A stretch of 64,000 nt of DNA from Allomyces arbusculus (Eukaryota > Blastocladiomycota > Blastocladiomycetes > Blastocladiales > Blastocladiaceae), in assembly GCA_027604705.1 (NCBI GenBank), contig JADHYV010000040.1:129007-193006 (forward strand), written 5' to 3'. Below are positions 1 to 64,000 of this stretch, piece after piece (the stretch's first letter is position 1; every line of letters starts with the position of its first letter). The notes under the pieces are model-generated. The model was not told where the DNA came from. It saw only the letters and a program-made list of their open reading frames with translations, and did no database searches. The translations under genes were made by a program, and so were the position numbers.

Positions 1-3000
1 GAAATGTCCGTCGCCTACTCGATGCCCGATCATGTGCCCATGGCGGGGTTCGACCCTCCATGGCTCTGGATTCCGCGGCCGCTGTATATCTGGATCATTG
101 CCTCGGGTATAGTATATTGTCTAGTTTTTTTGTGACGCGGGTGTTCGTTGCTTTTCTAACTTTTATCACATTCATTTGGTTTCATCAGTCCTCTCGTTCA
201 TCAATTTGTTCGCGTTCGTGTCGCGCGTCGTGCTGAGCCAGGACCCGTTCCGCAGCTTGATGAATATCGAGACGCTCGTGGAGTTTTTGACGACGGGCCC
301 GTTTCTCGTTGCCAAGTTTCTCGACAACGGCGCGCTCATGTATATCCCTTACTTCCTTCGCTCAATCCCATTTATTTCGCGTCTGCGCCGATTTATGCAC
401 ATTCGGCTCGAGCTGTCCGACACGATTGAGCAAGTGGACGCGATCCAGGGCAAGCTCGTCAACGTGGTCGCGACCATCATCACCATAATCTACACGACCA
501 TGTGCGCGTTTCAGTATGCCCAAGTAATGTTTGACAATCAGGCGCTCACGGCGCTCGATGCGCTGTATTTGACGGTAGTCACGCTGTCCACGGTCGGGTT
601 CGGTGATGTGACGAGCAAGAGCTGGCAGGGTCGAATCGTCGTGATTGTGGCCATCATTGTTCGTTGCCTCGTGCTCATTACTGATGAACAGGCCACGAGC
701 TTTGACTGATCGTCATACATATCCACCAGGTCGCGTTCGTTTCGGTACCCAAGATGGTCTCGTCGGCGCTGGAAACCTGGCGCATCAAGCGCAACGGCGG
801 CGGCGTCTTCGTCAAGCATACCACGAACCCGCACGTCGTGTTTATCGGCCGATTTGACGACCCATCGCTAGTCACTGCGTTGCTCCAGGCACTGTTCCAC
901 AATGTGTGTTGATTCCGCGGCTTTCTGTTGTTTGTCGCTCGCGCATCTTCTGACATGAGACTCCACCACCGCAACAGGAAGGCTCGAGGCCGCTTCAAGT
1001 CGTGTTCCTCTCACGTCGCCGCCCATCGCTACCCGTCAAGGCGCTTATCAACGCGCCGCTATTTCGCAACCGCATCTTCTTTATCCAAGGGTCGGCACTC
1101 AAGCCCACGGACCTCGACCGCGTGCAGATTTCGACTGCCGACGCCGCCTTTTTTATCAGCAACAACACGACCGCCGAGGATGAGCGCAACGTGCTGCGCG
1201 TTTGGTCGGTCGTGCGGCACGCGCCGCTCACGCACTTGTACATTTACACGCACCGGCCCGAGTTTGAGCGGTACCACACGGTGCACTCGACGGCCGTCGT
1301 CTGCGCCGACGAAATGAAGCAAAGCCTGCTCGGGTCCAACTGCATCCACCGCGGTGTTGCGGCGCTGATCATCAACTTGGTCTCGACCATGAGCCCGGCC
1401 GATCACTACGACCAGCCGTGGATGGCGCAGTACGGCGACGGCCTCGGGCATGAAATTTACAGTTTGCCCACCCCTGAGCTGTTCCAGGGCAAGCGCTTCC
1501 ACCACGTTGCCGCGGTATGTAATGTTTTCAACCGACACCACTCTTTCCACTCAGTTTAGCTGGTCAACTCACAGTTTCGGTGCTCCTTTGTCTTGCAGTA
1601 CCTGTTCCTCGAGTTTCAGGTCGTCGCCATTGCCGTGCGTATCCCTATCATGCACCGATCTCGTGAGTTTGAGACCGTCGACTATCACGTCATTCTCAAC
1701 CCGGGCAGCGAATACGTGCTGCGCGGCAACGAGGACATTGTGTGCATCGCGCAAGGGCTTCACGAGATTAACCTCGTTCTCGCCATGGTACGTGCGCTGA
1801 AGTCTGTCTGGTCAACTCTGTCAATCACCCACTCACCGCGCCTTAATTCACTCTGGTTTGCAGACCAAGGACCAGTTCGACGAGTCGCTCCTGCACCACC
1901 CGCCCATCTTCTCGACCAAGGCGGCCACGGGTCTGCCGGCGCATTTCACCTCCCGGCAGCAGTCTACCCGCTCATCCTCGTTGTTCTCGTCATCAGCGCC
2001 CATCATTCCGACATTTCCGCCCACGCCGTACACGATCGGACAGCCCGACACGCCCTACTCCGACAACCGCAAGGTCGCACTTTGCCATCTCTTGCGCAAG
2101 CCGCCGAAACGCGTCGAGGACGTGCTTGTTGACGACGGCATGCAATTCACGGGCCACATGATCGTGATCACGGCGACATGGCAGCTGTCGCGCTTCTTGT
2201 GCACGGTGCGCGGCGCGCACATTCCCGCCGAGGACCTGCGGCCAATCTTGTTCCTGTCGACGACGCTGCCAACGCCCGATGAGTTTCGGTTCCTGGCGCC
2301 GTTCCCGCTCGTCTCGTTCATGGTCGCCAATGCGCGCCGGCGCAAGGACTTGCAGCGCGCCAACGTGATCGCCGCAGACCGCGTTGTGATCCTGCCCGAC
2401 GCCAATTCGAGGCCGCAGACAGGTGACGAAGTAAGTTCTGTCGACGAAGTGGTCGACTTGGGCCCGATTCTCACGCGGCACTTGGTCGCACACGTGGCGG
2501 CGCGCGCGACCACGGCAACGACGAGCGCGGGCATCCACGAACCGATGCTCATGTCGGAGGATCCCAAGGACCTCGTGTATACTATTGTCGAACTCGTGGA
2601 CCCAGACGCGATCAAGTACCTCGATCCTTCAGCCGACGTGACGGGCGTCGGGGGGACCCACCATTACCACCTGCACCCGCTGCAGGCGACGCCGTGGCAC
2701 GACGACGACGAAGACAACGACCATGCACCTGGGCATTCTGGTACCGTGCTGCGCTCTGATACGCCGGAGAAGGGCACGCACGGGACGGCAAGCGACACTG
2801 TTGTGGAACTCGGTCCTCTGGGTGGCGAGACACGATCCGCGACAAGTGTAGACTTGTCAGCCGCACCGTTTGCCGCGGCAGTCCCGCCGCGCCCGACCAC
2901 GGCCGCGCAGCGTGACACGCGGCGTCGCCTGAGGCGTCGGATTGACGACCAGAGCGACATTGAAACCGCGCCGACCTTGTCCACCTTCGTGCCGCTCCCG

Positions 3001-3546
3001 AAAATCGATTTGATGCGCTTGGCCGCTCGGCCCGAACGCACGTCGCTGCACTCGCCGCCCGCATCCTTGTCCTCGTCGGGCCGTACCGCCAAGGCAATCC
3101 CGCCGCGTTGGCAAATGTTCTACATGCCGCAATACGCGTCGGGCGAGGCGTTTTGTCCGAGTTTGCTCGACACGATTCTCGTATCGCACTACTACAACCC
3201 GGTCGTGCTAGACATTGTCAAGCTGTTTGCGGGCATTCGCACGCGCACGAACCTGCGGCTCGACCGAGAGCTCGGCCTGACGCCGTCGTTTCTGTACACG
3301 ATCGACGTGCCGCGCGAGTACGTCGGGCGACCGTTCAAGGATCTGTTTGCCGGACTGTGCATCGAATACGGCGTGGTGACACTCGGCCTGTACCGCGCGC
3401 CGTGCTCGGTGCTCGGAAACGACGCGCATTTTGTGTATACAGCGCCGCACCCGGAGGTGGTGCTCAAGGCAGACGACGTCGTATATTTGTTGAGCAAGGT
3501 GTGGCGAGACGAGAGCCGTGCGGAGTCACCGGCGGCGAGTGAGTGA
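1..3546 (+). CDS. BK/Slo-type K+ channel alpha subunit (5' end outside window)
   Basis: Pore-forming subunit of a large-conductance, ligand-gated potassium channel. Exons are <1-106, 189-658, 730-903, 978-1514, 1599-1787 and 1864-3546, all in phase. The visible part starts at S2, then S3, an Arg-bearing S4 (FLRSIPFISRLRRFM), S5, and a pore with the selectivity filter TVGFGD (about nt 580-606). Two cytosolic RCK domains follow. RCK1 contains the Slo-like TADAAFFISNN and AEDERNVLRVWS; RCK2 starts near nt 2155 (GHMIVITATW) and ends with SGEAFCPSLLDTILVSHYYN and the closing strands. S0 and S1 lie off the window. The segment aligned with the Slo calcium bowl lacks its acidic run, and a low-complexity insert of about 150 residues sits there. 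Family assignment rests on residue-level similarity recalled from animal Slo1. An in-frame GTAAGT near 2431 is read through. Convergent with ASNSD1. Confidence 0.85.
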
Positions 3547-3899
3547 GTGAGTTGCGCCCGCAGGTGTTTTTGTTTGAACGGGATCATACCTACCACCAGC
3601 TGCGACCTCATGGATCGCGTATCAATATCAATACCCTTTTGTGACCCCAGGGGGTGCCGCTGATGGTTTCTCTAGGCGGCCGATGTGCCGTGTCAAGAAC
3701 ATGAGAGTCATGGCTGGCATGGGAAAGATGGGCCCCAAAGATCACAAGATTCTTTCTTTGCTCGCTGTACCCCAGAGTCCGTTCTCTCACATCAAGGCAA
3801 GAATTGTCCGCCAGAAACAGACTCAAAAACATAGCCATGCCGCACACCGCGACCATACTCTTCTGCAGCGCAAATAAACATCTGTGTTCCTCAACGCAC
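3547..3899. other. Convergent intergenic spacer
   Basis: About 350 bp between the stop codons of the K+ channel and ASNSD1. It begins with a short GAGT repeat that overlaps the channel stop. I see no gene or convincing structural element. Confidence 0.6.
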
Positions 3900-6107
3900 C
3901 TAATGCTCGCCCCCAACATCAGCCTTCATCGTACCCGTCACATTGCGCGTCCCGAGCTCCATCTTGGCCGTACGGCTGCCAAACTGCACCGCGCGCTTGG
4001 CCTCCTTGGCCGTCACCTCGAGCCCCAACTCGCGCGCGACGAGCCGCAACAGAATCTTGTCGCCAATCCCCTTGCCGTAGCGCGGATCACACTTCCAATG
4101 GACCGGCAACGCCGTCAGGAACGTGACGGCGCGCTTGTCGAGGTACGGGAACCGCACTTCCTTGCCAAAGTGGCTCACAATGCGGTCGTCGCGACCTAGG
4201 AACCGGTGAAGACGTCAGTCAGCAAAGCCTACCTACCTCAAACGACCGAGATCCAACAACCCGTAGGTACGCACCCAGGTTCCGCGACGCAATCCGATCG
4301 ACCTCCAGCTGCAGCTCCTCCGCCAAAGCCGTCCAGCCGCCCTTCTCCCACTGCACGCGGTGCCGGCCGTAACCACCGACCAGCTCGTCCGCACCAAGCC
4401 CCGAGAACAAGACGGGCGCCGCGCATGCTACCTCGCCATCCGCGTGCACCGCGCGCGCCGCGAAATAAAACGCCATCGCAATCGACATGTCCATGACCGT
4501 ATCGAGTGGCGCCATGAGCGCGGCAATTGTCGCGCGGTGCGTCATAGCCACCGCATACGGCACATTGATTTCGAGCAGCCGCCACGTGCGTGCCGGGGAG
4601 ATGCGTTGCAGTTCGGCGAGAGCTTGCCGCGCGGTGCGCCGGTCGGGGACGGCCCATGGGTCGTGCGGGCCAGCGGCGCCGCCGCGCTTGGACGCGGTGA
4701 TGACGCGCGGGTTCTCGAAGGCCACGTTGAGCAGGTGGATGGGGGACGTGCGCGGCACGTGCCGGTCGAGAAGCGCGGCGAGGATTGTGCAGTCGAGGCC
4801 GCCGGAGAAGAGGACAGCGAGGGGCGCGTCGGTGGGGGCGGAGGGTGCGGGGAGGGCTTGCGCGCGCACGCGCACCGATTCAGACAGGAGGCCGAGCAGG
4901 TTGGTCACTGCGGCGGCATGAACCGGGTCGAGGTCGTTCAGAACGGGGAAGTCGGCGGGGTTGGGGACTTGAGCGGCAAGATCTGACGGAACGACGAGGT
5001 TGAGGCGAGTCTGGGGCAAACACAAGTGTGAGTCGAGGAAACAACACTTTGGATTGCGGAAAACGCACCTGGTCATGGAAGCGCGACCACGGCCACTGAA
5101 CTCGACTTTCTAAAATCTGGCTCACGAGAGTCAGCTAAGCTGAGGGAAGAGGGAAACAACATCTCTCCCGACGAGAAAACGCAAACGTACAGATGGCGCG
5201 CTCAGGTCTACCGACCACAGCCCGCCCACGGGCACTTCAGGACACCCCAGCAAATGCACCGACGACAGGGCCAAACTGTCGGCCGCGACATGATGGAGAA
5301 GCGACCTGCGGCCAAGGCAATCGCGGCCGTACCACATCGTCTTGAACCGGGCCTAAATCAAAGTTCGAGGTCACGTTGGTGACAAGCATTGTGCAGCCAA
5401 CGAGAAAGAAGAAGGACATACATTGAACAAGATCATGGCAAACTCGGCCTCCAAGTCCTCGAACAGCGTCACGATCCCGGCCCCGAAATCGGCCGCCGTG
5501 CGAGACTGGGCATCGATGTCGCTTAATTGACGGATCAGGTATGCGGTATCGCTCTCAGCGGCCAGGTCGGTACCCTGTTACGGACAAACAAAGTCAGCTT
5601 GGTGTTCACCTCCTTTGAAAGCCGGTACCCCAACGATGAATACAAGAGAGAGCGCTCCAAGGTCATTTCAAAACGTACAGGCTCCATGCCAGCGTACACC
5701 TCGCCATTCCAACACAAAATTAAGTCGTTATCGCCGGTGCCGGAGAATCGAACCGGTTGCTCGATCATCGTCTCGCCGCGCAAGTGAAGCACCGACGCGA
5801 TCAGCTTGAGCACCCCGTCATTGATGTGGCCATTCTCGGTGAACTCTTGGGCAACGCTCGATCCACTTGACGTTGCCGTAGTGTTGACGACTTGGGCATT
5901 GTGCTCGGTCAAGACAACAACCTCGACGTGTCCAAAGTGGTTGGGCCCGCGATGCTTTATCCACAACGGGTCAACTTGCGGCGCGGGTGACGACGACACG
6001 TTCTCGGCCGCTTGATTTGCTAGTTGATGTCGATCATGATGGTTTGCAGCTAGTTGCGTGGTGCTGCTGCCCGAAGAGCGCACGAACTGTGCAGCAATGC
6101 CGCACAT
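3900..6107 (-). CDS. ASNSD1: Asparagine synthetase domain-containing protein 1 (ASNSD1-like)
   Basis: Member of the class-II glutamine amidotransferase/asparagine synthetase superfamily. Six exons: 6107-5679, 5574-5422, 5352-5191, 5116-5069, 5010-4275 and 4195-3900. I chose the Met at 6107 because it gives MCGI, putting the catalytic Cys of the N-terminal amidotransferase at position 2; an in-frame Met at 6128 would bury it. The synthetase half has the PP-loop LFSGGLDCTILAAL and the ASNSD1-type blocks GLGADELVGGYGRHR, SRNLGRDDR, GKEVRFPYLDK, GIGDKILLRLVA and KRAVQFGSRTAK. The PP-loop Ser of SGGxDS is Cys here. The true substrate of this family is uncertain, so asparagine synthesis should not be assumed. 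A degraded copy of the first five exons lies immediately upstream. Confidence 0.9.
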
Positions 6108-6169
6108 GCTGGAGAACGAGCGCTTCAATCAAAGAACATCGAGATCATAAATATACCGGCTGAAGTAGA

Positions 6170-7122
6170 TTTATGTAGCCAAAGTCGACAGCAGCCCGAT
6201 CACCATCTGAATACAGAGCGCGGGGCGGCCGACCGGGTTGTAGACTTGGTTGGCAAGACCCGGTGCCCCAACGGGATCACGAGGTTGAGACGAGTCTGGA
6301 GCACAAAGAGTAGTGTCAATTGAGACGTAAATCTCTTTATGGATCAGGAACGACGAACCTTGTCGCGAAAACAGGACCACGGCCACTCGACTCCACTGTC
6401 CAAAATCTGGTTCACGTCGAAGATCAGTCAACTGATGATAAAGCAGTTCCTCCGGCAGGTGAGACGCAAACGTACAGACGGCGCGCTCAGGTCCACCGAC
6501 CACAGTCCATCCTCGGGCACTTCTGAACAATGCGCCAAAATGTCTGATAAATTGTTGGACGACAGGACCAAGCTATCAGCCGTGGTGTGGTGGAAAAACG
6601 ATCCGCGAGCAAGACGGTCACGGCCGTAGCATATTATCTTGAACCGGGCCTACATCCAATTAACGAGGTGAAATTGGCGGCAAGCACTGTGAAGCTGACG
6701 AGCGAAAGAAGAAGTGCGTACGTTGAATACGACTGTGGCAAGCTCAGCCCTCAACGTATTGAGGAACGCGACGATCCTGTGTGCAAATTCGGCCGCCAAG
6801 AGTGACTGAGCGTCGATTTTGCTCAACTCATGACCAAGAGCTCAGTGTTGCTCTGAGTGGCCGAATCGGTGCCCTATGACGAGAAAAACAAAAATGAACG
6901 TGGCGTTCAATGACCAACTCGACTGCCCCGTCCGCGGGCGACGAACGCGAGCACAGTCAAGAATTGCGGGTGAAACCGTACGGGCGCCATATGCACTCTG
7001 CCGGTCCAGCATAAAATCAACTCATTACTGCCGCGGCTGCTGATCCGAACCGGCTGCCGGACCATTGCCTCGTCGCGCCCGTGGATAAGCGGCGCGAGCA
7101 GGAACGAAAACAGTGAGATCAA
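6170..7122 (-). pseudogene. Decayed tandem copy of the ASNSD1 5' half
   Basis: Five blocks in the same order and orientation as ASNSD1 exons 1-5 can be read on the minus strand: MVRQPVRISSRGSNELILCW (about 7060-6990), GTDSATQSNTELLV plus SKIDAQSLLAAEFAHRIV (about 6873-6725, broken by a stop/frameshift), FKIICYGRDRLARGSFFHH to LWSVDLSAPS (about 6645-6480), ILDSGVEWPWSCFRDK (about 6413-6365), and TRLNLVIPLG (about 6300-6270). The blocks are separated by the same introns, so this is a DNA-level segmental duplication and not a retrocopy. It lacks the MCGI start and the whole synthetase domain. Divergence from the parent looks substantial (roughly two thirds of residues match in the best block). 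Confidence 0.85.
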
Positions 7123-7391
7123 AGAGAAATCCCACGAGGCGTGAAATGGAAGTATCGATCATGAGACGCTGTCAAAGAGGGCTAGGGACACGATCGATAT
7201 CCAGTCCCACGGCCGGCGAAGTCCGCACGCGCAGGCCGGTTAAGTCCGCTCATGGCGGCACTTCAAACTACAGACCTGGATCGAACGTCGCAAATCATTT
7301 TGGCAAAAGTAATTCGGCTGCAACAAATGTCATGACCTCAAAGCCCAAAGCGGCCCATCCACGATCCAAGTCCACATAGTCTCCACCTCGA
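7123..7391. other. Spacer between ASNSD1 duplicate and attractin-like gene
   Basis: Short region downstream of the attractin-like stop codon. No gene seen. It probably carries the 3' UTR of that gene and eroded upstream flank of the ASNSD1 duplicate. Confidence 0.4.
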
Positions 7392-10300
7392 TCACAACCC
7401 CGACGGCGACCCCGCCGCCATCCGCAGCGGCACCTGCTCCGACGGCGACACCGCTCGCACCGACGACGTCGTCCCCGTCCTGATCCATTTCCGCCACCAC
7501 GGTACTCCCTGCATGCCCTTCCCCTCAGTTTCGTCCCGGACCGGATCGACGAAGTGTGCGGCTGTGGCCACGGTGATCACGGGCAAGCCCTGCTCGACAC
7601 CGTTGCCCGGGAACACGACGAGGTAGGTCGTGAACAAGATGGGCGACGTCACGTACGTGGCCATCGGAACGACGGGAACCGGTGGCGGCTTGACGGGAGC
7701 TAGCGCGATCAGGTCACGAAACTGCGGCGCGGCGGGTGGGGAGGACGACGTGGGTGGCGGAGACGCCGGGCGCGGAGGCTCGGGATTGGACGGTTTCGTG
7801 AGCGCGCCGGGTGGAGGTGGAGTGTACAGTTCGGCCGAAATGGGCTATTCGCGGCAAAGTCAGAACGGCCAGAGTCCATGAGCAGCGACGAAGCAACCAC
7901 ACGACACGTACCACCGCGTTCGCAATCCACTCATCCACTTCCTCACGATCACTCGACGGCGCGTGCAACTGCTCATCGCTCCCCGCGACGGTGCGTGCGG
8001 CCGTATCGGTCCCATTTGCCGCGTCCGCTGTGCTACGCGCCTCGTCGTTCCCAGGCCATTCGTCAAGCGACGCCGTGCTCTTGACTTGTCGCGACAAGCC
8101 TGGGAACTGCGCATGTCGGTACAAATCGTCGCCCTTGATCAGGTACATGAGCGCAAGCTGCTTGGGCGGGACGCCGGGGCGGTTGGGACCGCCGGCCGCG
8201 GCCAGGCGCGATTGCCGTCGGAGACGGTGGATGGCCATGGCTGCGCTCGACGAGATCAGGAGGAGGCCGATAATGGTGCCCTGGAGAGAGTGAAGCGATG
8301 AGAATGAGGGAAGATTGAATGCCATCGGGCCGAGTGAATCGTACCACTTGCGCCGCCGACGTCGGCAAAAACGTCGACAGCGGGTCACTCCCATCGTACG
8401 GCTGGGTCCCGACAATCACGCGGAACTTGGCGTCGGTGGTTCCGGTCGCCTCGACCTGTACGACGTACCACCCACCCCATCGACGTGAGTCGGCCGCGTA
8501 AAAGATTTGCGAGGCCAATGAGCTCGTGGACTGGGCGAGATCGGCCAACCCGTCGCGGTTGATGACCGACATGGTGACAAACGCGCCGTTGGTCGACTCG
8601 ATCGTGAAATAAATGGGCAGATCGGGCTCGTTGATCCAGATTTTGAAGGTCTTGGCGTCGCCGACAGAGAGCGACGCGGCATGCGGCTGATTGAGGTAGA
8701 TCGGCACACCTGTGTTGGAAAAAAGAATCAGAAGCGTCCCATGGCGCGCTGGCAAAGTGAAAAAACAGAGTAGCGCACGTTGTGGACACTGCGATGTGGT
8801 GCACCCGTATTTGCACCGGCCGTTGCACCACCCACATCCGGGCTTCATGACACAATCGTCACAGTCGTTCGACCGCGCGCACCAATTCATGGACCGACAC
8901 ACGCCGCGCAACCCCGGCGGGTCGGTGGGAGCCGCAACGGGCACCGTCACGACATCCGCCAAATCCTGGCCGTTATGCCCCGCAGCAATGACCAACGACC
9001 CGTCCTGTCGCGCAATCGCCGAATGTTCCGTCCGCCCCTTCCCCGGCACCAACTGCTGCGTGACCACCTCAAAGCAGTCGAGATCAAACACCTTGATGTT
9101 CGGGGACATGCACTCGTCGCCGGCGCCAAGCAGCTGCATCGGGCTCAATTGGCCGCCAAAAAGGAGGGCGTGGTTGCCGCCCGTGGCCGGGTGCAGCGAC
9201 GCGGTCGAGTAGACGTAGGAGCCGACCGGGAGCGTGTCCGAGTCGACGAGGTCGTAGTACCACAAGTCGGACGGAACATGGTAGCTCTGTACTGTGCGGT
9301 GCGCAAAGATGTGAATGAACCGCGATTCGGGGCGGTAGATGGCGGGCGCGCCGAGGGTCGCAGCATAACTTGCGAACGGGTGCGAGCTCGAGTTGCGCTG
9401 CTCCCATGCGTTCGTGGCTACGGTTTGGGGACAGGTCAGGACTGTTGCAGCAGATCAGCAACACAAGGTTGAATAGTGAAGCGTACACGGGCTGTACGCG
9501 AACATAAGTCGGCTCGGATACATCGCGCCCGACACGGTCGTCCACCCGCCAAGAACAAAGATCAAACCTTCCTGCTCTGCGGCAACGACCGTGGGCCAGT
9601 CCAGTGCGGGCGGCACAAACCCATTCGCGACGGGCTGGACGAGCGACCACGTTTGCTGCTGCACGTCAAACCGCCACAAGTCGTTGGTCGAGCCATAGTT
9701 TTGCACAATGCCGCCGAACATGTAGAGCTGAGAGTTGAGCATGACCATGGCGTGGCCGTAGCGCGCGCTCGGGCCGTTGGCCGCGAACAGGGACTGCCAC
9801 TGGCCCGTGGCTACAGAAGGAGTGGATCCGCGGTCAGTTAGGTGAGCCAAACAAAAAGTGGAGAAACTTGGCCGGATTTGAAGAGAAAAGGGTGCGCACC
9901 CAAATCCACGCGCAAGAAATCCCACGGCAGCGTGGATCCGAACATGTTTTGACCGCCCGACAGATACATGGCGTCGTGTCCCGCGTCGTACACGGCTGCG
10001 TGCTGGTGCCGCGGCGTCAGGAGCGGTGACGAGACTCGATCTACGTGCAAGAACAATCACCAGAAACTAGGTCAGAATGATGGCCAAGCAAGATACGGAT
10101 AGGAACGAAATATGCGGCGTACTTTGCTCACACAGCGTCCCTGTTCGGTTCAGGTAACACTGACACTGCCCGTTCACGCACACTCCACCGCCCGAGCAAT
10201 TGTTATCGCACTGCGAAGCGTAGCGATATCTCGCAACGAACCCGCGCGACTCGACGTCACGATCGCTCGAAAAATCGAGCACGACCGAGGGGCCGGCCGA

Positions 10301-10795
10301 AACGAATCGGTCGAAAGGGATCTGCAACGTGCGATTCCCGCAAAGCTGCGCCAAGAGCGTGCTCGAACCAGTGTTCGTGTCGACGTTGTAGATGCGGAGA
10401 AAGTCCCAGCTAAGGCGAGCACAGCTGTTCAGCGAGCCGCGACTTGAAAATGAGCGCTGATGTAGAGAGTACCTGCACTCGGTCTGGAACATGTCGAACG
10501 TCATGACGACGATCATGTCCGAGGTGGGCGCGTTCAATCGCCATCGACACGACGTGCTTGACGAGTAGGTCCCGGGCGCAAAATCGTAGCTGATGACACC
10601 CGCGGTACTGTTGACGGTCGTGATGGCGGGGCAAAATGCGGTCGCAAGGCCAACGGTTGCAGCGAGCAACAGCACACCCAACACGAGCGAAATCGACGTT
10701 GAGAGTGGACAGTCATGATGCGATCTTCGCCAGCGGGTCCACGGATAAGGAACAAAACTGGGACTGTTGCGGCGAGAGTTTTCCGAGCAAATCAT
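7392..10795 (-). CDS. Attractin-like CUB/EGF/kelch/PSI transmembrane protein
   Basis: Predicted type I membrane protein of 966 residues. Exons: 10795-10473, 10409-10123, 10040-9900, 9810-9487, 9417-8779, 8709-8345, 8280-7912 and 7844-7392 (2901 nt, 967 codons). Domains in order: signal peptide (about 30-52, LVLGVLLLAATVGLATAF), CUB (about 53-190, with the classical ECSWDFLRIYN), an EGF-like module (CSGGGVCVNGQCQC), kelch/beta-propeller repeats (RHQHAAVYD..LSGG, RYGHAMVML..MFGG, LIFVLGGW), a Cys-rich PSI domain (CDDCVMKPGCGWCNGRC), a beta-rich juxtamembrane domain, one TM helix (about 694-712, GTIIGLLLISSSAAMAI), and a Pro-rich cytoplasmic tail of about 250 residues. The order CUB-EGF-kelch-PSI-TM is that of attractin/MEGF8 proteins. 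Ligand and role are unknown. The start Met is the least certain part. Confidence 0.8.
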
Positions 10796-11366
10796 GGCGC
10801 TGAATCGTTTTCCTCGGTGCGTTGGTTGGTATGGCAGGTTGACGGCTGTGGATACCAGATTTTCGAGCCTGTCGCAAGCTGGAACTGGCGCAGCGCAGCC
10901 AGTCCTGGAGCATGCTTTTGACATTCTGCTGGCAGTCTGGTGCAATCTCGGCGGCTGCAGCACGGAATAGCGAAGACATACGTTCACGACGAGATGATGC
11001 AAGGCAAGCAAATTCAGTAATAACCCTCAGTCCAGATCGCGATCACATGTGGCGACAAAGGAGACGTGCGGTGCTTGAGCCCACATCGCCCAACGTTTCC
11101 GCTCACTTCGCCAGAACTTCAGTGTGCCGCTGCCGTCTGCACCGTCTCCACAGACGACCAAGCGTCGAGACGACAACGTCGGCGACGGCTTTCAATTTAC
11201 TTGTCGGCAAGGCAAGACGACGAGCATCTGCAACCATCAGCACCCCCAGCAAGCAACAGCGAACCAGCCAGCACCTTGGATCCATCTTCCAGCTTTTTCA
11301 TACCGTGTCTCCCGCGCAAACACCATTTGACACCATCGACTCAAGCTTACCAGCAACTACACGACC
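10796..11366. other. Divergent promoter region
   Basis: About 570 bp between the start codons of the attractin-like gene (minus) and the lipase-like gene (plus), so it must hold both promoters. No TATA-like or repeated element stands out. Confidence 0.5.
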
Positions 11367-13442
11367 ATGGCGCATATCCCCGTCGTCTCGCGATTGCGCG
11401 TGAGCGAGTACTTTGACCTGGCGCTCGCCCTGATCGCCATCTTGCTCGAGCAAGTCTTGCGTGTGGCCATTGCCATCTTCCCGTCGCGCACCGTCGACTA
11501 TGTCCGGTACAAGGCGATCCCGTCGATCCCGCGCGTCTTTCGCGGGTTCATGGACCACGACGGCCACGACGAGGACGAGCCCGTCGACCCGATTGCCGAC
11601 ATGACGCACATTCGCGATATGGTCGAGCACTTGTACGCTCAATTTCTTTGGTGCATCTTGATGCATGCGTTCGGGCGCTGATTTGTTTGTTTTTGTGCAC
11701 AGTGGGTTCCCGCTCGAAGAACACCTCGTCTACTCGGACGGCTACTGCCTCGGCATCCACCGGATTCCGCACGGCCCGTTCCCACCGCCTGTCGGCGCGC
11801 CCGAGTCTTCGGATGACGCACGAGCCAACGGGCCTGCCAAGGGCAGCGTTGGCGAGTCATCTAGCGCCGACGACGTCGTGGTGCTGCCACCAACGCCAAT
11901 CTCGGTCCATGGCCGGCCCGTTGTCCTGCTTTGGCACGGGTTCATGATGTGTTCCGAGGTGTGGGTGTGCTCAAGGACCAACTCACTGGCGTTTATGCTG
12001 GCCGAGGACGGGTGCGTTCCATCCCGCACCGTAAGGCACGCCCGTGAAGTATTGTTGATCTGATTGCAATTTCACAGGTACGACGTTTGGCTCGGCAACA
12101 ACCGCGGCAACAAGTATGCCTTCAAGCACTTGTCCAAGAACCCCAATGACGCCGAGTTTTGGGACTTTTCGCTCGACCAGTACACGCAGGATTTGAGCAA
12201 CGTGGTGGACGTACGTTTTCACGACCGGCTTTGCTGCAGAATTAGTGGATGGTTTTTGAAAGCTGATTCACGAACCCGTCTTAAGTACGTTCTTGCGCAG
12301 ACGGGACAACCGTCGCTCATCTACGTCGGCTTCTCGCAAGGTGCGTTGTCGCAAGTGGCAGTGTTGCCTTCTCCACCTGAAACTGACGCTCCAACACCAT
12401 TAGGAACGGCGCAGCTCTTTGCCGCACTCAGCTCGAACCCGGCACTCAATCAAAAGATTCGCTTGGCGTGCTGTCTCGCGCCAACCGGCAAACCGCACGA
12501 TCTGAAGCACTCGCTCGTTGCGTCGCTCGTGAAATCGGTGCGCTTGTCCACTTCTCACCCTTGACCCTCACGCGCGTTCTCACCAACTTCTGCACTGATC
12601 AGAGTCCATCGCTGCTCTACCTCCTGTTCGGCCGCAAATCCGCGATCCCGTCCGTCTTCTTCTGGCAACGCGTCTTCGCGCGGCACATGTTCATCCGTGT
12701 CATGGACGCGTCCATGGCGTTCCTCTTTTCTTGGACCAACTCGGAAATGTCGCGCGCGGCCAAACTGTCGCATTACTACCACCTCTACTCGCCTGCGTCG
12801 GTCAAGTCGGTCGTGCACTGGTTCCAAATCATTCGTGGGTCGTTCTCGATGTACGACGACGCGCCGGGCCTCCTGGCGCCGCATGCCCTGACCCATGTGC
12901 CGGCGTCGTACCCGCTGCGTAATATCAAGACGCCGATCGCGTTATTTTACGGTGGGCGCGACACGTTGTCGGACCTCGGGTTTCTCCTCACACAATTGCC
13001 GACGCCGGCGTTTGTGTTGAAAGTGCAGGAGTACGAACACCTCGATTGTCTATGGGCGTCGTCCGCGCATTCTCGGTTATTTCCGGCGGTCGTGGGCGTC
13101 ATGCGCGCCCTTGGCGCTCGGCACCCGGACGGGTCCCGCGCGGAAGTGCCGCGCGATTTGATCGCCGACGAGGTCGTGGCCGAGGCGCTCGCGCGCGGGA
13201 CCGCGCAGCTGGGGGTCCTGGAAATGGCGACGAGAGCCGAGGACGAGACGGTGCTAGAGACGGTCGCCATCTTGCGAGGCGTGCGGAAACGGGTTGCGGC
13301 GCCAAGGGGTGGCGCGACGAGGGGTGGGACGCGTATGGCCGCGAACGGGGCCGGGAAAAAGTTGGCGGCGCGCGGGCATGGGCGGCATGTCGCTGTTGCG
13401 ATGAGGACGGATAGGGAGGTATCGGAGAGCGGGAGCGAGTGA
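11367..13442 (+). CDS. Acid lipase / steryl ester hydrolase-like (alpha/beta hydrolase)
   Basis: Membrane-anchored lipid hydrolase of the lysosomal acid lipase/fungal Tgl1-Yeh family, expected to cleave steryl esters or triacylglycerol. Exons: 11367-11632, 11703-12011, 12078-12210, 12301-12340, 12404-12537 and 12603-13442 (1722 nt, 573 aa). A hydrophobic N-terminal segment (LALALIAILLEQVLRVAIAIF) precedes the AB-hydrolase region FGFPLEEHLVYSDGYCLGIH. Family blocks: LLWHGFMMCSEVW, YDVWLGNNRGNKYAFKH, the nucleophile elbow GFSQG (split by an intron after the Gln codon), Asp in FYGGRDTLSD, and His in YEHLDCLW. The triad Ser, Asp and His is therefore complete. The tail of about 110 residues is basic and Gly/Ala-rich. 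Substrate cannot be decided from sequence. Confidence 0.87.
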
Positions 13443-14136
13443 ACGCGGTCGTTTTCTTGGGTACGGAATAGAATGTGGCATTGCAGTCTTGCCAACCGAG
13501 TCATACCGCCGCCAACAATCAGAACGACCAGAATGACCAGCAGGACCGTGCACCCGCGGTGTACCTGGTTCGGAAAGGTGTGCGGCGCACTGTCCACCCA
13601 GTTGATCGCTTCCTAATCCAAGAGAAATCGGCTTGATGCACAAGTGCTGGCGTAGCGCCCAAGTTGGCCGAGGTTCGGGTCATGCTTTCTGCAGTTCACG
13701 AATGTTACAGGCCCACACCGCACACGTCCCCGCCTTGTTCGGGCTGCAGGTTCAGCAAGTACATGGTGCGTGCCATTACTGCCATACTCACCAATTCGTG
13801 GTGCGTCTTTACTGTTCTCGAAAAGTGTCTCCACCAAAGTCGCATCACCTGACCGCGTTTTGGTTTTTACAACTCAACCGCCTCCATTCGTCAGTCGCAA
13901 CTTCCTCTCTCCACCACCCACCGCTTTCTCTGCAGCGCAGCTTGCTGCAACCGCTTCGATCTCCTTTTACACCCCAACGAACCCCCTGGGATCAGCGTCC
14001 TGCCCGCCTGCCCGCTTGCGCTAGCCCTCCACCGCCACCCGGACCCCCGATAGACCCGCGCACCACGACCGATAGACCGTCGCGACCGACGCGGCGAATA
14101 GACCTCCCACTCGATATACCCACCCACGCACCCACA
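13443..14136. other. Spacer and 5' leader of the GEF gene
   Basis: About 700 bp between the lipase stop and the GEF start codon, both on the plus strand. The last 250 bp are C-rich and pyrimidine-biased, as expected of a promoter or 5' UTR. No ORF convincing as a gene. Confidence 0.5.
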
Positions 14137-17100
14137 ATGGACCCGAAATACGTGCTGACCGCGTGGGTCGATGCGACTTTGCACGTGCTGACGACGCGTG
14201 CGAGAAGCAAGGACGTGTCGGTCGAAGCGCATGAGCAGGCTCGTGCGGTCGCCGATGCCGCCGCCGTCGCGCCAGATCTCGTCGATTTCCTGCTTACGGG
14301 CGAGCTGCTGTGCCTCGTGTGCCAGGCCGTGCACCCGGCCCTGGTGCCGCGACCTATTCGGATCGCGCCGTCCATGTTCGGCGCGCTCGAGAACTTGACC
14401 ACGTTTGCCAAGTACAGATGGCCTTGAAAGTGTTCGATTATTTTCGCACGAAACCGTGGGCTGACTGTTCTCTGCTTTCCAGAGCATGTCGAGCACTAGG
14501 CATCGATGCCTCGTTCCACCCGCGCGACGCCATCCAGGTGCGGTTGCTGCAGGGAGACAGCTGCTGTCGGTTCCGGAGACTGACGAATCTTCTTGATAGG
14601 GTCGCCACGCCGTTCCCTTTCTCCTCACAGTTTTCGCCTTTGCCCGCACCGTCGCCGCTCGCCACCCGCCATTCCCTGCGCCCTCCGCGACTTTTTCCGC
14701 CATCGACCTCGCCATGCTCGTGCCGACCATGCACCGCATCCGCCCCAACCGTAGTAGTGGTCAACTTTCACTCTCTGGCCCCGGCACGAACCCAGACTTC
14801 TCAGCGCTCCTGACGCGCATGTCGGTTCTCGAGGACCAGCAACAGCGGCTGCTCGACACAGTGCAGGCCATGCAGCAGCACGTGGTCGCGTCGCACCAGT
14901 ACCTCGAAAAGCTGTCGACGAGCATGATCGATGCGTTTTTCGAGTTCCAGGAAACGATGCGGCATGCTCAGGCGGGCAAATCCTCAGTCGCGCCGTTGCC
15001 GGTTTCGCAGCCTGTCTCGGTCCCAGCGTCGCCCATCCTGTCCAACAAACCCGTGGCCACGTCGCAGGAGACGCTCGTGCACCCGACCTCCGGCGATGTT
15101 CCGACCGAGTCAACGACGACCACGCTCTACCGCCCGGCGTCGGCGCCGGCAATTTTGCCGCCACATGTCGCCGAGGCGTGCACAACCAAAGTGGATCGGT
15201 TGCGGCAGAGCGCGATTTATGAGTTGGTCGCGACGGAGCGCGACTTTGTGAGGGATATCGGCATGCTGGTCGCGATCTTGGCGTCTAAGGGCAAGGAGTA
15301 TGACATTGTCTGGGACTTGAACGAGTTTATGGGCAACTTGCCCACGTTGCTCGCCGATCATGAAAAGATGCTCGCTATGCTCGAGGATGCGCTCGTGAAC
15401 CAGCCGGTCGTCGAGGAGCCTGGTCGGCTATTTTTGCAAATGGTATTGCTACTTGCTTGGCCCCCACTCGCGCTGGAACTGAACAGATGCCACATACTCG
15501 CCTTACTAGATGCCATACCTCGCCTCGCATGTCGACTACGCGACACACTACTCGCACGTAATGGCCCCCGCCTTGCAACTCGCGCGCGTCGGCGACTTTT
15601 CCGCCTACCTCGCGACCTTACCCGAGACCCGCGGCCACACGCTCGACAGCCTCCTCATCAAGCCGATCCAGCGCATCACCAAGTACCCGCTGCTCGTGGC
15701 CGAGACTAAGAAGTACGCCTACGAAAACGACCCGGACTACCAGGCGCTCGTGCAGGCGCTCGCGGCGATGCGCGACTTGACCGACCAGGTCGACCAGAGC
15801 TCCAAGACCAACTCGGTACACCAGGAGAAACTCGCCCTGTTCTCAACGATGGTCGCTGGGTTTGCCGACCTAGACCTGAGTCCGGCATGCCAGTACCTGC
15901 GCGAAGGGAGCGTCGATCGGTGGTGTGCATCGGCGAACGTCGCGCAGCCGACGTACTGGATCCTGTTCTCGGAACGGCTGCTCGTGTGTAAACCCGGCTC
16001 GTCGAAGAGTTTCCGGAAAAAGTACGAGGTGTTGCTCGATTTGGTGCCGTCGAAGGTGGTCGTGCATGCGGTCGCGTCGCAGCAACCCGGTGCGCGGTTC
16101 CCGTGGCTGTTGGAGTTGATTCCCGTTGGGAAGGGGAGCAAGGGCGAGACGGACCCGCTCGTGTTTGGGTTTGCGACCGAGCAGGAATTGCAGGCGTGGA
16201 CACGCGGGCTGGAGAAGGCGGTTGCGCTGCAGTTGCAGAAGGGGGTGTCGTCGCTGATGCGCCGGTCCAAGTCGAACCGCAGCTTGTCGATGTCGATGAA
16301 GAAGCCGTGGGCACGGTTCATGGTGCGTTTTCGCTGGGATCGCGGTGGGGGTTGGGTGTGGATGATGGTTAACGTCTGCGTCGTGTAGGACTACGGTAAG
16401 ACAAACTCGAGCAAGGCGACGCTGCCCGAGCCTCCGGTCCGTCCTGATAATCTATTGTTGATTCCGTGGCGATCAGTGCACTCACGTCCCCCCTCTCCCT
16501 CAACCTCACCGACAGGTCAACCCACGCTCGCTCCCCGACAACGCCGAACTGATCGGGTTCACGCTCGACGACCACTACCCGGCGACCTCGCACGACCTCG
16601 GGTTCCAGAAACACACCTTTTTGCGCATCACGCACGCCGAACGGTCGGACGTCCTGAAAGTCGCCATGAACCGCGTCGTCGGCCTCGTTCCGCGACACCT
16701 CGTACAGATCGTCAAGGACATGCCGCCCGTGCGGTACGCGCGCATCCTTGCTGCGTGCCAGTCGGATATGGCGCTCACCTGGATCGAGTACGCGCAGTGC
16801 TGTATTGTGAATATGACGCCGACGCCGCTCGTGGCCGCGGCGAGTGCGGCCGCGGCGGTGGGGGCGGCGCGGAATGCGGGTGGGGCGGGGAATTTGACGT
16901 CGGTGACGGAGAAGCAGGATGCGGTCGCATCGCGGCGCGCGTCGGTCGTCGTAGCGACCCCTTTGCCGCCGACCGTCGCGGCCGCTCCGGCCGCACCTGC
17001 TGCCCCCGTCGCAGCTCCTGTCGCATCTGTCCTCCCGCGCTCTGACGTAAGCGACATCGTCGACGCCGACCTACCGCGGTCCGATTCGCACCCTACCCCC

Positions 17101-17385
17101 GCGACCGTGGCCGCGCGGCACATGCGCAAGACTGGTGCAAACGGGCGTCACGCAGCGCGGAAAAGCGATATGTCGCGCGGATCGACCAAAGCAAGTCTAG
17201 AAGGGGCCGGCGCGGGGGACGTGGTGACGGAGCCCGTGCCGAGTGCTGACGGCTGGTTCCGAGTCGTGAAGCCCGGCCAGCGCGACTATTATTTCCGCCG
17301 CGAGACGGGGGAGACGCGCTGGGAGCCGCCGTCGCCCGTGGTGGCGGTCGTGGAGCCGGGAGTCGAGGTGACGGTGTTGAGTTGA
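14137..17385 (+). CDS. Rho-family GEF with CH, DH, PH and C-terminal WW domains (Cdc24-like)
   Basis: Predicted guanine-nucleotide exchange factor for a Rho/Cdc42 GTPase. Exons: 14137-14411, 14483-14537, 14600-15442, 15510-16322, 16388-16435 and 16516-17385 (2904 nt, 967 aa). The small fifth exon is the least certain: a single longer intron also keeps frame. A single calponin-homology domain fills about residues 1-140 (LVDFLLTGELLCLVCQAVHP, FHPRDAIQGRHAVPFLLTV). The DH domain (about 307-510) has ELVATERDFVRDI and the signature LLIKPIQRITKYPLLVAE; the PH domain is about 519-630. A conserved-looking region of unknown fold follows (LGFQKHTFLRITHAERSD), then an Ala-rich linker and a WW domain (about 927-955, two Trp 22 residues apart, then EPP). 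CH-DH-PH matches fungal Cdc24, which ends in PB1; here no PB1 is visible. Confidence 0.8.
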
Positions 17386-17581
17386 GTGGTGAGGGACTGA
17401 TGTGAACGGAACTGGGTTAAATCACAGACTTGGACCTCGCAGATTTTTTTTCTTGTTGTTGGTCTCTAAGAGCGGCGTCAGTTTCCTCGGTGCGGGCAGA
17501 CGGCCGAAATGGTCACCCATCCTTCACAATGCTTGTCCATAAAGAGACCGCACACGTGCTGCACAAGCCCCAAAAATCCAT

Positions 17582-19326
17582 TTACTCTCGATCCAGCCGA
17601 GACGAATAATCAAAGTCGGTCGTCCTCGACGGTCCGGCCAAACTTGCCCCGCCAGCATACGACGACGAAGCCCCCATACCCTCAGAGCCCTACATTCCGG
17701 TCGCGTCAGGTCAGTAAATGGCGACCGCAGCAACAGAGCCGAACGGAACCGTACCCAATGAATGTAGTTTGGTGTCTCGCACGCCTGGTACTCGTCAATG
17801 AGTTCTTGCACGACGCTGCGTGAGTCGTCAAACTCGTCGGTGCCGTCGGCAAACAGGGCGAGCTTCTTGTACTGGTCCATGAAGGCGTTGCGCTTGCGCA
17901 GCTTGTCGTACTGGTCGCACGTGCGCTTGAAGAGCTAGTTGGTGCAGAAGGAGTGGTTGGGTGGTGAGTTTATACGAGAAGCAAGATAACGGTTCAAATG
18001 AGCAAAAAGACAGGCGTACCGCGGCAACCGACGTGTGGTTGGCCAGCATGAGCCCGGACACGCGGTGCGACGTCTGAATATAGGGCGACTTCTTGGACAG
18101 CGCGACTTGAATACTGGCGGGCCCCCACGGAATGAAATTGGCGAGTTTGCGCTCGCGAATACGCAGCAACGACTTGTGCACTTCGGTCGGGTCGGCCTCG
18201 CCCTGAATGATGTTGAGAATCGAAATGTAGCACCAACGCTTGTTTTCCTTGTTGCCCGTGGAAATCATCTTGTTCTTGGGCTGCAGGAGGCGGCGCATCA
18301 CGTCGAGCACCGTCGTCTTGCGCACGTTCTTGGCCTTTTCCACGTTCTCCGATGCAAACGGCGTATACGCCGTCGTCAGGAAATGGCATCGCGGCGTCGG
18401 GATCAGCGAGGCCACCATGCCCACGAGGTCGTTGTTCATGTACCCCGGGTAACGCAGCGTCGTGGTACTCGCCGACATGACCGTCGACACGAGCTGGTTG
18501 GTCTGCGTGAATGTCGGGTTGGTGATGTGCAGCTTGTCGGAGGCGATCCGGTTGAGCGCGGCATTGTCGAGGACGACAACCGAGTCGGCGTGCAGCGTGA
18601 GCCGCTTGAGCGAGAGCATTGAATTGTAGGGCTGCACGACCACGTCCGACGTTTCCTCGTTGTTCGGGAACACCGAATACGTCTGCACGAGCTTTTTCGG
18701 GTACCGCGCGTTGAGCTGTTCGAGCAAGAACGAGCCCATGCCCGACCCGGTCCCGCCGGCGATCGAGTGCAGCAGCATGAACCCTTCGAGCGAGTCGGAT
18801 CCGTCGGCCTCGCGGTCAATCATGTCGATGATTTCGTCGCACACTTTTTGCCCGCTCTCGTAACCGTGGCCCCAGTTGTTACCGGCACCGCCGCCGTCAG
18901 TCGACTTGTAGATATTTTCCGGGTTGTAGAGGTTGGCGTAGGGTGACGTGAGAATGTTGTTAATGACGCGCGGCTCGAGGTCGAGGAGTAGCGCGCGCGG
19001 GATGTAGTGCTCGTCGTCGGCCTGGTGGAGCCCAAACGGTGGTCAGTTTGGGTCGCGCCACATTGAGCGCGCTGCTCATGAGCGTACCTGGTAAAAGAAG
19101 ACATCCTTGCGGTCACCGCCCTCGGTCGCAAAGCTCTCGAGAATGCCGTCTTGCGCAATCCCGTGTTCTGCGCACAGCTGCTTCCAAAACTCGTTGCCAA
19201 CTGCATTAAGACGCGGCAGAGCGCGGTGAGCCGGCTTGTTTCGCGCACGCAGCACGCAAACTGGAGCACGTACGTACTCTGGTTCCCACACTGGCCGACC
19301 TGCAGCGTGATCAATTCGCGCGGCAT
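17582..19326 (-). CDS. TUBG: Gamma-tubulin
   Basis: Gamma-tubulin, the microtubule-nucleating GTPase of spindle-pole or basal-body ring complexes. Exons: 19326-19278, 19200-19088, 19021-18020, 17934-17755 and 17689-17582 (1452 nt, 483 aa). Start [23 protein letters not shown]-binding loop [10 protein letters not shown]; gamma-specific blocks [30 protein letters not shown] and [20 protein letters not shown] rule out alpha- and beta-tubulin. The family core ends at PNYIHW; a last 36-codon exon adds a Gly/Ser-rich tail ending RLDRE, longer than the short tails of animal gamma-tubulins. Convergent with the GEF gene, stops 197 bp apart. Confidence 0.95.
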
Positions 19327-20922
19327 CGTGGAAGTGCTCAGAGAACGTGGAGAGAGTCGTTCGCTCGACCAGAGACGCGGAACAAGAGCCTTTCAGGGCG
19401 AAAGTCACATTGTCAGACGCATGGAACCGCGAAGCAAGTCGGTGCTGAGGCACGGCGACCCAATGCCTTTGATCTGGGTGCATTTGGCCGACGAGGGCAA
19501 CTGACCTCCGTATTAAACCGGGTGCGTCGTGATCGCGCTTCAAATCGGGACCCGAGGCAGGGTCAATCGCGGTCACGCCAAAGTGTTGAAGGCAATGCCG
19601 AGGGTCGGGAGTCCTGGGCGCGGTGCTTTGAGCGGATTCTGGACAATTCGAGAATGAATGGCGCGCAAATCACGGTGCGACTAGTGTTGCGAATGAAGTT
19701 GGTACGTGTTGCCGATTGGATCGTCAACGTCGTAGTGGTCGCCGGATTGTCGCGAGCTGCCTTGGCAGCGCGACCACCATCAATCCTCACGCAACCACGT
19801 CATCCTGGCCCCCTCAGCTCGCTGATCCTTGCTGGCCCTGGCTGGGTCACACGGAGCCGTCTCGGGCCTGGACCATCGCCGTCGACATCCCCCTCCCCGC
19901 GACAATGACAGCGAGACAGCGACAGTGACCAACGGCAATCAAGCGACCTGATCGGGAACAACCGGACCTGAGGGGCCCATTGCCGCCTTCGCGGCCTTTG
20001 CGCCCGTCGTCGTCGGGCAGACGCGCGTTGCGAACGGATGCTCCCCGCACTTGCCAGCTGCCGTCGGAGGCGGCAGTCCCCGTCAGTCCCGTCCCCACCG
20101 TCGAATGCTCAGCGATTTTTCCGCTCTTGACTTGGTTGGCCGCCAGCGATAGCGACGAATTTGTGACCGCGGCACCACCAACTTGCGGCGCCCACGTCGA
20201 CGGACGCCGTCCTATTCGAGTCCCGCTCCTCAGTGCCGTCGGTTAGTGGTCGATTCGCCGCCCGCATCCACTCGGCGCGCACGCCGTCTAAGTCGCGGTC
20301 GCGCTCATCCGCACCGCTGCTATTGCGAGTCGCGCGGCACGACCAGGTTATGACGATTGGCGGCATTCCGGCGTTTACGACACGTGGTTCATAATGCAAT
20401 GCAGCCACGCGTCCTTACTGAACTGGGAGGGACATTGCATGTCAATCAAGTTGTGGAGCCGCTCGCATGTCATTGGACATCTAAACGGTGACTGGAGGAG
20501 AAGAATGTGGGCTGGCTATGCTTGCACGACACCGTCTGTGTGCACATCCTGCATCTGATGACGCGCCAAACCAGTTTGTGGCCGCCCAACGCCCCCTTGG
20601 AACTGACGCCGGTCCTCTTTTGGTCGTTTCTGGTTGTTTTATTTCCTGGGCAACGTGCTGACCTGACCACCGGCCAAATACAGTCACGCACACATCAAGG
20701 ATCTGGAGCACCATGGTTCAGGTTAGTGATGGGTCTCAACACGACCACCATGATTCACTATCTGTACAGAATCGTGGGCTTGCTTGTATGCTACCCGAGC
20801 AAATTCTTTCACTACTGGACAGTTGTGATCCAGAAGACACAATGGATGCCCAAGCGCATTACCAACTGAAATGAATTCTATGTTTCGCGTCTGACACCAG
20901 GCACTTTGACAAAAAGCCACCA
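19327..20922. other. 1.6-kb stretch without a recognisable gene
   Basis: Between the gamma-tubulin start and the 3' end of the 20923-22239 gene. Six-frame reading gives only short ORFs with no recognisable motif or consistent splice pattern. The first part should contain the gamma-tubulin promoter. The rest is noticeably less GC-rich than neighbouring coding DNA. I see no tRNA, repeat or transposon signature. Confidence 0.5.
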
Positions 20923-22239
20923 TTAAAAGCTATACATGATGCGATCATCCTTCACAATAACCTCGTCGAAAGCGCTCTCGGACTCCGGTTCAGGCTGGGC
21001 CTTAATGCGCTCTACCAACGTCGCATCAAACGGGCCCCCAAAGCGGCCACCCAACAGCCGATCAGCCTGCTCACACTCTTCCTCCTCACACGACCGAGCG
21101 GCAAAAAGATAAGATCGTTCGTCTGGGATGATCATGCGCGAATCGACCATGCACCGCGCTGCGATTCGCTCTACACGCCCCATGTATCCGTGTGGGAAAG
21201 AGTGTGAACGTTGTGGCAACATGCATACCGTGACCTCCAAGGCCGCCAAGGGCGCCTCGGTCGGGTACTTGCACCAAATGTACTCCATCCACCGCACGAC
21301 TTGAATGACAGAGTGCTCAATCATGAGCAGGCGCTGCGCACGCGTCAGGTACGGAAGATAGACGTGCGGATGATATTTGTGGATGCCATACTTTGGACCA
21401 AGCTCCATTCCACGCGCCATGAGAGCAGGGTCATTCAACACGCGGGGGGGCGGGCAGTCTGGGTCAAATACGTTGGGAACACCAACATGTTCCAGGTACG
21501 CGCGCTGGAAGGCGAGATGTTCGGGGATATACTTTAATGCCTCGGTGTGTACAGTCGACACGAGCTCAGCATGCGATAGCCCTGTGGTGTTGGCCCACTC
21601 GTGGATGCGAAACCAAAACGCGCGCGGCAATGAACGGCGCCAGGAAAATTCGAGGAGCACCCACGTAAATCCCGTCTTGCGATGGACAAAATATTGCACA
21701 AGATGTTGGGCGTCGCCAAACGTTGCAGGGAAACGGCTGCGATACCAGACGCGCACATTGTCAAAATCATCAGGAAGGTCGAGCGGGAGCCCAATGTCGG
21801 TGCGCAACTGCAAGTCATGAGGCGGGTTCTCAATGAATAAGGGCGTTCCGTGGCGATACTGCGACCAAAGACGCTGCCAATCAATGTGCTCATCGGGGTC
21901 CGCATCCGCATCAATGTCGCCAATGTCAGATGAAGGGTCCGTAGAGAGCAAGCCCACGTCCATGTCGCCAACTACAGTTCCATCGCTTTGGTCGCCATCA
22001 TCATCCGCTTTGGCGACAGACCCCTCTGGTTGCTGGTGTTCCTCGTGGCTGAGTCCATTCTGGGTCCGGTTCTTGCCTCGGCGGCGGGGACGACGCTTGG
22101 GACGCCGTTCGCGAGAGGCTACTGCAGAAGGGGAGGCGGGCAATGCGGGTTGCAACGTCGTGTCAGAGCAAAGCGTTGCATCGGCGCTTGGCCGCTCATC
22201 ATCGCAGAGGGAATGTTGCTGGTGTTGAGAATCATTCAT
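20923..22239 (-). CDS. Uncharacterised protein, single exon
   Basis: Not recognised. A 438-codon uninterrupted frame from the Met at 22239 (MNDSQHQQ); the same frame stays open upstream to about 22473, but that extension looks like leader. N-terminal third is low-complexity and charged: a basic patch (RERRPKRRPRRRGK) that could be a nuclear localisation signal, then an acidic stretch (DADADPDEHIDW). The remainder is a Trp- and aromatic-rich globular region (VRVWYRSRFPATFGD, FRIHEWANTTG, KYHPHVYLPYLTRAQRL, VVRWMEYIWCKYPTE). No signal peptide or membrane segment. Lack of introns is unusual among the larger genes here. Coding status is supported by length and non-random composition only. Confidence 0.6.
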   Translation of the reverse strand: MNDSQHQQHSLCDDERPSADATLCSDTTLQPALPASPSAVASRERRPKRRPRRRGKNRTQNGLSHEEHQQPEGSVAKADDDGDQSDGTVVGDMDVGLLSTDPSSDIGDIDADADPDEHIDWQRLWSQYRHGTPLFIENPPHDLQLRTDIGLPLDLPDDFDNVRVWYRSRFPATFGDAQHLVQYFVHRKTGFTWVLLEFSWRRSLPRAFWFRIHEWANTTGLSHAELVSTVHTEALKYIPEHLAFQRAYLEHVGVPNVFDPDCPPPRVLNDPALMARGMELGPKYGIHKYHPHVYLPYLTRAQRLLMIEHSVIQVVRWMEYIWCKYPTEAPLAALEVTVCMLPQRSHSFPHGYMGRVERIAARCMVDSRMIIPDERSYLFAARSCEEEECEQADRLLGGRFGGPFDATLVERIKAQPEPESESAFDEVIVKDDRIMYSF

Positions 22240-23507
22240 GGTCCGTTCTCGCTGTCGCAAGATGTGGTCGCAAGGAAATGGTGTGGTGTCGAGCGGCTGG
22301 TGTTGAGGGAGATTGAGTGGATTGTGGGCTCGCCGACCGTTTTGCCAGCTCGTTGCCAGGGCACGCTTGTGAGTTAACAAACATGAAGACCTCGGCGTGC
22401 GCCGCGCAGCGTGATTGAGAGCTTGGTCGACTCGCCGGGAACGAGGCCATCCCCACAGTACAGTTCCAGTCAATGGTCAGCTTGCATGGGCTGACGTCTG
22501 CACTCCGAGGCCGACGCTCTTCATTCTCTCGCGCCTCAAGTACTACTTGCACCTCCCCACCGACGGACGGCCAACCCGTCCTTGCCCACTCGCCGCACGA
22601 GCTCGCGCTGGTCGCCCCAAGCTCGTTGCTGGCCTTTCCTGCCTGCTCGCAAGGGCATCATCATTGCAAGTACCGCCCTCCCAGCAACTTCATCAACTTC
22701 CGAAGTCTGCACGCCCGTACCCGTGTCCGCACGACAATCGGCGCAGTTGCTTTGCATTGGCCTACTTCACAACTGGCTTCATCATTTGACTTCACGGCAG
22801 CAGCACCTGCGCGCACGACAAGGGTCTTCTCGCGTGTTTCGAAGGCTGAAATGAAGAGTGACAATTCACGCAAGCCAGAAATCAATATCCAGCACAGCAG
22901 CCTGTTGCTCCGTCGCAGTGATGTGGTGTCCACGTTGTCGAAGTGGTTGTAGCGCTGAAAAAAGCAGGTCCGCGATGCGGCAAGGTGGGAGTTGTTTACT
23001 CGTTGCCACAAGCAAATTAAGAGACAATTGCGGCCTCTCCACCACTTGCGCGCCGACATGGGTTAATATATTTTGAGCAATTTCTCAAACGCCTCTCCAA
23101 AAAGCATGGTCCCATTCAGAGCTGCCTGTGCAAAGCAGGCGACTTGCTCGCAAGCGACCCCGCAGCCGGGCCGAACGGAAAACCCACGGCGACCTCGACG
23201 CTCATCGCGGCGACACGGGCAGTAGGCCGGGTAACGGCAAGCGGCAAGCCAAGCGAAAAGAAAAATGAGCCGCGAGACGTGGTGTCTCGCGGCGCCTGGC
23301 GTCACGCGTAAATGGGGTGACCGTGATGTGCAGGCCGTATTCTGTTCAGCTCGTTATCGCTTGCGCGGCCTTCCCTTTCCTTCGACCACCGCGGCGATCG
23401 CGACCAGCACTGGCCCCAACGACCAGCAGCAAGGCGACGAGCTTGATCATCCAGCACGCGAACCCGTGCCATCTGCGCGTGAAGGACCCACCAGCTCACC
23501 AACGACC
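22240..23507. other. Divergent intergenic region, 1.27 kb
   Basis: Lies between two divergently transcribed uncharacterised genes and should carry both promoters. A TTAATATATTTTGAG tract near 23064 is a possible TATA-like element for the plus-strand gene. No other feature is supported. Confidence 0.45.
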
Positions 23508-25011
23508 ATGATGTACGCGCCGCCGCCGCCGCCGCCAATGATGGGCGTGCCGCCACCTGCCAACTACTACGGCCAGAATGCCGTGCCCGCGCCGGCGCCC
23601 GTCCCGATCCCGCCGCCGCAAGCAGCAGCAGCACAGCAGGCACCGCCGCCTGCCGCCGCGCCGGTGCCGGCGGCCAAGGTGAGTAAGCTCGCGCTCTCGT
23701 CAGCATGATCTGTTCGGAGACTGATGCGATGCGCGTATATTTGCTGGGCAGCCCAAGTCTGAAGCGAGCAAGCTTAACGCGTTTCTGGCCGAGTGTTTGG
23801 CGGTCGGGTGCTTGAAGGTCCGACCGGCTCCGTCTCCGCGCTGCTTGAAAAATCGTGCCGTTGCTTACCTCAACACAATTCGCGCAATGAAGGGCTTCAA
23901 GTACTACGAGCTCTACCTGCGCGGCCGCGAGGAGCTGCTCTTGCGCGTCTACAACAACCCGGACGACTTCAAGAAGGTGTCCAAACAACCCAGTTCTATG
24001 AACCTGGCGCGGTCCCAGTATGACACTTCCGCAGTTCAGAAGTCCCTTTCAACTTCCGTCAACTAAACGTAAAGATAATTCTTGAATAGGAGCCGCATCA
24101 TGCTCTCTAACAAGACGCAGAACCGGTACGCTGTGACTCTGTCGCACAACGACTCCGCACGCGTTCACGCGACTAACCCGTAGATTCTGCGATGTCTAGA
24201 CTCATGTGGCAGTCGACCGACGCGCTTCCGCCCGCGAGTCCATGCGATCGCGAGCTGGAAAAGGTGCGCTTGGTCTAGAAAGTGAATGTTGGCGTGATCC
24301 GGAGTACAACTGACGCAAATGCGAAAACGTCCAGGACCCAAGCAAGACAGCATTCTTGATTGCCGGCTACGCGCGGTACAAGTGCCCGTTTGTGTGGGTA
24401 CGTCGCGGTGATCCTCACCTGCATCGTGGTGTGGTTCGTATCTGACGTTCATTTCTCCTCTCCACATGCACAGCTGCGCACGAACCACTCCAAGTTTGCC
24501 AAGCTCACGGAAAACTCCAAGCACGACGACCCGATTAAGCTCGAGTCGGCCGCGGCGTGGAAGACGTCCGGTGCGTTTTTCTTCTCCCCTCCTCGCCATC
24601 CACCTCCACCAGTTCCCTGACCCACTGTTCCCCAGACAACGTGCGCGTCAGCGACATTATCGCCGAAGTCATCGGCATCGCCGTCTCCCCACCGCCGATC
24701 AACCCGTTCGCCGTGAACCACGGGTACTACGACGACCTGCCGCTCGAGGAATCGGTCGTGTGCGTCGGCGCCATGCTCGACTTTTTGCAAAAGATTTACC
24801 TGTCCAACTCGCCGTACGCGCCCGCTGGTACGCTTTTTTCTAATACCACCGCCAAAACAGTAGGGTCTAATCATAAAATTTTGCCGCTGTGTGTGTAGTC
24901 TTCCGCGACATTGAAAAACTCAGCGCGCGGCTGTGGCAGGAAACGGCCGAGCTGAGCACGATGGTCGCGACGGGCGCTGCGTCACCGCGGCGCACGACGG
25001 CCACGGCCTAG
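23508..25011 (+). CDS. Uncharacterised protein with Pro/Ala-rich N-terminus, multi-exon
   Basis: Not recognised. Start MMYAPPPPPPMMG; first exon 23508-23678 ends at a GTGAGT donor. Later exons, placed by phase: about 23753-24014 (SRSQ end), a short one around 24092-24129 (SRIMLSNKTQNR), then blocks LMWQSTDALPPASPCDRELE, DPSKTAFLIAGYARYKCPFV, LRTNHSKFAKLTE, DNVRVSDIIAEVIGIAV with VNHGYYDDLPLEESVV, and VFRDIEKLSARLWQE, ending at TAG 25009-25011. After about 57 Pro/Ala-rich residues the protein looks globular, alpha/beta and cytosolic, with a possible terminal coiled-coil. A 75-nt stretch after VGCLK may be an intron or coding. The density of short introns with good consensus supports a real gene. 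Its stop overlaps the MIX23 stop. Confidence 0.6.
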
Positions 25012-25675
25012 GCGCTCGACAAGGTGAGGTGGCACTTGCGTTTCAGCGCGGTGGCCGTGCGGTCGCGCAGGATGGTTTCGACCGTGGATTCGTTGGCGAG
25101 GAGCCGGTGCTGAAGATGAGCGAGCGAGGGGAAGGGCACTGAGTCAGATGCGTTGGGAGGAGAGAGAACATGAACCAGTGGATTTGAAGAATGTCTGGAC
25201 CTTGCGCTCGAGCTCGGCGACCGTGTTGGACAGGTGGACATTGGTCGGTTCCGTTTCGGCGGCCGTGCGCGCAGTCTGCAACTCATCGTTGATGACCTAG
25301 AAGTCGGAACGTCAGTGAAACGCCGTAGGAGCCGACCGACTGACTGGTGGAGAGGGTTCGCGCGTACTGCAGAACACCTGCTAATCCACTCGGAGCGGCG
25401 CTGGTAGACGGCTAGCAGCTGGTCACGGAAGTCGGCGCACGGGGCCGTCAGGTCGCCGCGCCTTGGCAACCTGTTGAGCTGGATGTTGAGGTTGTCGTCG
25501 ACTCTGCGGAGCTCCTTGACGACATCTACGTTTCGCTCGATGGCGATATTTCTCGAAATCAGCTTGCGATTGTTACTCATCGCATCCGCGGCAGCTGTGC
25601 AGCATGGTCGCAGGTGGACGTGCCCTTGAAGTAGGAAAAGTCGAGGCAGACGGACGGGTCGAACGGCGTGTTCAT
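25008..25675 (-). CDS. MIX23: MIX23 / Cid2-family mitochondrial intermembrane-space protein
   Basis: Small Cys-containing protein of the MIX23 (CCDC58)/fission-yeast Cid2 family, linked in yeast to mitochondrial protein import and the intermembrane space. Exons: 25675-25624, 25525-25368, 25296-25201 and 25109-25008 (408 nt, 135 aa). The block CLDFSYFKDVVKELRRVDDN followed by LNIQLN aligns gap-free with the animal motif C..F..F....K..R.IDD.....LN. The four Cys (SVC, APC, SRC, RKC) fit the family's spaced cysteines. The end STVETILRDRTATALKRKC matches the conserved C-terminal helix. Joining exons 1 and 2 in this alignment requires a GC donor (AAGG|GCACGT), so a GC-AG intron is inferred. The Met at 25675 fits homologues; an upstream in-frame Met adds a hydrophobic stretch. 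Confidence 0.78.
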
Positions 25676-26187
25676 CGTGGTGTGTTGCTTGTTGGCCGAG
25701 GAGGAGCTGGAGGTGAGGAGAGTGGTGATCAGCAAACGCAACAGCAGATAACAATCCCTGCCCATTGCCGTCGCGAGCCACGTGGTTTCTACCGCACCTG
25801 TTCCCCTCGTCGTTGCAACGCATGCTCTCGCACGCTGCTTTGCAAAGAGCAGATGCAAAGAACCACAGCCGTGCGCCTCATCAACCAGAAAATGGGCACT
25901 CTGACACAGTGGAGGCAGCAAACGACAACGACGAGCGGCGTCGGGAACAGCAAGACCAGACTTAGCGTGCAAGGGCGAACCCGTGCAGAAAGCGTAACAA
26001 GCAGCAACAGCATTAACCGACCAAGGGCCGAGAACGCATCAACCAACCGTCAACCTGGGGCATCTCGCTAGCTCAGTGAAAGGACGGCTCCAGAACAGCT
26101 GCACGTTCTTGACCCGGCCCGCAGATCTGTCGAGTTTTATTGCGTCAAGGCACAATTATCGAGCGCACCACACCATTTATCAGCATC
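25676..26187. other. Divergent promoter of MIX23 and first M50B copy
   Basis: About 510 bp between divergent start codons. No distinct motif recognised and no sign of another gene. Confidence 0.45.
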
Positions 26188-27235
26188 ATGGCCCCGCCTC
26201 CAGTCCTGCACCTCATCGCACGAGCAGCCATCGACGTGGCCGCGGCTGCCAATGCCTCGACGACGACGACAAATATGACCATCAACGGCGGCAACACGAC
26301 AGCGACCAACCATACTTCGTCGCCACAACCACCACCTTTCGATTTTGGCGTGATCTTCAACGGCACCGACGCACCGAGGGTCGGCCAGATGCTTCTCGAC
26401 AAGCTCAGTCACCCGTCGATGCAAATGATTCACGTGTTCGAAATCATGGGCGCCTATTTCTTTATTTTCGCGGTGTAAGTGATTCTGCTCCGCTCGAGAA
26501 GAATGATGGTGAGCGTCGCGATCTGACCGCGACGGACGGACTGCGTCGATAGCTTATGGAACATGCCGTACCTTGGCCGTTTGCTCGACCCGCTGAAACT
26601 CATCGTCGTGGCCTTCCACGAATTCTCGCACGCGATTGTCGGCAAGTGCACGGGCGCGAAAATCGAGTCCATCGAGGTCAACCCGGACCAGGGCGGTGCG
26701 ACTCGATTGCGCGGCGGGAATGCGTGCCTTGTCTTGCCTGCCGGTTACATTGGCTCGTCGATTTTCGGCAGCTTGCTCGTCTTTTGCTCGTTTGACCTGC
26801 TCGCGTGCAAAGTCTCGGCGGGCATTGTCGCATTCGCGCTCCTCTGCACGCTGTGGTGGGCGCGCGACAATTTCACGCGCTGGCTCACGGGCCTGTGGTT
26901 CCTGCAAATCGTGCTTCTTTGGGTGTTTGATCACGGGTCTGGGCTCAAGGTGTTCACAATCGGCGTTGCGTCCATGTCGATTACCTACAGTTTTTGGGAT
27001 ATGGTCGAGGATTTGATTCGGCGACGCGTGAACCACTCGGACGCTTCCATTTTTGCCAAGCGTATGCTGACTTTTCCCTTGAAACAGGAGCAGCAACGAG
27101 AATTTATTGACTGACCATTCTGCGTCGCGCTTAGGTTACGGGTGCACGCCGCAGTTTTGGGGCGTGTTTTGGTTTTTCATTTCGCTATTGATCCTCGCGT
27201 TTGCGGTCATCATGGCGATGCTCACCTGGCCGTAG
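26188..27235 (+). CDS. M50B-like membrane protease, array copy 1
   Basis: First of six tandem paralogues of the fungal peptidase M50B-like family (intramembrane zinc metalloprotease fold). Exons 26188-26474, 26553-27061 and 27135-27235 (298 aa). The N-terminal third is variable and Asn/Thr-rich with several NxT/S sequons, so probably lumenal. The conserved core in exon 2 has LWNMPYLGRLLDPLKL, the zinc-site motif HEFSH in FHEFSHAIVGKCTGA, then GGATRLRGGNACLVLPAGYI, several TM helices, TLWWARDNFTRW and YSFWDMVEDLIRRRVNHSDA. Exon 3 encodes the last TM helix (CTPQFWGVFWFFISLL). Both HExxH histidines and the Glu are present. Proteolytic activity of this fungal family is not established as far as I know. 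Confidence 0.88.
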
Positions 27236-27769
27236 TGATTTGTTTTGTGATGGTTCACTCTTAGCCCTCTGTTGTCGCGTCGCACCATGTACCATATCTA
27301 CGCCACTCTGCCAATGCAAACCATTTCTTTCGGCTTTCGAATCTCCTCGTCGTGCTTGTTGTTGTCCGCCGTATCTTGTCATTCGCCTCCTCGGATTAAC
27401 CGTGGCCAGGAACACTGGCGCACACATCAGTTTTCGGCGCGCGTTGCTCGAGCAAGGACCTCATTGGCGCCCGCTCGACTTTGAGAAGAACAATCGATAT
27501 GATCGCAAGTTCGGCTCAAACAGGTGCGCAACTTGCAGCTCTGCCCGCCATCCGCGTGTCTGGCTTTCCTTGGCGTGCGCGCCAGGGCGCTGTTCACCCT
27601 TGCTCGCCTTGACCTCCGGCAAATCCTTTCCCACTAGCATGAGCGGCGCCACTTTGGACCGGTTCCCCGTGCGTTTTGGCGGCCCCTCCTCACGATTCTC
27701 TCTCCAAGACACGCAGCACGACGTGCAGCTGCTCTACCTCTCCCGCAAGCCCATGGTCCCACACGAGGC
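27236..27769. other. Spacer between array copies 1 and 2
   Basis: About 530 bp, similar in length to the other inter-copy spacers. Holds the 3' flank of copy 1 and promoter of copy 2. No extra gene seen. Confidence 0.5.
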
Positions 27770-28797
27770 ATGGCGCCATACCCAACACTGCATCTCGTTG
27801 CCCGCGCCGTCATGGCCGCGGCTGCGAACTCGAACGCGACCTCGGCAAATGAGACAACAGCTGCAGCATTCCAGGCTTCGACTCAACCACCATTCGACTT
27901 CAGCAACGTGCAGTTTGTCAACGGTACCGATGCGCCCAGGCTTGGCGAGGTGCTGCTCGCCAAGCTGAGCCATCCGTCGATGCAAATGATCCACGTCTTT
28001 CAAATCATGGGCATTTACTTTTTTGCCTTTGCCATGTGCGCATCTCAAGCCTCCTCGCTCGTCTGCTCTCGATCACGACTGATACTGTTACGACACTCCA
28101 GCCTGTGGAATATGCCGTACGTCGGCCGAATTCTCGACCCGCTCAAGCTCATTGTCGTGACGTTCCACGAGTTTTCGCACGCGCTCGTCGGCAAGTGCAC
28201 GGGCGCCAAAGTTGAGTCGGTCGAGGTCACGCCCGACCAGGGCGGCGCAACGCGGTTACGTGGCGGGAATGCGTGTCTGGTGCTCCCCGCCGGTTATATC
28301 GGCTCGTCCATCTTTGGCAGTATCCTCGTTTTTTGCGCGTTCGATTCGACTGCGAGCCAGATCGCTGCGGGAATTGTCACTCTCACGATGCTCATGACGC
28401 TCTGGTGGGCTCGCGACAACTTCACGCGCGGATTGACCGCGTTCTGGTTTGTCATCGTGACCATCGCGTGGGTCATAAAGGGCGGCGCCGCGCTGAAGGC
28501 CTTCATTTTGGGCGTGGGCACCATGTCGATCACATACAGTTTTTGGGACATGGTGGAGGACCTGATTCGGCGGCGCGTCAACCATTCAGATGCGGCCATC
28601 TTTGCCAAACGTGCGCTATGTTTCACGGCTTAATTCATGAGCTGGTGTCGACCCAGGGGGGTGTACTGACGTTGCCGTTGCTTGGTCGGACCGTAGGTTA
28701 TGGGTGCACGCCGCAATTTTGGGGCGTCTTTTGGTTCTTTATATCGCTCTTGTTCCTCGCGTTTGCAGTCGTCATGGCCATGCTTCTGTGGCCATAA
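27770..28797 (+). CDS. M50B-like membrane protease, array copy 2
   Basis: Exons 27770-28035, 28102-28610 and 28697-28797 (291 aa); exons 2 and 3 are exactly 509 and 101 nt, as in copy 1, with identical intron phases. Core motifs intact: FHEFSHALVGKCTGA, GGATRLRGGNACLVLPAGYI, TLWWARDNFTRG, YSFWDMVEDLIRRR and CTPQFWGVFWFFISLL. The N-terminus is closest to copy 1, both carrying NGTDAPR, KLSHPSMQMIHVF and an IMG motif, so copies 1 and 2 look like the most recent pair. In copy 2 the end of TM core 2 reads AFDSTASQIAAGI instead of the SFDLLACKVSAGI of copy 1. No defects seen. Confidence 0.88.
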
Positions 28798-29320
28798 CTG
28801 TCGACGTTGTGGTTGAGCGGTTTTTTTGCATTTCTGAAGCGTCCTCGATCAAGCCATGCGTTCTCATCCTTCGCCAAAAATTGATCCATTCCTCTCTACC
28901 CTGGTGAGCGTTTTCCCTGGCGTTTATGATTCGCGGCAAGTCCCCGCTAGAGAGTGATGACCGCTGCCAGAGGTTCTTTACCGCTGCCGTCGTGGCCATG
29001 GAATCGCGTCTTGCAATTGTCTGGCCGGAGCTAGCGCGAGTCGGGCCGGAGTGCCAGGGCGAGGCAACAGGGAACCCCCGGCAAAACCACACCTGTTCAG
29101 CAACAGCCTCAAAAACAACCCATGCCCATCAACGTGAAGAACAACAATGAGCATCGCGTAAACGGCTTGACGACACACGCCCCGGCCCTGGTGCTGCTGG
29201 AAACGTCGCCACCCACGCGCGCGCGGGGTGGAGAGCCATAGTGCGGGAGAGCCCCACCGCTGCTCTTCCTCTTTCCCCGAAGTCGTTTGCGACACTAATA
29301 GCATAACTGCAGCACGAACC
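28798..29320. other. Spacer between array copies 2 and 3
   Basis: About 520 bp containing the 3' flank of copy 2 and the promoter of copy 3. A GCCAGGGC string near 29051 resembles part of the element shared upstream of copies 4 and 5. No gene. Confidence 0.4.
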
Positions 29321-30435
29321 ATGGCGCCGTATCCAATACTTCATCTGGCCGCACGCGCCGTCATTGCCGCGGCGATGGCCGCCAACGCAAGCTCAACCGG
29401 GTTTGCGAATTCGACGTCGACGGCCACGAATGGCACGGCCAGCAACAGCACGGCAATTTCAACAGCCGTCAACAGTTCCGCACCAGCAGCGACAGCCAAC
29501 AGCACCGTCGTGAACGGCACAGTAACAACCAACCATACCCTTCCATCACACGTCGGCGACGTCTTCAGTGGCACGAGCGGGCAAGCGCTCGACCAAGTCC
29601 TGCTTAACAAACTGCGTCATCCGTCGCCAGCCATCATCTCGGGCTTCGCTCAAATAGGACTCTACTTTGGCATCTTTTTGATGTTCGTTGTGCTTCGTTC
29701 TGCGATTTTCGCCGATAGCTACGTCTGACCGCACAACGTGACTTTGCCAGTCTTTGGAATCTCCCACGTTTCGGCCGCATGCTCAACCCGATCAAGCTCA
29801 TCGTCGTCGCCTTCCACGAATTCTCGCATGCGCTTGTCGGTAAGTGCACCGGCGCGAAAATCGAGTCGATTGAAGTCAACCCGGACGAGGGTGGTGCAAC
29901 TCGGATACGTGGTGGGTCGGCATGTCTCGTACTCCCAGCCGGCTACATTGGCTCGTCCGTTTTTGGCAGTTTGCTTGTGTTTTGCTCGTTCAACCCCATT
30001 GCGTGCAAGGTGGCCGCGAGTGTCGTGGGCCTCTCGCTCCTGGCAACATTATGGTGGGCTCGCGATAATTTTACGCGCGCGCTGACCATTTTCTGGATCG
30101 CTGTGCTCGTACTTGAGTGGGTGGCCCGCGACGGAGTTTGGCTAAGCTCATTTGTCATTGCGGTTGGCACCATGTCGGTGGCCTACAGCTTTTGGGACAT
30201 GATCGAGGATTTGATTCGACGGCGCGTCAATCATTCGGACGCGGCCATTTTCGCGGAGCGTGCGTTCATGTTCCAGTTTTTGATTTCCGCGCTGCAACGA
30301 GCTGACCCGCGTGCTTGTGCTCATCCCTCAATAGGCTATGGAGGCACGCCGCAGTTCTGGGGCGTGTTTTGGTTTTTTATTTCGTTGCTCATCTTGGCGT
30401 TCGCCGTGATCATGGCCATGCTCGTGTGGCAATAA
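29321..30435 (+). CDS. M50B-like membrane protease, array copy 3
   Basis: Exons 29321-29682, 29751-30259 and 30335-30435 (323 aa), the longest copy because of an expanded N-terminal region rich in Asn, Ser, Thr and Ala with many NxS/T sequons (NASST, NSTST, NGTAS and so on). This looks like a heavily glycosylated lumenal stalk if secreted-side. Core motifs intact: FHEFSHALVGKCTGA, GGATRIRGGSACLVLPAGYI, TLWWARDNFTRA and YSFWDMIEDLIRRRVNHSDA. Exon 3 reads GGTPQFWGVFWFFISLL: the Cys before TPQFW found in the others is Gly here. Core sequence groups it with copies 1 and 2. Confidence 0.87.
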
Positions 30436-30810
30436 CATACCAGTGCAGTTTGTATTGCCAAACATACAAGCCATTCTTTCTCACGCAGTCCGCTGCATCC
30501 GTGCACTTTCTCTTCACTTTCTCCACCTCGTTGGTTTACGCTCGCGCTCCATTGCGCGGAGAGCGTCGGTAGAACGCCAACGCACCGATCAAGCATGAGA
30601 GTTCTTCGAATTCGTCGTGATTTCCCTGGAGAACTGGCCACACCTGAAGCCGCCTCACGACAAGACTCCCCGATTTCCAGAAGCGATTCCTCCACCAATC
30701 GGCACGTCTCCCTGTGCCTCTGCAGCCACCATCACACCCCACATTGGACGGCATGACCAACAGTCTGCACTGAACAGTCTCTCAGCACTCCATTCGTGTG
30801 CCTCGCTCCC

Positions 30811-30827
30811 GCCAGGGCCCAGGGAGT
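30811..30827 (+). promoter_or_regulatory. Upstream element shared by array copies 4 and 5
   Basis: The string GCCAGGGCCCAGGGAGT occurs here and again at 32415-32431. In both places it lies about 70 bp upstream of a TATA-like sequence and about 150-190 bp upstream of the start codon. It could be a retained cis-element or merely sequence carried along by the gene duplication. Confidence 0.4.
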
Positions 30828-30877
30828 ACGACAGTCCGTCCTGCAGCCACCAAAGCCGCCGACCCACGACTTCACGG

Positions 30878-30884
30878 TATAAAG
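30878..30884 (+). promoter_or_regulatory. Putative TATA box of array copy 4
   Basis: TATAAAG in an otherwise GC-rich context, 80 bp upstream of the copy 4 start codon. Position and sequence fit a core promoter; not proven. Confidence 0.45.
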
Positions 30885-30963
30885 AACTCTTGGCCGCCCA
30901 TCGATTACCCTGTTTACCCCGCTCATCCTTGGTACCCACCCGAGCGCTGTATTGGGCTTGACA

Positions 30964-31933
30964 ATGGCACCACATCAAATCTTGCATCTCGTCGCGCGCA
31001 CTGTCGCAAAGGCAACCGTTTCGACTTTATCCGAAATCGCCCCCACTGATGCAAATGAGACCATGTCGACAATTCCTGGCGGCAGCTTGCTCAGCAAGCT
31101 AACTCATCCCTCGATTCACACGACGCGCGTGTTCATTTTGCTCGGCATCCATTTTCTGTCATTTCTCGTGTCCGTGCCGTCCCTCTCTCGCGTATGACCT
31201 AGTGCTTCATGACATAATTTGACGGCGACAAAATTGCACATTTAGCCTGTGGAACATTCCATATCTTGGACGAATTCTCGACCCACACAAGTTGCTCGTC
31301 GTGGCCTTCCACGAATTCTCACACGCCCTCGTCGGCAAATGCACGGGCGCGGTAATTGAATCCATCGAGGTCACGCCTGACCAGGGCGACGCGACGCGGT
31401 TGCGCGGCGGCAATGCTTGCCTCGTGCTCCCTGCTGGCTACATAGGCTCGTCCGTCATTGGCAGCGCGCTCATCTTCTGCACGTTCAACTTGATGGCGTG
31501 CAAGATCGCGGCCGGGTTCGTGGCGCTGAGCATGGTTTTGACGATGTGGTGGGCGCGCGACCACTCATTCACGCGGTGGTTGACGCACTTTTGGCTCGCC
31601 GTGCTCGTGTACGAGTGGGCCGTGTTTGAGTACGGTCCGCAGTTCTACGTGATCGCCATGGGCGTTATGTCCGTGACCTACAGTTTTTGGGATATGGTCG
31701 AGGATTTGATTCGGCGGTGCGTCAATCATTCCGACGCGGCGATCTTTGCAAAACGTGCGTGTCTCTTTGACTCGGCCAGTCACAATTCGCGACGATGAAT
31801 TGACTCTTTGTGCTCCTGCCCACGATGATGCAGGCTACGGGTGCACACCCCAGTTTGGGGCGTCTTTTGGTTTTTCATTTCGCTGTTGATTTTGGCCTTG
31901 ACTATTGTCTTGGCCATGCTCTTTTGGCCGTAA
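30964..31933 (+). CDS. M50B-like membrane protease, array copy 4 (3' end frameshifted)
   Basis: Exons 30964-31169, 31246-31754 and 31834 onward. N-terminal region is shorter and has few sequons. The core is intact: FHEFSHALVGKCTGA, LPAGYIGSSVIGSALIF, TMWWARDHSFTRW, the YGPQFYVIA block and YSFWDMVEDLIRR, though RRRVNHS reads RRCVNHS. In exon 3 the frame is lost: copies 1, 2 and 5 have CCGCA(A/G)TTTTGG, whereas this copy has CCCCAGTTTGGG, one T short. Translation then ends at a TGA about 31890 after PQFGASFGFSFRC, removing the final TM helix; the old stop is at 31931-31933. Either a recent loss-of-function change or a sequencing error in a T run. Confidence 0.75.
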
Positions 31934-32170
31934 TCATGGTTATTTGGCTTTCATTCCTGAACCTCACATCTCACATCTGTCTGCCGCGCGCATCGGCACC
32001 TTTTGGACCATAAATTTCTCGCCACATTCACTCATGACAATTCGTCAGCGTAAATGATCATGTCCATTTCTCATTGGATCCAATGCCTGCATTCGTGCAA
32101 TTGATCGTTTTTGCCTGGCCAGGAGCAAAGGGGTTGTCGGACTAAATTTGTAACCCCGCGCTGTTGGAGG

Positions 32171-32198
32171 CTGCCTGACAGGCAGTCTGACAGGCAGT
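32171..32198. repeat. Tandem 12-mer overlapping a palindrome
   Basis: CTGACAGGCAGT occurs twice head-to-tail (32175-32186 and 32187-32198). The first unit overlaps the near-perfect palindrome CTGCCTGACAGGCAG (32171-32185). Compact enough to be a protein-binding site upstream of copy 5. Confidence 0.6.
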
Positions 32199-32414
32199 CT
32201 CAATCCAGTTCCGAGCGTCAGATTTCCAGAACAGCCCGCCTCCTTCCCCGCCCCATCGTCGGCCAACTCCCAGCTCTTGCCAAGCGCTCGCTGGAGCCAC
32301 CCGCAACCACTCGCAATGGGCTCCGTGAACAACAACTCGCTGCACTGACGGACCAGCGCGCGCTCCACTGTGTTTGCACTTCACACCGCTGCAACAACCT
32401 TCCGCAACCCATAC

Positions 32415-32431
32415 GCCAGGGCCCAGGGAGT
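32415..32431 (+). promoter_or_regulatory. Second copy of the shared upstream element
   Basis: Same GCCAGGGCCCAGGGAGT string as at 30811-30827, at a similar distance from the TATA-like sequence. Confidence 0.4.
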
Positions 32432-32487
32432 GCAGCCCACTCTTTTCCTGGCGTTCCTGCAGCTCCATCGCAACGGCAGCACCTCGC

Positions 32488-32494
32488 TATATAT
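32488..32494 (+). promoter_or_regulatory. Putative TATA box of array copy 5
   Basis: TATATAT in GC-rich surroundings, about 110 bp upstream of the copy 5 start codon. Confidence 0.4.
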
Positions 32495-32603
32495 CTGCCG
32501 TGTTCCTCGTATCGTTTGGCGCCGGTTTGTGCGCCCTCCGACTCTTGTTTCACCGACCGCTCGTTCCCCAACTGCCGCCCCAACTGCCGCGAACATTTTG
32601 ACA

Positions 32604-33560
32604 ATGGCACCACATCCGCTCATTCATCTCGCCATCGCAAATGCAACCGTCTCCGCAATATCAGCATCGACCAAGAATGAGACAGATGCGACAATCCCAC
32701 CGGACAGAACCCTCAACCTATTTTCTAACATGTGGAAACCGCCAATGGGCACGACCCGCATTTTCGAAATTATGGGCTGGCACCTTCTGACGTTCCTCAT
32801 GTCCGTATCGCTCGTTCGATTTACCACGCTTCTGCTGTCACTGATGCCAGGAAACGTTGCAGCGTGTGGAATATCCCGTACCTTGGTCGGCTACTCGACC
32901 CGTACAAGTTGCTCGTCGTGGCCTTCCACGAATTCTCACACGCATTCGTCGGCAAGTGCACGGGCGCAAAAATTGAGTCCGTTGAGGTCAACCCGGACCA
33001 GGGCGGCGCGACGCGGTTACGCGGCGGGAACGCGTGCCTCGTCCTTCCCGCTGGGTATATTGGATCGTCAGTCATTGGCAGCGCGCTCATCTTTTGCTCG
33101 TTCAACGTGCTCGCTTGCAAGATTGCTTCTTGCATCGTCGCATTAAGCATGATCCTGACCATGTGGTGGGCGCGCGACCACGCCTTCACACGGTGGTTGA
33201 CGCTCTTTTGGCTTGCCACGCTCGGCTACGAGTGGATCGTGTTTGCCGACTATGGCCCGCAGTTTTACGTGATTGCAGCGGGCGTTATGTCGGTGACCTA
33301 CAGCCTTTGGGACATGGTCGAGGATTTGATCCGACGGCGTGTCAATCACTCCGACGCGGCCATTTTTGCCAAGCGTACGTATTGCGGTCGTGCTGGCTGG
33401 ACTATGATTACATCCGGCTGTGGCCCCCTTTCCCTGCTCATTCCGTCGATGTTGAATAGGCTACGGGTGCACGCCGCAGTTTTGGGGCGTGTTTTGGTTT
33501 CTCTTCTCGCTGCTGATTTTGGCGGGCACCATCACTTCAGCGATTTTTGTTTGGTATTAA
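32604..33560 (+). CDS. M50B-like membrane protease, array copy 5
   Basis: Exons 32604-32800, 32863-33374 and 33460-33560 (269 aa), the shortest whole copy. Exon 2 is 512 nt, one codon longer than in the other copies (FADYGPQFYVIA). Zinc motif intact in FHEFSHAFVGKCTGA, followed by GGATRLRGGNACLVLPAGYI, TMWWARDHAFTRW, YSLWDMVEDLIRRR and CTPQFWGVFWFLFSLL. The C-terminus ends in IFVWY instead of the usual MAMLxWP. Groups with copies 4 and 6 by LDPYKLLVVAFH, SVIGSALIF and the YGPQFYVIA block. Short N-terminus with a single NET sequon. Confidence 0.87.
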
Positions 33561-33679
33561 CGCGGCTTGTCTAAATGTCAGTTTTCCTTGACGATTTTGC
33601 TTGCTTCCCAATGTGTCAACGCTGTCCACCGTTTGTTTCTCTGGCCCCTCGCTCCTTGTCGAGCACGCGCAAGTCAGCA

Positions 33680-34620
33680 ACTTGAACATCTCTGCCTTGA
33701 GCTTTGGTGACTGCAGCGTCGTCATTCGCAATCGACGCAATATCGGCTCCGCCTGGTATCAAGCTGGTGAACAAGCTAACTCATCCGTCAGCAACCACAG
33801 GACGCGTCTTCGAAATCATGGTCATGATGTTTTGTTCTTCAATGTGTGTGTGCCTCCATTTCTGAAGTCTCAAGAGGAATGCCCACAGCGATTTTCTGAC
33901 TGACAGGAGGATGAGCGCGCTGGTTTGTGAAAGATGCCATGCTTTGGCCGGCTGCTCGGCCCATACAAGCTGCTCGTCGTTGCTTTTCACAAATTTTCGC
34001 ACGCCCTCGTCGGAAAGTGCACGGGTGCAAAAGATTGATTCGTTGAGGTCACGCCTGACCAGGGCGGCGTGATGTGGTTGCATGGAGGAAATGCATGCCT
34101 CGTGCTGCCCGCCGAGTATATCGTTTCGTCAGGGATTGGCAGCGTACTCGTCTTCTGCTCGCTCAACTCGCTCGCTTGCAAGATCGCTGCCAGGGTTGTG
34201 GCGCTGAGCATGATCATGACGCTCTGGTGGGCGCAGGACCATGCCTTCACGCGCTGGCTGACCGTCTTTTAGCTGGCCATCAGGACGTGATCACGTATGA
34301 GTGGGCCGTGTTCCCCACCCTTGGCCCTCAGTTTTGGTGACTTCGGTTGCAACCATGCCGGTCATCTACAGTTTCTGGGATGTGGACGTGGAGGACTTGT
34401 TTCGACGGCACGTCAGCCCTTCAGATACGGCCATTTTCGCTAAGCGTGCGTGTCGCTTTGTTTGCAGACCGCTTTGAGCTCGTCGGTATTTACTGACTCT
34501 TCGATATGCGTTGACTGTGATGGTTTATGGTTACACGCCTGCACGCTGCAGTTTCGGGGTGTTTTTCGTTGCTGATTCCTGATTGCTATTGTGTTTATGG
34601 CCATGCTCATTTGGCCGTAG
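33680..34620 (+). pseudogene. M50B-like membrane protease, array copy 6 (pseudogene)
   Basis: Recognisable remnant of the same three-part gene. Exon 1 remnant: LVNKLTHPSATTGRVFEIM (about 33770-33825). Exon 2 remnant from about 33934: MPCFGRLLGPYKLLVVAFHK, FSHALVGKCTGAK, then GGNACLVLPAEYIVSSGIGS and TLWWAQDHAFTRW. Exon 3 remnant near 34535-34620. The zinc motif HEFSH has become HKFSH, losing the catalytic Glu. In-frame stops follow GAKD and TVF, and the frame is lost in the YGPQF region and exon 3. By sequence it belongs with copies 4 and 5. Clearly non-functional. Confidence 0.88.
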
Positions 34621-34802
34621 TAGAGCATCGTAAGGCGTATGTTGTCTTTCCGAGCAATGAAATTTCGGGCACTAGTTGAGACCATGGTCATCAATATCTG
34701 TGTGTCCTGTTTCCTTTGGCGAATGTCCAAGTCGAAGTTATCGAAAGTCTCGTTTGTCGTCACAATGAGACAGTCCTACCCAACATTAATGCTCGTTATC
34801 GT

Positions 34803-35256
34803 TCATTCAACTTTCTCCACCTTGCCCGCAATGCGCCCTCCCCTATCCTCGAGTTGCGGCTCATTGAGCTTGGCCAGCTTCCCCATGAAAATCTCGGCCT
34901 GGCGGTTCTTACCAAGCCGTTGCAGCACGTCAATGAGCCCGGCGAGCACAGCACGCGTCACTTCATTGACTGGCGACAATGCAAGGGCGCGACGATAACT
35001 CGGTTCCGCGGACGCCAGGTCGCCCGATTGCGCCTGTAGCGTCGCGAGCGTCAAGTAGGCTTCAGCGTGCGTGCGGCGCTCCGGCCGTGGCGAGCGCGCA
35101 TTATCCATGACGGAGCACACTGTCCGCGAAGAAACCAACCAGAGTCAACTGTAGTTTTCTGCTTGGCGGGAATGGAGTGGGTACGCACTTACCATAGGCC
35201 GCGGCGGCGACCGCGGATGCGGCGCTGGGGGCGGACCCACCGGTGGGCGGTGCCAT
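34803..35256 (-). CDS. Small TPR-repeat protein
   Basis: Two exons, 35256-35193 and 35119-34803 (381 nt, 126 aa). The first exon encodes a small, Ala/Gly-rich N-terminus (MAPPTGGSAPSAASAVAAAA). The second encodes at least one clear tetratricopeptide repeat (AYLTLATLQAQSGDLASAEP, YRRALALSPVN) and a second helical pair (VLAGLIDVLQRLGKNRQAEI), so it probably acts as a small protein-binding adaptor. No signal peptide or membrane segment. I cannot assign it to a named TPR family. Head-to-head with the Mtc6-like gene, start codons 198 bp apart. Confidence 0.7.
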
Positions 35257-35454
35257 TGTGCAACAAGTCGGGAGGTCGGGGCACGCGCTGTGCAAAGGCG
35301 GAGATGATTTGCTAGTGAAGCAAGTCAAGACGAGGACGGCCTCCAACGGCAGTGGATCGCTTTCAGAATCAAGGCGAAGCAACAAACATCGCACGCCAAA
35401 AAGGTCCCTCGATTTGATGCAAGGCCCGCCTTTCCTTCAACCTCCACGACGACG

Positions 35455-38243
35455 ATGCTGCGACCACCACGACGACCAGCACCGTGCGGCACCTGCTGCA
35501 ATGTGCGCAATGAAGCGCCCCATCCGCCGGGCCGACAACAGCAGCGGTCTGCACGATCTGCGCCGACAGCTTCGTCTTCCAAGCGGCCAAGGGCAAGTTC
35601 ATCCATAATCGCAGCGGCCACGGTCGTTGTCCTTGCGCTCGCAACAATGGCCGTTCATGCAACTACCAACCCCGAGCCTGCAAGGAGCGCACCCGCCAAT
35701 GCTCTTTCCGACGGATTACCGCCCGTCGCGCTTGGTGCCGCACCGCTCACGGGCTTTCTCGACGCTGCAACCAACCCATGGGCGCAGTACGCGCTCTCGT
35801 TCTTTGCCTCGGCCCCCGCAACACCGTCTACCGGCACAAGTACGGCCACTCCCGATGCCACCGCGACGGTTGTACACGACGACGCTCTGGTCGCAGCCGC
35901 GCGCGCGGCCGCTGTGGCCCTGCGCTCGCAGCGCGAGCTGCAGCTGACGCTGCCCATTGCGCAGACCCTGCAGCCAGCCGTCGACTTGACAGCGTTCCAT
36001 TTTGCGGGAGGCGCCAACGTGTCGACGGCGCGACTTGATGCGGTGGCTACAGCACTTGTGCTCGGTGCGCGCCGGATTGCAGTTGACCTGTTTTGGGACG
36101 CAAATCGCGCGCGATGGCAGCTGTGCCCCGCGGAGTACCCGCACCCGATGCCGGCCGCCGTGAACGCGACGCGGTTTTTGCCGGGCACGAACGACGTCTT
36201 GCTCGACTTGCCTGTGTCCCGTGCGCGATCGCTGGGATTGGATTTGCCGAACGGCGGGCGTGGAGTCCTGGTCGCGCCGTCAGCTCCGTCATGGTCGTCC
36301 CCTAGCGATCCGGAGACGGCCACGGTCGTATGCCACGCCGTCCCGGGCGCCGACTGGCCGCGATTCGCACAGGAAATCAAAGAGTATGTCGGGTCGCTGC
36401 GCAGCGCGTTTGCAGCCACGTTCCACGTCGTCGAGTTGCGGTTGCACGACTTGCAAGTCGCGCCGCGCGCAACGGATCCGTCTGCGAATGCGCCTCTCAC
36501 GCCGACCGTCACGACGTCGATTGCGGTCGTGAACAATGTCACGTCCACGTTCACTTCAACCATCATGCCATCGGCGGCAGCAACCGAGACCGTGCCCAAT
36601 GTCGACCCGCTCGGCGTGTTCCTGACGGCGCAATTCGGGTCGGCCCTCCTGACGCCGGTGAACCTCGCGCGCGCGTCCGGGGACGAGGTCGCCACGGACA
36701 CGTCGCCGCTCGTGCAGCCGGCGGGAATGGCCAACCAACCGATCAACGGGTTTGAGAATGCGCTTGCCGTCGACGCCAAGTACAATGCGCCCGGTGAAGC
36801 CCCGCTACTCCCGACTCTTTTCGACCTGATCCGTGTCCAGCCACGTCGCCTGATTGCGTTTACGGTCGCGTCCGATTCGGTCTGGTCGCGCCCGCCCACG
36901 GGGTTGAACTGGACAACCGAGTCAAACGTACTGTTTCGCCGCTCCGTGCTCGCACCGGTACTCGCCGATAACTCGTCGGCGCCCGTCCTGACGGTTCCCG
37001 GCAATGGGCTGTCGGGCCTGCCGACGGTTCCGGGTACCGACCTTGCACTCGCGCCAAGCCTATCACCTGCCGCAACCGCTGCAATGCGCAGCGTCCTCGA
37101 TTGCCCGGACCTGCTCGGGCGACACCTCCGCCCCGCCGGGACCGAGTCGATGCCCTTCCAATCAACCACTCCCGCGGGCGACAACCTGACGGCGTCCTTT
37201 CTGCAAGTCGCCGACACCCGCAGCGAGCTGTTCACCTACGACATATCCCGCGCCGTTGCCGGGTGCGGGTACGCCCCTCGACTCGCGTCGACCGCGGCCA
37301 ACCTGTCGTCCCCCGCAACTTCGCTCGCCTCGGCGATGCTCGGCAGCATCTGGTCCTGGCACACGCTACAGCCCATCAACTCGACCGTGCACAACTGCGC
37401 GCTTGCGTCGCTCTCCCTCGCGTCCCGGTCCGCACCCGTACATTCGGACGCGCCGGACTTCAAGTTACCTGACGCGAACACCTCCTTTTCCTCCTCCACC
37501 TCGCCCCCAAACACAGGCCCGCGCTGGGTCGCCACGCGGTGCCTCGATTTGTATTACACGGCGTGCCAGTCGACAGCGGACCCGCACGTCTGGGCCCTGT
37601 CGTCAACACGGTACGCGTGGCCGGAAGCGGCTGCGCCCGCACCGACCGCGGGCCGCGCGTGTCCGGACGGGTTCACCTTTGCGGTGCCGCGGACGCCGTT
37701 GCAAAATTGGATGTTGGGCAGGGTGATGGCGACGAAGGGCGTGGATGCGGCGTGGGTATACTTTGCGGACGCGAGTACCGACGGGTGTTGGGTCGTGGGG
37801 TCGGCCAAGTGCGCGTATTCCGGGCCGGTACGCTCTTGTTTTGTTCCGCGCGGGAAGGATGTGTGAATTTGGATTGACCGATGGCTGCGTGCAGGACACC
37901 GAGCAAGTGCAGCAAATCATTGCTGTCTCGCTGGGCGCGGGCTTAATTGTGCTGATTGTCGTGGCCGTGTTCGTCTGGGTCAAGTGCCGCCGCTACCTGC
38001 GCGTGTCCAAGATAGCCAGGCGGCAGAATATGGTCAAGAAGCGGCTCGCAGAGCTGGAAGAAGCGACCGTGCCGGTACGTGGCATTGAATTCCTCGGCTT
38101 TGCAAGAGTTCGCTTTCCTTACTTTGATTTCGGTAGTTTTGAGCCAATGCGCCCAGCTGCCCTCCCTTCCTCCCGCTTTCCAATCGTCCTTTTGCTGTGT
38201 ACTTCAGAATTTATACCCCCGCAGCACCTACCGTCGTTCATAA
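35455..38243 (+). CDS. MTC6: Mtc6-like type I membrane protein
   Basis: Exons 35455-37827, 37895-38074 and 38208-38243 (2589 nt, 862 aa). Residues about 49-66 form a hydrophobic signal/anchor (SIIAAATVVVLALATM); an alternative Met at 35647 would shorten this. The ectodomain is large, Thr/Ser-rich with NxT/S sequons and scattered Cys. It includes LDAVATALVLGARRIAVDLF followed by W and LCPAEYP, the pattern I recall from fungal maintenance-of-telomere-capping protein 6 (TIM-barrel-like N-terminal domain). A single TM helix (about 799-820, LGAGLIVLIVVAVFVW) precedes a short basic tail (RRYLRVSKIARRQNMVKKRL) ending NLYPRSTYRRS. Family call is by remembered similarity and topology. Biochemical function is unknown. 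Confidence 0.62.
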
Positions 38244-38282
38244 ATAGATCCCTCGCCGTCATCCACCTGCTCTTCCATGTTT

Positions 38283-41200
38283 TTACCCCTGCTGTCGCGG
38301 CAACTGAAATTGCGCGTCGGCCATCGTGCTCGCCAAATCAGCCGTCAGGATCGTTTGCCCGAGCGCATTGATCAACAGCAACGTAACATCCGGCTTGCTC
38401 TGCAGCCCGACCAAGTCCGGTGCCATTTCCGCGGCAAAAACGAGCAGCGGGCCTCTGGTCGCGGTCGAATAGCGCGGCACGCGCGAGTAATTCAGTACCT
38501 ACAACCAACCGGCATCAGTGTGTGAACTTATCGAGGAAGTGGACGAGGAACGGCGCACCTCTTCGGCCCCCGCCGCAAGCGCCAGGCGGCGGAACGTATC
38601 GTTCGACATGACCGCTGGCGGCGCCGCCACGTTCGGGTGCACGGCGACGCAGTACCCGCGCAGTGGTGGGTGCGTGCGACACAGCGCCATCACGTCGCGC
38701 ACGGACTTGCCCGACGGGGTCAGCACCGTGAGCAGGTACGGCTCCTCGTCTACCATCACCGCGAGCAGCTGTCAGTCCCGGCCTCAGCCCCATCTTTCGC
38801 GCAAAGTCGAGCAAAACGTACCAACAAGATGCCCCACTTCCACACACTTCTCGATCCACCCCTTCTCGACAATATACCGCGCCGTCAAGACCGCATACAA
38901 GAACTTTTCCGTGCGCGTCACGTCTTTCGTGACCAAGTGCGTGCACGGCGGATCGATACTGCGCGGGTTCACGGTCGCGCCAAGCCGCTCGAGTACGCGC
39001 TGCTCGCGCACCGTCGGGCGCACTTGCGTAAAGGCAATGTTCGGTGGGCCTGATGACGCCGCGGGGGAGAGCGAGGTCGTCGAAACCATCGACGCTGACC
39101 GCCGTGGACGCGGCTCAGGGGGTGGTGCGCCGGAGGTGCCGGTCGCGGGAGTGTCGGCGGCGGCGGCGCCCGCGGACTTGCGCAACCGGCGCTTGGGCGC
39201 GGCGGGGGTTGGCGTTGGTGCTGGTTCCGCAGCGGTTGAGGCCGGCACCACCGCGGTGGCGCCGGGAAATGCGGCCGGTGGATCTGCAGTGGTCGGGGGT
39301 GGCGCCGTTGCCACTGCTGACGCAGTGGTCGTGGCCGACTTGTGCGATCTTGTGGCGCGCGGCTTAGGTTTCAAAACCTGCGGTGGGGCGAGCGCGGGCG
39401 CAGCGAGGTGCACCTCTACGGGTTTCCGTGGCGCGGGCGCAAGGCCGGGAGCAGAGACGGCGGGCTGCGGCGTGCCGTTGGCGAGCGCAGCCGTGGAGTG
39501 CGGTTGGCTCGTAGGTTCGGGCACGAGATGCGGCTCGCTCTTGGGCTCTGGTGCTGCGGGGAGCGTCGGCTTCATGGGATCGTCGTGGGCCGCAACGGCC
39601 GAAGCAGGCACCAGGGTCATCATGAGAGGATCTTGTGCGGTCTTGGGTCGGCGCGGCGGTTTTGAAGGGGGCTAATCGAACGCCAGGAAGTGCGCATAAG
39701 TCGCGTATCAAAATTAATTGATTAATCCGCAATCGCCGACGTACCGTCGCCACTGCAGTCTCGTTTGCCATAACACTCGCTTGCGCCGACAGTGTCGAGC
39801 AGCGCGACGCGGGCGCCGCCGTGTCGGGCAATGGCGGCTTATCTTCGAGGACCTCCATGTCGTCATGCGAAACGGACATAGGGGTGTCGTCCGTCGGGAT
39901 ACAGACTGGCGCCGATCGTTTCGAAGGAAGCGAGGGGCGCGCCGCGGGCGTCGTTTCCTGTACAGGCAACTTATTATCCACGTCCATGGCATCTCGCAGT
40001 GCAGGTCCCACAGCCACGGCAGATCCCTCCTCCTTCTGCTGCACGGTCGCGGGCTCGACCGGCGGCGTGGCCGTCGCCGGCTTGAGCGCTTTGACGGATA
40101 CCTTGACCTCGGCCGATCGCGGCGGGCCGAGGACAGGTGGAGCAGAACGCGCGGCAATGGAATCATGCGGGACCTGCGGGCCAAGGATGGCAGGTTGGAC
40201 ATGGCCGTTTGTTGTTGCCGCGGGTTGAGCTTGAACACCGGCCGGAGCGGCGGGATCAGGTCGCGGCTGGCCCCTTGTCGCCCGCCCGGGAGCAATCGAA
40301 GCGGGAGTTGGGGTCAGGACTGGTTCGGGTGGGAGTTTAGCTGGTCGCGCCTTTTTCGACGGTGGCTACAGGCATGAAGAGAGAGGTAAGCAGTGTGCCG
40401 AAACGGGCAAACAAAACCAGACCAAAAACTAGACGAACCGTTCGGGCAGCGTCCTCATCGGTCGGTATGCTCGATTGCGCCGACCGTTTCGCGCGGCGCG
40501 GAGCCGGAGTGGTGTCGCGTACCGGCGCAGGGTCCACGTCCATGCCAGCGTCGCGCACCGCCGCGTCAGCAACAGCGGGGACCGGTGGGGGCGCATCGTT
40601 TGCACCCGCCGGCTGGATTGAAAACAGAATTCTTGTCAGTTCATCAGCGCCGACGCTTGGAAACAGAAAACATAAGGGAACGTACCGCGGGCGCCGCCTT
40701 GTCCTTCCCATCCTCGCCATCCGACATCAAAAAATCCGCGTCTTCAAGCTCCCACGTCTTGACCACGGCCTCGCGCTCAGCTTTTCCCAACTTCCGAAAC
40801 TCCTGCCACTGGTTCCGCAATGACGCCTGCACCTTTCCCTTGGCGCGTCGTTCCTCAACGGGCTCGCCCGCCAAATGGCCCTGCGCATCCAGCAACGACT
40901 CGAGCGCGCGCTGCCTGCGCTCCTGCACCCGCGCCTCGTGCTCGCGCGCGGCACGCACGACGCGGTCAATGGCCGATTGCGGAATTGGCGTCGCGCCCAC
41001 GACGGGCCGCGGCAACTCGGTCGGGTCGCGGAAGTGCGTGTACTGCGGCAACGTGTCGTCTTGAAGAACGCCGTGCATGAGCGAGTCTTCGAGCCACTCG
41101 GCGTTGACGATGCGGACCGTGGGCCAGCCGGTAGCCGCGGTGAATTTCGTGCCTTTCGGTCTGAAAATCAGCGAATCAATCGTGAGTCGTGGGCTCGGAG

Positions 41201-42365
41201 AATGAGGTGAAGGAGTGGGGAAGCATACCGCGCGGCCACGAGGTGCGTCGTTTCCGTCGACATGGTGCTACTGTACTTGGTCCCGAGCAGCTCAATCATT
41301 TTCTTGACGTAGTCGCGCTCGTAGCCCTCGAATTCGGTCACGCAGAGCTGGACTGCCGGGTAGGTGATCTTGCGCGGCGGCGGAGGGAAGGGGAAGTGCA
41401 GGACCGACGCGGTCGGGTCGACCCAGTCGCTGGTGCGAATCACGTCAAAGAGCCAGTACATGCTTGCGACCGGTTTTCCGAGGTCCATGGCCTGCATTGA
41501 TGCGACAGAGACGTGTCAAACCAACAGTGCGAGGGGCATATCACCAAGCGCCATGCTACAATACCTTGACAAATAGCGCCGATTGTGCGTGCCGAAACAC
41601 GAGCATGTCGACCCCCACCAACTGGTCGTGCAGCTTCGTCTCATGCAGGACCACGGTCCCGCCATCGGCAGCGACCACGCCGCCGAGCCGCTGCCGCAGA
41701 ACCAGCGAAATGTCATCATGCAGGTAGAGTGTCTTACCACGGAACGTGGGCTTAGCGACGGCCTGAATATCGCGCGTCGTGTAGTACCAGCCCATTTCCA
41801 CGCGCTGCCCAGAGACGGAGTGAGCAGGGTCTGCGACAGTATCGTCGAGACCGGGGCACGGGACCTTGTAGGGCCGCCATTGGAACCGGCGTCGGCGGTT
41901 GACGCTGTCGGTGATCCACGTCGGGTGGACGAGCGGCGGGCGCTCGGAGACGGGTACGGCGCGCAGTTGGGCGAGAAAGTGCTGTCCAAGGTCGGGTACA
42001 CATCAATGACGTGCTTTCGCAGGACGTTGCAGCAACGTGAGCGCACCGAAGAAATCCCGAGCGGGCCCACGACAATGACCGTGACCTTGTCGAGTGCCGT
42101 CAAATCGTGCTGCCAGGTGCCGCCGAACAGCTGCACAGCTGCACTGAGGCCGATGAGCTCGTCATGGCCGTCATTGGGCGGGTCATACTAACCATGTCCA
42201 CTGTCTGTCGTAAGCATTCAGGAACGCATTGCTGATTGATTCGGACACTTGGCAGGGCCGCCGTGTCGGCGATGTGTCAATTGATCACGGCCGGAGACGG
42301 ACCCCAATGAGGGCGACGACGCAGTCCTGGAACAGTTGCTCGAATTCTTGCTGGTCCTGGGTCAT
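38283..42365 (-). CDS. Multi-BRCT scaffold protein (Rtt107/Brc1/PTIP type)
   Basis: Ten exons: 42365-42303, 42187-42047, 41981-41565, 41491-41229, 41160-40686, 40612-40439, 40365-39745, 39671-38822, 38749-38559 and 38498-38283 (3411 nt, 1136 aa). N-terminal BRCT 1 (about 1-90, ending LVHPTWITDSVNR), BRCT 2 (about 115-230, RGKTLYLHDDI to MYWLFDVIRTSDWV) and BRCT 3 (about 240-320, ELLGTKYSSTMSTETTHLVA, VRIVNAEWLEDSL). Then a charged helix and a disordered Pro/Ala-rich linker with recurrent [R/K]SA..IPTD motifs. C-terminal BRCT pair about 925-1130 (PPCTHLVTKDVTRTEKFLYA, GWIEKCVEVGHLVDEEPYLL). N-terminal BRCT array plus C-terminal pair is the architecture of DNA-damage scaffolds that bind phospho-H2A. 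Exon 1 is short and its donor (GTCCGT) is weak. Confidence 0.82.
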
Positions 42366-42582
42366 TTGCTGCAGGTTATGTGGTTGCACTCATGTCGGTC
42401 GTGCCGTCGAAACTTGCGCTGTGCATTTTTGGACGGTAGCCGCGACGAGGGTGGTTGGAGGTCCGACTCACTGGCACGAACAACAAGTCACAGGTCGCTC
42501 GCTCGCTCGTCGTCGTTTTCGTCGTCGACGAGCGACTTTCGTCACTGGAATTCCAGCACCGCCCCACAACTTGTTGCAAACT
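42366..42582. promoter_or_regulatory. Bidirectional promoter, BRCT scaffold / NME5
   Basis: Only 217 bp separate the divergent start codons of the BRCT gene and NME5, so the two must share promoter space. Includes a short CGCT/CGTC-rich microsatellite near 42497-42530. Confidence 0.55.
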
Positions 42583-43462
42583 ATGGAGCGCACGCTGGCC
42601 ATCATCAAGCCCGACGCTATCAAGCATGCCGACGACATTCTCTATGCCATCGAGGCCGCCGGGTTCACAATCATCGACGTGAGTGATGTGCTCGTGCCCG
42701 ACCCTGCCGCATTCTGTCAGCTTCTCACTCAGTCTGCTTCGGTGCATTTCAGAAGAAACGCATTCAGCTGACCGTCGACCAGGCGCGCGATTTTTACGTG
42801 GAGCACGCCGGCAAGCCCTTCTACCAACCGCTCACGGCGTTTATGAGCAGTGGGCCCGTCATGGTAATGATCTTGTCGCGCGCCGACGCCATCACCGCCT
42901 GGCGCACACTGCTGGGCCCGACCAACTCGAATGCGGCCCGTGAAAGCGCACCGTCCTCGTACGTGCTGGGCCAGGTCGCCCCACTTGCCAACTTGTCTGA
43001 CCGCGCCATGCGACTTGCGTATAGTATCCGTGCTCGCTTCGGGACCGACGGGCAACGCAACGCGTGCCACGGCAGCGACTCGCCCAAGTCGGCCGATCGC
43101 GAAATTCGCTTCTTTTTCCCCAATGGTTTGTCTCCTGCTCACCTGTAAAGTGCGAAACAATGGAGACCAAATATTCATACTGATTTGCTCGGTGCCATCT
43201 CGCTAGCGACCGTCCAGCCGCTCCCGAACAGCGTGCAGATCGCTACGTTCCTCGAGGGGGCCGTCTACCCGGTTTTGACCAAGGGGCTCGTTGCGCTGTG
43301 CACTGAGAAACCGCAGAACCCGACGGTGCGCTTCCATGTCTTCCAAAAGCGCTGAGTCGCAAGGTCTATACTGACGTTGATTGCCCTTATGCGTTGCAGG
43401 AATGGCTAGGCAAGTGGCTCATGGAGAACAACCCGGCGCGGCCACGGACCATCCAGCCGTGA
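42583..43462 (+). CDS. NME5: NME5-type nucleoside diphosphate kinase homologue with Dpy-30 tail
   Basis: Axonemal radial-spoke-associated NDK homologue. Exons 42583-42678, 42753-42958, 43025-43125, 43207-43325 and 43400-43462 (585 nt, 194 aa). NDK fold blocks: RTLAIIKPDAIKHADDI, FYVEHAGKPFYQPLTAFMSS, GPVMVMILSR, then FGTDGQRNACHGSDSPKSAD and REIRFFFPN. The active-site His (NACHGS) is present. The C-terminus AVYPVLTKGLVALCTEKPQN followed by WLGKWLMENNP is a Dpy-30 dimerisation motif, the combination that defines NME5/RSP23-like proteins and is absent from metabolic NDKs. Length is close to human NME5 (212 aa). Its presence argues that the organism builds a motile flagellum. The fourth intron uses GTGCGC, giving PQNPT-EWLGKW. 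Confidence 0.9.
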
Positions 43463-44760
43463 TTGAGCAACGCACCGTGCGTGCGTGGGCGAGTGTGGAG
43501 GGGGGAGCGATGGCACTTGGGATTGGACACGATGATGGGACTGGGACGAGGAACATGCACGTTTTTCTTTCGCGAGGACAACGGACATCGTGAGCATCAG
43601 AGCTTCGCGACAGCGGGATCCCGCAACACGATTTCAGCGCGCGTGCCGACTCGAATTCCTCGTCGTGCAAACGCGCGTGTTTCGACCCTCGACCCCGGCC
43701 CATCGTCACGATGGCATCGTGTGTGACACGATGCGACATCCAAATTCGTTTGCATGCAGCACGAGGGCATTTTCCGGTCCTTGTTTTGCCCATGCCATCG
43801 CCACTTGATCAGGTCGCCAAGACGTCGCCACAACGCCACGGGGCCGCCTGCATGACCGATGGCCAGGATCAAGTGACAGTCTTGATGAAATATGGACCAA
43901 CAACCCCAATCAGGCACGCTCGTTCGTCTCAGGAAGTGTCGTTCTGGACCATGAAGTGAAGCGCGTGCGCACGCGCAAATCGGCGTGGGTTTGCGCGCGC
44001 ATGTTGTGTCGTGCACGCGTGGAAGAAGTTGTGCGCATCTCCACGCCCTCTCCGCTTTCCTCTCGCCGGTCGATTTCGAAACAAGTTCCAACCAAAACCG
44101 CCAGTTGGCCCGCGCAACGATTTGGCGACGACGACAGCGACGCCCCACAGCAAGAGCGGACGAGGACCTTCGGCGGACTGGACGACAACGCCGCCGCCTC
44201 GCTCCCTCGCTTTCTCTCTCTCTCCAAACGAGTCTCTTCGTCGACGACTTCCTCTCCACACCATATTCGTCCCGAACGCTTGGAAGTACAACACATTTGT
44301 GGACCGACGCTCGCCACCATCCCGATCTCGTCTGCGCCCAACACCGTCGCCTCGAACGCTGGCTGTGCTCAAATTCGTTGTGGCCCGCAGCCCGGCCCCA
44401 CTCTCCACCCGACGGCCTCCATCGATCCCGCTTGCAAAATGGTACGATGCTCCTCGGTCGCCGTGGCGAAAAGTTGGCTGCACAACGGGAGCAGGCGAGC
44501 ACACACGAGCCCAAAGCGTGGCGAAAAATGCCGTGGCGAACCTGCTCGGCTTCACCGCCGCCCGCCCTCGCAGTCCATGAGTTCTTTGATTGCGCCTCCC
44601 CCTTGTGCACGAACCGTGCACGAGCGCCACATTGACACCCCATCGTCGTCAAGAACAGTCGCTGACCTGTCCTGCCTTCCTCCTCCTCGCTCACCTTGCC
44701 TCTTGCAGACGGCCACCACGACCCGGCCACTCCTGCCGCCGCACCACCATCCCGCCACCA
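43463..44760. other. 1.3-kb GC-rich region upstream of the proline-rich ORF
   Basis: Holds long overlapping open frames on both strands, as expected by chance in DNA this GC-rich. The plus-strand frame of 44761-45407 stays open back to about 43956, so a longer protein starting near 44001 is possible. However, the upstream part lacks recognisable domains and is more like a 5' leader. No RNA gene seen. Confidence 0.45.
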
Positions 44761-45407
44761 TGTCGCTGTCGCCACCTCCCGCTATGTCGCCACCAACAAC
44801 CCCCCTACCGGGGGATGCCTACGTGCGCGAGTGCCACGCGCGGTACAACAGCATGATCCTGTCGCACGCCATGACGACCGCGTGCTCCGTGCACGACCCG
44901 CCACCGTCGCCCGTCCGGTCCGAGGCCGACGAGGCCGACGCCACTCTCAACCACCCCGTCGACGACTTGGACGACGACCGGGACCCTGATCCGCCCATCC
45001 CCATCGCCGCGGCCCGCAACCCGTTCCTGGTCCCGCTGCCCGTACACCTGCCGACGCCCGAACCGCACTCGCCGCACCTGCCGCCAACTGCACCCACGAC
45101 GTCCGTCCCGGTCCTGGCCGCGCGCCGCGTTCTCGGACGCAACCGGTCAGCCTCGGCGCCCGTCCCGTACGATCCGACGGCGTTCGACCAGGCGCCACCG
45201 GTCCCGCCACTGCCGTCGCGCAAGCGCCGACGCAGTGTGGACGAGCCGATCATTCCGCGCGGGGCACTGAAGCGGAGGCACGGGTTGCCGGATATTCGCG
45301 TGCCACTAATGGTGCCGCGGCCGGTCCCGCCACGCGCGGATGCGAGTGCCGAGGTGGACGGGGCGGAGACGATCTTTGGGCCGCAGGAGGTGGTGGAGCG
45401 GCCGTAA
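44761..45407 (+). CDS. Uncharacterised proline-rich protein
   Basis: Not recognised. An intron-less 215-codon frame from MSLSPPPAMSPP to the TAA at 45405-45407. Very rich in Pro, with acidic (ADEADATLNH, DDLDDDRDPD) and basic (SRKRRRSVDE, GALKRRHGLPDIR) segments. The basic patches could be nuclear localisation signals, and the PPVPPLPSRKR stretch resembles an SH3-binding site. Probably largely disordered. Coding status rests on the open frame and its distinct composition; the true start could lie further upstream in the same frame. Convergent with the DHHC gene. Confidence 0.5.
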
Positions 45408-45683
45408 GTAGGTTAGAGTGGCGTTGTGATTTGGTTTGTGCTTGTGTTGTGTGTTCTGGTGTTTGTACATATCGTTCGTGTCTCCTCCTCTACTGACTTT
45501 ACCCCACACCACCACCGCCATCTCGTCGCGGAAGACGACTTGGGTCATCCTGCCACCCACACTCGGGCTGTGGCCGTGGCGGGCCGGGGACCGGCTGGCC
45601 CCGTCCCCACTCACCCTCCCACCACACTCTTCTCTCCCATTTTTCGCCCCTGCAAGAGAATCCACACGACCCCGCGTATCTGG

Positions 45684-47090
45684 TCAACGCAGTCCCCTAT
45701 ATATTGTCGCCTCTTCTTCCCGTGGCGTGACCCGGATCGGCGGCAAAACCGCTACTTGCGGCAATGCAAGTCCTACCCCACCACCAGTTTTCTCTCCCCC
45801 AGTCCACATTCCAGTCGTCACATACGGGTCCGCCAACACCTCAAGCGACCCGGACCGCCTGGTCGTAACTGCGACCGGAACCGGCATTGGGATCGCTGGC
45901 GCCTGGTCCACCACTTTCGACGCCACGACCGGTCCTGCGCTGCCCTTCTTGATCGGCAGCACGTCTGCGGCCCTGGTGCTCGTGCGCTTGCCCGATGCCG
46001 ACGCCTTCCAGCACCAGTACTTTCGCGCGACGCGCGCAATCCACGTGGGCTCGGACTCGCTCGGCGCAGGCGTGGCATGCAGGTACCGTGCGTATTCGAT
46101 CGTAGTCATTTTGCGGCGGGCTAACCGGGATCGCCACCGTCAGGCGGAAGGCGAGTGGTGGAGTGGGTGGTGATAGGGGACCGCGTACCAAGCTCGACGT
46201 GCAGGATGCTGAGGTACCCGGCAAACAGGAAGATCGCGAGGAAGGGGATCGAGAGGATGACGATGAGAGCGACGAGCCAGCCGGCGTTTGGGATCGTGGA
46301 CGAGTGGACTAGGGTTGGAGAAATCAGCGTGCGGAGCGGAGGGAGCGGACTGGCGAGGGCCGTGAAAACGGGGGAGGATCGGCGCCATACTGCAGAGGAC
46401 GAGGATTGCGACGATGTTGAGCCCGAGCTGTAGGCCCGAGTGCCCGAGAATCAGCGCGAGGCCGACGAGAAAGAGCCTGCGTATTTGGCACCCAAGGTGG
46501 GTGAGCTCCCCAGTGTCGAAGAACGGGTGGAGAAGGGCGAGCCGGACCGGTAGTTGCGTTGCCCGATGCAGTTGTTGACGTAGAAGCAGTGGTGGTCCAT
46601 GCGCACGATGCACGCGTTGCAATACCGGCAATGAAGACATGATTGGTGGCTAGCGAAGCAGAAATGACGGTCAGGGGCGAGCGGCGACCCTGGACGTGAG
46701 TAGAACGACAACGTACACTTGCGTCGCGCACAGGGAGCAGTACTTGGACTCGTTGGAGATGGGTAAGACGGTCTCCTTGGCGCCGCTGCCAGGGGACGGG
46801 TGCACTTGGTTGCGCACAGCAACAGCCAGGTCGCGCGCGTCGGATATGCTCAGGAGCACCCCAACAACGAGGAGGGATGCGAACAGGGCCAGAGCTGCGT
46901 GGGCGATAGTAGCACGGTTATTTCCTTGCTTTACGGAACAGTGCCAGATAGCCTCAGAGGTGTACGTGCCCACCGGGCTCAAAATGGCCTGGAACGTGAC
47001 GGAAAAAGTGGGGAGGACAACCAAGTGCGCGCAAAGCGCTTGGCACGTCAAAATGAGCAGAAGACCGGTTTGCCTGGGCTCCATAGTCAT
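45684..47090 (-). CDS. DHHC-type palmitoyltransferase
   Basis: Integral-membrane S-acyltransferase that adds palmitate to Cys of target proteins. Exons 47090-46717, 46649-46548, 46476-46391, 46308-46189 and 46120-45684 (1119 nt, 372 aa). Two N-terminal TM segments ([36 protein letters not shown]) precede the Cys-rich domain: [20 protein letters not shown], then [20 protein letters not shown], with the catalytic DHHC at about 143-146. Two further TM segments follow ([33 protein letters not shown]). After the last TM comes [17 protein letters not shown], the TTxE motif of the family, then a tail of about 110 residues. The first zinc-ligand spacing is slightly atypical. Which fungal Pfa/Erf/Akr group it belongs to cannot be told. 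Confidence 0.87.
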
Positions 47091-48257
47091 GCGAGCGAAG
47101 GAAATGAAGCGTGGCCTCGGGAGAAGCATGGTTGACGAATGGTGGAATAAGCAGGGATAACACCGTGGAGAGCGTGGGGGGTCTAAGCGGCAGCTCTACG
47201 TCGTCGATCTAGCTCGATGCAGCTGAGACGAATGGTGCGCCCGGCAATCAACGTGGTCTATCAGCAATTTTATCGCACTTGGCTGATGCGGGGGCACAAC
47301 GGCAATCGGAATCGCAGTGACAGCGCGAGCTGGAAAAATCGCAAGTTGATTGTCGACAATGTGGCCCAAGCGAGCGGGGTGCCCGGGTTCAGTTGAAGAT
47401 GACGAAAATCTTCAAGTGCGGCTGGTTGCAGGAAGTGTCTGTAGCGCAGTTGTGTGTCTATCTGTGCAGATCGCGATACATAAGCAGCTGGTCGACCAAA
47501 CGATATAAGGGACGCGACCCTGTTGCGTCCACGTCACGGCATCGAAGTCGATGCGGCTAACTACACTAGCGACCCATTCGTGCTGCCCTTCACTGACCCT
47601 CGCGATGCAAGAAGAAGTCCATTCCTTGTTAAGTATTATCCAAGCCTGTATTCCTTATTTCGGTGCGTGGGCTTTTGGGTTGCGTGGAAGCCGCCAGACT
47701 CGCCATATGCAAGTTGCTCATCGAGAGGAACTGCACATTCTGCGCGGAGTGCCAGTACGGAACCAGGAGAATGAGTTGGTTTTGCTTCGAATTTCTCAAC
47801 GCTGAGTTCAAATCGTCGGCTGTATATTTACACGCACCTTTTTCTGGTTCTTCCTTGACAACGCATTTCATAAACGTCGCAGCGGGCACAATGCAGGGGA
47901 GGGCACTTGGAGGCGAAAATAACTAAGTCGCGCAGCTGCCCACATTTCTTCAAGCAGACTCACCCACATCGCCTGCCTTGGCGCTGTCACGCCGCTGATC
48001 CGGTATGGTATGCACGATGGGCCAATAAGGGTAGAGTTCCCAGCTAAATGAAACAGCAGTCCACGCTGGCGCTCAAAGCGATGGGCCATGCTTCACGAGA
48101 GGCCACCACAACCTCAGTCGATCAGAGAGAGGACAAAAAGACAACACAGACGAAGTCTTTGGCTGATGCTTCCGCGAATGCTTGTCATAGCTACCAAGCT
48201 TTAGCGAGATCGGATCGCACCAGCAAAAGGAACAAGAAAACAACACATTGTTTCGAT
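47091..48257. other. 1.17-kb region without a supported gene
   Basis: Lies between the DHHC start codon and the CAF-1 3' end. The stretch 47560-47930 contains short open frames on both strands and canonical-looking donors, but no recognisable domain. A GATATAAGG string near 47502 is TATA-like. Base composition is less GC-rich than in the neighbouring genes. Confidence 0.4.
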
Positions 48258-51200
48258 TCAAAGATCATCCTCCTTCCCCTCGCTCTTTGCGTACAAAAAC
48301 GCACGCAGCATGCCCAAGCACCTCTCCATCTCCAAGCGACACGACTCGTACGCCGGCAATTCCTTTCGTTCCTCCAACATTTGCGCGAGCTCCTTGGCCA
48401 GTGGCACATACTCGACGTCGGCCACCCACACCGGGAAACGATGCAGCAGCACGTCGAGCGTCTGCACCGAGTAGTGCCGCGTCGCCTGCAAAATATCGAC
48501 GCCGTCCATCATTTTCTAGAAACCGAAGCAAACAATTATCAGTGTGTGATCGATCATTCATTGTCAGCAGCGAAGCGCGGTCCCCGAAACGTACCACAGG
48601 CACACTCATACGCGCCTCCGTCTCCTGCACCAGTGTCCAGAACCGGGCCACGTCCTCGCACGGTCGGTGTTTCGCAAGATGCGGCAGGAGCGTCGCCGCG
48701 TAATTGAGCATCGCCTCGTCGGCCCCTGGCCGCGCAACACGATCAATTTCCGCCATGACCTGCTCATTCTCGACAATTCGCTGCGTGACCTCCACCGCGT
48801 CGCGGGTCTTGAGCAAATTGGCCACGAGCCGGCACAAGTTCTTGATACACGCGGCGTCATTCGAGGCAAATACGCGCGTGAACAAGTCCGGCACAAACCG
48901 CTTGTGTGTCGCAATCGCCGCCGAGTCGCGGCACTTATCTTGCCAGGACCCGAGCGCGCGCAGGAGCTTGGAGGTCTCGTCAGGCACGACCGCGTGGTCG
49001 GCAATGTGCGTCACGATCGCGACCACATCGGTGACCCCGTCGTGCGGTTCCGGCAAATGCGGCAAGTCCAACGCCTTTTTGAGAAGCTTTCCCGCCGACG
49101 AAGACGCCGTGACGGCAGCTGCGGACTTGGTCACGGTCGGCCACGCGAGTTTCGCCTGGACGGTGGGCGTCGACGAGGCCGACAACTGCGCTGGTTTCCG
49201 TGCGGGCGAGCGCGGCACCTTGATCTCGACTACCGGCACGAGCCGCGGTTTCTTGGCGTGCGATTGCTGCGTCGGCGAGTCTGGCTCGCGGTTGCGCTTG
49301 ACGGGGGTCGCGGCGGGTGGAGGGAGGGCGGGGGCCGAGGCAAATGATGGGGACCGTGGAGAAGAAGCCAAGGGAGCAGCAGAATCAACGTCACAAGCGA
49401 CGTCATCGTTGTCGCTGGTGACGACCACGTCGACGGTGAGGGGTTTGGTGCTCGGAGTCGCGGCGGCGGGTGCGCTGGTTGCGGCCTTGGCCGGCAAGGC
49501 CTGAGCCACAGCGAGCGTGCTCGACCCGAACTTGGACGGGGTGGATTGAATCACGGCGGGCGCTGTTGGTGCAGCCTTGGAAGGCGTACTCGGCACCGGC
49601 TTAGAGGGCGAGCCTGGGGCGGCCGCGGCCATCGCGGGGCCACTCGCCAACGCGTGCGCGGGAGACCCGTCGTCTACGTCAAAGAACCCGTCGTCCTCAT
49701 CCTCCTCTCCCTCTTCATCCTCCTCGTCCTCGTCGCCCTCGCTATCCGAGCCAATCGACTCGCCATCATCGTCGGCTTCGAGGTATTCGGCATTGTCCTC
49801 AACGCCATCAACGTCCATGGAGTTTGACGCGGCTGGTGCAGGTAAGGAGTCCGCACCCGAGCCCGTCAGAGCGGCAGCGGCCGGCGGGATCGGCGACGCA
49901 CGCGGTCCCGCGAGCCCATGCTCGGCAAGAACTTCGTCGCGCACGTAGAAGCAGGGGCGCTACACACGACCCACCCACGTTAGATGCACTGCAGCTCAAA
50001 AAGAGCAGCGTGTTGAGGCAGACGTACCGTCGACTGGTGCCGCTTCTCCTTGACCGCGATATGCTTGAGCCGCGCCTCGAGCTGGGTCTTGGGCGTCGAC
50101 GCAAACTCGGGGCTAGAACCGGCATTCAAAGATCAGATTGACGCACGGATCGAAACACCAGAGCGAGAGAAACAGACTTACATGGCGCGCAATTCGTCGA
50201 CAATCTTGCTGACCCCGTTCGTGTTCTGGTGCACGACCTTGATGAACTTGACCATGTGCTCCTCCGGGAACGCCGCGGGCTTGCGGCCGGCCGAATGCGC
50301 CGACGCCGGCATCGTCGGTGCCGCGGGTCCAGCAGCGAGCATCGCCGGCGGCGGCCGCGGATCAAACGAGGTTATACCCGCTAGCATCGGAACCACGCAA
50401 TTAGTATTCCCGTCCCACCTGTGCGGAGATCAAGCCAGAGACCGTACCCGACAAGAAGATCGCGCGGAACGGCTCGAGCGCCGGATGCGGGCACTCCCAG
50501 GGCCCCGTCGTGACCGTGGCCTCAATCACGACTGGCTCAAGCTTCCGGGGCACGCGCTTGCGCACGTCCGCAGCCGAATTGGTCGCGACCCCAACGCCGC
50601 CCGCATTACCATCCGACGCGTCCCCTACATCGTCGACGAGCCACGCGGCCTCGTCGTCATCATCCACGCCCATTTCCTCATCGTCTTCGTCGTCCTCATC
50701 CGACCGAATCTCCTCGCCCTCCACATCCTCGTCGTCCCACTCGGCCTCGGAATCGTACTCGTAATCCAGCACGGCCGGATCGCGCGCGAGCGGGCGGCGC
50801 GCGGAAATCACAGACGACGTTTTGCTCCAGGTCCCCCAGTAGGCTGGCCGCCGGTCCTCGTCGAATTTGAGCAGCTTGAACGTGTGCGGCGGGAGGGCAT
50901 GGGTGTCGTCGAACTGGTCTGGGTTCTGCAGGCGCATGGTGATCGGGACCGGGTGGACAAGCGGCGTGCGCAGGTTCTCCATGGCGACTTTGTGCTCGTC
51001 TGGCACAAAGAAATTGATCGGCGCAACGTAGACGCCGCGGCGCGGCTGGAAGTCGGTGAAAATACGGTCAAAGTCGCGCTGCTCCGTCGCGGGCGCGCCA
51101 GCGGCGCCGGATGCTGCGGCGGGAGGTTGTGCGGGCTTTGCGCGCTTGACAAACATGTTCATCATGGCCGTGTTCTACATCCGTGCCCGCGCGAGCGATC

Positions 51201-52333
51201 CTGTCAGTTCACCGGCTCGCAAATCCGCATTTACACGCACTCCGCAGCGTAACGTACCCCGGCCTTCTTATCCTTCTCCGCCTTGGCGCGCTCCTTCTCA
51301 ACCCGCGCACGCTCCTTAGCCTCCTCGCGCTCCCGAATCTTCTGCTGCTTTTCCTGCTCCTTGCGCATGCGTTCCTCTTCGCGCGCGAGTTCTTTCGCGA
51401 GCCGTTCCTCTTCCTTGGCACGCTCCTTGGCCAGTTTCTCCTCCTCTTTCTTTTGCCGCTGCAACTCCTTGTCGGCCGCCGTTGACGCGGTGGATTTGCG
51501 CGACGCTGGTGTCGCGCGCGGGGTGGATGATACGGACAGTTTGCTCGCGCGTGGCGTCGAGGTGGTGGGAGCGGTGGTGCGTGGGGTCGCGGGGAGAGGA
51601 GGGGCGGCAGTGGTGGGTGCGAGTGATCGTTGCGGCAGGGACGCGCCGTGCGCGAGGACCGCGATCAGGAGCGGCGTGGTCTCGGTCGTGACGGCGAGGT
51701 GTGCGTCAACGAGGACCGTCTGCGTGTACGAAAGCGATCAGTATGAAGGTCGAAAGACGACTTTGGGGGGGGGGGGGGGCACGGAGGAATGACGCACCGT
51801 GGACTTGCCCGCCGTGCTCGCCGTGACCCGCGCGCCCGTGCCGTCCCTCTCCACCCGAAACTGCGCGGCCGTGGCGGGTGCCGGTGCCGCTGTGGGGTGC
51901 AGCAGAAGATGGCTCTGCACGTCAGCGAGAAACTCGTCGATGGTCAAGAATTCCGGACGGTGCTTGAGGACGTCGGAGCGGGGTACTGGCCACAGGCACA
52001 ATCGTGTCGATCAGAGCTCTATTCGTCCAGATCGCCCATAACGACCAGACAAGCCGTACGTTCGCACGCAAACCACGCGGATCCGTCCGTGACGACCAAC
52101 TCCAGGCACGGCGCGTTGAGCTCCTCCGGGTCTTCTTTATCGTTGCCGTCGAGCACGACCACGTCCACGTCCACGTCCATAGCGTCGGCGTCCTTGGTAA
52201 CCGGGGCCGGTGGCGATGACTCGATCCAGGTCATGAACAAAAAGCAAGGCAGCGCGGTCTCGGCGTTGGAGCGCAGGTCGACGAGCCGCGACGTGCGCGT
52301 CGGTTCGCCGGGTGGCGGCTTGGTCGTCGCCAT
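48258..52333 (-). CDS. CAC1: Chromatin assembly factor 1 large subunit (p150/CAC1) with long C-terminal extension
   Basis: Large subunit of CAF-1, which deposits H3-H4 behind replication forks through PCNA. Exons 52333-52060, 51985-51798, 51719-51258, 51174-50448, 50380-50182, 50112-50028, 49959-48595 and 48515-48258 (3558 nt, 1185 aa). Domains: KER coiled-coil of Lys/Glu/Arg repeats (about 238-308), a PIP-like NMFVKRAK, the HENHRPAYWGTW-type core (KFDEDRRPAYWGTWSK, about 409-423), LDYEYDSEAEWDDED and a long acidic ED domain, and a winged-helix-type region (FPEEHMVKFIKVVHQNTNG and RPCFYVRDEVLAEHG). After this point the same frame continues about 540 residues: acidic (DDGFFDVDDG), disordered, then an all-helical domain of about 250 residues (936-1185). 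That last domain is not part of CAF-1 p150 as I know it. Confidence 0.85.
51765..51779. repeat. 15-bp homopolymer G/C tract inside an intron
   Basis: An uninterrupted run of 15 G on the plus strand (C in the transcript sense), within the second intron of the CAF-1 gene (51797-51720), about 45 bp before the acceptor. It may serve as a pyrimidine tract; length is likely to vary. Confidence 0.85.
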
Positions 52334-53102
52334 GGTGCTTGGTGGTTGGTTCGTGCGGGAATTGATCAAGGTCGCGCGTGTCGAATCAGCGGGTGGAGAC
52401 GGCGTTTGGCCCCGTGCTCGGGCTCCACAGTCGAGTGCGGCTGGTCGGACCGCTGTCGAGCACACACGTCGTTGTCGCAGCTCGTCGTCGTGAATGAGGA
52501 GAGCCGACATCATTGGCCTTGCCTTGATACCAGGAAATGTGCGGTGGAGCGGCACGGCGTGACTTGTCGTGACCGCGTCGGAGCCTCCGACCGGCGTGTG
52601 TTGGTGACTCGCTATCGTTGCTGCGCTCCTGTCGCTCGCTGTCGCGATCCAATGCCCACGCTCGCGAGGAATGGTCTTCAGCATGCGGTGCGCGATGGAC
52701 ACGACAGCGCTCGCGCAACTGGGCAAGAGGCAGAGGCAGAAACAACGCTTGGATTCCAAGACGGCAGGATATGAAAGATGGAAATGACCAGGCAAACCCC
52801 AAAAGCACAATCCCAAGAACGAATAAAAACCAGACCCGAAATCAACAAAACGCCGGACCGATTAGCAAACCGGCCTGCTCGCGCACCACCCTCCTACCTC
52901 ACACGTCCCGAAACAAGCGCGCAAACGGGGCCACAACGCACGGCGCCCCCTCGACCCCACCCCCGCCCGCCTCATCCGGCGTGATACCCTCATCCAAGTG
53001 CTCATGCACGTGGTCCGGCACGATAGGCGCGACATAGACGGTCCCGGACGGGATGACCATGACCGACCCCATCGACCCGCCGCCAAAATCCTGGTCGGCG
53101 AG
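52334..53102. other. Spacer between pyruvate kinase and CAF-1
   Basis: About 770 bp holding the 3' flank of pyruvate kinase and the promoter of CAF-1. A plus-strand frame here has no recognisable content. No gene supported. Confidence 0.5.
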
Positions 53103-54904
53103 TCACGCGTCGTAGTTGGCCGGGTCCGGCAAATCCTGGAGGGTGGCCGTGTCGAGGATACGCATCGTGTTGGTCTTGCCCGACCCGCCCTGCCACCCTT
53201 GGATCGCAATCACCTTGCTCTTGGCCGGGATCAGGCCCATTTCAATCGACTGTTCGACGGCCCACCGAATGCGCGTGTCGACGTTCGACTGCCAAGCGGC
53301 AATGTTGCCCGACGTGACGCGCGGCACGTCGGCGACGACCATCGGGTAGCACCCGCGGAACAAGTGAATCGCGCGTGCGGCGCGCTCCGACCGGGTCACG
53401 GCAATGATCGGGACCTGCGGGCGGTACTTGGACAGCAGCCGCGCCGAGTTGCCCGACGTCGTGAGCACGAAAATGGCCGCAATCGGCTGCTCCTGCGTCG
53501 CCATGACGGCGGCACAGGCAACGGACTCGGTCGTCGAGACGGGTTTCTTGGTGAGCGCGCGCACTTCGAGGAACAGCGGCGGGTGGCACACGACCGACTC
53601 GGCCTCGCGGCAGACGCGGTGCATCATTTCGACCGACTCGATCGGGTAACTGCCCTTGGCCGTCTCGCCCGACAGCATGACACAGTCAGCGCCATCGAGC
53701 ACGGCGTTGGCCACGTCCGAAACTTCAGCGCGCGTCGGGCGCGGGTTGTAGGTCATCGACTCGAGCATCTGCGTCGCGCAAATCACGGGTTTCCCGACGA
53801 CATTGCACTTGGCAATCATCATCTTTTGCGCGACAAAGACTTTTTCGAGCGGAATCTCCATGCCCAAGTCGCCGCGCGCCACCATGACGCCGTCGGTCTC
53901 GGCCAGGATCTCGTCAAAGTTGCGCACACCCTGCAAGTTCTCGATCTTGGAAATGATCTTGATGTGCTTGCCGTCCTCGCCCAAAACCCGGCGAATCTCG
54001 CGCACGTCCTCGGCGCGGCGCACAAACGAGGCAAAGACCATATCGAGGTCCTGCTCGACGGCGAACCGCAAGTCCTTCTTGTCCTTTTCGGAGACGGCGG
54101 GCAAGTCCACGTCGGTGCCCGGCAAGTTCACGTTCTTGCGCGACGTCAGCGTGTGCGTGTTGAGCGCCTTGGCCTTGAGCGAGTGCGCGTCGATGATCTC
54201 GACCACTTCAAACGTGATGTTGCCGTCCTCGACGAAAATGTGCCGCCCAACGACAAGCGACTTGGTCAGCGACGGGTAGTCAACATACAGCGTCGACTCG
54301 TTCACGTTCTCGGCAAACTCGGGGTTGTTGGTAATCGTGATCACTTGGCCCGTCTTGTAGGTGACCTTGCCGCCGTCCTTGACGTTGCCCGTGCGGATCT
54401 CAGGGCCCTTCGTGTCTACATTCAATTATGTCACCGCGTCAGTTCGCAAACTTGCCCAACCACCTCCAATTGTCTCCGTGCGTCGACGCGAAACGTACCA
54501 AGCGCAATCGCACACGGCCGGCCCGGCAGCGTCTTGAACGATTCGCGCGCGTTCTGAATCACCGACGCGTGGTACTCGTAGGACCCGTGCGAGAAGTTGA
54601 GCCGAACAATGTTCATGCCGGCCTTGCGCAGCTTGCACATGGCCTCGACCGAGTTGACACCGGGCCCGATCGTGCAGACAATCGACGTCTTGCGCACGCC
54701 CACGGGATCCTTGGCAATGTTCTAGAAGAATGCACGCGAGAGCGTCGCGTCAGATCGCGTGTTTCGCGGGAGGCGCGTCAGATCGCGCGCGAAATCGCGT
54801 CGGCTTCTACACGTTCGGTCCAGCACGCGACAAGGAAGCGTGGGGGTGCATACCATGGCGGAGACCCACTCGAGCTTCGAGTGCGTGAGGGCGTTGATGT
54901 CCAT
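53103..54904 (-). CDS. PYK1: Pyruvate kinase
   Basis: Glycolytic enzyme converting phosphoenolpyruvate and ADP to pyruvate and ATP in the cytosol. Exons 54904-54854, 54721-54499 and 54415-53103 (1587 nt, 528 aa). All hallmark blocks are present: [48 protein letters not shown], the B domain, [16 protein letters not shown], the Mg/PEP site [17 protein letters not shown], then [38 protein letters not shown] and [15 protein letters not shown]. The C-terminal allosteric domain ([19 protein letters not shown] to [14 protein letters not shown]) contains the loop that binds fructose 1,6-bisphosphate in regulated isoforms. Length is normal. The two introns cut the N-terminal region, leaving most of the protein in one exon. 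Confidence 0.97.
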
Positions 54905-55555
54905 GGTAGTGGTAGTAGTGGGCGCAGCAGGGATGATGCGGGAGGTGGTTGCAGCGTGTTGATCAGCGCAATGGTTGGTGGGAGCGCGTCGCGTCGTCGT
55001 CGTGGTCGTTCGTCCAAGTCGCTGCTGGGCCTGGAGAGAAAGAGCACCGTTGCGGGGAGCGCGCCGTCTTTATACATTGGCCGCTCTGAAGCGTGCGCGT
55101 GTTGGAGTGCAGTCAGTTGGTGTGAAGTGGGAGACGCCGAGGACGGAGGAAGATCAGATCAGCACTGGGCGCCGGCTTGGCCAGGCGCTCGCATGCGGGG
55201 GTGGGGCGGTGTGTGAGGTGGATGGGCAACGTGTTGTGTTGTTCGCCGCGGGCAATCCGGCGCTTTATCGTGGCGCACGGCACCATGACTGCCTAGTGAC
55301 TGCCCCCCGATTCGACGACGGTGAGGGACCAATCGCGCCCAACAAGCCATGCCCAACGTGGCGGATGGACCCGCTCCACGAAGACGGCGGTGGAACCAGC
55401 CAGCCAGGCGCGAAAGAGCCCCGGCCACGATCGTTCTCTCCTCCTCTGAACTGACCTGTCCGCGCGCGAGCAAGGACGGGGGACGTACGACACTGTCAAG
55501 TCAAAATTGCACTAAATTGCTCTCTACATCGACGCGATCACCACCCGGCTTTTCT
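54905..55555. other. Upstream region of pyruvate kinase
   Basis: About 650 bp between the isomerase stop and the pyruvate kinase start, both minus strand. The CTTTATACATTGG string at about 55068-55080 reads as CCAATGTATAAAG on the minus strand, a TATAAAG-type box about 165 bp upstream of the start codon, fitting a highly expressed gene. Confidence 0.5.
55069..55075 (-). promoter_or_regulatory. Putative TATA box of pyruvate kinase
   Basis: Minus-strand TATAAAG within CCAATGTATAAAG, about 165 bp upstream of the start codon. Assumes a leader of around 130 nt. Suggestive only. Confidence 0.45.
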
Positions 55556-56295
55556 TTACTTGGTCGCCGCAGCCGCAGCCGCAATGGCCGGCGGGCAATC
55601 CGCCTGCGCCTCGGGCGCCGACTGGACAAACGCGTCCAGCTTCTTCAAGTTCTCGACGACGCGCACAATGTTCGGGAACTGGGTCATATCCACGCCAAAC
55701 CGACCGGCATTGTAGACCTGCGGAACCAGACACACGTCGGCGAGCGTCACGTTATCGCCGTAGCAGTACTTGCCCCCACGTTTCGCGATCGCGGCCTCAA
55801 CGCCTACAAACCCGAGCGTCGTCCAGTGGCGGCCCCATGCGAGCTTCTGCTCGGCCTCGGTCGAGTGGTACTGCTGCACGCGCAGATTGCCGAGCGGCTG
55901 AATGTCACAGGCGATGGCGTTGACGAGGGCGCGCACGTGCGCGCGGCCCGCAGCGTCAGAGGGGAGGAGCGGGTGCTGCGGGCGCGTTTCCTCGAGATCT
56001 GTCGAGAAGGGTCAGCGTGGCGATTTTGGCAGCGCGGGTGGGATCAATACAGCTACATACACTCAAGAATCGCCACCGACTGCGTCAAGACGTTGCCGTC
56101 AATCTCGAGCGCCGGCAGCAGCTTGCCTGGGTTCGTAGCCGCGTACTTGTCGCCCTTTTGCTCGCCCTTGAGCAGGTTCACGTAGGAGGGCGTGTAGTCG
56201 ATCTGCTTGTGGTGCAGCGCTATGCGCACGCGCCACGAGCACGAGGACCGGAAGTAGGTGTGCAAGACGGGCTTGTCGTTGGAGTTGCTGGCCAT
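55556..56295 (-). CDS. GSTZ1: Maleylacetoacetate isomerase (zeta-class glutathione S-transferase)
   Basis: Glutathione-dependent isomerase converting maleylacetoacetate to fumarylacetoacetate in phenylalanine/tyrosine catabolism. Exons 56295-56061 and 55998-55556 (678 nt, 225 aa). The zeta-class signature SSCSWRVRIAL follows LHTYFR at the N-terminus and carries the catalytic Ser-Ser-Cys. Other family blocks: NLLKGEQKGDKYAATNPGKL, LPALEIDGNVLTQSVAILEY, IACDIQPLGNLRV, GKYCYGDNVTLADVCLVPQV and NAGRFGVDMTQFP. Length is that of the family (about 215-225). The tail is Ala-rich and slightly longer than usual; no clear targeting signal. Head-to-head with the DnaJ gene across 537 bp. Confidence 0.95.
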
Positions 56296-56832
56296 CTTGA
56301 AACTGCTGTTGGGGCTGGCCGTCGTGGTCCGGGCACTGGGCGTGCTGCGCGAGCTGGATTTATGTCTTGGGACGCGGATGGCCGTTGGTCAGCAGCACGG
56401 AGGGTCGAATCTGGGTCCGGCAAGGGTCCGACAGGGGTCCGACAGGGGCGCGGAACTGGTGGGGTGGTGGTGGTGGTGGTGGCGCAGCGAGACGCGTGCG
56501 GTGGATCGCTCTGCAGGTTGGGGCGCGTCAGCACGTGGACGAGCTGCCGCATCCATCAAACCACAGCCTTCACGTGTGTGCGATGTATCTGACATTCCCA
56601 CGGTCTTTGGCTTGTGCCGGTGGCCCACCGCGTTCAACCGCACGTCGCCAACGTCGTTGCCAACAGACACACCGCTACCATCGCCACACACGACCAGTAC
56701 GGCCACCGCCGCCGCGCCGTACCCGCCCGCACCGAACCACGACTTGCCGCACTTGCCGCGCCGCCCGCGTGCCTGCCACCCGCAACTGATCGTTCCAACT
56801 TCACGCAACCAAACTCAATCACCACCACCGCC
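56296..56832. other. Divergent promoter of isomerase and DnaJ genes
   Basis: 537 bp between divergent start codons. Contains a triple 11-bp tandem repeat (56413-56445) and a GGT microsatellite (about 56460-56482). The stretch next to the DnaJ start is C-rich leader-like sequence. Confidence 0.55.
56413..56445. repeat. Three tandem 11-bp units in a divergent promoter
   Basis: Units GGGTCCGGCAA, GGGTCCGACAG and GGGTCCGACAG lie head-to-tail and are followed by GGG. The 11-bp period (about one helical turn) would place all units on the same DNA face, as for transcription-factor sites. About 120 bp upstream of the isomerase start codon. Confidence 0.7.
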
Positions 56833-58229
56833 ATGGTCGTCAACCGCGACGAGGCCCTGAAATGCCTCGGCATCGCGCGCTCCGCCCTCGCTGACGGAAA
56901 CTACGCGCGTGCCGAGCGGTTCGCGCGCAAGTCGCTCGCGCTGCACGAGATGCCCGACGCGACGGCACTGCTCGCTGAGATTCAGGCGGCGGCTTCGGCC
57001 GCACCATCACCTACTGACGCCGAGGGCATCCGGAAAAGGAATCCCGCCACCGCATCGGAACCATCACCAAGTTCGAGCGCATCGGCGAGCCGGTCAGCTT
57101 CCGCAGCCGACGTGAACAGCGGCAGTTCTGAGCGGCAAGCGACGTCCGAGCAGATTGCTGCTGTGAAAAAGGTCCAGGCGCGGCGCGCCGCGGATTTCTA
57201 TGGCGTTCTTGGGCTCGAAAAGGACGCGTCCGATGCGGATATCAAGAAGGCCTACCGCAAGGTGTGTGCTCCGTGTTCGCAGGAGCGGGCCACTGTGCGG
57301 GAGCAGCACTGACCAACGCTTCACCTCTCGACCAACAGCTCGCGCTCGCGCTCCACCCGGATAAGAACCCGGCACCAGGCGCCGACGAGGCGTTCAAGAA
57401 GATCTCCAAGGCGTTTTCGATTCTGTCCGACGCCGATAAACGCCGCCAGTTTGACCAGCTCGGGACCGACCCGGACTCGCGATCTGGTGGGGGTGGTGGA
57501 GGTGGCGGGCCCGGCATGCACCCGTTCTTCTCGCAACGCGGTGGTGGGCGGGGTGGGCATTCGTTCGAGGCCGAGATCGACCCGGAAGAGCTGTTCCGCG
57601 CGTTTTTCGGAGGATCCGGTGCGTTTGCCGCTACGCTGTAGGATGGATTTGGAACGATCGATTGACCACGGCGTCCAACGCCTCCAGGATTCGGGTTCGC
57701 GCAACCGGGCGGGCAACAACACTTTTTCTACAGCGACCTTGGCGGGCGGCGGCGCGCGCAACAGCAACAGCAGTCCCGAGCGCGCGGGTCGCCACAGGGC
57801 AATTCGGCGGCCACGGGTCTGTCCCTCCTCCAATTCGCGCCAATTCTCATGATCATTCTCTTTACGCTCGTCAACGTCTTATTTGCGCCACCCGACATGC
57901 CCGACTACTCGTTCACGCCGTCGCGGCACTTTTCGCACCAGCACGCGACGCCGCGGCACAAGGTGGATTTCTACGTACACGGCCCAAGCTACGATTCGTT
58001 CAAGCAACACCATGCCAAGTACGTGTCGCAGTTTCACGAGGGGGTCGAGGCGACGTATGTGAACCGGCTGGGCAATTCGTGCACGCGCGAGCGGCAGGCG
58101 CGCGACCAGGCGGTTCGGCGGGCGTACGGATGGGGGTTTGGGCAGCCGGATAAGCAGCAGATTCAGCGCGCGCGCAATTTGCCGACGCCGTCGTGCGACC
58201 GGCTGCGCGAGATGGGGCTGTACAAGTAA
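56833..58229 (+). CDS. ER membrane J-domain co-chaperone (DNAJB12/14 type)
   Basis: Hsp40 anchored in the ER membrane with its J domain facing the cytosol, supporting Hsp70 in membrane-protein quality control. Exons 56833-57261, 57339-57618 and 57688-58229 (1251 nt, 416 aa). N-terminal helical segment resembling the DNAJB12 N-terminus (MVVNRDEALKCLGIARSALA), Ser-rich linker, J domain about 118-185 (ADFYGVLGLEKDASDADIKK, then the HPD motif in LALALHPDKN), a Gly-rich stretch, FxxFFGG, a Gln-rich linker, a TM helix (about 286-303, ILMIILFTLVNVLF), and a C-terminal domain of DUF1977 type (HKVDFYVHGPSYDSF, CTRERQARDQAVRRAYGWGF). The J domain is interrupted by an intron just before the HPD loop. 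Family order and length fit well. Confidence 0.92.
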
Positions 58230-58871
58230 GGATGGAAAGGAGGGTGGAATAGACTTTTGGCATCGTTGTCGCTGAGCGGGGTTGAGGATGGGGTTGGACA
58301 CTGCTGCTCGTGTGCGCGAGCGTGGCCAGGTGGACTTTGTCGTCGGTGACGGAGTCGTCGCTGTGATGGCGAGCGCGGGGTCGCTGCTCGCGCGCTCGTG
58401 GATGTGGTGGATGTGTTGGATGCGCTGGATGTGCCAGGATCGACAGGCGAGAATGAGAAGCGATTGACGTCAAGACCGCATGGTGCTTTCTTCGCGACTC
58501 TTCCCTTGTTCTTTTGTGGCGCAAAGGGGGGATTGCCCGGTGGGCGTTGCTGCGCTGCCTCATTTTTGCCGGCAGTCGCCGACCCATGCCGACGCCGACG
58601 CCAACTGACAGACGTCAGCTCTCGCTCCAACCTCCCTGGTCTCTCCAACAACGCACCAACACCATTCCTGCGCACCTGCATTGCGCCGTCAAGGCTCTCC
58701 ACCCAGAACTCGCGGACCTGGACCGATAGAGCAGCAGCAACGACCAGCAGGAACGAACCCCCCAGCCCCAATTCTTCCATCAAGCACCCGACCACGACTG
58801 CTGCTGGCGGCCGCCGTGCAAGTGCAATCCCAAGCCGCCCCTCCCCGCTCACGACCACACCGACGCCGACC
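58230..58871. other. Spacer between DnaJ and PH-like genes
   Basis: About 640 bp, 3' flank of DnaJ and promoter/leader of the next plus-strand gene. The downstream frame stays open to about 58398, so a longer N-terminus is possible but has no supporting feature. Confidence 0.45.
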
Positions 58872-59966
58872 ATGCCGCTGTCCTTGCCACGCCCGACGCT
58901 CGGCCGCCGCCGTTCCTCGCGGCGCCGGTCGCCGAGCCCCGCTGCCACCCGCAGTCCTGGCGACCAGACGCCGCCGCCCTTCCCCTTCGACCACGCCACG
59001 GCACCATGGACAAGTACCCCGCCACCGACCCCACCCCCACCCGTCTCCCCGTTGCCCGTAACCCGCACGCACGGCCAATTCATCCGCGCGTCCTCGTCCA
59101 ACTCGGCCTGGCGCGCGGCCTCGGTCCTGCCGCCGCCCGCCTCCGTCTTCCGTACACGCCCACCGGGGATGGCAACGCAAGCCGCCGTTTTGGCCCGCCG
59201 GAAACGCAAGCTCAAGCGCGCATGGACGCCGCGGTGGGTGGTCGTCGACCACGTGCACAGCGTCCTGCACGTATACAAGGCCCCCGGCGCGCTGTTACCG
59301 GCAGATTCGATCCCATTGGCGGCGGCAACGGTCGCGCTGCGGTGGGATCCCAGTGGGGACGATCGCGTGACCGTGGAGTACTTGTCGACGCAGTACGCAT
59401 TTCGTGCAGACCGCGACGCCGTGGTTCGTGACGACGACGGACGGGTGGTGGGGATGCGCGCGCTGCACGCGGCGCTCACGCGGAAATCCGGCACCCACGC
59501 GCACAACGCTGCCAGCCTCGGCTCGTTGCGGCGCGCATCGAGCGTCCCGGCCCTCCCCGCGACCCCGCCCTCTCCGCCGGCGCCGCCACGGTCCGCAACG
59601 CCCCTCTCCGTCGCGTCGGCGCCGTCGCGGCCCGGCACACCGACGGCGCCGTCTCGCCGCCCGCCTCTGACGATCCGACCAGTCTCGCTCCCGCCTCCCC
59701 CCGTTGCGGCCCCGTGGGACGTTCCGTCGTTACCGCCGGTCCCGCATACGGCCGCGTCATCGTCGTCGTCGCTGTCGTCACCATGGTCGGTGCCCACCCC
59801 GACGTCGCCGGATATGACGTCGGCGGTCGCGGACTTGTTGTTTCTGGACGTGTATTTCCAGGCACAGGCGCGCGCCAAGGGTGACGCAGGAGGGATGCTG
59901 GTGTCGCCGATGTCACCGCGGCCGGCGAATCCGTTTGAGGATTGCGATACGAGCCGTACGCAGTGA
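58872..59966 (+). CDS. PH-domain-like, proline/serine-rich protein
   Basis: Single exon, 364 aa. N-terminal 100 residues are basic then Pro-rich (MPLSLPRPTLGRRRSSRRRS). A likely pleckstrin-homology domain spans about 105-200: the typical opening RRKRKLKRAWTPRWVVVDHV, strand LHVYKAP, then VTVEYLSTQYAFRAD and a final helix GMRALHAALTRK. The C-terminal half is disordered and Pro/Ser-rich, ending RPANPFEDCDTSRTQ; NPF is a known ligand motif for EH domains of endocytic adaptors. Together this suggests a membrane-associated adaptor, but the PH call is by pattern only and lipid specificity cannot be judged. Confidence 0.6.
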   Translation: MPLSLPRPTLGRRRSSRRRSPSPAATRSPGDQTPPPFPFDHATAPWTSTPPPTPPPPVSPLPVTRTHGQFIRASSSNSAWRAASVLPPPASVFRTRPPGMATQAAVLARRKRKLKRAWTPRWVVVDHVHSVLHVYKAPGALLPADSIPLAAATVALRWDPSGDDRVTVEYLSTQYAFRADRDAVVRDDDGRVVGMRALHAALTRKSGTHAHNAASLGSLRRASSVPALPATPPSPPAPPRSATPLSVASAPSRPGTPTAPSRRPPLTIRPVSLPPPPVAAPWDVPSLPPVPHTAASSSSSLSSPWSVPTPTSPDMTSAVADLLFLDVYFQAQARAKGDAGGMLVSPMSPRPANPFEDCDTSRTQ

Positions 59967-60525
59967 TGTTATTGTCGGAAGGTTCGCGACGCGCCTTGAT
60001 GGTGCGTAGGCGGCCGTGGTATTGCTGCAGTTTTCGATGTGCGCTCTCATGCGCAGGGAAACCGTCATTGTGCCCGTATTCTAAATACAGTATTTGGACT
60101 CACCTTGTCTGCGCGCAATCCACTGGTTGCTATTCGCTTGCAGGGTGTTTCGAACAGTTCAGAAGTTCTTGTCCACTGTTGTTAATCGGACACGATCAGC
60201 AAGCAACAACATACAAACGTGGAGGACTTGAACTACCGCCTTCAACGGCCCCTTGGCGTCATTCTGCGCTTGTTTTCAAGTCTGGGATCGACCTCAATTA
60301 TCACGTTTGCTGGTCAATGGCGCACTTGAGTGATTCATCTCCTGTTTTTCCTGGTTTGGCCAGCTTGCTCGTCTCGAGCAGGGATCGAACCACCGTCCCG
60401 ACCCCGCGTTCGACATGGAATGACACCATTACTTCTGCAACCTGCAGCGCAAGCACGACGACAACCGCAACCACGACGATATTCGCAAGCAAGTGCCCGC
60501 AACGTGCGCGCGCTCGACTGCAGCC
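59967..60525. other. Spacer between PH-like gene and SMN
   Basis: About 560 bp. Two GGATCGAACC/GGACTTGAAC-like strings (60190-60400) resemble tRNA T-arms but no cloverleaf can be drawn. No gene supported. Confidence 0.5.
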
Positions 60526-61356
60526 ATGACCGCGCCCGCTCCACCTGCACCCGCACCCGCACCCGCACCCGTAGCCGACCCGGCCGTCGACAACAACGAT
60601 GAAATCGAGGAAGGCGAGCTGTCGGAACCGGGTTCGCATGTGATCCCGACCGCACCGTCACGTCGGCGTGCGCGCGAATACGACAACGACTACGTTGCGC
60701 CGTCGAACAAGAGGGCGCGGACGGGCAAGGCGCCAGGGCCTGAAGTGCGTTCCATGCGGTTTGAACGCCGATGGGAATGGGGACTGACGTTACGCGCGGA
60801 ATTGAATGTGTAGCCGAACGATGACGATTTCTGGGACGATTCGGAGGTGATTGCCGCGTGGGATTCGGCGATTGATCGGTGGCGCGTACGTTTTGGAGTG
60901 ACTTTGGAATGTGGAGATTGCTGGTGCCGTGGCTCACGACGTTCGGTTTGCAATTCACAGAGGATGCAACGCGGCGAACCCGTGTCCGACTCGGAAGACG
61001 AAGACGAGGAAGACGACGAGGACGAGAAAGTCGACGAGGACGACCAGACTGCCACCGCCGCCGTCGCCGACCACGAGGACGGCGCAGCACTCCCAAACTC
61101 GGACGAGACCGAGGGCCGGCTGAATCTCGACGAGGACGGCGACGGCGAGGGCAACGCGAGCCCCGCAAACGACATGGCCACGGTAGTCCCGCACGTGGTC
61201 GCGGCCGCGGCGCACCTGTCAGACACGGACGTGATGCTGCACTTGCAGCACGCGTGGTATTGCGCCGGGTACTACGCGGGAATTCTCGAGCAGCGGCGTG
61301 TTGCGAGTGGAAATGCACCGCCGCCGGCACCGGCGACGGGACAGGACGGCGTGTAG
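60526..61356 (+). CDS. SMN1: Survival motor neuron protein (SMN), Tudor-less
   Basis: Core of the SMN-Gemin2 complex that assembles Sm rings on spliceosomal snRNAs. Exons 60526-60744, 60814-60885 and 60961-61356 (687 nt, 228 aa). Ala/Pro-repeat N-terminus (PAPAPAPAP), an acidic EIEEGELSEP segment and a basic patch; then the Gemin2-binding helix at about 74-97 (DFWDDSEVIAAWDSAIDRW), matching the WDD..LI.AW motif. An acidic low-complexity middle follows, then the C-terminal YG-box oligomerisation helix at about 190-212 (LQHAWYCAGYYAGILEQRR; W-Y-x3-G-Y-Y-x-G). No Tudor domain is present, as in fission yeast Smn1. Each conserved helix occupies its own exon. Convergent with homoisocitrate dehydrogenase. 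Confidence 0.88.
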
Positions 61357-61507
61357 GATGGAATACGGGCGTGAATAGAATCTTCCAGTGCTGTGTGTTC
61401 TCCGTGCTGCGCGCGCGTTTGTGTGCTGCACTCTGTTGCGAAACCAGCATGTCAAAAGCGTCAGACACGACAAAAACGATAACTATCTATTGCACTCCCG
61501 GCTCACT

Positions 61508-63744
<2,237 letters not shown>

Positions 63745-64000
63745 TCAGTAGACGGTGCCGCGTTCAAACATGCCCGAGAGCTCTTTTTTTTGGCGCTCGA
63801 GCGCCTCCTTCTCCTTTTGCTTGCACAGGTGAAGCTCCTTGATGATGTTGGCGTCTTTCGGTCGCATCGTGCGAGGTTAGCGCCACTTAGAATCAGTGTC
63901 TGGTCGGCGAACAAATGGGAAAGCGTACCGTTGGGCGCCAGCTCAAGCGCACGTCGCAGCACCTTGTTGGCCTGGTCGACGCGGCCCTCGCGGTTGAGCG
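63745..64000 (-). CDS. C-terminal end of a TPR protein (immunophilin/co-chaperone-like), partial
   Basis: Only the last two exons are visible: the exon from the window edge to 63929, and 63854-63745 ending TGA. They encode a final TPR (LNREGRVDQANKVLRRALELAPNDANIIKE, in two pieces across the intron) and a Lys/Glu-rich helix ending KQKKELSGMFERGTVY. A terminal TPR running into a charged helix with a MF[E/K] ending is typical of FKBP52/Cyp40-like immunophilins and related Hsp90 co-chaperones, but other TPR proteins end this way. The 5' part is outside the window, so function is not assigned. Confidence 0.65.

Follow-up and report, generated by a model that had tools for sequence, protein, structure and literature searches.

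A tandem row of genes for putative M50B-like intramembrane proteases lies on the plus strand of the window, the whole stretch of 64,000 nucleotides of Allomyces arbusculus DNA that was analysed. Copies 1, 2, 3 and 5 of the row are intact, copy 4 is damaged and copy 6 is dead. Comparison of the sequences suggests that the row is probably an old gene cluster, shaped by birth and death, of M50B-like intramembrane metalloproteases of the secretory pathway which diversified outside the active site.

Layout of the cluster and its decayed copies

Each of the five readable copies is split into three exons by a phase 2 and then a phase 1 intron (Table 1). Exon 2 is 509 nt long in copies 1–4 and 512 nt in copy 5, and exon 3 is 101 nt long in copies 1, 2, 3 and 5 and 100 nt in copy 4. 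The first-pass annotation was thus correct in the starts of copies 1–5, in the common three-exon structure and intron phases and in the lengths of exon 2, while its length of 101 nt for exon 3 applies to copies 1, 2, 3 and 5 but not to copy 4. Its description of a six-copy expansion needs a similar adjustment in that the cluster is real but contains four intact genes together with one damaged copy and one pseudogene.

Table 1. Features of the M50B-like cluster, in positions of the window.
Feature	Position	Strand	Details
Copy 1	26188–27235	+	exons 26188–26474, 26553–27061, 27135–27235; 298 aa; PF13398 E 5.6e-44
Copy 1, N-terminal extension before first hydrophobic segment	26188–26409	+	74 aa, 5 N-glycosylation sequons
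Copy 1, HEFSH	26617–26631	+	
Copy 2	27770–28797	+	exons 27770–28035, 28102–28610, 28697–28797; 291 aa; PF13398 E 1.2e-42
Copy 3	29321–30435	+	exons 29321–29682, 29751–30259, 30335–30435; 323 aa; PF13398 E 1.1e-43
Copy 3, N-terminal extension, longest of cluster	29321–29617	+	99 aa, 8 sequons
Copy 4	30964–31933	+	exons 30964–31169, 31246–31754, 31834–31933; PF13398 E 3.3e-34
Copy 5	32604–33560	+	exons 32604–32800, 32863–33374, 33460–33560; 269 aa; PF13398 E 2.3e-39
Copy 6, pseudogene	33680–34620 (ends approximate)	+	HKFSH at 33988–34002
Copy 6, lesions	frameshift near 34031–34040; TAG at 34270–34272	+	

The apparent damage to copy 4 lies in exon 3, where a run of three T replaces the four T, or equivalent base, of copies 1, 2, 3 and 5. 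As the exon is one base short, the frame ends after TPQF and a short shifted tail, at a premature stop (31887–31889), which removes the final hydrophobic segment. Copy 6 still scores 62.8 bits against PF13398, with two stops inside the match. It reads HKFSH instead of HEFSH and AEYIVSS instead of AGYIGSS, its body contains a frameshift and a TAG, and no ATG was found at the matching alignment position, all of which mark it as a pseudogene.

The sequence GCCAGGGC occurs on the plus strand upstream of copies 2–5, at 27581, 29053, 30811 and 32415. These are four of its seven matches in the window, and at least seven matches were obtained in 5 of 100 shuffles. Two 8-mers are common to at least four of the five upstream regions, a result that 7% of random draws equalled. 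These regions showed no enrichment of 7-mers and had no 9-mer or 10-mer in common. The evidence for a common upstream element of the cluster copies is suggestive only.

Family assignment and remote relatives

All five readable copies match PF13398 (Peptidase M50B-like) with E values of 3e-34 to 6e-44, exon 2 of copies 1–5 alone giving 118.8–150.7 bits against a curated cut-off of 26 bits. The M50B-like assignment originally proposed is supported and, as judged from its sequence, the cluster belongs to a little-studied but already named family. HEFSH and GYxGS are found in all five readable copies. HExxH also occurs in a dispersed M50B-like gene on contig C25 and is lost in copy 6. The downstream glycine and aspartate that characterise PF13398 are present as Gly150/151, Asp245 and Asp259, copy 4 having Asp in place of the conserved Gly144. 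Several stretches in each copy are hydrophobic by the Kyte-Doolittle threshold alone, their number varying from copy to copy.

The classical site-2 protease (S2P/MBTPS2; M50, PF02163) was considered and rejected. It has HExxH in common with the cluster and weak profile similarity around this motif, but the cluster differs in scoring only 12.3–15.9 bits against PF02163, below the cut-off of 27.2, and in lacking the NPDG motif (NxxPxxxxDG), which a motif scan did not find in copies 1–5 or in the C25 gene. A profile comparison with 28 of 30 M50 loci, those remaining after a motif filter, gave one useful match of 27 columns around HExxH. Searching the genome located one separate PF02163 gene, carrying both HExxH and NxxPxxxxDG. 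The genome also contains two rhodopsin-domain loci, in one of which the frame continues into cyclase-like sequence, which makes a fungal, blastocladiomycete origin plausible; when the rhodopsin stretch of locus L017 was compared with the PDB, a rhodopsin-like 'Phosphodiesterase' and bacteriorhodopsins headed the best 60 of 75 matches, among which no protein was named as coming from a blastoclad.

A profile search gave 30 loci in all, and 18 bacterial loci with matches of nearly full length (L020 and L022–L038) were considered. The alignment and trees used 14 of the 18, since L020 and L038 (GHIG) and L023 and L035 (GYPG) failed the motif filter, and the counts of GYxG and HExxH among these 14 rows are consequently as they are by construction. 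A later residue check took in these four loci, still chosen on HExSH, together with L019; L019 and L020 represent a single gene. The position of Tyr161 is occupied by His in L020, L038 and L019. Counts for the aspartates and Gly144 were taken over all 18 bacterial loci. Asp259 (copy 1 numbering) is present in all six genes of this genome and in every one of the 18 bacterial loci matched over their full length, and Asp245 in all six genes and 16 of the 18 loci, the other two having Glu. GTDB contigs contain at least one relative, L019. Scans of viral contigs found no relative, and a PHROGs search gave one match, at chance level.

Two AlphaFold models, each built from an input alignment of six rows, were of modest quality, with mean pLDDT values of 61.0 and 72.6. 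In both, the helices carrying HExxH and GYxGS are separated by a two-strand hairpin, which is among the weaker-modelled parts. This helix-hairpin-helix order fits the three-helix core of S2P, but Foldseek listed no S2P, and neither model had a PDB match at E ≤ 0.001, among the best 50 of 104 and the best 50 of 51 matches. Foldseek against viral models likewise gave no match at E ≤ 0.001 among the best 50 of 198. A profile of 19 sequences, six from this genome and 13 of the 14 aligned bacterial rows, was compared with 177635 distinct PDB sequences and at E ≤ 10 produced a single match, the archaeal zinc metalloprotease MJ0392 (3b4r), with HExxH aligned on HExxH at an E value of 1.2 that is not significant alone. 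The copy 3 stretch by itself gave seven matches to PDB sequences (E 0.74–1.6), none of them a protease.

Divergence and age of the cluster

The readable copies are 60–75% identical in pairwise protein comparison and, together with the shared gene structure, this supports the tandem expansion that had been proposed. Pairwise dS in exon 2 is 0.83–2.58, which is near saturation, and introns and flanks hardly align (z of −1.8 to 3.6 against shuffles, the copy 4–5 upstream region reaching 5.9). That the copies are adjacent and on the same strand is what would be seen if assembly or haplotype duplication had multiplied one gene, but the level of protein identity, the near-saturated synonymous sites and the barely alignable introns and flanks make such an artefact extremely improbable. 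No recent gene conversion was apparent, the lowest dS for exon 2 of any pair within the cluster being 0.83.

The first-pass annotation had recommended dN/dS by domain. Within the cluster the catalytic exon 2 is under purifying selection (dN/dS 0.08–0.20), and the N-terminus (0.24–0.48) and first hydrophobic segment (0.23–0.71) are looser where values could be computed. A check for positive selection gave no computable pair or region with dN/dS above 1, with dS near saturation and several values not computable.

The C25 gene is the one other M50B-like gene found by searching the genome. A single dispersed paralogue fits the first-pass suggestion that the cluster may be a lineage-specific system and that most fungi have one such gene; the collections scanned for relatives cover prokaryotes, phages, plasmids and viral contigs. 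The C25 gene has five exons and is 51–57% identical to the cluster genes; two of its introns agree with theirs in both position and phase, and two are not present in the cluster. Like the bacterial members of PF13398, it resembles the cluster genes in its profile match, HExxH, downstream glycines, conserved Asp and lack of NPDG; the tandem arrangement distinguishes the cluster from all of these. In the tree the cluster forms a clade beside the C25 gene (92/97), though the root between them is less sure than these values because long branches are involved (the genes of this genome against two bacterial rows). The earlier division into two subgroups is upheld for copies 4–6 (84/90, moderate, with copies 4 and 5 strongly joined at 99/99) but not for copies 1–3, where copies 1 and 2 are grouped (95/93) and copy 3 falls outside at 83/50. 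A topology test did not reject a constrained clade of copies 1–3 (p-AU 0.43).

Proposed function and alternatives

The N-terminus is low in complexity and rich in indels across the copies, and copies 1–3 have it long and rich in sequons. Copy 1 has 5 sequons where composition-preserving shuffles lead one to expect 1.0 (P 0.0002), copy 2 has 3 against 0.74 (P 0.02) and copy 3 has 8 against 2.3, a number reached by none of 5000 shuffles, with 8 of the 9 Asn of its extension lying within sequons. Enrichment was not significant in copy 4 (1 sequon, P 0.24) or copy 5 (2 sequons, P 0.15), and the C25 gene, unlike copies 1–3, has none.

In the favoured birth-and-death scheme the intact proteins would bind zinc through the HEFSH helix and a downstream aspartate (Asp245 or Asp259, copy 1 numbering) and would cut other proteins within their transmembrane segments. 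More speculatively, copies 1–3 might be glycosylated on the lumenal side at their sequon-rich N-terminus, which would place these proteins in the secretory pathway. Divergence mainly in the N-terminus and first hydrophobic segment would alter the choice of substrate or partner, or the location, and leave the chemistry unchanged. A stronger version is considered unlikely. In it, specificity for substrates or signals would be set by a new N-terminal domain, glycosylated and lumenal, and the neofunctionalised proteases would form a counterpart, in a zoosporic fungus, of regulated intramembrane proteolysis, working alongside the classical S2P of the genome.

Neutral birth-and-death, in which redundant housekeeping copies gained no new function and the variable N-termini are merely unconstrained, is a possible but clearly less probable explanation. 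The decay of two of the six copies, the low-complexity, indel-rich N-terminus with its relaxed dN/dS and the absence of dN/dS above 1 in any computable pair or region are all consistent with it. However, the dS of exon 2 implies time enough to lose unused copies and four are nevertheless intact, and the sequons of copies 1 and 3 exceed those of composition-preserving shuffles. It is more doubtful still that M50B-like proteins bind metal as non-proteolytic membrane factors of a pseudoprotease or chaperone-like kind. This would agree with the missing NPDG motif, with a third metal ligand represented by candidate residues from sequence alone and with the portions of PMC5249076, PMC8156185 and PMC10223446 that were available, which describe no activity for a family member. 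Against it, every one of the five readable copies retains HExxH and the pseudogene alone has lost it, as expected if the motif is needed.

The apicomplexan M50B-like protease PBANKA_1362500 is described, in the available part of PMC5249076, as a PFAM13398 protein with HExxH, no NPDG, a conserved downstream Gly and a conserved Asp. In these described features it matches the cluster. The same part of that source names one gene for a putative M50B-like protease in P. berghei, where A. arbusculus has a cluster. Fungal M50B-like members are named in the available text of PMC8156185 and PMC10223446, and no expansion of such genes in a fungus was found in the open-licence literature, by title. M50B-like proteins have hardly been studied. 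The four intact copies, which keep the catalytic exon constant but vary in their N-termini, and one paralogue elsewhere in the genome provide internal controls, and the cluster should therefore be useful for learning what the M50B-like family cleaves and what sets its targets.

Layout and decay of the cluster

The M50B-like protease gene is present in six same-strand tandem copies spanning window positions 26188-34620. The exon models were rebuilt by splice-site alignment, and copies 1-5 each have three exons with a phase 2 intron followed by a phase 1 intron in the same alignment columns (5/5), as the first-pass annotation had proposed. Six copies had also been described, together with their exon lengths; six are indeed present and the exon 2 lengths stand, but exon 3 of copy 4 is shorter than claimed, the frame of this copy is damaged and copy 6 is dead.

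The frames of copies 1, 2, 3 and 5 stay open throughout. In exon 3 of copy 4 a T run is one base short, the protein stops after 256 codons and the last hydrophobic segment is absent owing to the loss of frame. Copy 4 also has Asp at Gly144 (copy 1 numbering), a residue that is Gly in the five other members in the genome and in 18/18 bacterial loci. With exon 2 of copy 4 still constrained relative to copy 5 (dN/dS 0.10), the frame was probably lost recently, or only seems lost through a homopolymer sequencing error. Copy 6 contains HKFSH, a frameshift and a TAG, and is without a start codon at the corresponding position.

The element GCCAGGGC occurs seven times in the window, four of these 150-270 bp upstream of copies 2-5. 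Elsewhere in the window, a second diverged duplicated pair gave no Pfam match in any of the five ORFs tried, and a group of adjoining ORFs would have an attractin-like architecture if they form one gene. The neighbours at 14600-19042 and 24539-37863 are ordinary.

Positions of the M50B-like genes and other features (window coordinates unless stated; sequons are those before the first hydrophobic segment)
Feature	Position	Strand	Exon 2 (nt)	Exon 3 (nt)	Open frame (aa)	Sequons
Copy 1	from 26188	+	509	101	298	5
Copy 2	from 27770	+	509	101	291	3
Copy 3	from 29321	+	509	101	323	8
Copy 4	from 30964	+	509	100		1
Copy 5	from 32604	+	512	101	269	2
Copy 6	from ~33680	+
Paralogue on contig C25, five exons	C25 ~221800-222924; L005 (G000:C25:220612-224019) complement 1189-2313	-				0
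GCCAGGGC	27581, 29053, 30811, 32415	+
Slowpoke (calcium-activated potassium channel) RCK domain ORF, E 1.3e-11	1801-3543	+
Duplicated pair	5032-5798 and 6324-7158
Adjoining ORFs with attractin/LZTR1 beta-propeller and CUB plus EGF-like domains	8066-11026	-
RhoGEF/PH, tubulin, DUF7886, MIX23-like, TPR and MTC6-like ORFs	14600-19042 and 24539-37863

Origin and age of the copies

The window is part of contig C40 (129007-193006). The assembly (25.9 Mb, 197 contigs) was searched with the PF13398 profile, which found at least seven places, the six cluster copies and one gene on C25; this count is a lower bound because the searches score best candidates only. A protein search with copy 1 exon 2 (E ≤ 10) gave nine matching stretches, all in the same genes. 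The C25 protein shares 51-57% identity with the proteins of the cluster. Two of its introns match those of the cluster in place and phase and two others fall within the cluster's exon 2, which implies either intron loss in the cluster or gain on C25. The C25 gene lies tail-to-tail, with ~222 bp between, with a site-2 protease gene (HEAGH and NAVPVAGLDG), the sole PF02163 gene from the genome search, a pairing that may reflect chance or a conserved neighbourhood of two M50 proteases. The genome also has two rhodopsin-domain loci, L017 (C7), whose frame continues into cyclase-like sequence identified by eye, and L018 (C15), whose frame stops short of such sequence; passages of PMC9616733 place a rhodopsin-guanylyl cyclase fusion in Blastocladiella and chytrids. 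The two loci are compatible with a zoosporic fungus, and Blastocladiomycota is a plausible phylum.

The first-pass annotation had named assembly duplication as something that would refute the expansion. This was not borne out, and an assembly duplicate is excluded on divergence: pairwise exon 2 dS is 0.83-2.58, near saturation, and introns and flanks align poorly. Their z-scores against shuffles are -1.8 to 3.6, level with background or slightly over it, and only the upstream region shared by copies 4 and 5 scores higher (z 5.9). Exon 2 dN/dS within the cluster is 0.08-0.20. The cluster is real, old and partly decayed.

In a tree with 14 bacterial relatives, copies 1-5 form a clade separate from C25 (92/97), a support tempered by the program's warning of long branches between the genome's genes and the bacterial rows. 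Copies 4 and 5 pair at 99/99 and copies 1 and 2 at 95/93, with copy 3 placed weakly outside the latter (83/50). The proposal of ordered duplications giving two subgroups is half supported, since an exon 2 tree including pieces of copy 6 grouped copies 4-6 (84/90) but did not recover copies 1-3, nor was that clade rejected (p-AU 0.43).

Protease family and predicted mechanism

Exon 2 of copies 1-5 matches PF13398 (E 3e-34 to 6e-44), while PF02163 scores below its cut-off for each; PF13398 membership is secure. Passages of PMC5249076 describe M50B-like proteases as having HExxH, no NPDG motif and downstream conserved Gly and Asp. Copies 1-5 fit this description, with HEFSH and GYxGS in 5/5 and NxxPxxxxDG in 0/5. 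Candidate Asp245 is present in 6/6 genes of the genome and 16/18 bacterial loci (Glu in the other two), and candidate Asp259 in 6/6 and 18/18.

A 19-sequence profile searched against 177635 distinct PDB sequences (E ≤ 10) gave a single match, 3b4r (E = 1.2), the archaeal site-2 protease MJ0392, a Methanocaldococcus zinc metalloprotease, with HExxH aligned on HExxH. In a profile comparison against bacterial M50 proteins, 27 columns aligned around HExxH (probability 94.3). AlphaFold gave two models, with pLDDT averaging 61.0 and 72.6, each with a low-confidence two-strand hairpin between the HExxH and GYxGS helices, and Foldseek against the PDB returned no site-2 protease among the best 50 of 104 and the best 50 of 51 matches. 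A site-2 protease-like mechanism is the likely prediction for the cluster proteins.

The family is known but little-studied. By title, no fungal tandem expansion of M50B-like, peptidase M50B or PF13398 genes was found in the open-licence literature, nor an M50B-like one among the matches listed for Blastocladiomycota, Allomyces and Blastocladiella; 'M50B-like' together with 'tandem' gave, among the matches listed, a single paper, which deals with a legume.

The variable N-terminus

Ahead of the first hydrophobic segment, copies 1-3 carry 67-99 aa, compared with 44-47 aa in copies 5 and 4 and 43 aa in the C25 protein. Judged against shuffles of identical residues, the excess of N-glycosylation sequons is clear in copy 1 (P 0.0002) and copy 3 (matched by 0/5000 shuffles), marginal in copy 2 (P 0.02) and not significant in copies 4 (P 0.24) and 5 (P 0.15). 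The N-terminus may thus be lumenal and glycosylated, and it diversifies while the catalytic exon stays constant.
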